Origin: a virus
IMG/VR virus record: IMGVR_UViG_3300044800_000044
Coordinates: 1-36,650 of that record
Direction: 5' to 3' (one strand)
Length of the DNA stretch: 36,650 bases
Shown here: positions 1 to 36,650 of the stretch, one piece after another
How positions within the stretch are numbered: the first letter of the stretch is position 1
Layout: the number at the start of each line of letters is the position of its first letter
The notes under the pieces: model-generated
What the model saw: only the letters and a program-made list of their open reading frames with translations
Told to the model about the DNA's origin: nothing
The model's database searches: none
Position numbers and translations under genes: made by a program

Positions 1-50
1 GCGGACTGTCATCGCTGGTGCGACGTAATTCACATCCCGGAGGTCGATTC

Positions 51-284
51 ATGAATGTTCTGCAAATTATTAAAATCTGGCTCAAAGATAACGGCTACGA
101 CGGCCTCTGTTCGACGGATTGCGGATGCTCTCTCGATAACCTGGCGCCGTGCGACCGTGAAGAAATCGCCGAGTGCGAACCGGGTTATAAAAATCCCTGC
201 CCGGGCCCGGGGAAATGCGAGAGCTACGACCCGAAAATCAGGCATGACCATATCGAACCGACAAAGCCAAAGGAGAAGCCATGA
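51..284 (+). CDS. Small cysteine-rich phage protein (77 aa)
   Basis: This is a small hypothetical protein of a type common in phage accessory regions. It has an N-terminal amphipathic stretch, then a GYDGLC segment, a CGCSLDNLAPC cysteine cluster and a CEPGYKNPC segment near the middle. The cysteine spacing could bind a metal, but no fold can be named. An upstream in-frame ATG exists at 18, but the ATG at 51 follows a GGAGG ribosome binding site at 39-43, so I start it there. Its stop overlaps the next start as ATGA. No function is known to me; it resembles proteins I recall from many prophages with the same GYDGL and CxCxLDDLxPC pattern. Confidence 0.7.
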   Translation: MNVLQIIKIWLKDNGYDGLCSTDCGCSLDNLAPCDREEIAECEPGYKNPCPGPGKCESYDPKIRHDHIEPTKPKEKP

Positions 285-499
285 AAGTTTTCCTCAATGA
301 GACCTGGCCCGTCTTTGCCATCGTCACGGTCGTCGGCGTGTGCTTCATTCTCTGGGTAATTTTCCGGGCCGCGTCGATGGCCGACGAGGCGCTGGAGCAG
401 ATGCGGAAGCGGATGTTCCTGCGCGAACGGCAGGAGGATCACGAGACGTATCGAGAGGAGAAGCCATGGGCATCACGCCGGAGCGGGTCAAAGAACTGA
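281..499 (+). CDS. Single-helix membrane protein (72 aa)
   Basis: The protein has one clear transmembrane helix at about residues 9-30, followed by a charged, Arg/Glu-rich tail that is probably helical. It starts in a 4-nt ATGA overlap with the gene before it and its 3' end overlaps the next gene by 34 nt, both typical of tightly packed phage genes. It is one of at least four tiny membrane proteins in the first 2 kb. The function is unknown. The size and layout would allow a role in membrane perturbation or superinfection exclusion, but nothing in the sequence decides this. Confidence 0.6.
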   Translation: MKVFLNETWPVFAIVTVVGVCFILWVIFRAASMADEALEQMRKRMFLRERQEDHETYREEKPWASRRSGSKN

Positions 500-831
500 A
501 GAAGTTTGTCACCGAGATAGACGGAAACGCCGCCATTTCTTTGAACGCACGGGGGCGGTTAAAGGTAGCCGACCTCCTCGCCATTCTCAACGACTACCGC
601 ATAACAAAGGCTAAGTTAAAAGCAATCCAATGCCAGTACAGACCAGATTTAGAGTATGAGGCCAAGGTTGATCTCTATACGAAGCTAGAGTCTGAATACT
701 ACACGCTCAAGGCCGAACTGGAGAAGGCGCGTCCGTTGCTGGAGGCGGCGGTGGACCTATGCGAAAACGGAATTACTTACAATATCAGGCTTCAAGACGC
801 CGCGTTCGAATACCGGAAGGGGAACCCGTGA
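466..831 (+). CDS. Hypothetical coiled-coil protein (121 aa)
   Basis: I do not recognise this protein. It starts MGITPERVKEL and is predominantly helical by eye, with heptad-like Leu/Ala spacing from about residue 35 to residue 100, so a coiled coil is likely. An upstream in-frame ATG at 340 would add 42 residues of Arg/Ala-rich sequence that is just the alternative frame of the preceding membrane gene. The ATG at 466 has a GAGGAGA ribosome binding site and is the better start. It ends in a GTGA overlap with the following gene. This part of the phage holds accessory or early genes, so a nucleic-acid or host-interaction role is possible but unproven. Confidence 0.6.
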   Translation: MGITPERVKELKKFVTEIDGNAAISLNARGRLKVADLLAILNDYRITKAKLKAIQCQYRPDLEYEAKVDLYTKLESEYYTLKAELEKARPLLEAAVDLCENGITYNIRLQDAAFEYRKGNP

Positions 832-1103
832 GCAAACGACACGTTTGGCTGGTCCGTCTTTGGGGACCGTTCTATTTTTGCTGGCATCGACCGGCCGCCG
901 TCAGCTTCGCAGACCTGAGAACGCTCAGAGGCAAGCCACACTATACGCCGTGGACCCGCGGTGTGGATGCGCCAATTTTCTACTATTGGAAGTTTGGCTG
1001 GCCCTATATCCGGCGTTATTCACCGCGACCCGACCCGTCCGCACCACCGGAGCATCCGAATTGCCGATGTCAACTTCATGAGGTCGAGGAGGAGAAGCCA
1101 TGA
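828..1103 (+). CDS. Hypothetical protein (91 aa), GTG start
   Basis: The protein is rich in Trp, Tyr and Pro and ends with a PEHPNCRCQLHEVEEE segment. It starts at GTG 828 in a 4-nt overlap with the preceding stop. An upstream ATG at 759 lies wholly inside the previous gene and is less likely. The HPNCRC string recalls the C-terminal signature of Mu F/SPP1 gp7 head morphogenesis proteins, but the protein is far too short for that family and sits in the accessory region, so I treat the match as chance or a stray zinc-binding motif. No function assigned. Confidence 0.5.
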   Translation: MSKRHVWLVRLWGPFYFCWHRPAAVSFADLRTLRGKPHYTPWTRGVDAPIFYYWKFGWPYIRRYSPRPDPSAPPEHPNCRCQLHEVEEEKP

Positions 1104-1255
1104 AGATCACCAGATCCTGGGTTGGCGAGACCGTCCTCGTCGTCCTGGCCATCCTGGTTATGGCGCTCATCGCCCTTCACGCCATAGACAAAATATCAAA
1201 GAGAATCGATCAGCAAATCAAGGCCAGGGCGGCCTATTCGGAGATTCAGAAATGA
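1100..1255 (+). CDS. Tiny membrane protein (51 aa)
   Basis: Begins MKITRSWVGE and has one hydrophobic helix at about residues 10-28 (rich in Val, Leu, Ile, Ala), followed by a Lys/Arg/Gln-rich helix. It starts with a GGAGGAGA ribosome binding site at about 1088-1095 and an ATGA overlap with the preceding gene, and ends in an ATGA overlap with the next one. The two 4-nt overlaps and good ribosome binding site are the main evidence that this very short gene is real. Function unknown. Confidence 0.55.
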   Translation: MKITRSWVGETVLVVLAILVMALIALHAIDKISKRIDQQIKARAAYSEIQK

Positions 1256-1392
1256 AACCGTCAACCCGCCGTACCCTCCTCGTTGCCGTGATCGCACTGA
1301 TCATCCTGGCGATCGGATTCTGTACGTTCGTCGAACGGACCTCAGCGATCCAGGAAGCGGAGGCGGAGGGATTCATAGGAGGGAGGCCATGA
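1252..1392 (+). CDS. Tiny membrane protein (46 aa)
   Basis: Begins MKPSTRRTLL and has one hydrophobic helix at about residues 8-24 with a basic N-terminus, so it probably inserts with the N-terminus in the cytoplasm. The tail is short and acidic, ending GFIGGRP. It overlaps the genes on both sides by 4 nt. It could equally be a signal-anchor peptide. Function unknown; it resembles the neighbouring 51-aa and 34-aa proteins in design but not clearly in sequence. Confidence 0.5.
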   Translation: MKPSTRRTLLVAVIALIILAIGFCTFVERTSAIQEAEAEGFIGGRP

Positions 1393-1724
1393 ACTCAACC
1401 TTCTTGACCCGTCAGCTGATGGATTTTATGCAAGGTCATCGTGGCAGAGAAAATGCCATTCCCCGCGAGCGCGTGCTCTTCCATCTTCAGGGTTATGAAC
1501 AGAAACTGGATGACCGGAGATTCCGGGACATCTATGCCTCCCTCCCACTTTGCGCCTGCGCGGAGGGATTATTCTTGGCCCGGACGATCCGCGAAGTCGA
1601 GGAATTCAGGGAGTATCTGAGCAAGAAATCAGGACCGATCATCGCCGACCGCCGGGTGAAGATCATCCTATCGTTCTATCCGAGACTTCGAAGCTCGGAC
1701 GAGCGGCAGCCGGGACTATTTTAG
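1389..1724 (+). CDS. Hypothetical protein (111 aa)
   Basis: I do not recognise this protein. It is soluble and mixed helix/strand by eye. The segments PRERVLFHL, DRRFRDIYASLPLC and REVEEFREYL suggest a small winged-helix-like layout: helix, helix, then a helix that ends by naming a start of a decision step. That would fit an adaptor or DNA-binding role, but it is only an impression. It starts in an ATGA overlap behind a GGAGG ribosome binding site at 1379-1383 and ends ten bases before the next small gene. Confidence 0.55.
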   Translation: MNSTFLTRQLMDFMQGHRGRENAIPRERVLFHLQGYEQKLDDRRFRDIYASLPLCACAEGLFLARTIREVEEFREYLSKKSGPIIADRRVKIILSFYPRLRSSDERQPGLF

Positions 1725-1734
1725 GAGAAGAACC

Positions 1735-1839
1735 ATGAGAAAAATCAATTGGAGGCATAGCGTCGTCCGGATCCTGCTCTATATCGGGATGATCGGATTC
1801 GCCTTCTTGGTATGGCGGGGCATCATTTCACTATTTTGA
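1735..1839 (+). CDS. Tiny membrane protein (34 aa)
   Basis: Begins MRKINWRHSV and is nearly all transmembrane helix from about residue 9 to the end. A good AGGAGAAG ribosome binding site lies just upstream at 1723-1730. A basic N-terminus followed by one hydrophobic helix is the design of phage single-helix membrane peptides. Function unknown; kept because of the ribosome binding site and because it fills the gap between two well-supported genes. Confidence 0.45.
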   Translation: MRKINWRHSVVRILLYIGMIGFAFLVWRGIISLF

Positions 1840-1852
1840 AAAGGAGGCCAAA

Positions 1853-2221
1853 ATGAGAATCAAAGCATCCAAACTCAGGGAATTTTCGAGTCTTTTGCCG
1901 GCCGAATATCAAGAGTTCGTGACCAGGGCATTGAAGGCCGCTTTTCCCGACGCATTCAAGTGGAAAAAATTGAGCGCGCCGGAAATCCGGACGGAGCCAT
2001 ATCAGTTTTTGAACAATGATCTCGGGGTCCATCTCTTTGACGTGATCATTCAGCCGACCGGCGGTTGTGGTTATTCGAGTCCGACCATCGGCTCGGAGAT
2101 CAATATCGGAGTCTGGCGGCCGGGCCAGGGCGACCAGGACTTCGATACCGAGGACTTCTGCTATCGGGTGACGGAGATCCATAAGGACGGCATCTTCCGC
2201 GTCTGGCGCGTGGCGGAATAA
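1853..2221 (+). CDS. Hypothetical protein (122 aa)
   Basis: I do not recognise this protein. It has a helical N-terminal half (about residues 1-45, with KLREFSSLLPAEYQEFV) and a strand-rich C-terminal half with several glycines and aromatics (GGCGYSSPTIGSEINIGVW, then FRVWRVAE at the end). A strong AAGGAGG ribosome binding site precedes it at about 1840-1846. It stands immediately upstream of the helix-turn-helix gene with a 3-nt gap and is probably co-transcribed with it. No membrane segment or signal peptide is visible. Confidence 0.6.
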   Translation: MRIKASKLREFSSLLPAEYQEFVTRALKAAFPDAFKWKKLSAPEIRTEPYQFLNNDLGVHLFDVIIQPTGGCGYSSPTIGSEINIGVWRPGQGDQDFDTEDFCYRVTEIHKDGIFRVWRVAE

Positions 2222-2224
2222 TCG

Positions 2225-2698
2225 ATGGAACTTCCCGCCGAGCTGATCATCCGGAATCTCAAGGCCTACCGGAAGAAGGCGGGACTATCGCAGGCGGAGC
2301 TCGCGGAAAAACTCGGCGTTAATCAGGTCTCAATTAGCAGTTATGAGACAGGGAAAAACAGGCCACGAACCGGGAAAATGGATAGCCTTTTGGACATTCT
2401 TACCGAATATTTCCCTGACGGCCTGCCAATTCTCAACGATCTAGATAAATCTATCCGGCCCGATGGCGGTCGTCCCTTCGGTTCCATCCGCACGATCTGC
2501 CCTCACTGCAAATCGGCAAACCATCATTTTATCGAGACGCCAATCCCCAGGTTGGAAATAAAGTGCATTACCTGCGGATGCGAATTTAGGCCGTTCGATA
2601 AGGGTCCCGGACCGACGAAATCCCACCCAGCGCCGGGGAGCAACAATAAGAAGAAGGGCAATTGGCATAAATGGGACCGAGCCAAGGAGACCCGATGA
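2225..2698 (+). CDS. XRE-type helix-turn-helix regulator with C-terminal zinc ribbon (157 aa)
   Basis: Residues about 8-65 form a Cro/C1-type helix-turn-helix domain: LKAYRKKAGLSQAELAEKLG, then VNQVSISSYETGKNRPR, the usual recognition-helix pattern. A second part carries CPHC at 92-95 and CITC at 114-117, a likely zinc ribbon. The tail is basic and probably disordered. It should bind DNA and could be a phage repressor, a Cro-like protein or a late-gene regulator, since the structural genes follow 540 bases downstream. The fusion to a zinc ribbon is not the usual form of C1 repressors, which carry a LexA-like peptidase or dimerisation domain. It overlaps the next gene by 4 nt. Confidence 0.8.
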   Translation: MELPAELIIRNLKAYRKKAGLSQAELAEKLGVNQVSISSYETGKNRPRTGKMDSLLDILTEYFPDGLPILNDLDKSIRPDGGRPFGSIRTICPHCKSANHHFIETPIPRLEIKCITCGCEFRPFDKGPGPTKSHPAPGSNNKKKGNWHKWDRAKETR

Positions 2699-2970
2699 CT
2701 GATTCGGCGATCAAGAAGCGCCAGGCTCGGGCCAAGATCAAGGCCATCGAGCACTATAGCAAGACCTATAGAATTATCGTGTCCGATGATCGCCCGTTCA
2801 CATTCATCGCCACCCGCCTAACCGATATTCGGTTCGTCCGGGTTGTGGTTGATTGCATCACGCCGGATGACATAAAATCGGTGCAAGGTTATGAATCGCC
2901 CACGGCTTGCGCCCGGGAGATATTTTGCCAGAAGGAAACAGGATTCGAGATTCGAGAGGTGAGGGAATGA
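2695..2970 (+). CDS. Hypothetical protein (91 aa)
   Basis: I do not recognise this protein. It has a basic N-terminal helix (KKRQARAKIKAIEHYSK), then alternating strands with a RIIVSDDRPFTFIATR segment. The fold looks like a small alpha/beta protein. The start at 2695 overlaps the stop of the regulator gene as ATGA; the upstream ATG at 2671 lies inside that gene. Co-transcription with the regulator is likely. Function unknown. Confidence 0.55.
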   Translation: MTDSAIKKRQARAKIKAIEHYSKTYRIIVSDDRPFTFIATRLTDIRFVRVVVDCITPDDIKSVQGYESPTACAREIFCQKETGFEIREVRE

Positions 2971-3134
2971 AAAAGGACAAGACCGAGAAAACCATGCTCC
3001 GAGAGATCGTAAAAGATATAAAGAAACACGAGGTTGCCGCGATTCAAGAGATTCAGGGCGGCAACATAGACGAGATGACTTTTAGCCCCTGCAAAAAGGT
3101 CTGGATTATTGCTCTAAGAACTTCTGTCAAGTAA
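2967..3134 (+). CDS. Hypothetical protein (55 aa)
   Basis: A short, highly charged protein starting MKKDKTEKTML. It has a helical N-terminal two-thirds and a hydrophobic end (VWIIALRTSVK). The start overlaps the previous gene's stop by 4 nt and follows a GAGGTGAGGGA ribosome binding region. It is the last gene before the non-coding stretch at 3135-3236, so it probably closes the left transcription unit. Function unknown. Confidence 0.5.
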   Translation: MKKDKTEKTMLREIVKDIKKHEVAAIQEIQGGNIDEMTFSPCKKVWIIALRTSVK

Positions 3135-3138
3135 TATT

Positions 3139-3189
3139 TCCCCCACGAATCTGTCCCTGCGGGACGCATAGCTAGCGTCCTGGGGGGAC
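3139..3189. promoter_or_regulatory. Interlocking inverted repeats between the accessory and lysis/late genes
   Basis: The 102-base gap 3135-3236 contains a run of alternating complementary words. GTCCC (3153-3157) pairs with GGGAC (3161-3165). GGACGC (3162-3167) pairs with GCGTCC (3175-3180). GTCC (3177-3180) pairs with GGAC (3186-3189). TCCCCC (3139-3144) can also pair with GGGGGA (3183-3188). Because the words are shared, the hairpins exclude one another, as in an attenuator. A T-rich stretch (ACTTTTGACCCTTTT) follows at 3190-3204. It could equally be an operator for the upstream regulator or a terminator. I could not recognise a convincing sigma-70 promoter here. Confidence 0.4.
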
Positions 3190-3236
3190 ACTTTTGACCC
3201 TTTTCTGAATTCTCCCCAAAAACCAGCCCTTATCCT

Positions 3237-3644
3237 ATGGTCAGCATGGGAAAAGACTATTTTCCCGAGGAACCCTTCGGCTGCCGGGATAATTGCGGGC
3301 TGAATTCTTTTGACCCTGCGATGCGTGCGATCCTAAACGCGGGCCGGGAAAAATACGGAAAAGCCATCGTCGTCAACTGCGGGTGCCGATGCAAGGCGCA
3401 CAATGCGGCCGTGGGCGGGGCCCGTCGATCGGCCCACCTGCCAGGACCCGACAACCTTTGCCACGGGGCGGATCTTTATGAAGAAAGCGCCATCGAGAGA
3501 GCCGTCCTGCACGACATATTCTACGATCTAGGCATCAGGCGCTTCGAAGTATCCGACAAACATATCCATGTCGACAATGCCGATTCCTATCTTCCGACTC
3601 CGATCCTGTCCGGCGTGAATTTTACGGGAGCCGCGGAGACATGA
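3237..3644 (+). CDS. Phage endolysin, peptidase M15 family (135 aa)
   Basis: This is a zinc-dependent D-Ala-D-Ala-type peptidase that would cut peptidoglycan cross-links at lysis. The M15A pattern is complete: GKAIVVNCGCRCKAHNAAVGGARRSAH ends with the first zinc ligand H67, then GAD with D79, and HIHVD with catalytic/zinc residues near H111 and D113. Length fits single-domain phage M15 endolysins. It has no signal peptide, so it needs a holin to reach the wall. An alternative start at 3246 (residue 4) is possible, and no strong ribosome binding site precedes either. It heads a lysis-type block placed upstream of the terminase genes and overlaps the following membrane gene by 4 nt. Confidence 0.85.
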   Translation: MVSMGKDYFPEEPFGCRDNCGLNSFDPAMRAILNAGREKYGKAIVVNCGCRCKAHNAAVGGARRSAHLPGPDNLCHGADLYEESAIERAVLHDIFYDLGIRRFEVSDKHIHVDNADSYLPTPILSGVNFTGAAET

Positions 3645-3871
3645 ACCTGAAATTCAAAGCCGACATCAATTCAGGCGGAGGAGTTCTCCTCTATGCCGTG
3701 GGATTCTTCGGCGTCCTGCTCCTGACCAAATATTCGGCATCCGTGGCGGAGAACGTCATCGGAATTGAAGCGGCCTGGACGCTCGGGCTCGGCGAGTACC
3801 TGCTCAAGCGGCACGGCAAGGACAAAGTCAGCGTCGACCGGCTAAAGGTCGACGGAGGGTCCGGTGCTTAA
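3641..3871 (+). CDS. Small membrane protein, possible holin-cluster member (76 aa)
   Basis: The protein has a hydrophobic helix at about residues 14-30 and a second, weaker hydrophobic stretch around 40-55, then a basic tail. It starts in an ATGA overlap with the endolysin gene, which makes a lysis role (holin, antiholin or accessory) reasonable. No family signature is visible. The following gene starts on a GTG inside its 3' end with an 8-nt overlap. Assigned by position and topology only. Confidence 0.5.
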   Translation: MNLKFKADINSGGGVLLYAVGFFGVLLLTKYSASVAENVIGIEAAWTLGLGEYLLKRHGKDKVSVDRLKVDGGSGA

Positions 3872-4556
3872 GAGGGTCTTCGTCGTTCTCCTGGTCCTGG
3901 CCCTCGCCGTCGGCGGATACGCACTCTGGCGCGAGCTCCACGGGTTAAAGGCGGACCTCAAGGCGATCGATGAACAGGCGAAAACGACAATCGCCGCGAA
4001 GGAAACCGCGAACCAGGTACTTACCGCCGAGAACGTGACCCTCCGGGCGAAGGATGCCGCGGCCGAGGTCGAGAAGGCCCGGCTCCGCTCCGACCTGGCG
4101 GCAAAGACCGCCGAGAACGACAAACTACGCGCCGATCTAAAGACGGCCCCGCCTGAGACCGTACTGGTCGCAACCCAGAAATGGCTCAGCACCCAGGATA
4201 TCTGGCTGAGGGCCAACGCCGCAAATCAGGTTGAGGCCATCTTCTCCCTAGCCGCCTTCCGGCTCAACGCCGACGCCCTGGCCGACAGGGAATTCCTGAA
4301 ATTCACCCTCGTTCCGTCCCTCCAGGAGCAGCTCCGGATCTCCGAGGGGCAGAACGCGACGAAGGCGGTCATCATCTCGAATCAGGGGATCCAGATCGCG
4401 AACCATACCGCGATCGAGGGCGAGAAGGACAAGCAGATCGCCGGCCGCGATGCGACGATCGGCGCCCTCAAGAAAGCAAACCTCTGGAAGGAAGCCCGGG
4501 ACGTTGGGATCGGCATCCTGATCGACCGGGTCCTCACCATCATCTTTAACCGATAG
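3864..4556 (+). CDS. Membrane-anchored coiled-coil protein, spanin-like candidate (230 aa)
   Basis: It starts at GTG 3864 behind a GGAGGGT ribosome binding site. Residues about 4-22 form an N-terminal signal anchor; residues 25-100 are a long Ala/Lys/Glu/Leu-rich coiled coil, and another helical region runs about 150-215. This is the topology of an inner-membrane spanin (Rz type): one N-terminal helix with a long periplasmic coiled coil. It is longer than most i-spanins (commonly 100-180 residues) and I see no separate or nested outer-membrane lipoprotein partner with a lipobox, so the call is tentative. It could also be a tail-associated or generic membrane protein. Confidence 0.45.
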   Translation: MLKRVFVVLLVLALAVGGYALWRELHGLKADLKAIDEQAKTTIAAKETANQVLTAENVTLRAKDAAAEVEKARLRSDLAAKTAENDKLRADLKTAPPETVLVATQKWLSTQDIWLRANAANQVEAIFSLAAFRLNADALADREFLKFTLVPSLQEQLRISEGQNATKAVIISNQGIQIANHTAIEGEKDKQIAGRDATIGALKKANLWKEARDVGIGILIDRVLTIIFNR

Positions 4557-4565
4557 GAGAAATTC

Positions 4566-4841
4566 ATGACAATCAACCCACTGACCGTGAACGCGATCAT
4601 GGCCCTGGTGACGGGCGGGATCGCCTCGCTCATTACTCAGGTCATCAAGAAGGCGCTCAAGCTCGAGGGCGTCGGGGCCTTCATCCTGACGGCAGTCATT
4701 TGCACCGCCTGTACCGCCTTCTATTTCCTGGTCCTGATGCCGCCCTTTGTGATCTTCACGGCCCTACTCTATGACGCCGTCGTGTTCGGCGAGGCCTCGG
4801 GACTCTACCACATCGCTACGCTATTTCAGGCGAAGGCCTGA
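4566..4841 (+). CDS. Multi-helix membrane protein, holin candidate (91 aa)
   Basis: Begins MTINPLTVNA and has hydrophobic helices at about residues 8-25, 35-52 and 54-72, separated by a KKALKLEG loop. Size (91 aa), number of helices and place in the lysis-type block fit a holin, which makes the inner-membrane lesion that lets the endolysin out. An AGGAG ribosome binding site lies at 4556-4560. Holin families are diverse and I do not recognise which one this is; other small proteins in the block are competitors for the role. Confidence 0.5.
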   Translation: MTINPLTVNAIMALVTGGIASLITQVIKKALKLEGVGAFILTAVICTACTAFYFLVLMPPFVIFTALLYDAVVFGEASGLYHIATLFQAKA

Positions 4842-4856
4842 GCCGGGAAACTCCCT

Positions 4857-5180
4857 ATGCGGATACGCATAGATGTTTTCCACCACCACGGAATCGAAGG
4901 CCGGGAGTTCACGGAACTTAAGACCGGCCTTACCCGAATCTTACATGAAATCTTAAGTCTGGAGGACAGAATGACAAAAGAACTCGACAACCTAACCGCG
5001 GAAGTCACGGACATCGAAACGCAGGCCGATTCGATCATCGCCCTGTGCAACGGACTGTCGACCCAGCTCGCCGACATCAAGGAAGACCCGGTCGCGATTC
5101 AGGCCCTCGCCGACTCGCTGAAGATCAAGGCCCAGGCCATCGCCGACGCCGTCGCCGCGAACACGCCCCCGGCCGTCTAA
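4857..5180 (+). CDS. Conserved small phage protein with internal start (107 aa)
   Basis: The protein has an N-terminal histidine cluster (FHHH), then a helical region with LTAEVTDIETQADSI, and ends VAANTPPAV. I recall a widespread phage protein type with the same order: an HHH N-terminus, an LTAEV segment and a terminal ANTPP motif. Its function is unknown. The ATG at 4857 lacks a good ribosome binding site, whereas the in-frame ATG at 4971 (residue 39, MTKELDNL) follows GGAGG at 4961-4965 at ideal spacing. The true product may be the short form or both may be made. It looks like a trimeric coiled coil or a small structural subunit. Confidence 0.6.
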   Translation: MRIRIDVFHHHGIEGREFTELKTGLTRILHEILSLEDRMTKELDNLTAEVTDIETQADSIIALCNGLSTQLADIKEDPVAIQALADSLKIKAQAIADAVAANTPPAV

Positions 5181-5190
5181 GCCGGCCCCG

Positions 5191-5517
5191 ATGGACGTGC
5201 CCCGGAGCAACGCCAGGGCGAAGTCCGTCCTCGCGATCATCTACGTCATTGCGCTGACCCTCTTTGTCCTGGTCAAGGACGTCGCGGCCCCGCTGATCAA
5301 CTCCGCGACGGGCAAGACTGGGCTATCAAGCGAGGCGAGGATGGCCGTTGTCGATACACGCCTCGACAAGCTGGAGCAATGGAGCAAGGAAACAGCGGCA
5401 AAGGTCGATATCCTCCTTGAGGGCCAGGCGCAAAGAAATGAGGCCATCACCAACCTAAAGGCCGTCGTCGACCGGATAGAGAAGAAGATCGACGACCACA
5501 TGGCAAGGAGCAGATGA
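5191..5517 (+). CDS. Membrane-anchored coiled-coil protein (108 aa)
   Basis: One hydrophobic helix at about residues 12-30 is followed by a coiled coil in the C-terminal half (ARMAVVDTRLDKLEQW, then NLKAVVDRIEKKIDDHM). The design resembles small phage lysis-associated or haemolysin XhlA-like proteins, in which the order of coiled coil and helix is often reversed. It overlaps the next gene by 4 nt and is probably expressed with it. Function unproven. Confidence 0.5.
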   Translation: MDVPRSNARAKSVLAIIYVIALTLFVLVKDVAAPLINSATGKTGLSSEARMAVVDTRLDKLEQWSKETAAKVDILLEGQAQRNEAITNLKAVVDRIEKKIDDHMARSR

Positions 5518-5831
5518 GAGAGACCATCGTCTGGATCCTGGTAGCGCTGACTTTGGTGCTCGTCGGATGGTTCTGGGTCCGCCCCTCGTTACAGCCTGCA
5601 CAGGTCAAGGAAGCTGCCCAGATCAAGGATCTGATGTCCCGGCAACTGGAAAAGAGCATCGGACCGCCGGTCGGCAGCCTTGAACCGGCCCCAGCGGCCC
5701 CCCAGCCGACAAAGTACCAGAAGCTCAAGGCCGAGTTGGATGACTGGGGCGGGATCGCCAGCAAGTTCTCGCCGGCCGTCGTCGCGATCCTCGCCCTCAT
5801 TGTCCGCAAAGGCGGGAAGAAGAAGAAATGA
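5514..5831 (+). CDS. Membrane protein with two hydrophobic segments (105 aa)
   Basis: A transmembrane helix lies at about residues 5-22, a proline/alanine-rich linker in the middle (EPAPAAPQP), and a second hydrophobic helix at about 83-97, before a GGKKKK end. The lysine-rich C-terminus after a helix is a feature of many holins, and the gene sits at the end of the lysis-type block. It overlaps both neighbours by 4 nt. I call it a membrane protein with possible lysis role. Confidence 0.5.
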   Translation: MRETIVWILVALTLVLVGWFWVRPSLQPAQVKEAAQIKDLMSRQLEKSIGPPVGSLEPAPAAPQPTKYQKLKAELDDWGGIASKFSPAVVAILALIVRKGGKKKK

Positions 5832-6010
5832 GAAAGGTCGGCTTTGAGGCGGCGATTGTAGAACTTAAGATCAAACGTTTGGTCAGCCAGGACAAATCCA
5901 TGAGGCTCACCCTCGAAGTCGATAATCCAAACGACGATCTCATCAATGATCTGAATCGGCTATTCAAGGGAGATGTCAGCGTCGGTGTGGCGATTGCGGA
6001 GGGCAAGTGA
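5828..6010 (+). CDS. Hypothetical protein (60 aa)
   Basis: A short protein with alternating polar and hydrophobic residues (KSMRLTLEVDNPNDDLIND) suggesting one sheet and a helix. It lies immediately upstream of the putative small terminase gene and overlaps both neighbours by 4 nt, so it is probably a real member of the packaging operon. I do not recognise it. Confidence 0.5.
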   Translation: MRKVGFEAAIVELKIKRLVSQDKSMRLTLEVDNPNDDLINDLNRLFKGDVSVGVAIAEGK

Positions 6011-6321
6011 CAGACAGCAACCGTGCCAAACGCAGGGGGCCGGGACGACCCTTCAAGAAGGGCGACGACCCGAATCGCCACCCATTTGGGCGGGCTACTC
6101 AGAAGCGCGCCATGTGGATGACCGCCGTCCTCAACCAATTGCCGCTGGAACTTTCCCCCAAAGAAGCGGCGCGACTTATCGCCAAATGGTATCGGCAGGG
6201 CAAAGTGCCCATTGTCATCGAAACGCACGACAGGCTAGGCGGCAAGGTCACTCAACCTGTCGATGGCAACATGAAGCTTGATGGAAAACTGATCGTGGAG
6301 TTCGTGGAGACAAAGGGATGA
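6007..6321 (+). CDS. Putative small terminase subunit (104 aa), GTG start
   Basis: The N-terminus has a basic RRGPGRPFKKGDDPNRHPFG segment like the glycine/arginine motif of DUF5681-type phage proteins found next to large terminases. The rest contains a helical segment (SPKEAARLIAKWYRQGK) and a short beta C-terminus. The gene ends in an ATGA overlap with the large terminase gene, the usual place for the subunit that recognises phage DNA. Start is the GTG at 6007, overlapping the previous stop. The family match is only from the N-terminal motif and position, so the role is probable rather than shown. Confidence 0.55.
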   Translation: MTDSNRAKRRGPGRPFKKGDDPNRHPFGRATQKRAMWMTAVLNQLPLELSPKEAARLIAKWYRQGKVPIVIETHDRLGGKVTQPVDGNMKLDGKLIVEFVETKG

Positions 6322-7532
6322 AGATTATCGCTGGCAAGTCCTTCCGCCCTGCCCTCGAATCACAGGCTCGCTATCTCGTCATGTGCGGGGGGGCTGGCAG
6401 CGGCAAGTCCGAATTCGCGGCACGGAAGATTTTTTATCGCTGCGAAATAGAAGGACGCCATAGATTTCTTGTCATGCGCAAGATTCGCCGGACACTCGGT
6501 GAATCCACGGTCGAGGTTATGCGGCGCGTCCTGGCAGAGAACAAGGTCGCCCATGAGTTCAATAAGTCCGATCTGACAATCAACTTTGCCGGGCCTCGCG
6601 GCATGAATGAAATCCTGTTCATGGGACTTGACGACCCGGAGAAGATCAAATCCATCAAAGGCATCACATCCATTTGGCTCGAGGAGACGACTGAGTTCAC
6701 GAAAGAGGACTTCTTACAGATCGACCTCCGGCTCCGCGATCCTGGCCCCCTCTACCATCAGATCATGCTCACGTTCAACCCGCTTGAGGCGCAGGCGCGA
6801 TGGCTCAAGGACATGTTCTTCGGGCCCGTCCCCAACCCCGACGCTTTTGTCCATCGCTCGACAGTCGAGGACAACCCTATCACCGAGGTGCGGGAGACGT
6901 ACCGCAAGCGCCTCCAGGCCCTCAAGGCCCAGGACGAGACAATGTTCACGGTCTATGGATTGGGCGAATGGGCGGCACTCGCAGGGCAGATATTCAACTG
7001 GAACGTCGAATCTCTCCCCCCACTCTCTTTCGATGAGGTGTGGTACGGGGGCGACTTCGGCTATAGCGTGGATCCGGCAGGTGTCGTCAAGATTTACCGC
7101 AAGGCCGACGAGTTCTGGCTCGAGGAAGTGCTTTACAAGACCGGCCTAACAAACCAGGCCCTCGCCCAGGAGATGAAAGATACCGGGGTGGGCAAACAGG
7201 TCGCCTATTTTGATAGCGCCGAACCCAAGTCTATCGAGGAGTTGCGGCGGGCTGATCTCAACGTTCAGCCTTGCGACAAGGGTCCGGATAGCGTCAGGGC
7301 CGGCATAGACTTTCTCAAGAGCAAGAAGATCCACGTCGTCGAAGGGTCGGTGAACCTCTATCGCGAGATGACCGGTTACTGCTGGCGCAAGGACAAGAGC
7401 GGCAACCCGCTGCCCGAGCCGGTTAAGTTCAACGATCATCTGATGGACGCTGCCCGGTACGGGATCGTTACGCACATGAAGCATGGTGAAGCATTCCTGG
7501 GCGTCGTCAAGCACGATGTGAGGCCGGCATAG
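6318..7532 (+). CDS. terL: Terminase large subunit, PBSX/Terminase_3-like (404 aa)
   Basis: This is the motor and nuclease that packages DNA into the prohead. The ATPase domain has Walker A GGAGSGKS at 24-31 and a Walker B segment ITSIWLEE at 116-123. The C-terminal RNase H-like nuclease has GGDFGYSVDPAG with D246, AYFDS with D299 and DHLMDAARYG with D377, a complete acidic triad. TFNP near residues 152-155 fits the coupling motif of this family. Length is normal. It sits between the putative small subunit (4-nt overlap) and the portal gene, the standard order. Very secure. Confidence 0.95.
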   Translation: MKIIAGKSFRPALESQARYLVMCGGAGSGKSEFAARKIFYRCEIEGRHRFLVMRKIRRTLGESTVEVMRRVLAENKVAHEFNKSDLTINFAGPRGMNEILFMGLDDPEKIKSIKGITSIWLEETTEFTKEDFLQIDLRLRDPGPLYHQIMLTFNPLEAQARWLKDMFFGPVPNPDAFVHRSTVEDNPITEVRETYRKRLQALKAQDETMFTVYGLGEWAALAGQIFNWNVESLPPLSFDEVWYGGDFGYSVDPAGVVKIYRKADEFWLEEVLYKTGLTNQALAQEMKDTGVGKQVAYFDSAEPKSIEELRRADLNVQPCDKGPDSVRAGIDFLKSKKIHVVEGSVNLYREMTGYCWRKDKSGNPLPEPVKFNDHLMDAARYGIVTHMKHGEAFLGVVKHDVRPA

Positions 7533-7541
7533 GAGCGAACG

Positions 7542-9086
7542 ATGAGCATCTTCGATAGCAAGGCCAAAGCGCAGCTCCGGGAGACGATAAAACAGAAGGA
7601 AACCATCGCCGCCGAACTCAAGAAGATGGCTTCGATCACCGATGAACGTGACGGACTCCAGGCCAGGATCGGCGCGTATAAGGAGACGCAGGAACTTCTC
7701 GTCAAGGACATCCTCTCCCTCCAGGAGATCGGCCGTGGCTATAAGGGGAATGAGTACCAAGACTATCAGATCGCGGTGCAGGCGATCTCCGACAAGTATA
7801 ACTCGCTTGCCGAGTGGGGCTGCCTGCAGACGGGTGCCGTCATCGATCTCCGGGCAGCCTTCATCCTCGGCGATGGCCTCAAGGTTGTCCATAAGACGGC
7901 GACGAAGGAGGAGGCCGCAACTGAGATGGACTGGGCAAAGCGGTTCCTCGAGTACAACGGCCTCGAGTCCGAGATGGCCCAGGAGCTCGCGAAGGAGGCG
8001 GAGATCGAGGGCAAGATCGCGCTCCGTCTCTTTTGGGACAACAACCCAAAGGATTTCGCTGATTATGGCAAGGACCCCGCGGGCCAGCAACGGCCCGGGA
8101 TGGTCTCGGTCCGGTTCCTGTCCTGGCTCTCGAAGAAGTATATCGTCGAGGTCGACCCGAACGACTACCTCTGGTACAAGCGACTGTCCTGGCCGGCTGG
8201 GTCGACGAGCACCCCTCGCGGTTATGGTTCGACCGGAACCACGCTCACGACGGCTCAGACCTATCCCGCCGGCGCGGTCGATGAGCCGGAATTCGTCTAC
8301 AAGAAGTTCGGCGGCCGGATCAATGACGCAAACGCCGCGCAGCCGAAGGTCATGAAATGCCTGACGCAGATCGACCGCCTCGACAAGGCGCTCCGGGACC
8401 TTCGCGAGATCAACCATCTCTTCGCCTCGCCGACCCCAGACTTCAAGGTCGGGACCGCGCAGGAGGCGACGCAACTGCTCGCCCATCTCGATAACGCGAA
8501 CTGGAAGATCGGGAAGGCGATCGCGCACGTCGGAGATTTTGCGATGATCTCGCCCGACTCTGCCGGGGTCACGAACCTCATCGCCGAGATCGAACTCAAC
8601 GTCAAGATGATCTCCGGAACGACCGGCGTCCCGATCCACTACCTCGGCCTGCTCGATCTGCTCAAGAACCGGGCGACGGGCGACAACACACGCGAGTTGG
8701 TCATGGCCGCGACGACCCGGGAGCGGATGATCTGGGTCGGCGCCTTCGAGGAACTGATCGATAAGGCGATGGCGATGTACAACCAGAAGTCGGGCCTCGG
8801 CCAGAAGACGACGAAGCTCGACCCGGAGAAGATCGGCGTCGAAATCCCCGTCATCTCCCAGGACCAGTGGACGAACCTCGAGAAGGTGCTCATCCCAGCG
8901 GCGCTCGGCAGGATCATCTCGAAGGAATACGTCGCCAGCCAGATCCCGGGCGTGGACATGGAGGAGGAGGCGAAGAAAAAGCAGGCGGCGGCATCGTCGG
9001 AGCTTGAGCAGGCGAAACTCGACCTCGAGCGGATGCGCCAGGACGCGGCTTCGAAGACGATCGTTGCTGGCGGAGGGGGGGCCTGA
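7542..9086 (+). CDS. Portal protein, SPP1 gp6-like (514 aa)
   Basis: The portal forms the dodecameric ring at the capsid vertex through which DNA enters and leaves. The sequence has the gp6-type layout: an N-terminal helical region, the wing/stem region with a GTTGVPIHYLGLLD segment (about residues 362-376), then NRATGDNTRELVMAATTRERMIW and a helical end. The C-terminus is Ala/Glu/Lys-rich (about 480-514) and ends in a glycine run. Length and position directly after the large terminase support the call. It starts ten bases after the terminase with a normal ribosome binding site and overlaps the next start at 9086. Confidence 0.88.
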   Translation: MSIFDSKAKAQLRETIKQKETIAAELKKMASITDERDGLQARIGAYKETQELLVKDILSLQEIGRGYKGNEYQDYQIAVQAISDKYNSLAEWGCLQTGAVIDLRAAFILGDGLKVVHKTATKEEAATEMDWAKRFLEYNGLESEMAQELAKEAEIEGKIALRLFWDNNPKDFADYGKDPAGQQRPGMVSVRFLSWLSKKYIVEVDPNDYLWYKRLSWPAGSTSTPRGYGSTGTTLTTAQTYPAGAVDEPEFVYKKFGGRINDANAAQPKVMKCLTQIDRLDKALRDLREINHLFASPTPDFKVGTAQEATQLLAHLDNANWKIGKAIAHVGDFAMISPDSAGVTNLIAEIELNVKMISGTTGVPIHYLGLLDLLKNRATGDNTRELVMAATTRERMIWVGAFEELIDKAMAMYNQKSGLGQKTTKLDPEKIGVEIPVISQDQWTNLEKVLIPAALGRIISKEYVASQIPGVDMEEEAKKKQAAASSELEQAKLDLERMRQDAASKTIVAGGGGA

Positions 9087-9502
9087 TGGTCATGCACTCA
9101 GGCCGCCGAGTGGCCGGGATTGAGATTGCGCCAAGCCCCTGCCCGAAATGCGGGGGACCGATGTTCAAGATCCCCTGCAAGTGCCCGTTCCGTCGCAAGG
9201 GCTGGGCCCTGTGCGCGAAGTGCCTCAACGCGGCTTGTGGCCATCAGATGGGCCTCGTCATGCGGCACCGCATCAATCGAAGACATTCAGGAGGAACAAA
9301 TGCCATACCAAGGGGAACATTCGTGCCGGCTGAGAGAGCCGGGGGAATTCCAGCCGAACTCGTTCCGGCGAATAGCGAGCGGCAAGGTCTCGATGATCAT
9401 CGGGAAGCTCAAGGGCGATCCGAAGACGACGGCCCAGGCGATCCGGTATCCGAAGTCGTCGTGGACGGCGGCGGAGGCGTCAGCGGATTGCCGGAAGCAT
9501 AA
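9086..9502 (+). CDS. Zinc-ribbon protein, C-terminal part overlaps next gene (138 aa)
   Basis: The first 72 residues have a dense cysteine pattern: CPKC with CGG, CKCP, CAKC and a CGHQ end, which suggests two zinc-binding knuckles. The remaining 66 residues are low-complexity and Gly/Glu/Asp-rich, and are encoded out of frame over the start of the next gene (9300-9502). The start overlaps the portal stop (TGATG at 9084-9088). I think the zinc-ribbon half is the functional part and that the tail may have arisen through loss of a stop near 9300. Its place in the head operon suggests a virion or assembly role, but none is known to me. Confidence 0.5.
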   Translation: MVMHSGRRVAGIEIAPSPCPKCGGPMFKIPCKCPFRRKGWALCAKCLNAACGHQMGLVMRHRINRRHSGGTNAIPRGTFVPAERAGGIPAELVPANSERQGLDDHREAQGRSEDDGPGDPVSEVVVDGGGGVSGLPEA

Positions 9503-9605
9503 GGGCAAGTTCGAGGCAGCCGCATCCGGGGCGGTCCAGGAGACGAATCTCCCAGACCACTTGAACCCTGAGAAGAACCCGATCATCAAGATCGGAGAGG
9601 AGTGA
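9300..9605 (+). CDS. Conserved head-operon protein (101 aa)
   Basis: Begins MPYQGEHSCRL and contains the SFRRIASGK and IRYPKSSWTAAEA segments. I recall a phage protein type with this order (EHxCRL, then GKLKG, then RYPK and W) that occurs alone or ahead of prohead proteases. The start has an AGGAGG ribosome binding site at 9289-9294. The C-terminus reads LNPEKNPIIKIGEE, nearly the same as the C-terminus of the protease/scaffold protein encoded downstream (LNPAKNPMIKLD). This suggests that both proteins use the same C-terminal peptide, perhaps to bind the capsid lining. Confidence 0.7.
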   Translation: MPYQGEHSCRLREPGEFQPNSFRRIASGKVSMIIGKLKGDPKTTAQAIRYPKSSWTAAEASADCRKHKGKFEAAASGAVQETNLPDHLNPEKNPIIKIGEE

Positions 9606-9905
9606 ATGATGATCTCGACGAATACGGTTAAGCCGAAACTCAACGACACGCCCCAAAAGAAGCGGGTCATCCTCTCGTCGGCCGTCAAGGTCGGCGGCGC
9701 ATTCAACTTTAACGGCGGCCGGTATGCCGGCGTCAAGCCGAAGCCAAAGCACACGCAGGGCGTGATCTTCACGAACCAGCTCCGGGATATCGCCGCGGCG
9801 AAGACGCGGGCGGTCCGGATCGAGGAGGCCAAGCGGATGCAGGCAATCAAGGCAGCGGCCCAGAAGAAGGTGGCCGCGAAAGGGCGGGCCAAGAAGGGGA
9901 AGTGA
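9606..9905 (+). CDS. Basic hypothetical head-operon protein (99 aa)
   Basis: A very basic protein. The first 55 residues look strand-rich with NFNGGRYAGVKPKPKHTQG in the middle; the last 30 form an Ala/Lys helix ending KKVAAKGRAKKGK. Such a tail could bind DNA or the capsid interior. It starts on ATG 9606 right after the previous stop (a second ATG follows at 9609) and its stop overlaps the next start. Function unknown; it is flanked by protease/scaffold-type genes, so a head assembly role is likely. Confidence 0.6.
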   Translation: MMISTNTVKPKLNDTPQKKRVILSSAVKVGGAFNFNGGRYAGVKPKPKHTQGVIFTNQLRDIAAAKTRAVRIEEAKRMQAIKAAAQKKVAAKGRAKKGK

Positions 9906-11065
9906 TGAGAATCCAAGCGCGGGTCCGGGAGATGGCGTCGAGCGAGATCATGTCGATGGTCGGCCCGGCGAGGATCCGGGAGATCCAGCGCACCGACCCG
10001 CACCCGATATTCAAGGCGTTTGTCGTCGGACACGAGGGCGAGGCCGCCGGGTACCTCGTGGGAGTCGGGAATATCGTCAAGCGATGGTTCCGGTCCGCCG
10101 TCGTGAAGCTCCACGAGGCGATTCAGATGGGGCTCAAGATCTTCCACGGCCACGGCGACACCAACGACCAGGCCGGCCGGATGGCGATCGGCGAGGTCGT
10201 CGGGAAGAAACTGATGAGGATCGGGGACCGGGTCTCGACCGTCGTCGCCTGCCACATCTTCCCGGAATACCGGCACCTGCCGCTCGACATCGCCTCCATC
10301 GAGGCCTCGGTCGACCTTGAGCAGGATAGGGCGCGCGGGCTCTATGTCGCCGACGTGGGCGAGGTGACGGCCATCGCGCTCAGCAATTCGGCAATCGAAA
10401 CGCCTGGGTTCGCCGGGGCAACGCTCCTCGGCCAGGTCCAGGCATTCGCTAAAAACAAACACATCGAAGGAGAAGAATTTATGGACATCACGATTGAGGA
10501 CGTCAAGGCGTTCCTCAAGGCGGAAAAAGTAGCGCCATCCGACGTGTTCGGAGTGGAAGATTTGACCAGCGATCCCGCGGTCACGGGTTTCGTCGAGAAC
10601 CAGAAGCGGAGCGCCGTCGCGGGCGAGTATGCCCACAGGAAGCGCACCGAGGAGGGATTCGACAAGACCCGGGATGAGCTCGAGAAGAAGGTCCAGGCGA
10701 AAGAGGTCGAGGTCGGCCGGTTGCGGCTCGACGCCGCGAAGGCCCAGGTCCCGGCGCTGTTCGCGAAGCAGAAGGATGCCCGGAAGCTCAACGAGCAGCA
10801 GGAAAAATTCGTCCTGGCGCGTCTCCAGCGGTTCGCCCCCTCGAAGGTCGAGGACGTCGAGAAGGAATTCAATGCCTACCTCGACTCGGAGATCGACGAG
10901 TGCGGGCGGCTCGCGAAGGATGTGTTCGGAATCGGGGCGGAGAAAGGCGAGGGCGGCAACGGCGGCGAGAAGAAGGCCGGCGCGGAGCCGGACGAGACGC
11001 AAGCCGGAGACTCCCAAAGCGATTACCTGAACCCGGCGAAGAACCCGATGATCAAGCTCGACTGA
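9905..11065 (+). CDS. Prohead protease with C-terminal scaffold domain (386 aa)
   Basis: The N-terminal half (about residues 30-185) is a phage serine protease: an FHGHGD segment with His81/His83, GRMAIGEVVGK, and SIEA with the likely nucleophile Ser131, followed by IALSNS and TPGFAGATLLGQVQAF. The C-terminal half from residue 193 is a charged helical scaffold with a coiled coil (about 240-330) and an acidic linker, ending LNPAKNPMIKLD. Such fusions make the internal scaffold and later cleave it (lambda C/Nu3 and Mu I/Z logic). A GTG at 9902 is a possible alternative start; I chose the ATG at 9905. A nested start inside the gene gives the free scaffold. Confidence 0.85.
   Translation: MRIQARVREMASSEIMSMVGPARIREIQRTDPHPIFKAFVVGHEGEAAGYLVGVGNIVKRWFRSAVVKLHEAIQMGLKIFHGHGDTNDQAGRMAIGEVVGKKLMRIGDRVSTVVACHIFPEYRHLPLDIASIEASVDLEQDRARGLYVADVGEVTAIALSNSAIETPGFAGATLLGQVQAFAKNKHIEGEEFMDITIEDVKAFLKAEKVAPSDVFGVEDLTSDPAVTGFVENQKRSAVAGEYAHRKRTEEGFDKTRDELEKKVQAKEVEVGRLRLDAAKAQVPALFAKQKDARKLNEQQEKFVLARLQRFAPSKVEDVEKEFNAYLDSEIDECGRLAKDVFGIGAEKGEGGNGGEKKAGAEPDETQAGDSQSDYLNPAKNPMIKLD
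10481..11065 (+). CDS. Nested scaffold protein (in-frame internal start, 194 aa)
   Basis: An in-frame ATG at 10481 (residue 193 of the protease fusion) follows AAGGAG at 10467-10472 with an 8-base spacer, which is better than the start region of the full-length gene. It would make the helical scaffold domain alone, beginning MDITIEDVKAFLK. The boundary is exactly where the protease domain ends, and lambda Nu3 within gene C is the known precedent. The free scaffold should be made in excess over the protease fusion and fill the prohead. The site and reading frame are seen directly; use of the start is an inference. Confidence 0.75.
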   Translation: MDITIEDVKAFLKAEKVAPSDVFGVEDLTSDPAVTGFVENQKRSAVAGEYAHRKRTEEGFDKTRDELEKKVQAKEVEVGRLRLDAAKAQVPALFAKQKDARKLNEQQEKFVLARLQRFAPSKVEDVEKEFNAYLDSEIDECGRLAKDVFGIGAEKGEGGNGGEKKAGAEPDETQAGDSQSDYLNPAKNPMIKLD

Positions 11066-11126
11066 GGGGCCGGCGGACCAGCCGTGAAAAAGCGGAAAGA
11101 GAAAATCTAAAAAATAGGAGTAAGCA

Positions 11127-11534
11127 GTGCCCAACATGCTAAGAACCGCCACGCCGATGGACGATTGGCGGTCGTTCAAGTTCACGTGTATCACGTCGGG
11201 CGGGCTGCTCGGGGGGAGAGCCTCCTGGGCCGCCGGGGAGCCCTGGCTTTATCTCGTGGGGGATACAGTCGGGGCGCTCCTCGAATCCGCCGACGTGGGC
11301 GACGAGGGAGTCCTCGTCTATCACGCCGAGAAGATTCTCGTCGTGAAGGGGGTCGATTCCGGGGACGTCTTCGGAGTCGGGGACGTGGTCTACTGGGACC
11401 CCGCCACTCGCCTCGTCCATCCCGGCATCGACAGCGGCTATTACCGGATCGGCATCGCAACCGAGCCGGCGGCCGCGTCCGAAGCCCTGGTCGAGATCGA
11501 CCTCGACGGCGCAGGTGCGGCCGTCAGGCCTTAA
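11127..11534 (+). CDS. Capsid decoration/cement protein, DUF2190-like (135 aa)
   Basis: A beta-rich protein that probably binds the outer capsid surface and stabilises it. The C-terminal half has the DUF2190-type pattern: GDVFGVGDVVYWDPATR, then YYRIGIATEPA and ALVEIDLDG at the end. The N-terminal part (residues 1-60) has glycines and short strands. It starts at GTG 11127 behind a GGAG ribosome binding site in an otherwise empty 61-base gap. It sits directly ahead of the major capsid gene, the classic place for decoration proteins. The family assignment rests on pattern, not on a search. Confidence 0.7.
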   Translation: MPNMLRTATPMDDWRSFKFTCITSGGLLGGRASWAAGEPWLYLVGDTVGALLESADVGDEGVLVYHAEKILVVKGVDSGDVFGVGDVVYWDPATRLVHPGIDSGYYRIGIATEPAAASEALVEIDLDGAGAAVRP

Positions 11535-11544
11535 GGAGTAAGCC

Positions 11545-12711
11545 ATGAAAAGCAGAATCTTCAATCTCGACTGGGAAAAGTTCAACTACAAGGACAAGGA
11601 GCAGCGGCTCCAGCTCGCCGGCGCTCTCCAGATGTTCCTGGCCATGCCGAATCCGTTCATCCCGGACCGGCTCAAGAAGGTCCAGGAGTTCGTGAAGAAG
11701 CACAAGCAGGTCCACGAGTTCACCCTGATGAGCGATGGCTATCCCAATGTAAAGGCCATCGACGTCGTGGAGAGGTTCCACCAAGTCGGCGAGTACGACA
11801 CGAGTTTCGAGCAGATCTTCCAGGTCAACGATTACGCCGGCACGAAGGCCTCCGGGTTCGACGTCGCCGGCGTAACCAGCGGCCTGACCTTCAAGGAGAT
11901 CAAGCCCGGGGAAAAACTCAAGGTCTACGAGATGTCCGGCGACAAGTACCGCTGCTATTTCTGCTACTACGGCGGCGCGCTCGGCTGGCACCGCCAGCTC
12001 TTCGATGACGGAGACTGGTGGACCATCGAGGACAACGCGACCGAGTTCCGCGCGGCGGCCTACGGGGGCCGGGCGCGTATCTATTATGCGCTCCTCGAGG
12101 CGGCCGCCGACGCGGTCGGTTGCTGCAAGGTCGTTCAGTCGGACTGCTCCGATTGTTCGGCGGACGCCCGCTCGATTGCCGATTCCCTCAACTTCGCGGC
12201 CATGTCGATCCTCCTGAACACGGCCGGCCGCGGCTACAACCTCAACCCCCAGACGACCCAGTTCATCGTCCTCACCCCGATCCAGATGCGCGGCCGAGTG
12301 AAACAGGCCCTCGGCGTCCTCAACCAGGCATTCCCCGGCGCCGCCCCGGTCATCGACTACAACTTCCAGCAGATCACCTCGCTGATGCTGACCAACCCGA
12401 ACCGGGTCATGGTCATCCTCCCCAAGAAGACGCTCAAGATCGGCTACCGGATGGACCTCACGCTGTTCGACGACTTCGACATCCTGTCCTATACGGACAC
12501 GGTCGCCGGCTGGATGCGCCACGGCGGGTGCATCGGCGACCTCGACCAGATCGCGTGCGTCGAATTCGAACCGCAGAGCGGCTCCTGCCCGAACATGGCC
12601 GCGGCCCCGATCGGGGCATGCGCCAAGGTCACGGACGTTTGCGGCAAGGAAGTGGGATCCCTGGAGGATCTCAACGCCCCTTTCGCCCCAGCGGTCCACA
12701 AGGGGACCTGA
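11545..12711 (+). CDS. Major capsid protein (388 aa)
   Basis: This is the shell protein with the HK97 fold. The layout fits: N-terminal helical arm (about 1-60), a central domain with long helices (LLEAAADAVG near 190-200), and a strand-rich A domain with TQFIVLTPIQMRGRV and NRVMVILPKK, ending in a peripheral segment. An AAGGAG ribosome binding site lies at 11533-11538. It carries 11 cysteines, clustered as CYFC, GCC and CSDC in the middle and four near the end, which is unusual for a capsid protein. Position after protease, scaffold and decoration genes supports the call strongly. There is no visible N-terminal delta domain. Confidence 0.88.
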   Translation: MKSRIFNLDWEKFNYKDKEQRLQLAGALQMFLAMPNPFIPDRLKKVQEFVKKHKQVHEFTLMSDGYPNVKAIDVVERFHQVGEYDTSFEQIFQVNDYAGTKASGFDVAGVTSGLTFKEIKPGEKLKVYEMSGDKYRCYFCYYGGALGWHRQLFDDGDWWTIEDNATEFRAAAYGGRARIYYALLEAAADAVGCCKVVQSDCSDCSADARSIADSLNFAAMSILLNTAGRGYNLNPQTTQFIVLTPIQMRGRVKQALGVLNQAFPGAAPVIDYNFQQITSLMLTNPNRVMVILPKKTLKIGYRMDLTLFDDFDILSYTDTVAGWMRHGGCIGDLDQIACVEFEPQSGSCPNMAAAPIGACAKVTDVCGKEVGSLEDLNAPFAPAVHKGT

Positions 12712-12756
12712 GGGGCCTCGGATACCAATGATCCGGGGATGACTTAGGAAAGTGAA

Positions 12757-13632
12757 ATGCAGGCGGGGGCGGAGCCGAAAATCCTCCGCCCTTGTCCTGC
12801 TCTTTTGGAGATGATGGACATGTTGCTGACGACGAATAGCCGGACGGTGAAGGAGATCCATGAAGACCGGGTGCGGCTGCTGGCCGAGAACCAAGAGGCG
12901 GCCCGGCGGGTTGTGGATCCTTATAATCCGGCCCATGCGGTGCTCGCCGACGGGGCCTGGCGGGGCGAGACCTGCTTCATCCTCGGCGGGGGGCCGTCGC
13001 TCATCGGATTTGACTTCGAGCGCCTTCGCGGGCGCGGGCGCGTCATCGCCATCAACCGGGCCTTCGAGTATGCGCCTTTCGCGGACATCCTGTTCTTCAT
13101 GGACCTTAAGTTCTACAAAATGTGCCATGAGGATCCGGCGCGGCTGGCGAAGTGGGAGGCGTTCAAGGGATACAAGATCTTCCTGAACCTGATGGGGAGG
13201 AAGGTCGAGGACTGCTACTCGGTTCGGTCGCTCGGGCGGCACGGCGTGTCCGGGTCGCTCAAGGCCGGAATCTACCACGGCAACAACTCCGGGACGGGGG
13301 CCCTGGGCCTTGCGCTCTGCATGGGCGCCAGGCCGATCTACCTGCTCGGATACGATATGCGGCACGAGGGCGGGCGCTCTCACTTCCACGACGGCTACGG
13401 CGCGCCACAGCCCGAGCGCGTTGCCCAGTCATTCGTCCGCGACTTCGAAAGGGCGTTCAAGCCCCTCAAGGGACGGGGCGGGATTATAAACCTGAATCCG
13501 AGAAGCGGACTCAGGATGTTTCCATTCTCAACGATCGACGAGGTATTGAATGGACCAGCAAAGGAAAATCTGGGGCACGACGAGCTCCCTCTTTCAGAGC
13601 CCGTTTTTCTCGCTGCATCTGCTCCGGATTGA
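12757..13632 (+). CDS. DUF115/MptE-like transferase, probable CMP-sugar-dependent glycosyltransferase (291 aa)
   Basis: Residues about 70-205 match the DUF115/MptE-like domain: FILGGGPSL at 74-82, RVIAINRAFE, ADILFFMD and a GARPIYLLGYDM segment at 190-201. DUF115 is the catalytic domain of Maf flagellin glycosyltransferases, which use CMP-activated nonulosonic acids, and a GxGPSL motif also occurs in GT42 sialyltransferases. With kdsA/kdsB in the same phage, CMP-Kdo is a plausible donor. No membrane segment is seen. Start is uncertain: ATG 12757 has a weak site, while ATGs at 12811-12820 follow GGAG. The last 28 codons overlap the cupin gene, which is unusual. Acceptor unknown; the capsid protein just upstream is one candidate. 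Confidence 0.65.
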   Translation: MQAGAEPKILRPCPALLEMMDMLLTTNSRTVKEIHEDRVRLLAENQEAARRVVDPYNPAHAVLADGAWRGETCFILGGGPSLIGFDFERLRGRGRVIAINRAFEYAPFADILFFMDLKFYKMCHEDPARLAKWEAFKGYKIFLNLMGRKVEDCYSVRSLGRHGVSGSLKAGIYHGNNSGTGALGLALCMGARPIYLLGYDMRHEGGRSHFHDGYGAPQPERVAQSFVRDFERAFKPLKGRGGIINLNPRSGLRMFPFSTIDEVLNGPAKENLGHDELPLSEPVFLAASAPD

Positions 13633-13939
13633 CGGCGGCGGCTACTGCTCCGAGCACCGGCACGACCGGAAGCGGAACCACTTCCACATCCTCTCCGGCC
13701 GGTTATTCATCCATCAGTGGCCAGTGGGGGCCGAGCAGGACCAGCCTGACACAACGCCGCTCGAGGCCGGGCAGTCGCTGACGATCGAGGTCGGTACTTG
13801 GCACTCATTCACGGCAGCCCTCCCGACCGTCTGCCTGGAACTCTACGAGGCGGCCCCGGTCGAGGAGGACATTGAACGGCGGACGACCGGCGGGATGCAT
13901 GGCCACGCCCCGGATCCCAATGAGGCGGGATTGCCATGA
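13550..13939 (+). CDS. Cupin, mannose-6-phosphate isomerase-like (129 aa)
   Basis: A single cupin barrel. The metal-binding first motif reads EHRHDRKRNHFHILSG (His36, His38, His44/46), and the second has GQSLTIEVGTWHSF with His85. The end VEEDIERR matches the EDDI-R end of type II phosphomannose isomerase cupins. It may isomerise or epimerise a sugar, or act as a dTDP/GDP-sugar accessory. The substrate cannot be read from the sequence. Its 5' end overlaps the DUF115 gene by 83 nt, and it ends in a 4-nt overlap with the glycosyltransferase gene, so it is in the sugar operon. Confidence 0.7.
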   Translation: MDQQRKIWGTTSSLFQSPFFSLHLLRIDGGGYCSEHRHDRKRNHFHILSGRLFIHQWPVGAEQDQPDTTPLEAGQSLTIEVGTWHSFTAALPTVCLELYEAAPVEEDIERRTTGGMHGHAPDPNEAGLP

Positions 13940-14601
13940 CGCCCTTCGTCGTCATCGCCTACTACACGGTCGGGACCGGATACAAGGCCGAGGCCGCGAA
14001 GCTCAAAGAATCGCTCAAGAAATTCGGGATAGACCACTATATCTGGGAGACGCCAAACCTCGGGTCTTGGCAGAAAAATACCCAGTACAAGGCGCGCTTC
14101 ATCAAGGGTCAGATGCACTTCCTCCCCAACGAGAGGAAGGATGAGCGGCCGGTTGTCTACGTTGACGCCGACGCTATGTTCCTGGCCTATCCCTCGCTCT
14201 TCGATACGATCGAGGCGGATTGCGCCTTCGCCTTTCTCGACCAGGCGAAATATTACCGGACCTCGCGACCGCAAAAGGAACTCGTGAGCTCGACGATCTA
14301 CCTCAAAAACAATGAGGCAACCAGGGCGCTCATCACCGCATGGATCGCGGAGAACGAACTCTACCCCGACGTTTGGGACCAGAAGAACCTCCAGCGGGTG
14401 CTCGACAGGCAAGCGGCGGGCCTCCGTATCGCTGGCCTCCCCGAGACCTACTTCAAGATATTCGACACGATGCGGGCCGTCCGCGATCCGGTCATCGAAC
14501 AATATCAGAAGTCGAGGATCTACAAGCGGCAGATCGATCGCTGGACTGGGCCATCGGAGAGGCAACCCTTCAGAGTGATAACGACCCATGACATACATTG
14601 A
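13936..14601 (+). CDS. GT-A type glycosyltransferase with DAD motif (221 aa)
   Basis: The protein has a nucleotide-diphospho-sugar transferase core: an N-terminal strand MTPFVVIAYYTVG, then RPVVYVDADAMF with a metal-binding DxD at Asp77-Asp79, followed by acceptor-side helices. No membrane segment is present, so it probably acts in the cytoplasm or at a soluble acceptor. It is one of four glycosyltransferases in the cassette and overlaps its neighbours by 4 and 14 nt. Donor and acceptor are unknown; the fold resembles PF03407-type transferases, but I cannot confirm that. Confidence 0.7.
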   Translation: MTPFVVIAYYTVGTGYKAEAAKLKESLKKFGIDHYIWETPNLGSWQKNTQYKARFIKGQMHFLPNERKDERPVVYVDADAMFLAYPSLFDTIEADCAFAFLDQAKYYRTSRPQKELVSSTIYLKNNEATRALITAWIAENELYPDVWDQKNLQRVLDRQAAGLRIAGLPETYFKIFDTMRAVRDPVIEQYQKSRIYKRQIDRWTGPSERQPFRVITTHDIH

Positions 14602-15247
14602 CCTGATCGTCGCGACGCGGAACCGGGCCGAGAAACTTGGGCGAATGCTCGATTCTGTCCCGGCCATAGCCGGCGGGAAGCCGATCAACATCAAGATCAT
14701 CTTCGACGGCGACTTCAAGACGGGCGAGATCTATGAGCATGACCCGAGAATCGCCCAGATCTTCTTCACCCCGAGCAGGGTCGGGTCCGTCGCGGCCCGC
14801 AACGTCGTGACGCCGATGTCCGAGGACGCGGTCCTTATGGCGGTCGATGACATCGAGTTCGCCCCGGGTTCGATCGATGCGGCCGTGGCGGCGTTTGAGG
14901 AGCGGTTCCAGGACGGCGACGGGGTTGTCGGGTTCAACCAGGCCAACCTGCCGAACTTCTCCTGGGCGGGGGTCGTCCTGATGGGCCAGAAGTTCCTCCG
15001 CCGCTATTCTGGAAAGAAGATCTACTACCCGGCCTACCATCACTTCGCTTGCCAGGAGATTGAATGGCTCGCCGAGTCACTCGGCAAGATGCACCGGGAG
15101 CCGGCGGCGAAACTCTCGCACTTCCATCCGGGCATGAAGGCGGGAAAGATGGACGAGACACATCGGGAGGCCAGAACCTTCCGCACCCAGGACCTACTGC
15201 TGAGCCGGGAACGCACGAGGCACAATCAGATATGGGGGACGGCATGA
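14588..15247 (+). CDS. Glycosyltransferase family 2-like (219 aa)
   Basis: A GT-A enzyme: MTYIDLIVATRNRAEKLGRML at the start is the GT2 nucleotide-binding pattern, with an AVDDIEFAPG segment (Asp87-Asp88) as metal-binding acidic pair and an acceptor region with HFACQEIEWL. No membrane helices are seen. It overlaps its upstream neighbour by 14 nt and the deacetylase by 4 nt. It probably adds a sugar to a growing glycan made by this cassette. The sugar is unknown. Confidence 0.75.
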   Translation: MTYIDLIVATRNRAEKLGRMLDSVPAIAGGKPINIKIIFDGDFKTGEIYEHDPRIAQIFFTPSRVGSVAARNVVTPMSEDAVLMAVDDIEFAPGSIDAAVAAFEERFQDGDGVVGFNQANLPNFSWAGVVLMGQKFLRRYSGKKIYYPAYHHFACQEIEWLAESLGKMHREPAAKLSHFHPGMKAGKMDETHREARTFRTQDLLLSRERTRHNQIWGTA

Positions 15248-15843
15248 TGTTCCCGGCGGTATTCCTGAGCTTCGACGACCTCTGGGTTGATGAATGGTAC
15301 GCGACCTTCGCCGAGAGCCGGATCAAGGTGACGTTCTATCCGGCGACCATCGGGAATCTGGCCGAGGATGGCTGGAAGAAGTTGAAGGCGCTCGAGGATG
15401 CCGGTCACACGATTGGGTTCCACGGCCTCAACCATCTCCGGGCCGGGGTCGAGGTTACGGCGCGAGGCCCCGAACGCTTCTTGGCCGACGAGATCATGCC
15501 CGGACTCCGGCTCTTCGAGGAGCACGGAATGAGATGGCCACTCCACTATTCGTATCCGTATGGGAACCGGACAGCCCAGAGCGACGACGTGCTCCTCGAC
15601 ATCTTCCGGACCCTACGAGGGGTCGGGGGCGACAGGACCTATTCCCCGGTCCATCTCAAGAGGATGAGGATCTTCCTGGCGAACAGCATGAAAAATGATC
15701 ATCGTGCATTGCTGGAGAGGACGATCCTCGAGAAGGGTGCCGCTTTCGTCTACCTGCATCAGCCGGCCCCCGACCGGCTCCGGGTGATCTGGAAATACGC
15801 CGACCGGGTCCATTTCTACCCGATGGGGGTACTCGATGCCTGA
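15244..15843 (+). CDS. Polysaccharide deacetylase, NodB-type (199 aa)
   Basis: A metal-dependent deacetylase that removes N- or O-acetyl groups from sugars. The NodB homology domain motifs are present: FLSFDD at residues 7-12 (catalytic/metal Asp11, Asp12), HTIGFHGLNH at 55-64 with metal-binding His60 and His64, and SYPYGNRT at 103-110. The C-terminal leucine-histidine segment (VYLHQPAPD) fits motif 5. I chose ATG 15244, in ATGA overlap with the preceding stop; ATG 15232 and 15247 are alternatives. No signal peptide is visible, so it would act on cytoplasmic intermediates. Confidence 0.8.
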   Translation: MMFPAVFLSFDDLWVDEWYATFAESRIKVTFYPATIGNLAEDGWKKLKALEDAGHTIGFHGLNHLRAGVEVTARGPERFLADEIMPGLRLFEEHGMRWPLHYSYPYGNRTAQSDDVLLDIFRTLRGVGGDRTYSPVHLKRMRIFLANSMKNDHRALLERTILEKGAAFVYLHQPAPDRLRVIWKYADRVHFYPMGVLDA

Positions 15844-16624
15844 GATGATCCTCGGACGGAGCGTGACCTTCATCGTCGAGACCCACCTCGGCTATGACCG
15901 ACCAGACCAGTTCGTCACCCCGGAATGGATCGACTTCCGGCTCGACTGGTTCCATCGGTTCACGCTCAAGAGTCTACAGAATCAGACGTTCAAGCCGGCG
16001 GCGATCTTCGTCCAATGCGGCGAGCGGCACCGGCCTCGGCTCGAGGCCTATCACTGGAGCCCCGAGGTCACCATCTGCTGGTTCAATGGCCAGGAGGAAT
16101 ACGCGAAGATCGATACCGATTACCTCGTCACGACCCGGATCGACAGCGACGACCTCTTCCACCGGGATTGTCTGGCCGAGGTTCGGTCGCGGGTCCGGTT
16201 CTCGAACAAGCGCGAGGTCCTTGCCTGGAAGACGAGGATCGTCTGGGACTACATCAACCGTTATGTCACGAACGATCATTCACGGCCCTCGGTCCCGTTC
16301 TTCACGCACGTCTTCCCGCGGGCGATCTACAAGAGCTGGCCGCTGATGTTGAGTCAGCACTTCATCCCGCAGGGGATCGGCGGGGCGGGCGACCATACGG
16401 CGATGCCGCTCAGCCGGAACCGCGTCTGTGTCGTGAAGCATGGTTGGAACCATAGCGTCCTCAAGTTCGGCAAGACCTGGCCGGTTCTCAAGACGAAGGC
16501 CGACGTTGAGGCGCATGAACTGATGCTTAAGCAAAGGAATCCGGAGGTCAAACTGTATTTCGGGAAGGAGATAATCGCGAAGACGCTCGAGCCGTTCGGT
16601 GTCACCCTGGAGATGATCCCATGA
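15836..16624 (+). CDS. Putative rhamnosyltransferase-like glycosyltransferase (262 aa)
   Basis: The sequence matches the putative rhamnosyltransferase family (PF11316) pattern: TPEWIDFRLDWFHRFTLKSL, then LQNQTFKP, and VTTRIDSDD with Asp103, Asp105 and Asp106 as the acidic donor-site motif. The second half, with PFFTHVFPR and a basic HxHG segment, would hold the acceptor site. The specific sugar cannot be told. It overlaps the deacetylase by 8 nt and the next transferase gene by 4 nt. No membrane segment is present. Confidence 0.7.
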   Translation: MPEMILGRSVTFIVETHLGYDRPDQFVTPEWIDFRLDWFHRFTLKSLQNQTFKPAAIFVQCGERHRPRLEAYHWSPEVTICWFNGQEEYAKIDTDYLVTTRIDSDDLFHRDCLAEVRSRVRFSNKREVLAWKTRIVWDYINRYVTNDHSRPSVPFFTHVFPRAIYKSWPLMLSQHFIPQGIGGAGDHTAMPLSRNRVCVVKHGWNHSVLKFGKTWPVLKTKADVEAHELMLKQRNPEVKLYFGKEIIAKTLEPFGVTLEMIP

Positions 16625-17292
16625 TCGACGGCAAAAAGATCTCCGTGATCATTACTACCTACTGCCGCTACGGCACGCTTGACGCTATCATCGGGGGCTG
16701 GCTTGCGCAGCCGGCCGAAGAGGTATGGGTGCTCGACGGGGGCGGGAAGTTCAAGGCAAAGGCCGAGGGGGGCCGGCTCCTTGTTTTCAACCTTCCCCGG
16801 GACCTCGGTACGAAGATGGATTATGCCTTCGCCCTGCTCACGGATGGTGATCTCGTCTGCCTGGCTGACGACGACCTGCTGCCGTCGCCGGGGTTCCTGG
16901 AGGACCTATACGCCGCATGGAAGCAGAAGGGCGGGATCGTCGGTACCCTCGGGCATACGTTCCAGGGGCCGGTATATCGGGCGAACACGACTTTTTTCCG
17001 GGGTGACCTCGTGCCGGCTGCGACCCGCGTCGACTTCTGCGGCGTCGTCCTGCTTGCCGCCCGGGAGGTCTTCGGCTTTGACGTTCGCGGGTGCCCGAGA
17101 AATTGCGACGACCTCTGGCTGGCGATGAAGGCCCACCCGGAACTGCCGAAGCACGTGGTCGCGACGAAACGTTTCAAGAATACGATGGCGGCCATTGATG
17201 GGACGGCTATGTATCGGGACCCGAAATTACGCGGTCAGCGTCAGGACTTCTACCGGGAATATTATATCAAGAACTACGCAGGGAAAAGATGA
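16621..17292 (+). CDS. Glycosyltransferase family 2-like (223 aa)
   Basis: A GT2-type enzyme: KISVIITTYCRYGTL at the N-terminus, a nucleotide-binding strand, then VCLADDDLLPSPGF with Asp83-Asp85 as the metal-binding motif, and GCPRNCDDLWLAM near residue 160 like the catalytic ED region of GT2. No membrane anchor. It overlaps both neighbours by 4 nt. It is the fourth glycosyltransferase of the cassette; the donor is unknown. Confidence 0.75.
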   Translation: MIDGKKISVIITTYCRYGTLDAIIGGWLAQPAEEVWVLDGGGKFKAKAEGGRLLVFNLPRDLGTKMDYAFALLTDGDLVCLADDDLLPSPGFLEDLYAAWKQKGGIVGTLGHTFQGPVYRANTTFFRGDLVPAATRVDFCGVVLLAAREVFGFDVRGCPRNCDDLWLAMKAHPELPKHVVATKRFKNTMAAIDGTAMYRDPKLRGQRQDFYREYYIKNYAGKR

Positions 17293-17828
17293 ACGCTTCC
17301 GAATACCTGAAACACTGGCGGGGCAAGAAGATATGGACCCATAATATGTGGCCAAAGCACCAGGACCGGCTGAAGTGGTGCGCCGGTCAATGTGTCGGCG
17401 AGACGTTCCTTGATCTCGGCTGCGCTTTTGGCCATTCGACCAACATCATGCGCGGATTTCACTACGGCAATTGGACCGGTATCGACTTCTCGGAGGAGGC
17501 AGTGGCGGAGGCCCGGCACTTCTTCCCCGATATCCCATTTGTCTTTCTTAGGAACATCGAGGATGGCGCAGATCTGAAATTCGATACCGTCATCTGCTCC
17601 GAGGTGATTGAGCATGTCGAGAATGACGCCGCATTTGTGGCCGGCCTAGTCCGGATGACGCGAATGCGCCTTGTTCTCACGACTCCATGCCGGGATGCTC
17701 ACGATCCGGGCCACCTACGGATCTACGACGACGAGACCATAAGCCGACTCCTCAAGGGGCTTGAGGTGAATATCGACAAGGGCGAATTCTTCTTCCATAT
17801 CGTCCTTAATCCGCGGAGAGGGGAATGA
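17289..17828 (+). CDS. SAM-dependent methyltransferase (179 aa)
   Basis: A class I methyltransferase: TFLDLGCAFGHST at about 39-51 is motif I (a variant of the GxGxG loop), GIDFSEEAV at about 64-72 provides the acidic ribose-binding residue (Asp66), and VICSEVIEHVEN is the motif IV/post-II region with the IEH signature. The size is small but complete. It lies in the sugar cassette in ATGA overlap with the upstream glycosyltransferase, so O-methylation of a glycan end is the most likely role. A protein or small-molecule target cannot be excluded. Confidence 0.75.
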   Translation: MNASEYLKHWRGKKIWTHNMWPKHQDRLKWCAGQCVGETFLDLGCAFGHSTNIMRGFHYGNWTGIDFSEEAVAEARHFFPDIPFVFLRNIEDGADLKFDTVICSEVIEHVENDAAFVAGLVRMTRMRLVLTTPCRDAHDPGHLRIYDDETISRLLKGLEVNIDKGEFFFHIVLNPRRGE

Positions 17829-18175
17829 TAGACCAGGGCAAGGCGAAGGAGGCCGTTATGAATTTGAATAAGAAAAACCTCGACAATCTTCTCTGCGCAC
17901 TGAGCGTTGAGAAATACATATTCGAGATCTTCGGGAACATGATCGATACGAAATACAGCCCGGAAACTTCCGCGATGATGGTCCGGTACTTCGACCCGCG
18001 GCTGCAGGCGGAGCCGAATCTGCTGGCGGCAATCAAGAGGGCGATGCCGGAGAGTCCGTCCAGAGTTCAACGGATGGGGGCGCGGGGTGAGGACTTTCGG
18101 ACCCATCTCGCGTATCCGGGCGGCCTATCCATCGTCCTGGCCTATTCACCGAAAGAGAATTATGGAACCAACTAG
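17825..18175 (+). CDS. Hypothetical cassette protein (116 aa)
   Basis: I do not recognise this protein. It is soluble, mainly helical in the first half (KKNLDNLLCALSVEKYIFEI), with a short polar end. It overlaps the methyltransferase gene by 4 nt and is the last gene of the sugar cassette before a 15-base gap and the ribosome binding site of the PKD gene. Its place suggests a link with glycan synthesis or a structural role, but nothing in the sequence proves either. Confidence 0.5.
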   Translation: MIDQGKAKEAVMNLNKKNLDNLLCALSVEKYIFEIFGNMIDTKYSPETSAMMVRYFDPRLQAEPNLLAAIKRAMPESPSRVQRMGARGEDFRTHLAYPGGLSIVLAYSPKENYGTN

Positions 18176-18190
18176 CAAAGGAGAAAATTC

Positions 18191-18988
18191 ATGAAAAAGA
18201 AACTCGTCCTCCTGGCCATCCTGGCCGTCGCGGTCATGATCGCCTGCCCGAACCCCTCGGCACTCAGGGCGGCCTTTACCTGGACGCCGAAAACGCCGAT
18301 GGTCGGCGAGACCGTACAGTTCCTCGATCAATCGACGGGGAATCCCGCCCATTGGACCTGGGCGATCAATACGGTCTCTGGGATCACGGAGAAGAATCCA
18401 AAGGGGACGTTCGCCGGACCAGGAATTTTTCCGGTCTCCCTGACGATCACCGGCGCAGACGGTTCACAGAAAACGTCTATGCAGACCATCACGGTCGTCG
18501 CGGCCCTGAAGGCCTCGTTCAGCTATTCGCCGGCCTTTATCGACGCCGATACGACGGTCGTTTTCACGGACACCTCGGTCGGGACCCCCACGGCCTGGCT
18601 CTGGACGTTCGGCGATGGCATTACCGCCGCGACCCAGGCCACGAGTCACAAGTTTGCGGCCGGGACGTTTGCCGTGACGCTCAAGGTCACGAACGCCAAT
18701 GGGACGAATACGTCTTCTCCCTTGTCCCTGACGGTTGCCCCTGCCCTTGTCCCGAATTTTACCTGGAGCCCGAATAGACCCGCAGTTGGACAAGTCTGCC
18801 AGTTCACGGACACTTCGACGGGAGGCGCGGTGAGGTGGCTCTGGGACTTCGGCGACGGGACGGCGACCTCGACCCTGCAGAATCCGACTCACGCGTTCGC
18901 TGCGGCCGGGAATTACAACGTCACCCTGACCGTCTGGAACGCACTCGGAGTTCAGGCCTCGATGTCGATGTCGAAGATGATGCCTTGA
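18191..18988 (+). CDS. PKD-repeat lipoprotein-like protein (265 aa)
   Basis: The N-terminus KKKLVLLAILAVAVMIAC is a signal peptide with a lipobox-like end at Cys19, so the mature protein may be lipid-anchored. Three PKD-type immunoglobulin-like domains of about 80 residues follow. Domains 2 and 3 carry the WxFGDG signature (WTFGDG, WDFGDG) and HxF; domain 1 has a degenerate WAINTVSG in its place. PKD domains mediate contacts at cell surfaces and on virions. A Sec or lipoprotein signal on a gene in the structural region is unusual, because virion proteins stay in the cytoplasm. Expression in the lysogen, altering the host surface, is possible. An AAGGAG site lies just upstream. Confidence 0.7.
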   Translation: MKKKLVLLAILAVAVMIACPNPSALRAAFTWTPKTPMVGETVQFLDQSTGNPAHWTWAINTVSGITEKNPKGTFAGPGIFPVSLTITGADGSQKTSMQTITVVAALKASFSYSPAFIDADTTVVFTDTSVGTPTAWLWTFGDGITAATQATSHKFAAGTFAVTLKVTNANGTNTSSPLSLTVAPALVPNFTWSPNRPAVGQVCQFTDTSTGGAVRWLWDFGDGTATSTLQNPTHAFAAAGNYNVTLTVWNALGVQASMSMSKMMP

Positions 18989-19001
18989 ACATAGAGGCAG
19001 G

Positions 19002-19430
19002 ATGACAAAGACGCAGGCGCGGAAGGAAAGGAAGAGGAGAAAAAAGTTGCGGAGGATAAGAATCTTCCTGCTGGCCGTATTTGCCTCCGTCTTTGTCTCT
19101 GCCCAGCAATCGTCGAGGCAGCCGATAAGCATCGTGCCCAAGGGAACTTACGACTCTATGGGCTTTATGCTCATGCCTGAATCTCCGTGCAAAAGTGCGG
19201 GTGTGCACATAGACGGATTGACTACCGACTTTTACGGTCTGCCCGTCGACCCCGCCCATCCGTCAATGGGGGCGATACAGTACCATGACCCCACGCCCGA
19301 TTATCTCGAGCTGGTGCGGAATATTCTCGTTGAACGGCATGGAGGTCTGACGGCAAGCCAGCAGGCGCAGATTGAGGCGCGGATCGATGCGCTGTTCCTC
19401 AAGGTCTACGGGTATGCGAGGGGCAGTTGA
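19002..19430 (+). CDS. Exported protein with a beta-helix-like C-terminal motif (142 aa)
   Basis: It starts with a long basic region (ARKERKRRKKLRRIR), then a hydrophobic segment LAVFASVFVSA, a signal peptide ending about residue 35. The mature part holds SPCKSAGVHIDGLTTDFYG and PSMGAIQYH, which resemble the SPxIDAG..D..G..R...DIGAYE end of right-handed beta-helix and pectate-lyase-like proteins. With so few residues it may be the stub of a degraded spike gene or a small adhesin. Genes on both sides are on the same strand. Together with the preceding PKD gene it forms a two-gene exported block. Confidence 0.5.
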   Translation: MTKTQARKERKRRKKLRRIRIFLLAVFASVFVSAQQSSRQPISIVPKGTYDSMGFMLMPESPCKSAGVHIDGLTTDFYGLPVDPAHPSMGAIQYHDPTPDYLELVRNILVERHGGLTASQQAQIEARIDALFLKVYGYARGS

Positions 19431-19688
19431 ATGCAGGCGTCCGAATCGGCACAGGCGATGATCGACAGCCTTTGGGCGATTGCGGAGAAGCATACGCCGC
19501 TTCATCCTGAGGATCTCAAGAGGAAGTCCGCGCTCGTCGCGTTTCTCGACGCCTTTTGGCACCTCGACTCGGAGACGTTCTTCGAGATGCTGAGGACCGC
19601 ACGGAGGCCGCCCGCCGTCCTGTCCGGGCCCGACGGGAACGGTAGACGTTTCGCGGATATGGCCCTGAAACTCAGAGAACTCATGTGA
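19431..19688 (+). CDS. Hypothetical protein (85 aa)
   Basis: A small soluble protein with a helical N-terminal half (SESAQAMIDSLWAIAEK) and LDAFWHLDSETFFEMLR in the middle. It starts one base after the stop of the preceding gene (TGAATG), so the two are translationally linked. I do not recognise it. It is the last gene before the ribosome binding site and start of a conserved small phage gene. Confidence 0.5.
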   Translation: MQASESAQAMIDSLWAIAEKHTPLHPEDLKRKSALVAFLDAFWHLDSETFFEMLRTARRPPAVLSGPDGNGRRFADMALKLRELM

Positions 19689-19718
19689 CTATAAATAAAC
19701 GACTTATGGAGGATTAAC

Positions 19719-20096
19719 ATGGCGAAAATCATCCCGGATGCAATCCTGGACTCGCAACTCGACATCGTCGGGGCGGCGACGATCCTGGTCATCTGCGCGG
19801 GCCAGCCGACGACCTACGCGGACGCGACCGCGACAAAGGACCTGGCCACTCATGTCCTGGCGGGCGGAGACTTCTCAAAGGGAAACGGCGACACGAGCGG
19901 CAGGAAACTTACCCTCGCCGCACAGAACGGGATCACCGTTGATCACGATGGCCTGGCTGATCATTACTTCCTCGGGATCTCCGGAAGCTCGACCTTCCTA
20001 TTGGTCGGGACGCTCAACCCGACTCAGCAGACCTACGCCGGAAACATAATCAATTTTCCCGCGACGGACGTGGACGAGGCGAGGGATCTAGCCTGA
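19719..20096 (+). CDS. Conserved small phage structural-region protein (125 aa)
   Basis: The protein has a pattern I recall from many prophages: an N-terminal AILDSQLDIV, then ICAGQPTTYADA, DTSGRKLTLAAQNG and GLADHYFLGI. It is beta-rich and lacks signal or membrane segments. A TGGAGG ribosome binding site lies upstream. Such proteins are placed next to head or tail genes and may be minor virion parts, but I know of no established function. The gap to the next gene has a small inverted repeat (AGCCT at 20090-20094, AGGCT at 20101-20105). Confidence 0.65.
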   Translation: MAKIIPDAILDSQLDIVGAATILVICAGQPTTYADATATKDLATHVLAGGDFSKGNGDTSGRKLTLAAQNGITVDHDGLADHYFLGISGSSTFLLVGTLNPTQQTYAGNIINFPATDVDEARDLA

Positions 20097-20140
20097 GGTT
20101 AGGCTGATATCGAGAGAGATCTGGCTCACCAAGGACATAG

Positions 20141-22015
20141 ATGGATATAGCAAAGGTCGCCAATCAGGATGCCGGTTATAGCAATAACGCGAACGCCACG
20201 AGCATTGCCGTAGCCTACCCGGGCAACCTGACCGCCGGGAATTTCCTGGTTTGCGCGGTTGGATGGTCAAACTACTGGGACAAATCCCACGACCTACCCG
20301 CTGTCACGGACGGCCTTGGTCAGACGTGGACTCATGCGACCTCGGTATTTATGGACTCGGAATATGCCGCGGTGGCCATATTCTATTTCCCGAATACGGC
20401 AGCTTCGACAACCGCCCTACAAAGAACCGTCACGGCGAGTTTCGGGGCGCACAGTTGGGGGTACCGGCGGATTATCGTATCGGAGTTTTCCGGCGTTCCC
20501 CCCCTCCTCTCAGCTCTCAACAAGGTAAAGACCGCAGCGGCGAACTTCAATACTGGGGCCGACGCCATCACGACGGGGATCACTGCTCTCCCCTCCGAGA
20601 GTAAGGAGCTTTTCTTTTGCGCCCTGTACCACGGAAGCGCGGCGGCCCATGCCGTCTGCACTCATGGGACGCTTTATACGAACATAATGGCGGTCCCCGG
20701 CGGGACGGAATACCATCTACAAACGGAGTATTTCGTCCAGGGGGCCGCTGCCGCGGCTCCGGGGACTTGGAATTGCGCGACGAAGGACGACTATCAGGTC
20801 ATCGTCGCCACGTTTATGCCCGCGATAGATCTCTTCGCCGACGAGGGGGTTCAAGTCCAGGTGTCGGACGAGGCACCGCCGACCCAGGAGCATAACCTCT
20901 CCACTGCAGAAGGGACGCAGGTCCAGGCGTCGGATTCCCCAGCCGCGACACAGGAACACAACCTTACGCCTATCGAAGGCGTACAGGTTCAGACTTCCGA
21001 TGAGGCGCCACCGACCCAAACGCAGAATATCGCCCCGACTGAGGGTATCCAGATTCAGGTCGCGGATGAGCCATCTCCAACCCAAGAACAAAACCTAGCG
21101 CCGATAGAGGGCATCCAAGTCCAAGTCTCCGATTCTCCGGCCCCGACCCAGGCCCAAGTGATCGCACCAGAAGAGGGGACGCAGATTCAGGTTTCGGATC
21201 AGGCCCCGGTGACCCAGACTCAGGTAATTGCGCCCGAGGAGGGCATTCAGGTTCAGGTTGCTGATTCGCCGCCGGTTACCCAAACGCAGCAACTCTCGGC
21301 CGAGGAGGGCGTTCAGGTTCAAGCCTCCGATTCCCTGGCCTTAACGCAGGAGCAGGGTATCGCCCCGACCGAGGGGGTACAGATTCAAGTGTCGGACTCG
21401 GCCCCGCCGACCCAGACCCAGGTGATCACACCAGCAGAAGGGGTACAGGCTCAAGTATCAGACTCCCCTGCGCCCACGCAGACGCAGACGTTGACCCCGG
21501 TGGAGGCCGTACAGGTCCAGGCCTCCGATGAGGCCTCACCCACGCAAACGCAGGTCCTCTCACCGGAGGAGGGAACCCAGGTCCAGGTCTCGGATTCTCC
21601 GGACCTAGTGCAGGGAATGATTTTATTCCCTGAAGAGGGCGTGCAGATCCAGGCCTCAGATTCTCCGGCCGTGGCGCAAACACAGATCCTCTCCCCGGCA
21701 GAGGGCTTTCAGGTCCAGGCTAGCGATGTTCCGCATGCAACCCAGATCCAAAACCTGAGTCCGGCCGAAGGAATCCAAGAGCAGATCTCCGACGAGGCCA
21801 TGCTCTCGCTCTATATCCTACTTCTTCTTCACCCCTCGGAAGGTGTGCAGGAGCAATTCTCTGATTCGCCGAATATCCATATCAATTATTCGACGAAGAT
21901 GGGCAAGAATCCGTCCAAATGGGCGTCGAAACGGAAGAGAATGAAACCCTACGAGATGATGTCCAAAGGCAGGGGCGGAAAATGGGATACCTTTGAAAGT
22001 AAATTCCCTCGATAG
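20141..22015 (+). CDS. Large protein with sixteen 22-residue repeats (624 aa)
   Basis: Residues 1-229 form a beta-rich domain of a type seen in phage and surface proteins (AYPGNLTAGNFLVCAV, then DGLGQTWTHATSV, RIIVSEFSGV). Residues 233-584 hold sixteen imperfect 22-residue repeats of the form xEGxQxQxSDSPxxTQTQ with Ser, Thr and Gln at fixed positions. The basic tail 585-624 contains KMGKNPSKWASKRKR. The repeats are probably an extended stalk. No signal or membrane segment is seen. It lies between the exported block and the connector genes, so it is probably a virion appendage; the repeats could be O-glycosylation sites. Function not established. Confidence 0.65.
   Translation: MDIAKVANQDAGYSNNANATSIAVAYPGNLTAGNFLVCAVGWSNYWDKSHDLPAVTDGLGQTWTHATSVFMDSEYAAVAIFYFPNTAASTTALQRTVTASFGAHSWGYRRIIVSEFSGVPPLLSALNKVKTAAANFNTGADAITTGITALPSESKELFFCALYHGSAAAHAVCTHGTLYTNIMAVPGGTEYHLQTEYFVQGAAAAAPGTWNCATKDDYQVIVATFMPAIDLFADEGVQVQVSDEAPPTQEHNLSTAEGTQVQASDSPAATQEHNLTPIEGVQVQTSDEAPPTQTQNIAPTEGIQIQVADEPSPTQEQNLAPIEGIQVQVSDSPAPTQAQVIAPEEGTQIQVSDQAPVTQTQVIAPEEGIQVQVADSPPVTQTQQLSAEEGVQVQASDSLALTQEQGIAPTEGVQIQVSDSAPPTQTQVITPAEGVQAQVSDSPAPTQTQTLTPVEAVQVQASDEASPTQTQVLSPEEGTQVQVSDSPDLVQGMILFPEEGVQIQASDSPAVAQTQILSPAEGFQVQASDVPHATQIQNLSPAEGIQEQISDEAMLSLYILLLLHPSEGVQEQFSDSPNIHINYSTKMGKNPSKWASKRKRMKPYEMMSKGRGGKWDTFESKFPR
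20837..21893 (+). repeat. Sixteen tandem 66-bp (22-codon) repeats
   Basis: Coding repeats with a period of 66 bases, so the frame is kept. Repeats 1-14 are exactly 22 residues; repeats 15 and 16 are 24 and 20 residues and degenerate. The core EGVQVQVSDSP is conserved, while the second half TQTQxLxP varies. Codon usage differs between copies, so the array looks old and selected at the protein level rather than freshly expanded. Confidence 0.85.
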
Positions 22016-22024
22016 GAGACAACG

Positions 22025-22501
22025 ATGCCGATAGGATGGTTCTTCGATATGACCGAGGCGAACGATTATTTCGCGGATGAACGGCTCGAGACCGAGTGCT
22101 GGGACGGTCTCGGAAGCGGCTCCGGGATCCCCTACAAGGACAAGGTCCTCCTCCAGGCCTATAACCGCCTCTATGGCGATCCGCGATGGGAACTCCCGAC
22201 CTACGCGGAGGCGACAGCGGCCGAACTCCTGAAGTTGACGATGGCGCAAGCGGAGGAGGCCTATTATCTTTGCGTTCACCTCGAGGATGAGGACCGACGG
22301 AAGGGCCTTGAGGCGCAGGGCGTTATCAAGGCCGAGATTGTCAAGGAATGGTATGACCCGACCCGGCTCGATGACCTCCCGGTCCCGGCGATCGTCCAGG
22401 CGATTCTCTATCCCTGGCTCGTCGATTATAACGAGTTCGGGATCGTCGATCTGGGGCGGGACGAGGATGAATCAGCGAAGACAAAGGTCAACAAGTTCTA
22501 G
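22025..22501 (+). CDS. Head-tail connector/adaptor protein (158 aa)
   Basis: A helical protein of the head-to-tail connector type, forming a ring under the portal. The family-like elements are EANDYFADERLETECWDGL, KDKVLLQAYNRLYGDPRW, and EEAYYLCVHLEDEDRRKGLEAQG, with a KEWYD segment and LPVPAIVQ near the end. Its place ahead of the Mu F-like gene and tail completion genes supports the role. It starts with a TAGGAGA ribosome binding site at 22013-22019. It is separated from the portal gene by about 13 kb, which is not usual for this gene order. Confidence 0.7.
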   Translation: MPIGWFFDMTEANDYFADERLETECWDGLGSGSGIPYKDKVLLQAYNRLYGDPRWELPTYAEATAAELLKLTMAQAEEAYYLCVHLEDEDRRKGLEAQGVIKAEIVKEWYDPTRLDDLPVPAIVQAILYPWLVDYNEFGIVDLGRDEDESAKTKVNKF

Positions 22502-22506
22502 GGCGA

Positions 22507-23370
22507 ATGAATGATATACAGCGGCTTCAAGGGATCTACGGCGCGACCGGACGCGAACTTCGGCGGGTCCTGCTCGCCATCGACCCGGAGAACTACTCGG
22601 ACGCCCGGGCCGCTGATGCGCGGACGAAGGCGGGCGAGATGGTGAGAACTCTGAATGTTGCCACCGATCGGTGGACCACGGAGGCCATCGGGAAGGCCTA
22701 CGCCAAGTCGGCCCGGGTCGCGAAGACCTCGCTCCAGATCCTCGGGCGAAAGCCGAGGCGGAGGACCTGGGACGACAAGCGGCGCCGGCTCGCCGACGAT
22801 CTAATGCTTATGCTCCTCCGAGCGAACAATTCCATCCGGGGGACCGTCGATAAGTATCTCGCGTCCGTGGCCCTGACCGCGAGGACGGTCAGGACGGCCC
22901 AGGTCCGCGAGTATTTATACGCCGATTCCGAGGCAGACATCGGGCGGATAGCGGAAAACGCCGTGAGAAACGAACTCAGCCGGGGGAGTCTCTCCTCCCA
23001 GTTGCGGGACTACCTCTGGGGCCTCGTCCATGACGACGCCTTCATCGAGATCACCTGCGCCGACGGAGCGATTCGGACATATCAGATGAAAAAGTATGCC
23101 GACCTTGTGGCCCGGACGACGCTTGCCGAGTCAGCAACGGCGGCGACCATTGACCTCTGCGCAGAATATGAGAACGACCTCGTCCAATGGGACAACCCCC
23201 TGAACCCTTGTGAGGAGTGCGCGCCGCACGTCGGCCAGGTCTACTCGATCTCCGGCAACGACCCGGATTACCCGCCGCTCGAGGACGAGCCGCCGGTCCA
23301 TCCGAACTGCGAATGCGGGCTTCTGCCAACCAGCCCGGAGGCGATCGCCGTCAAGGGGGAACGCGGATGA
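22507..23370 (+). CDS. Mu F-like/minor capsid morphogenesis protein (287 aa)
   Basis: A phage minor head protein. The C-terminal third has the family pattern: LNPCEECAPHVGQVYSISG with a CxxC, then PPVHPNCECGLLPT, matching the HPxCxC zinc-like motif of Mu F/SPP1 gp7-type proteins. The N-terminal part is helical and basic (KPRRRTWDDKRRRLADD). In most phages this gene follows the portal gene; here it follows the connector gene. It starts six bases after the connector stop, behind a weak ribosome binding site, and ends in a 4-nt overlap with the next gene. Confidence 0.75.
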   Translation: MNDIQRLQGIYGATGRELRRVLLAIDPENYSDARAADARTKAGEMVRTLNVATDRWTTEAIGKAYAKSARVAKTSLQILGRKPRRRTWDDKRRRLADDLMLMLLRANNSIRGTVDKYLASVALTARTVRTAQVREYLYADSEADIGRIAENAVRNELSRGSLSSQLRDYLWGLVHDDAFIEITCADGAIRTYQMKKYADLVARTTLAESATAATIDLCAEYENDLVQWDNPLNPCEECAPHVGQVYSISGNDPDYPPLEDEPPVHPNCECGLLPTSPEAIAVKGERG

Positions 23371-23702
23371 GCATGATCAACGCCTATTGCGTCGACCGGA
23401 TGACGATCATCATGTGGAACGGGAACGACTCCTGGGGTGAGCCGGTGTCCGGGTCGATGGTTGACGTCAAGGGATACATCGTCTGGAAGACCCAACTCGT
23501 CCGAAACCTCCAGGGCGAAAACGTCATCTCCTCGGCGATGGTCTACCTTCCGCACAAAATCGAGCGGGCCGCCTACCTCGGGCGCGAACTGCTCCACGAG
23601 GACCGGATCGTTCTTGGCTCGCAGCCCTTCGACCGGGCCATCATCGACATACGAAGGCCGAAGGACTTTTCCCATCCGCATTACGAGGTTTATCTCGCAT
23701 GA
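23367..23702 (+). CDS. Head closure/head-tail adaptor-like protein (111 aa)
   Basis: A small beta-rich protein of the type that closes the head or joins it to the tail. Key features are MIIMWNGNDSWGEP near the start, KGYIVWKTQLVRNLQGE, and RPKDFSHPHYEVYLA at the end. The pattern fits head-closure proteins between connector and tail-completion genes. Start at 23367 overlaps the previous stop; the upstream ATG at 23217 is inside that gene. Its last 13 bases overlap the 3' end of the homing endonuclease gene on the other strand. Confidence 0.6.
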   Translation: MSMINAYCVDRMTIIMWNGNDSWGEPVSGSMVDVKGYIVWKTQLVRNLQGENVISSAMVYLPHKIERAAYLGRELLHEDRIVLGSQPFDRAIIDIRRPKDFSHPHYEVYLA

Positions 23703-24223
23703 AATGTTCGACCGTCGAAAATAATCTTCTCGGGGAGAACCTTGCTTCCGGCATGAAAACTTGTATGGAACCTATTAAAAACGAAGGCCATAAGGTTATC
23801 GGGTCGATCGTCATTAACAATCTTATTAATATGGTGAACGGCCGTACCGATAGGGAGAATAATCCCCATGACCTTTTCAATCGCGAGGTGCGATCTATAG
23901 ATATAATTATCGGACCGGCAGTTCGGGTGCCCCGGGCTCCAGACGAAAACATATCCGTTCCTTTTGATCTCTCCCCCCTTGAAATTGGTAGGCAGACATC
24001 CTTGGCGAGCCCGGGATATTTTGAGTTTGGTTTCGATCGATCGTTTTATACCGACATGGGCAGATCGAATCCTCTCTCGAACCTCTGGGGAATGATGTTT
24101 CCCATAGAACGGGTTTTTGATTCCGAGATGGGTCTCTCTCTGATTCGCCAGATATTCGGGGGAACGACGGGCCTCACTCATTTTTACCAGTGTCTCAAGA
24201 GAATGATGGCTTCCTTTTTTCAT
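23690..24223 (-). CDS. Free-standing HNH homing endonuclease with NUMOD-type motifs (177 aa)
   Basis: The only gene on the - strand. It encodes a DNA endonuclease with NUMOD3-like DNA-binding segments, NPFYGKHHSPEVRERI at about 37-52 with a related segment near 60-75 (SIETKLKISRARQ), and an HNH nuclease domain with TAVHHINKIVNDDRPDNL at 127-144 (His130, His131, Asn133). A ribosome binding site (AGGA) lies upstream on its own strand. It sits between the head-closure and tail-completion genes, both intact, so it is a free-standing homing gene rather than one in an intron. It is visibly richer in A and T than its neighbours, a sign of transfer. Confidence 0.85.
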   Translation of the reverse strand: MKKGSHHSLETLVKMSEARRSPEYLANQRETHLGIKNPFYGKHHSPEVRERIRSAHVGIKRSIETKLKISRARQGCLPTNFKGGEIKRNGYVFVWSPGHPNCRSDNYIYRSHLAIEKVMGIILPIGTAVHHINKIVNDDRPDNLMAFVFNRFHTSFHAGSKVLPEKIIFDGRTFHAR

Positions 24224-24272
24224 TTCACAGTTCCTATTCTCATTCTATGCGATATAGAGGTTTAAGTCAAGC

Positions 24273-24677
24273 ATGAGCATGACCGTTGACTTCTCGGATT
24301 TCGACAAGGGCTTCAGGCAGCTCGTCAACGGCTCCGTCCCGCCGGAGATCGACAAGGCGCTATTCATTGCCGGCAACCTGCTCCTTGATGACGCTGGCCA
24401 GTGGACCCCGAGGGCCCCGTTCCGTGAGGGCCACCTCTGGAGGTCACGGCGCGTTGTCCATCCAAGCGGGACGCCGTTGGGCAGCGGGGTCGCGGCCGGC
24501 TTCAACATTGCCTACGCGGCCCGCTGGCATGAACTCACGCCGGCCGAGGATGCAAGGATTCACTGGACCCTATCCGGATCCGGGCGGAAGTATCTCGAGT
24601 CGAAAATCCCTATGTTCCGGGATGATTATATTAAGGTCATCGGCGACTATCTCAGGAAGGTCCTTGGGGGGACATAA
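24273..24677 (+). CDS. HK97 gp10-like tail completion/neck protein (134 aa)
   Basis: A head-tail joining protein. The pattern resembles the gp10 family: MTVDFSDFDKGFRQL at the start, helical DKALFIAGNLLLDDA, then NIAYAARWHELTP, and a helix with DDYIKVIGDYLRKVL at the end. It follows the homing endonuclease gene and its stop overlaps the next start (TAATG). I am confident in the neck role from sequence pattern and gene order, less so in the exact family. Confidence 0.65.
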   Translation: MSMTVDFSDFDKGFRQLVNGSVPPEIDKALFIAGNLLLDDAGQWTPRAPFREGHLWRSRRVVHPSGTPLGSGVAAGFNIAYAARWHELTPAEDARIHWTLSGSGRKYLESKIPMFRDDYIKVIGDYLRKVLGGT

Positions 24678-25099
24678 TGTTTCGTGAAATCTGCACGCTC
24701 ATCGAGGCACTGACCGGGTTCGCGATCGGCGCGAAGCTCCAGGCCGGCCATTGGGCCCAGGACAAGCCCGAGCGGTGCGTCCTGATCTCCGAGACGGGCG
24801 GCGCGACGAACTTCTACTGCCCGGACATGATCGATGTCCAGATTCAGGCACTCTGCCGGGCTCCGACCTACTACGAGGCTCGTGAGGATGCCTATGCCGT
24901 ATTCGACGCACTTCACGGGACGAACAACTGGAACCTACCCCGGATCGACGGCTCCGGACCGGACTATTTGGCGATGACCGTGGAGGCGATCGCGGCGCCG
25001 GCCTATCTCGGCGAGGACGACAATAGGCGCCACCTTTTCTCAACGAATTATATATTCAGGATGGAAGAGGGCTCGTGCTTAGAGTCCGGCTCCATCTAA
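24677..25099 (+). CDS. Tail terminator/minor capsid-like protein (140 aa)
   Basis: A protein of the type that caps the tail tube and joins it to the head. Its features include a helical start (FREICTLIEALTGFAIG), CVLISETGGATNFY, and a beta end with FSTNYIFRMEEG. Order in the genome (after the gp10-like gene, before the tail tube gene) is the usual place for the terminator. It starts in a 1-nt overlap with the previous stop. Confidence 0.65.
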   Translation: MFREICTLIEALTGFAIGAKLQAGHWAQDKPERCVLISETGGATNFYCPDMIDVQIQALCRAPTYYEAREDAYAVFDALHGTNNWNLPRIDGSGPDYLAMTVEAIAAPAYLGEDDNRRHLFSTNYIFRMEEGSCLESGSI

Positions 25100-25118
25100 T
25101 TCATTAAGGAGGAGCAAT

Positions 25119-25664
25119 ATGTCTCCAGTATCACCCATGTTTGACAAGGGCCCCTGCGAACTCGTCTGGGGCTACGGAGAGTCGGGAGCCGCCTACCTGG
25201 GGAAGACCCTGGGCGCGGTAAAACTGGCGATGGCCTCGAAGGCATCGGATATCAACGAGGATCAGGCCGGCGACGCGGCGGTTGACGCTGTTCTAACCGG
25301 ATCGACCTTTGAGATCTCCGTGCCGTTGACCAGGCTGAGCGTGGCCCAACTGGCCCTCATCCTCAACACCCCGGCGAGCGGAAACATCATCCCCATCATC
25401 AACCAGATCGGATGCTCGCTCTACTCGCTGGCGAAGGTGCTGGTCATCAAGCCGCTCTGCGGGAACATCGTCTCTCAGGACCCGGCGGCCTGGATCGAGC
25501 TCTACAAGACCTATCCGGTTGCCGGCCTTGACCTGACCTTCGACAAGGAAACGCAGAGAATCTTCCCGGTCACGTTCAAAGTCTTCGTCTCCCAGGAAAG
25601 CGGCGAGGAGGGTGAATTCGGGCAGATTGGGATGGCTTCCGGTTCGACCGAGTTCGGTATCTGA
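25119..25664 (+). CDS. Major tail (tube) protein (181 aa)
   Basis: The tube subunit of a long tail. The beta-sandwich layout includes a STFEISVPLTRLS strand pair and FPVTFKVFVSQE near the end, typical of tail tube proteins. An unusually strong ribosome binding site AAGGAGGAG is present at 25106-25114, consistent with a highly made protein. It lies just ahead of the chaperone genes with the frameshift. No sheath gene is present, so the tail is probably non-contractile. Confidence 0.75.
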   Translation: MSPVSPMFDKGPCELVWGYGESGAAYLGKTLGAVKLAMASKASDINEDQAGDAAVDAVLTGSTFEISVPLTRLSVAQLALILNTPASGNIIPIINQIGCSLYSLAKVLVIKPLCGNIVSQDPAAWIELYKTYPVAGLDLTFDKETQRIFPVTFKVFVSQESGEEGEFGQIGMASGSTEFGI

Positions 25665-25685
25665 CGCGGCGCGGCAAGGTCTACC

Positions 25686-26003
25686 ATGACCGTCGTGCTG
25701 AAGTTAGATACGAAGGCAATGCTCTTCGAGCCGAACGAAGTCGAGATCGACGGCCAGCTGCTCAAGATCAAACAGATCACTCTCAGCTCGCTAGAGCGGA
25801 TTCAAAACCTCCAGGAGGGCCTGGCGGCCGGGTCCGCGAAGGCGATACGTGAGGCACTTGAGAACCTCGTCGATGGCGATGTCGCACCTCTGCTGAGCGT
25901 GCCGATCGGCAAGATCAAGGACCTCATCACGGTCCTGGTCGAAAAGTCGATCAGCGTGGGGCTTGAAGAAAAAAACGGGTCCGGGCCAGGGGCCAAGTCA
26001 TAG
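25686..26003 (+). CDS. Tail assembly chaperone, short form (gpG-like, 105 aa)
   Basis: A small chaperone that binds the tape measure protein during tail assembly. It is helical in the second half (SLERIQNLQEGLAAGS, KIKDLITVLVEKS). It is made by normal decoding; the short unstructured end (EEKNGSGPGAKS) follows the slippery heptamer A AAA AAC at 25970-25976. Placement between tail tube and tape measure genes fits gpG of lambda-like phages. Amino-acid similarity between chaperones is low, so the call rests on position plus the slippery site. Confidence 0.8.
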   Translation: MTVVLKLDTKAMLFEPNEVEIDGQLLKIKQITLSSLERIQNLQEGLAAGSAKAIREALENLVDGDVAPLLSVPIGKIKDLITVLVEKSISVGLEEKNGSGPGAKS

Positions 26004-26371
26004 CCCTGATCGCCGGGGAATTCCCTGGCCTGTTCTCGTTCCGCGAGCTCCTGGCGATGGACGTCCGGGACATAGTTTTCTGGGCGTCGACGGCGAAGCT
26101 GAAGGGTGTTGCTCGCATGACGTCGGCCTACAACGCTACCCTTCTGCCGTTCCAGAGCGCAGCGACAATTAGAATGGTGATGGATGAGTTGAGCGTTGAG
26201 GCGATGGGAGAAGAGGCCGCTGAGAAGGCGGAAACAGCGGACCTCGAAAATGCAGATCTCATCGCACGTGCGAAAGAGCGGAAGCGAGAGGCAAAGTTGA
26301 GGCGAAAGGCTGGCGGGAAGAGACCGCCGGATAACCGGAGGGCGGGCAGGAAGATCAGGAGAATACCATGA
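25686..26371 (+). CDS. Tail assembly chaperone, -1 frameshift product (gpGT-like, 228 aa)
   Basis: Slippage by one base at 25970-25976 moves the ribosome into the -1 frame, which stays open to 26371. The added part is about 131 residues: an IAGEFPGLFSFRELLAMDVRDIV segment encoded from 25976 onwards, then a helical region and a basic end (KRPPDNRRAGRKIRRIP). In lambda the same arrangement gives the gpG/gpGT ratio needed for the tape measure to fold. The second frame has no convincing start of its own; the ATG at 26057 lies inside the conserved part. The product ends in an ATGA overlap with the tape measure gene. Confidence 0.8.
25970..26030 (+). promoter_or_regulatory. Programmed -1 frameshift signal (slippery site plus stem)
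   Basis: A AAA AAC lies in the zero frame (gaA AAA AAC) at 25970-25976, a canonical -1 slippery heptamer. Seven bases downstream, GGCCAGGG (25984-25991) pairs perfectly with CCCTGGCC (26023-26030), an 8-bp stem that can extend by one G-U pair. The 31-base loop contains further short complementary words, so a more complex fold is possible. The spacer fits known stimulators. Confidence 0.85.
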
Positions 26372-29211
26372 GCGAAGTAGGCGGATTCGTAGCCGGCTCG
26401 ATCGTTGCAAAACTCCTGATGGACAAGACCGGGTGGGACAACTCCATCCGCGATATCCAGAGAAGCCAAGGCTCACTCGCTGGGATTACAAAGGGGATCG
26501 GCGAAGGGTTTATTCAGATCGGTAAGATGGCGACCATCGCCGGGATCGCCGCGGCCGGCGCCTTGGCCCTGATGGTCAAAAAGACCGCCGAGGCCGGAGA
26601 CCAGCTCTTTGAACTATCGCAAAAGACCGGTATCTCGGTGGAAATCCTCTCGAGCTATCTGCTGGCGACCGAGAAGGCGGGGTCCTCGCTCGAGGGGCTG
26701 GCGATCGGCCTCCGATTCCTCTCGCGCAACATGCTGGACGTGAGCCGCGGCGTCGCGACCGCGAGGGCGAACTTCCAGGAGCTCGGGATCGATACCGCCG
26801 GATGGGCGGACAATCTGCCGCCCGTCAACGATATGGTCCTGGCGCTGGCCGACCGGTTCGCCGGGATGGCGGACGGGGCCGAGAAGTCGGCCCTGGCGAT
26901 CAAGTTGTTCGGCCGGTCAGGGACCGAGCTGATCCCGTTCCTGAACCTCGGCTCCGAGGGGCTCAAGGAGGAGGCGGAGCTGGCCGCGAAGCTAGGCGTC
27001 GTTTTCACGACGAAGACGGCGGCCGCTGCTCACGAACTCAGCCACACCCTCATCGACCTCCACGGCGCGTTCGACGGAATAAGGAATTCAATCGCTAATG
27101 CAATCATACCGGTCGTCAACGAATTCGGCCGAGCCGCCGTTGACGCCTTGGTCTTCCTCCGTGGAAAGATCGACGAATTCGCCGCGTCTGGCCAACTCAA
27201 AGATTGGGCGGTCCAGACGGCCCAGGTATTTATCGGCGCTTTCAAACTAATGGTCCGGGCGGTCGAAGGCCTGATGCTCGTCGTCCCGATGATCAAGGCC
27301 GGGATCGGGACCGGACTCTCTTGGACGCAGGACGTGCTCGCCCCGATCTACGAGAAACTCTCAAAGTTCGGTCCAGACGAGGGCCTGAGTGGGAAGTGGA
27401 AAACATTCTTCAAGGGCCTGGCAGAGGGAGCCAGAGGCGCGTCCGAGGCGTTGAAGAAGGGGGCTGATGAGAATATCGAGAAGGCCTCGGATGTGGTTCA
27501 GGGCTTTGATGTCATCCTCGATGCCCTTGACCTCCTCAAGGCAGGGTTTGGAAAGGCGGGCGAGGAGGGGAAAAAGGCGGCGCAGAAGATCGCGACGGCA
27601 TTCGGCCCGGACCTCGCACTCAAGACGAAACTGCACATCGAGTTCAAATCCGATGTTGCCGAAAAGATCGCCGACATCACGAAGGCCCTGAAGATTTACG
27701 CGGACCAGCCAACGGAGGAGTCACTTCAGAAACTGCACGATGCGCTAATAGCACTTGAGGAGCCGCTCACTTTCCTCAAAGACGAATTCAATATCATCAC
27801 CAAGGCCGATCTCCAAAGGGAGATTGATAAGATGACCAGGGCGATGGCGGCATTTCAGGACCAGGCGGATCCGGAGACACTCCACCGGTTTGGCCTCGCC
27901 CTAGAACACGCTAAGGACGATACGGACTATCTCCGGACGGAACTCGGTCTCACCTTCACGTCGGACATTGCGAGGAAGATCGATGATATCAACCTGGCAT
28001 TGAAGAAATACTCAGAATCTGCGGGGGACGCGAAGCGCACTCTAACGCCCGAGGATTTTAGGAAACTCACGCTCGAACTCGAACGGCTCCAGAATCCGCT
28101 CGCCTTCCTCAAGGACGAACTCGGGATTACGTTCGGATACGAAATAAAGAGGAAGATCGGCGACATTACCCTCATGCTCGCGAAGTTCCAGGGCCAGATG
28201 ACGCCCGATCAAATCACGGCCCTCGAGGATGCGCTGGTGGACCTCAACCTACAGCTCGGGGTATTCGGTATCAAATGGGGGGATCTCTGGAGCGGAATGA
28301 AGAGCGGTTTCTCCACTTTGTTCGAGGACATCATCACCGGCGCGAAGAAGTTCTCCGATTTCTGGAAGGGCTTTTGGAACGCGATTAAGTCGGCGTTCGC
28401 GAAGGTCCTCGCCGAGATGGTCGCCGACTACGTCACGAAATTCATCAAGCAGATCCTCATAAAGACGGGCCTCCTCAAGGCGATCGACTCCATTGTGGCC
28501 ACGATCTTCGGCGGCGTCGTCAGCATTTTCGGGTCTGCAGGCAAGGCGGCGGGATCGGCCCTGGTCGGGGGCACCGTCGCCGGCGCAGCCGGGATCGGCG
28601 GAGCCGCCGGGGAGACGATGGGGACGGCGGCACTCGGCAGTGCGGCGGCTGGCACAGCGGCGCTCTCGGGAAACGCACTTCTCACAACAGCCGCGGCCGG
28701 GACGCCCTGGGCCCTCGTGGTTGGGTTTGTGGGTCTTTGGGTCGGCACCCTCGTCTCCATGCTCAACAAGGGAAAGAAACTCGAGCAGGCGATCTATAAC
28801 TCCTGGGACAAGTGGCACCAGGAGCAGTGGGATAAGTGGGTCGCTACCGGAGGACTCCTCACTTCACTCCCCAAGAATGTGCTGAAGGCTGGGGGGACGC
28901 CGACGCAGATGGGCCACATCGGCTCCTATCAAGCCGAAGAGCCGGTCGAATCTCTTTGGTCGATCCTCGGCCTGAAGACCACCGCCGGAACGGGGGCCTC
29001 GACTTCAATCCCGTTCTCCGCGGTCCCGATTATCGACCCCAGAAAGATAACGCCGGGGTCCGGGAATATTACGGTGAACGTCAACATCAACGGCCAGATG
29101 ATCACGGACAGGGACTACGTCCGGGGGCGTCTACTGCCGGAGATCGAGAGCGCGTTCACGTCCAACGTTTTCCGCCATAAAATCCAATTAGCCCTCGGGG
29201 TGGGGAGATAG
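26368..29211 (+). CDS. Tail tape measure protein (947 aa)
   Basis: The longest tail-core protein, which sets tail length. Hydrophobic helices lie at about 50-68 and across about 700-800 (alanine/glycine-rich), with long helical stretches between. A KTGISVEILSSYLLATEKAGSS segment at about 90-112 is typical of tape measures. Residues 421-638 contain four repeats (see separate entry). Using the usual 0.15 nm per residue, the tail would be about 140 nm long. The gene follows the frameshifted chaperone in an ATGA overlap, the standard order. Confidence 0.9.
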   Translation: MSEVGGFVAGSIVAKLLMDKTGWDNSIRDIQRSQGSLAGITKGIGEGFIQIGKMATIAGIAAAGALALMVKKTAEAGDQLFELSQKTGISVEILSSYLLATEKAGSSLEGLAIGLRFLSRNMLDVSRGVATARANFQELGIDTAGWADNLPPVNDMVLALADRFAGMADGAEKSALAIKLFGRSGTELIPFLNLGSEGLKEEAELAAKLGVVFTTKTAAAAHELSHTLIDLHGAFDGIRNSIANAIIPVVNEFGRAAVDALVFLRGKIDEFAASGQLKDWAVQTAQVFIGAFKLMVRAVEGLMLVVPMIKAGIGTGLSWTQDVLAPIYEKLSKFGPDEGLSGKWKTFFKGLAEGARGASEALKKGADENIEKASDVVQGFDVILDALDLLKAGFGKAGEEGKKAAQKIATAFGPDLALKTKLHIEFKSDVAEKIADITKALKIYADQPTEESLQKLHDALIALEEPLTFLKDEFNIITKADLQREIDKMTRAMAAFQDQADPETLHRFGLALEHAKDDTDYLRTELGLTFTSDIARKIDDINLALKKYSESAGDAKRTLTPEDFRKLTLELERLQNPLAFLKDELGITFGYEIKRKIGDITLMLAKFQGQMTPDQITALEDALVDLNLQLGVFGIKWGDLWSGMKSGFSTLFEDIITGAKKFSDFWKGFWNAIKSAFAKVLAEMVADYVTKFIKQILIKTGLLKAIDSIVATIFGGVVSIFGSAGKAAGSALVGGTVAGAAGIGGAAGETMGTAALGSAAAGTAALSGNALLTTAAAGTPWALVVGFVGLWVGTLVSMLNKGKKLEQAIYNSWDKWHQEQWDKWVATGGLLTSLPKNVLKAGGTPTQMGHIGSYQAEEPVESLWSILGLKTTAGTGASTSIPFSAVPIIDPRKITPGSGNITVNVNINGQMITDRDYVRGRLLPEIESAFTSNVFRHKIQLALGVGR
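27628..28281 (+). repeat. Four imperfect repeats inside the tape measure gene
   Basis: Residues 421-638 fall into four segments of about 50-60 residues. Each has a conserved start (SDVAEKIADITKAL, ADLQREIDKMTRAM, SDIARKIDDINLAL, YEIKRKIGDITLML) followed by a helix with LxxLxxAL and an end like LKDELG. The DNA copies differ, so the array is old. Similar repeats in tape measures reflect helical length modules. Confidence 0.75.
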
Positions 29212-29214
29212 ACG

Positions 29215-30018
29215 ATGGGATTGAAATATTCGATTACGAATCTCGTAAATCTCACGACGCTCCTTTCTGTGACCTCGGAGGACGCAATCTTCACAAAAGA
29301 ACACCTCTACAACCAGCGACCATCCTATCCATTTCGGTTCTCGGCAAAGTCGGGCAACCAGATCCTGGTGGACCTGGGCGCCCCGACGCTTGTTTCCCTG
29401 GCCGGCGTATTCAACCACAACCTCCTGTCGGGGGCGAGTCAATTCAAGATCAAGGCCGCGGCCGCTAATCCGCCGGCCGGCGGTAATTGGGATTCGCCGG
29501 ACTGGAACTCGGCACTTCCGATCACGGCGAACTTCAACGACTCGTTCTTGAGATTCTCCCATACCTACCGTTACTGGTTACTCGACATTGATGACGGCTC
29601 GAACCCCGACGACACGGAGATCGGAGAGTTCTTCCTCGGCACGCTCCAGCATTTTTCCTCGAAGGCCTATCTCCAGCCCGCAAGGACAGACGGCCCGGCC
29701 TTCTTCATGGCCCGCCAGCAGACCTATTATGGCCAGGATTGGTCGGCCTACCTGTCCGAGGCGGAGCGGTTCGTGATTTCGGTCAAGAACATTTCCGACC
29801 CCTCGGTGGTCGATGAGATTGCCGTCTGGCTCCGGGCTGTCCAACGGAACGCCGGGAAATTCATCTTCATCCCGGACGATGCCGAGCCGTTTGCCTATTA
29901 CGTGATCGTCGAGAACGTGGCCGATTATTCGACCCGGCTCGTCCACGGTGCGTCCGACCTTCGGGAATGGAGGTTCCAACTGAAGAGCCTGACGAAAGGG
30001 ATTTCCCTCCTGGGATAA
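29215..30018 (+). CDS. Distal tail/tail tip protein (267 aa)
   Basis: A beta-rich protein with IDLG-type pattern: LVDLGAPTLVSLAGVFNHN in the first third, then YRYWLLDIDDGSN and a C-terminal part with IFIPDDAEPFAYYVIVE. Such proteins sit at the end of the tail tube where baseplate parts attach. It lies directly after the tape measure and before the hub gene. I call it a distal-tail-type protein on order and pattern; the exact family is uncertain. Confidence 0.6.
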   Translation: MGLKYSITNLVNLTTLLSVTSEDAIFTKEHLYNQRPSYPFRFSAKSGNQILVDLGAPTLVSLAGVFNHNLLSGASQFKIKAAAANPPAGGNWDSPDWNSALPITANFNDSFLRFSHTYRYWLLDIDDGSNPDDTEIGEFFLGTLQHFSSKAYLQPARTDGPAFFMARQQTYYGQDWSAYLSEAERFVISVKNISDPSVVDEIAVWLRAVQRNAGKFIFIPDDAEPFAYYVIVENVADYSTRLVHGASDLREWRFQLKSLTKGISLLG

Positions 30019-30021
30019 GCG

Positions 30022-33000
30022 ATGACAATTCCATACCGTGAGTGGACGCATTTCATCCTTCGGACAATCAAGGGCTATGGGGATGGCTACGCTCTCTTGA
30101 CCGCCGCCGATTGGACGACGGAGCATGACGAATACGCTGAGATCGGGTTTCATAGCTATCATACCGGCTCTCCATATACGGCCGAGCGCGAGGATTGCCT
30201 GATCAAGCCCTCCGCCGATGACTTTGCTCTGCCCGACGGAATGGCCGACCCGATCGACTATCTTCTGGAGGCTGATATCTCCTTTATCGACAAGCACATT
30301 CATGTTCGTCCACCCTCGAGTCTGGCCGCCGTCCATTTCGGCCCGTTTGTGATCTCCGACCCGGATTCGTCGAAATGGGACCCGGCAACGGTATCGGGCC
30401 GTTATTACAACGGGGTCGCCGAGTGGGACACATATCCGCAGGATCTGGCCGCTGTATTCATAGACAAGGGATGGGTGTGGGGCGGAATCCAGAACTATGC
30501 TTCCTGGGCGACACTCGGCGCGAAATATCGGGCCGTTCTTTTTTCGCAGATCGATGAACCGGCCGGGTCTGGGGCCATTTCATGGAATTCCCGATCGTCG
30601 ATGTTTCGGAATGGGATGATCCTCTCAGCCGCCTATTGCGGCTCCAGTGCCAATCCTCCCCTCGAGGCCGCCGAGTCATCGGAATTCTGGCTGTTCAACG
30701 TGGCTCCCGTCCGGCTACAGGTGCGGTATTTCAACCCGGTTGTTAACTCACTCTCCCGCTATTGGATGGGCGCGGCCGGGGGAGTCCCGGTCGTCCTTAC
30801 GGGCCTCGGATTTCATAACGCCGACTCCGAGATATCCTCCGCTTCACGCTACGGCACGCCAAAGCCGGGCGAGGGGACCTGGGCAGATTACGTTGACTAT
30901 ATTTACTTCGAGGGCCTCCAGGGTCAGGGCCAATACGTGCTCAAGCAAGGAGCCCTTTACCAATTCACGGACGACTCCAACGTGCAGATCACGATTCCCT
31001 CTATGCCCGCGATGGCCGAGGGGACCTATAATATCCGGCTCAAGACCGCCGCGATCAACGACCTGGACGTGCCGGTGCTGGCTTGGGCCGGGGATTGGAA
31101 TTGCGCCGCCGACGGCCGGGTGTCGGCCGGGAAAAGGATCGTTTTTACTGTTGGCCCTCAGACGGCCAGGGGGGCGGGCCTGATGATCGCCGGGGAATAC
31201 GCGCCGATTGACATCCGGGTGCGAGGGATCGCGAACCTCGTCCAGAACGGCGGTTTTGCCACGGCAACCGACTGGAATAAATCGGCCGTAACGAATCCCG
31301 CCCTCGCCTCCGAAGCCGGCGGAATATCGGGGAATTGCGGTAAGGTTACGGCGCAAGCCGTGACGGGTGCCGGGCAATACATCTACGATAAGATCGGCGG
31401 ACTCGTGACCGGCTCGCCGTACCATTTCCAGGCCTGGTTCAAGAAGGGGACCGCCTCCGGCGGCTTTATCAAGTTGGGGACGACTCAGGGCGGCTCCGAG
31501 TATCATGGGTGGACTGGCCTGACGGATGCGGGATGGACCATGTATTCTCTCAATTTCGTCGCGACCGCAAGCGATCTCTACATCGCCCTCGGTGTGGAGG
31601 AGGCCGGGAAGAACGCCTATTTTGACGAGGTCAATTTCTACGCTGGATCGAAATTCTACGACGGCCGGATTCTGGCCCACTCAGCGATCTCCAGGTCGCT
31701 GGCCGAGAGTGGCCCTGCCGGGACCATCTCGGACATGGACATGGATCTCGCCAACGCCGACCGCCATTTCTCGGTCAAGCTCGCCACGGAACTGCTGAAG
31801 AACCAGACGATTGAAACCTTCTGCGCCTGGAAGGACGGGCCGGAGGGCGACAAATCGACCGTCTTCACCGGGATCATTGACGATTACTCGCTGGCCGGAG
31901 ACGTGTTCAAGATGACGATCCGGGACATTACGCAAAAGTATTTCTCGGCGAAGGTCCCGCGAGAGATAGCCACAAAGGAGGACTTCCCGAACATTCACAC
32001 GGACTCGGATGGCAAGCCGGTCCCCGAAATCATCGGCCTCTGCTCCTACAGCGCGGTCGCGGCGAACGGGGCGATCGCGGCCCTCTATGTCGACAAGACG
32101 CTTTTTAAGTATCTCTGCTCAGCCCGGGCCATAACGATTATCAACGTTTACGCCGACGGGGTCATTAAGGCCGCGGCCGAATACGACATCTCGTCGGACA
32201 TAAACGGATGGATGTATATCACCTTCACCGCGGATCAGGGCGACAAAAGAATTACCTTCGACGCGTCCGGGGCTGACTATGCCCCCTGGAATTCAGTCAA
32301 CGGATACATTCAGAACCCGGCTTACGTCAGGGCCTATCTTTTGAACACGATCATGGGGATCCCGATGGCCTTCATGGACATCGCGGCTTTCGACACGATG
32401 GCTGCTTATTATGTATCCATCGGTGAGGAGTTGAGCGGATACTTGGCCCTCCAGGACGAAAAGGAATGCGTCGAGGTGCTCCAGGAACTCAACGTGACCT
32501 ATGGCGATGTCGGGTTTATCGCCAAGGACGGCCGGTACACCTTGGGCCGGAAGGGGATCAGCGACTTCAGCGCGGGCGTCGTGAATCTTTTCGCCCAGAC
32601 CGATCTTCTGGCCGCCCCCGCGTGGCTCTATAACATGGTTGACGCGGTCAATTACATTAAGGGGCGTTTTAACTGGTATCCGGCGCCGGAGGTTTATTGT
32701 CAGTCGGAGAGAATCCGCTACGATGCCTCAGTTGCCGACTTCGGGTCGGAGATGGGGTCGGAGATGGAGCTCCCCTGGACGACGTCAGACAACTTGGTCA
32801 CACAGAGGCTGTCCGAGGAACTTCTTAAACTCGGTTATGGCGACCGGAAGGTCGCCTTCTCCGTGCCGCTCGACTTCATCGATGTCCTGGACCTGTTCAC
32901 GAATATCCGGCTCCAGGATCCCTACGGGGCTGACGCCGGCGGCCTGGGCGAGGTCGGGCATTACGTCTACGTCGAATCGATGGCGATAGACATTCAGAAC

Positions 33001-33201
33001 AACAAAATTGACATCACGGCGAAGGATTACCAGTGGATACTTAGGGCCTATTGCGTCCTCGCGGACCGGGCGGCGATCGCCGACAACTGGGCGACCGCCG
33101 ACGAGTCGGATCGGATGTTCATGTATCTATGCGATCGGGTCACTGGATATTTCGCCGACGGCCAGCCGGGCAAGATCCTGGCTGACAGGAATTCTTTCTA
33201 A
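30022..33201 (+). CDS. Tail hub/baseplate protein with inserted TIG and carbohydrate-binding domains (1059 aa)
   Basis: The large central tail-tip protein. Residues 1-230 form an N-terminal tail domain; about 249-376 resembles an IPT/TIG immunoglobulin-like domain (GGVPVVLTGLGFHN); about 400-535 resembles a CBM_4_9-type jelly-roll (VQNGGFATATDWNK, YHFQAWFKKG, YFDEVNFY). From about 545 onwards it is a hub domain (STVFTGIIDDYSL, then MTIRDITQKYFSAKVPREIA and PVPEIIGLCSYSA) running to the end. The two inserted domains probably face outward and bind host surface glycans. Start is the ATG at 30022. Confidence 0.7.
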   Translation: MTIPYREWTHFILRTIKGYGDGYALLTAADWTTEHDEYAEIGFHSYHTGSPYTAEREDCLIKPSADDFALPDGMADPIDYLLEADISFIDKHIHVRPPSSLAAVHFGPFVISDPDSSKWDPATVSGRYYNGVAEWDTYPQDLAAVFIDKGWVWGGIQNYASWATLGAKYRAVLFSQIDEPAGSGAISWNSRSSMFRNGMILSAAYCGSSANPPLEAAESSEFWLFNVAPVRLQVRYFNPVVNSLSRYWMGAAGGVPVVLTGLGFHNADSEISSASRYGTPKPGEGTWADYVDYIYFEGLQGQGQYVLKQGALYQFTDDSNVQITIPSMPAMAEGTYNIRLKTAAINDLDVPVLAWAGDWNCAADGRVSAGKRIVFTVGPQTARGAGLMIAGEYAPIDIRVRGIANLVQNGGFATATDWNKSAVTNPALASEAGGISGNCGKVTAQAVTGAGQYIYDKIGGLVTGSPYHFQAWFKKGTASGGFIKLGTTQGGSEYHGWTGLTDAGWTMYSLNFVATASDLYIALGVEEAGKNAYFDEVNFYAGSKFYDGRILAHSAISRSLAESGPAGTISDMDMDLANADRHFSVKLATELLKNQTIETFCAWKDGPEGDKSTVFTGIIDDYSLAGDVFKMTIRDITQKYFSAKVPREIATKEDFPNIHTDSDGKPVPEIIGLCSYSAVAANGAIAALYVDKTLFKYLCSARAITIINVYADGVIKAAAEYDISSDINGWMYITFTADQGDKRITFDASGADYAPWNSVNGYIQNPAYVRAYLLNTIMGIPMAFMDIAAFDTMAAYYVSIGEELSGYLALQDEKECVEVLQELNVTYGDVGFIAKDGRYTLGRKGISDFSAGVVNLFAQTDLLAAPAWLYNMVDAVNYIKGRFNWYPAPEVYCQSERIRYDASVADFGSEMGSEMELPWTTSDNLVTQRLSEELLKLGYGDRKVAFSVPLDFIDVLDLFTNIRLQDPYGADAGGLGEVGHYVYVESMAIDIQNNKIDITAKDYQWILRAYCVLADRAAIADNWATADESDRMFMYLCDRVTGYFADGQPGKILADRNSF

Positions 33202-33211
33202 GGAGGACACC

Positions 33212-33778
33212 ATGCCCGCAAGTGGGGCCGATTTCGTAAACGGTAGCAAACTCGGATATCAGGACGTCAACGAGATCAAGAACAATTACCGGCTGGCCAC
33301 GGAGCCGGCCTCGATCCAGCCGGGGATGCTGTTCTCTAATTCTGCCGATGAGAAACTGTACCACGCCCAGGCCGCAGCCCGGAAGAGGATCCTTCAGGAA
33401 ACGGACTCTGCGGAGTTCGTGGAGACCCGCCTTGGCTCCGTCCAGGTGGACCTCAACGCCGCCGGCGGGACGCCGCTCCTCACGACGCTTTACACCTGTC
33501 CGGCTGGGAAGTCGTGCATCGTTACGGCCGTGATCCTCCGGTCCTGCTCCGGCAACATGACCACGGCGAAGATGTCATTCGGATGGGACGCGAACGGAAC
33601 GGACGTCATCGTGGACGCTCTCCATACCGCCCTCACTGGGCCGACGCTCTATGAGAAGATCATCCCGATCGCCGGGGCCAAGATCGGAACCGCGGCCGGG
33701 ACATTCAAGGCGGCAGTGAACACGAAGCAGGGCGGGGCGATGACGGTCCAGGTCTCCGTCGTCGGGTATATTTATTAA
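33212..33778 (+). CDS. Tail-associated virion protein (188 aa)
   Basis: A beta-rich protein with no recognised family. The N-terminal third is polar and helical, with a PGMLFSNSADEKLYHAQAA segment; the rest holds TLYTCPAGKSCIVTAVILRSC and GAMTVQVSVVGYIY strands. An AAGGAGG ribosome binding site precedes the ATG at 33212; the upstream ATG at 33008 is in another gene. Position between hub and fibre genes suggests a tail tip or fibre-attachment protein. Confidence 0.6.
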   Translation: MPASGADFVNGSKLGYQDVNEIKNNYRLATEPASIQPGMLFSNSADEKLYHAQAAARKRILQETDSAEFVETRLGSVQVDLNAAGGTPLLTTLYTCPAGKSCIVTAVILRSCSGNMTTAKMSFGWDANGTDVIVDALHTALTGPTLYEKIIPIAGAKIGTAAGTFKAAVNTKQGGAMTVQVSVVGYIY

Positions 33779-33789
33779 GGGGGGCGGGG

Positions 33790-34902
33790 ATGAATGTCGC
33801 TGACCGGGTCATAAAACTCGAGCGTAAGATCCAGGAGATCCTTACCAAGTTAATGAATATCCGGGCCATCGCTACGACAGCGGGCCACCATACGACGCAC
33901 GAGGCGGGCGGCCTGGACGCGATCAAACTCGACGACCTGGCTTCCCCGGATGACAACACCGACCTCAACGTAGCGACGAACAAGCATGGCCTCACCCCGA
34001 AGCGGGACGGCGCGGTCGGTAGCGCGTTGCGGGGCGACGGGACCTGGGGGGCCGCGATCCCGGCGACCCATCAGACGTCCCATAACGCCGGTCAGCCTGA
34101 CGCTCTAAAACTTGATGACCTTGCGGCCCCCGACGCAAATCTGGACCTGAACGTCGGGACCCATCATGGCCTATGCCCGGCCCTGCCCGCCGACGGGACG
34201 CTATACCTCGACGGGATCGGCGGTTGGACAGCCCCGGCTGGAGGCGGAGGTGGCGGGTCGAAGATCGGCCTCTTCCAGATGAATGAATCCTTCGACGGCC
34301 TGGCTACCGCAGCGATTGCGGGCCAGGGAGCCTATACGGACATGAGTGCCTGGGCCTTCGATGGCGACGGCGGGGCGAACGAGACCGCCCTGGTCGACGT
34401 CCTCGGAGGAGCGGATAAAGCCCTCTTTATCTGGCAAGCGATCGAGGCTGTAACCAGAAATAAAAAGGCCTACGTTGACTTTACAAACGAGGAGGGCATT
34501 CCCGCCGGGAAATGGAAGTTTGACTGGTCCTGCTCCGACGTCGACAAGAGCGGGGACATGGGATTTCAACTCGTCGACGCGGCCAACGTCGTCTGTTTTC
34601 ATCTCTATTTTGCAGCCTCAACAGTGAAGATGACTGTTTATGACGGGAGCACCACCACCCTACTTTATCCGGTCACGGACGGTACGGTCTATCGCATGAT
34701 GATTATTTTCGAGGGCCTTGAAGTCGCCAACGGTTATGCCTGGATCTGGATCAACGGCGTCATGCAGGGCCGATTCAAGGGAAGAACCGGGACGGTCCCG
34801 ACAAGGATCCAATTCTTTGTCGGAAATGCGACCCACGCTGCCGCGTCGACGATGATGGTGAACAACCTCAAGGTCTGGAACTTCTGGCGGTCCGTAGTCT
34901 AG
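33790..34902 (+). CDS. Tail fibre-like protein (370 aa)
   Basis: The N-terminal 25 residues form a coiled coil, followed by two copies of a fibre motif: HTTHEAGGLDAIKLDDL near 34-50 and HQTSHNAGQPDALKLDDL near 94-111, each followed by DLNV and HGL. Residues 150-160 are a glycine linker, and the C-terminal 200 residues form a jelly-roll-like domain with FHLYFAAS and WIWINGVMQGRF, similar to concanavalin-type sugar-binding folds. It is the probable host receptor-binding fibre. It is followed one base later by kdsA. Confidence 0.7.
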   Translation: MNVADRVIKLERKIQEILTKLMNIRAIATTAGHHTTHEAGGLDAIKLDDLASPDDNTDLNVATNKHGLTPKRDGAVGSALRGDGTWGAAIPATHQTSHNAGQPDALKLDDLAAPDANLDLNVGTHHGLCPALPADGTLYLDGIGGWTAPAGGGGGGSKIGLFQMNESFDGLATAAIAGQGAYTDMSAWAFDGDGGANETALVDVLGGADKALFIWQAIEAVTRNKKAYVDFTNEEGIPAGKWKFDWSCSDVDKSGDMGFQLVDAANVVCFHLYFAASTVKMTVYDGSTTTLLYPVTDGTVYRMMIIFEGLEVANGYAWIWINGVMQGRFKGRTGTVPTRIQFFVGNATHAAASTMMVNNLKVWNFWRSVV

Positions 34903-34903
34903 A

Positions 34904-35677
34904 ATGAAGGACCTTATCCTGATCCTCGGCCCCTGCGTCATCGAGCCGGGGGATCACGCTGTGCGGATGGCCCAGAAGATCAGCAATGTCTGCGCCCGCC
35001 TCAAGATGGATTTTATCTTTAAGGCGTCGTTTGATAAAGCGAACCGGCTTTCACTGGATTCCTATCGCGGCCCTGGGATCGAGGAGGGCCTGGGGATTCT
35101 CCAGGATGTGAAGGAAGAAACCGGATGCCGGGTCCTTTCCGATATCCACGAGCCCTGGCAGGCAAAGACGGCGGCGATGGTTCTTGACATCATCCAGATC
35201 CCAGCCCTTCTCTCGCGACAGACGGACCTCATCGTAGCCGCGGCCCGGACGGGCAAACAACTGAACATCAAGAAGGGCCAGTTTATGGCGCCCGAGGATA
35301 TGGAGCGGATTGCCGATAAGGCGACATCAGTCGGAAACAAGAACATTTGGATCACGGAACGCGGGACAACTTTCGGCTACCATGACCTCGTCGTTGATAT
35401 GCGGTCGATACCGGCGATGAAGAGGTTCGGGTACCCGGTCATCATGGACGCGACGCACGCGGTCCAGCAGCCGGGTGCCGGCGGCGGGCGGTCCTCGGGC
35501 CAACCAGAGTTCATCGCGACAATCGCGCAGGCGGCTGTGGCCGCGGGTGCGGACGGTATCTTCCTAGAGGTCCACGATGACCCGGCCCATGCGCTGTCGG
35601 ACGGGCCGAATTCGCTCCCGCTCGACGAACTTGAATCCCTTCTCCTCCGCCTTCGAAGAATTCACGAGGCGGTATGA
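34904..35677 (+). CDS. kdsA: 3-deoxy-D-manno-octulosonate-8-phosphate synthase, metal-dependent type (257 aa)
   Basis: It condenses phosphoenolpyruvate with D-arabinose-5-phosphate to make Kdo-8-phosphate. Family blocks are intact: ILGPCVIE (Cys11), FKASFDKANR (Lys40, Lys45), LSRQTDLIVAAARTGK, INIKKGQFMAP-like LNIKKGQFMAP, DATH (His185), FLEVH (Glu222) and ALSDGPNS (Asp233). Cys11, His185, Glu222 and Asp233 sit at the same residue numbers as the metal ligands of Aquifex KdsA, so this is the metal-dependent class. The length (257) is near the usual 265-285. FGYHDLVVD has His where most have Asn. The gene starts one base after the fibre gene and ends in an ATGA overlap with kdsB. Confidence 0.93.
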   Translation: MKDLILILGPCVIEPGDHAVRMAQKISNVCARLKMDFIFKASFDKANRLSLDSYRGPGIEEGLGILQDVKEETGCRVLSDIHEPWQAKTAAMVLDIIQIPALLSRQTDLIVAAARTGKQLNIKKGQFMAPEDMERIADKATSVGNKNIWITERGTTFGYHDLVVDMRSIPAMKRFGYPVIMDATHAVQQPGAGGGRSSGQPEFIATIAQAAVAAGADGIFLEVHDDPAHALSDGPNSLPLDELESLLLRLRRIHEAV

Positions 35678-36390
35678 GGGCGATCGGCATCATCCCGGCG
35701 CGGATGGAGTCAACCCGGTTTCCCGGCAAACCCCTAGCACTCATCAACGGGATGCCGATGATCTGGCACGTCTGGTGGGCCGTAAGTGGGGCGAGACTGA
35801 TCCAACCCTATTACATCGCGACGGATAGTCCATTGATCTATGAGGCCTGCCGAGAACTTTCGATAGCCTGTATCATCACGAGTCGGGACTGTCGGTCGGG
35901 GACCGAGCGATGTCATGACGCGATGCGGCAACTGAAGGCGCTCGAGGACGACATCATCATCAATGTCCAGGCCGACGAGCCGATGATCCGATCCGAGTCG
36001 CTGGATGAATTAGTGCGGGCCTTCGCCAATCCGACCGTCAATATTGCGAGCCTATGCTTTGCGCCTTCCGATCCAGGTTTTGTCTCCGATCCGAACCGCG
36101 TCAAAATCCTCATTGACAACGCGGGAAATGCCGTGGAGTTCGTCCGGATCGCGAAGGTCGGCTGGCTCTGGAAACAGCATGTCGGTGTCTATGCCTATCG
36201 ACGACCAATCCTTGCAGAGATCGCTACGCTTCCACCGATTGGGGATCTTGAGCAGGCAATTTGGATGACGATGGGCCGGAAGATCCGCATGATCGAGATC
36301 CCCTATAAGACAATCGCCGTGGATGTGCCGGCGGATATCGAGGAAATCGAGAAGACGGCCTGTCCCAAAATCGGGCCCAGGATGCCCTAG
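35674..36390 (+). CDS. kdsB: CMP-Kdo synthetase-like protein (238 aa)
   Basis: It activates Kdo with CTP to CMP-Kdo. Motifs: IIPARMESTRFPGKPL at 6-21, IATDS, SGTERC, NVQADEP and a KQHVGVYAYR segment. Two deviations from typical KdsB: NVQADEP where most have NVQGDEP, and DLEQAIWMTMG in place of the usual ExLEQLR segment, which helps bind the sugar and form the dimer. The C-terminus has AVDVPADIEEIEK, like the usual VDTPEDLE. Activity is likely but the sugar could be a Kdo relative. It forms an operon with kdsA. Kdo-8-P phosphatase (kdsC) is absent and must come from the host. Confidence 0.88.
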   Translation: MRAIGIIPARMESTRFPGKPLALINGMPMIWHVWWAVSGARLIQPYYIATDSPLIYEACRELSIACIITSRDCRSGTERCHDAMRQLKALEDDIIINVQADEPMIRSESLDELVRAFANPTVNIASLCFAPSDPGFVSDPNRVKILIDNAGNAVEFVRIAKVGWLWKQHVGVYAYRRPILAEIATLPPIGDLEQAIWMTMGRKIRMIEIPYKTIAVDVPADIEEIEKTACPKIGPRMP

Positions 36391-36607
36391 GAAGGGCGAA
36401 CGCCTTTTAGCCACCCCCTGGGACGGGGATGGCCCAGAAAATCAAAGTTCAATCAATAAAACCCCCTGAATTCAGGCATTTCAAGGGCCATGTCCCAAGG
36501 GTGTCCCGGTTTCTGACTAACGTGAACGCTCGATTTGCGGCTAAATGCGGCACTTTGCTCCATATAATCAGGTCGGCGGTCTATCGGCCGCCTGGGAGCA
36601 TTCAGTT
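36391..36607. other. Non-coding right end of the prophage
   Basis: No convincing gene lies between kdsB and the att site. The ORF 36429-36614 has no ribosome binding site, does not resemble any protein, and ends inside the tRNA fragment. Features are the perfect palindrome CCTGAATTCAGG at 36465-36476, two GTCCC words in AAGGGCCATGTCCCAAGGGTGTCCC (36482-36506 region), and a GGCGG...CCGCC hairpin at 36575-36592. These may be arm or excisionase sites of the integrase. Confidence 0.45.
36392..36408 (+). terminator. Weak rho-independent terminator after kdsB
   Basis: AAGGGC (36392-36397) and GCCTTT (36402-36407) pair around a GAAC loop, with one G-U pair, followed by a short T run to 36408. It lies two bases after the kdsB stop. 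The stem and U tail are short, so it may be a weak or partial terminator. A second CCACCCC/GGGGATGG inverted repeat follows at 36411-36432. Confidence 0.45.
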
Positions 36608-36650
36608 TTCGTAATCAGTAGGTCGGAGGTTCAATTCCTCTCGCTGGCTC
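36608..36650 (+). other. Attachment site: 3' half of tRNA-Thr(CGT)
   Basis: The last 43 bases match the 3' half of a tRNA-Thr gene from the anticodon loop TTCGTAA (anticodon CGT) through the T arm (GGAGG TTCAATT CCTC) to the acceptor end CGCTGGCT. Upstream of the anticodon loop the sequence no longer fits a tRNA: the expected partner ACTGA of the TCAGT stem is absent, replaced by CAGTT. This is the usual signature of an integration site in which the phage restores the 3' half of the host tRNA. The left partner is outside the window. Confidence 0.75.

Follow-up and report, generated by a model that had tools for sequence, protein, structure and literature searches.

A phage kdsA-kdsB pair beside a tRNA-Thr half-site and its possible link to a glycosylation cassette behind the capsid genes

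Introduction

Genes of the Kdo route are already known in phages. kdsA and kdsB have been reported from viromes as viral auxiliary metabolic genes (PMC10653327; PMC9529941; PMC5332604; PMC11018836), and one virus in PMC5332604 has KdsA together with NeuA and other sugar genes. The phage described here resembles those in the virome reports in carrying Kdo-route genes. It differs from them in context: in the accessible parts of these reports, the genes appear as single annotations with a role at the host surface, and no cupin partner, capsid-linked transferase cassette or att context is described. Phage Kdo genes are as a rule classed with the LPS auxiliary metabolic genes, and the role guessed for them is a block to superinfection.

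Synechococcus phage S-SCSM2R (PQ898602) also has kdsA and kdsB side by side, near a glycosyltransferase gene. However, the two genes are convergent, the phage is 244 kb long, its KdsA is 38% identical to ours, and neither the transferase that we call GT42w nor the cupin described below is nearby. GT42w shares its profile and fold with Maf flagellin glycosyltransferases and with CstII and CstI (GT42), all of which use CMP-sugar donors. For one Maf, CMP-Kdo serves as donor and a protein as acceptor: in E. coli, this enzyme moves Kdo onto Ser/Thr residues of the protein (PMC11339370). GT42w is much shorter than Maf, scores below the Pfam cut-offs, and lies beside capsid genes rather than flagellin or LOS genes. 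Glycosylated virions have been described in mycobacteriophages, in which capsid and tail-tube proteins carry glycans (Freeman et al. 2023, as cited in PMC12619734 and PMC10955285), although no CMP-ulosonate supply is described in these citing papers, and the host envelope is of a different kind. The open-licence PMC literature yielded no description of kdsA or kdsB with this cupin and CMP-sugar-transferase-like genes behind capsid genes. If phage Kdo genes feed capsid-linked CMP-sugar transferases, a widespread class of genes (at least 556 kdsA matches in IMG/VR) would gain a directly testable function, and the cupin would become a candidate new enzyme of the Kdo pathway.

The phage record and its att site

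The window analysed here is an entire IMG/VR virus record, linear and 36650 bases long, and not a slice of a bacterial genome. Its recognised genes read rightward, small early genes first and kdsA-kdsB last. An HTH regulator and an endolysin-like gene are among the genes at the left end. Head genes lie between the two landmarks below, and tail genes follow the second:

6318-7532, rightward: TerL
26368-29211, rightward: tape measure

The endolysin-like gene (3237-3644) is not with the tail genes but on the left side of the terminase. Identity between TerL and its counterparts in the phages L090-L094 is 73-84%, yet the other genes of these phages barely match the window; hence, the packaging module and the head/cassette modules have apparently been exchanged.

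The right end of the record is arranged as follows:

33790..34902, + strand: tail-fibre-like gene, 370 aa (repeat domain common to 116 viral matches)
34904..35677, + strand: kdsA, predicted Kdo-8-phosphate synthase, 257 aa (TIGR01362, NF003543, metal ligands, KANR, PDB relatives)
35674..36390, + strand: kdsB, predicted CMP-Kdo synthetase, 238 aa, divergent (PF02348, NF003952, PDB relatives)
36610..36650, + strand: att core, the 3ʹ half of tRNA-Thr(CGT) from the anticodon to the record end (match in L323)

The 41 bases at 36610-36650 differ at two positions from the complete tRNA-Thr(CGT) that ARAGORN calls in L323, and their sequence is single copy within the window. No complete tRNA was called in the window, and Rfam gave no tRNA in the partial end. 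Among 395 genomes of one phylum there was no exact copy of the half, and a single match at two mismatches. When a phage integrates at the 3ʹ end of a tRNA gene, the partial copy marks the end of the element, with phage DNA on its 5ʹ side. Because the tRNA-Thr half lies to the right of kdsB, the kdsA-kdsB pair is on the phage side. The initial annotation had placed the pair next to an att site, which can now be specified as this half-site, and had recognised that an att to the left of 34904 would make the two genes flanking host DNA. With the half to the right of kdsB, flanking host DNA is ruled out. The same annotation called the element a prophage. The tRNA half at the right end agrees with this; no integrase was found among the genes scanned, and no intact tRNA or attL in the record, which is truncated on the left within a gene cluster. 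As the integrase and the other att are absent from the record, we infer the prophage state rather than observe it. The record probably covers the greater part of a tailed phage whose integration site is a tRNA-Thr gene.

Identity and expression of the kdsA-kdsB pair

The gene upstream of the pair ends in TAG, leaving a one-base gap before the kdsA ATG at 34904, and the kdsA stop codon, TGA at 35675-35677, overlaps the kdsB ATG at 35674 (ATGA). Both genes are intact, and both junctions are exactly as first annotated. The upstream gene had been named a tail fibre; we call it tail-fibre-like, since it has the repeat domain listed above but matches no Pfam or PHROG profile. None of 80 loci that share the repeat has kdsA or kdsB (0/80).

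KdsA scores 377.1 bits against TIGR01362 (cut-off 314) and 383.5 bits against NF003543 (cut-off 242). The metal ligands Cys11, His185, Glu222 and Asp233, correctly listed as kept in the initial annotation, do not vary across 11 KdsAs of viral and bacterial origin, and nor does the KANR motif (K45-R48). The best solved relatives are Kdo8P synthases only (E 1e-83 to 1e-55). DAHP synthases lie far behind (E about 1e-22), and we rejected that identity since family scores and ligands fit a Kdo8P synthase. We regard the identity of KdsA as a metal-dependent Kdo8P synthase as settled, and its catalytic activity as likely. KdsB scores 118.5 bits against PF02348 (cut-off 22.6) and 202.6 against NF003952 (cut-off 193), and falls below the cut-off of the stricter TIGR00466 (129.5; cut-off 155.2). 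All of its solved relatives are CMP-Kdo synthetases. The motifs PAR, PGKP, DEP, HVGVYAYR, LEQ and VD line up with those of solved KdsBs, and the stretch before HVGVYAYR is shorter than in these relatives. We likewise take KdsB to be a CMP-Kdo synthetase, divergent by its scores, and its activity to be likely. The family scores, and the att half to the right of the pair, uphold the original view of Kdo-route enzymes as phage cargo. Neither KdsC nor KdsD was found within the window, and no aminotransferase or dehydrogenase was recognised among the window genes scanned.

A simple scan with a consensus for sigma-70 only found no promoter-like site on the + strand in 33000-36650, and a scan found no terminator-like site after kdsB. 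A terminator there looked plausible by eye; neither folding (z -0.4) nor the scan supports it. Since the late operon runs on into the pair, which has no promoter-like site of its own, late expression is likelier than expression from a silent prophage. For the same reasons, the suggestion that the pair is a typical lysogenic-conversion moron is weak, and is only partly supported.

A glycosylation cassette behind the capsid genes

The initial annotation did not mention a glycosyltransferase cassette 17-22 kb upstream of the pair, which gives the pair a likely use. This cassette (12757-17828) is directly behind a cement protein gene and a probable major capsid gene:

11127..11534, + strand: cement (head decoration) protein, 135 aa (PF09956, 36.1 bits, cut-off 24)
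11545..12711, + strand: probable major capsid protein, 388 aa (position after the cement protein; fold matches)
12757..13632, + strand: GT42/Maf-like CMP-sugar transferase, GT42w, 291 aa (phrog_4603, 1.3e-30)
13550..13939, + strand: small cupin, 129 aa (PF07883, 30.2, cut-off 27.2; recurs near phage kdsA and GT42w)
13936..14601, + strand: nucleotide-diphospho-sugar transferase (PF03407, 34.7, cut-off 22)
14588..15247, + strand: GT2-like glycosyltransferase (PF00535, 20.7, below the cut-off of 23.3)
15064..15843, + strand: polysaccharide deacetylase (PF01522, 44.7, cut-off 23.1; true start probably later than 15064)
15836..16624, + strand: rhamnosyltransferase-like (PF11316, 20.9, below the cut-off of 23)
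16621..17292, + strand: GT2 glycosyltransferase (PF00535, 33.2, cut-off 23.3)
17289..17828, + strand: methyltransferase (PF08241, 43.1, cut-off 21.2)

The best fold matches of the product of 11545-12711 are phage capsids, with E 0.002-0.012 at best from a poor model (pLDDT 44.6). Seven other phages (L162-L166, L176 and L177) have a homologue of this gene just upstream of a GT42w/cupin cassette. GT42w scores 24 bits against PF01973, below the cut-off of 34.6, and PF06002 (CST-I) is not reported for it. The profile of its family reaches CstII at 1.3e-8 and CstI at 1e-6. In a Foldseek search, its model (pLDDT 76.6) matches Maf (6e-5) and CstII (6.5e-4) with TM-scores of 0.41-0.45. These are its only fold matches with E below 0.001; human sialyltransferases come next. 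The superfamily is thus that of Maf and CstII, and because GT42w is below the curated Pfam cut-off we describe it as GT42/Maf-like and not as a member.

The phage L322 is 94% identical in nucleotide sequence over the tail genes, and its counterpart of 16621-17292 encodes a 95% identical protein. Its contig stops before the position of kdsAB, so a single record covers this end. For the cupin, a search at 1e-10, run with no positive control, found no homologues in 42 genomes of the bacterial class of one KdsA neighbour. Directly behind the cassette, the gene at 18191-18988 encodes three PKD domains; its product may be an acceptor, or a decoration exposed at the surface.

kdsA, the cupin and CMP-sugar transferases in other phages

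Phage kdsA is common: scanning IMG/VR with cupin and KdsA alignments confirmed at least 572 cupin and at least 556 KdsA relatives. Among 88 viral KdsA loci, GT42w was found at 37, the cupin at 20, KdsB at 11, KdsD at 2 and KdsC at none, with the reservation that most of the GT42w-KdsA loci come from one group of related T4-like phages, so that their number overstates independence. The corresponding counts for 80 bacterial KdsA loci were 0, 0, 23, 26 and 27, and all five genes were absent from 68 viral TerL loci. As the loci are not independent, we place weight on the layouts and on the number of branches, and not on a p-value. When KdsAs were collapsed at 80% identity, the cupin was near kdsA in 12 of the 34 viral representatives, GT42w in 6/34 and a GT29-like gene in 5/34. 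The cupin-bearing representatives are spread over several branches of the KdsA tree. Phage KdsA is thus linked repeatedly to the cupin and to CMP-sugar-transferase-like genes. Many viral kdsA loci have no nearby kdsB.

The layouts differ between groups of phages. Marine phages have the order cupin-KdsB-KdsA-GT-GT29-like; for the GT29-like protein, phmmer against the PDB gave nothing significant, and PF00777 was below its cut-off. Just before cupin-KdsB-KdsA, marine phages have a JmjC_2-type (PF08007) gene (L005:2082-3056; also in L003, L004 and L007), which could encode a Kdo-modifying dioxygenase. Freshwater T4-like phages (L244-L317) share a conserved gene order: tail fibre, a homologue of GT42w, QueD/PTPS (PF01242), KdsA. 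The row at L242:7058-10001 consists of a GT42-like gene, a 97-aa gene, KdsA, a KdsD-like SIS isomerase (A5P isomerase) and a second GT42-like gene. In a 35.8 kb phage (L089:4992-12573), the cupin and KdsA run into TerL; KdsB in this phage is alone on the opposite strand, between scaffold-like and capsid-like genes. The 462 kb phage record LR756500.1 (L160:7740-8966) has KdsA and KdsB in a glycosyltransferase cluster. A 408-aa product of that cluster, with a SIS domain at its C-terminus, is perhaps an A5P isomerase of the phage. L159 (CAKLQH020000043.1), among records named Acinetobacter phage MD-2021a, has pyrG-kdsA-eno with other ordinary metabolic genes, which gives it the look of bacterial chromosome filed as a phage.

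Phages of about 40 kb that have the cassette (L163, L164, L166 and L176) yielded no kdsA, kdsB or PF02348 gene, in a search whose kdsB part had no positive control. Another CMP-sugar synthetase was considered for the cassette relatives, and none was found. It follows that the cassette needs no phage supply of CMP-Kdo. These phages may use host CMP-Kdo, to which the window phage would add a supply of its own; an unrelated role for the pair is equally permitted.

What is the function of the kdsA-kdsB pair?

A phage that has its own CMP-Kdo enzymes, and sugar-attaching genes beside its capsid genes, suggests decoration of its own particles and not only alteration of its host. We tentatively propose, as a reading with a little less than an even chance of being correct, that the phage makes CMP-Kdo late in infection and that its GT42/Maf-like transferase attaches Kdo, or a closely related ulosonate, to the virion. 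kdsA and kdsB would be the last genes read in the late operon. KdsA would catalyse the committed condensation of arabinose-5-phosphate and PEP to Kdo-8-phosphate, and KdsB the CMP activation of Kdo, with the host supplying arabinose-5-phosphate and the KdsC phosphatase. CMP-Kdo would then feed GT42w (12757-13632), the first gene product of the cassette, for which Kdo is the presumed donor. The acceptor may be the virion, most likely a capsid or decoration protein, and Kdo would form part of a glycan finished by the remaining cassette enzymes (transferases, deacetylase and methyltransferase). The cupin perhaps isomerises or epimerises a sugar.

Virion glycosylation accounts for most of what we observe, because the cassette is beside the capsid genes and the pair is late, with no promoter-like site of its own. 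As cited in PMC12619734, glycosylation of mycobacteriophage capsid and tail-tube proteins (Freeman et al. 2023) provides a precedent. Of the uses first suggested for the pair, a CMP-Kdo pool for the phage itself is the best supported; its role in the virion is one that we infer. Against this reading, the cassette phages of about 40 kb have no such pair, many viral kdsA loci have no kdsB close by, and no KdsC or KdsD was found in the window. In addition, the pair and the cassette are 17-22 kb apart in the window, the fold model of the capsid-like protein (11545-12711) is poor, and GT42w is below the Pfam cut-off. A broader version is that several unrelated phage lineages independently assembled a Kdo/ulosonate module, consisting of KdsA, often the cupin, sometimes KdsB or a KdsD-like isomerase, and a CMP-sugar transferase of GT42- or GT29-like type, with which they glycosylate their virions. 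We consider this rather unlikely, though well worth keeping in view; if true, Kdo would be a sugar of phage structure, and the cupin would be an enzyme of its pathway that has gone unrecognised.

The main rival to virion glycosylation is a change of the host surface, in which boosted or redirected Kdo and the transferases alter LPS or capsule, in lysogens or during slow infection, and so block other phages. This too is on the unlikely side, and deserves serious consideration. Kdo is a sugar of the LPS core, cargo genes are commonly located next to att, and the tRNA-Thr half indicates a phage of the integrating type. To our knowledge, every LPS-bearing host already makes Kdo, and a second KdsA/KdsB pair alone would thus change its amount and not the structure. 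Surface conversion is also the usual proposal for phage LPS genes, at least in the accessible parts of PMC9529941 and PMC5332604. However, kdsA has no separate promoter-like site in front of it and the pair is at the end of the late operon, while the cassette is behind capsid genes in eight phages. A humbler possibility, which we regard as quite unlikely, is that the pair merely sustains LPS synthesis after host expression stops and is unconnected to the cassette. Viral loci that have kdsA with no kdsB or recognised transferase nearby, which are frequent, and cassette relatives that have no such pair, are consistent with this. In the loci that we read, however, phage KdsA repeatedly adjoins the cupin and CMP-sugar-transferase-like genes, and not lipid A or WaaA genes.

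It is also conceivable, although improbable, that KdsB activates a Kdo derivative or another ulosonate and that the cupin modifies the sugar, for an acceptor on the virion or on the host. The divergence of KdsB (its TIGR00466 score, its branch length of 1.75 and the shorter stretch before HVGVYAYR), the recurrence of the cupin as a partner, and the JmjC-type gene that adjoins the marine modules all point in this direction, whereas KdsA is conventional at all positions tested and the window genes scanned include no recognised aminotransferase or dehydrogenase. Least probable, and very much so, is that the pair is a passenger with no phage function, whether host DNA from an imprecise excision at the prophage edge or an assembly join. 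The pair is at the very end beside att, in the one record that covers this end; KdsA groups with bacterial copies, and the codon usage of kdsB is less phage-like. Imprecise excision takes DNA from beyond att, yet here the att half lies outside the pair. Furthermore, the one-base and ATGA junctions join the pair to the late operon, there is no near-identical bacterial copy, and the codon usage of kdsA is like that of the late genes.

Origin of KdsA and KdsB

The closest bacterial KdsA, from the MAG L009, is 64% identical to the window copy, and viral KdsAs are about 53% identical. In a tree of 80 KdsAs, the window copy nests among those of Myxococcota, Acidobacteriota and Planctomycetota (support 85-87, unstarred) and is outside a 23-row phage clade. 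An origin in the main phage clade is therefore not supported. Recent pickup from a host was rejected, since the most similar bacterial copies found, with one scan of genome contigs, are at most 64% (KdsA) and 40% (KdsB) identical. Trees of KdsA and KdsB against host genomes had been suggested with the initial annotation, on the grounds that a separate phage clade would support a phage function and near-identity with a host copy would imply recent pickup. The KdsA tree gave neither outcome, as the window KdsA is outside the phage clade and at most 64% identical to any copy. Viral KdsAs require up to 9 label changes in the tree, and at least 3 by starred branches alone, indicating repeated transfer of kdsA between bacteria and phages; the window kdsA looks like one of the separate gains. 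KdsB is on a long end branch (1.75), and its placement is too uncertain to use. For these short genes, the correlation of codon usage with the phage late genes is 0.83-0.85 for kdsA and 0.62-0.70 for kdsB.
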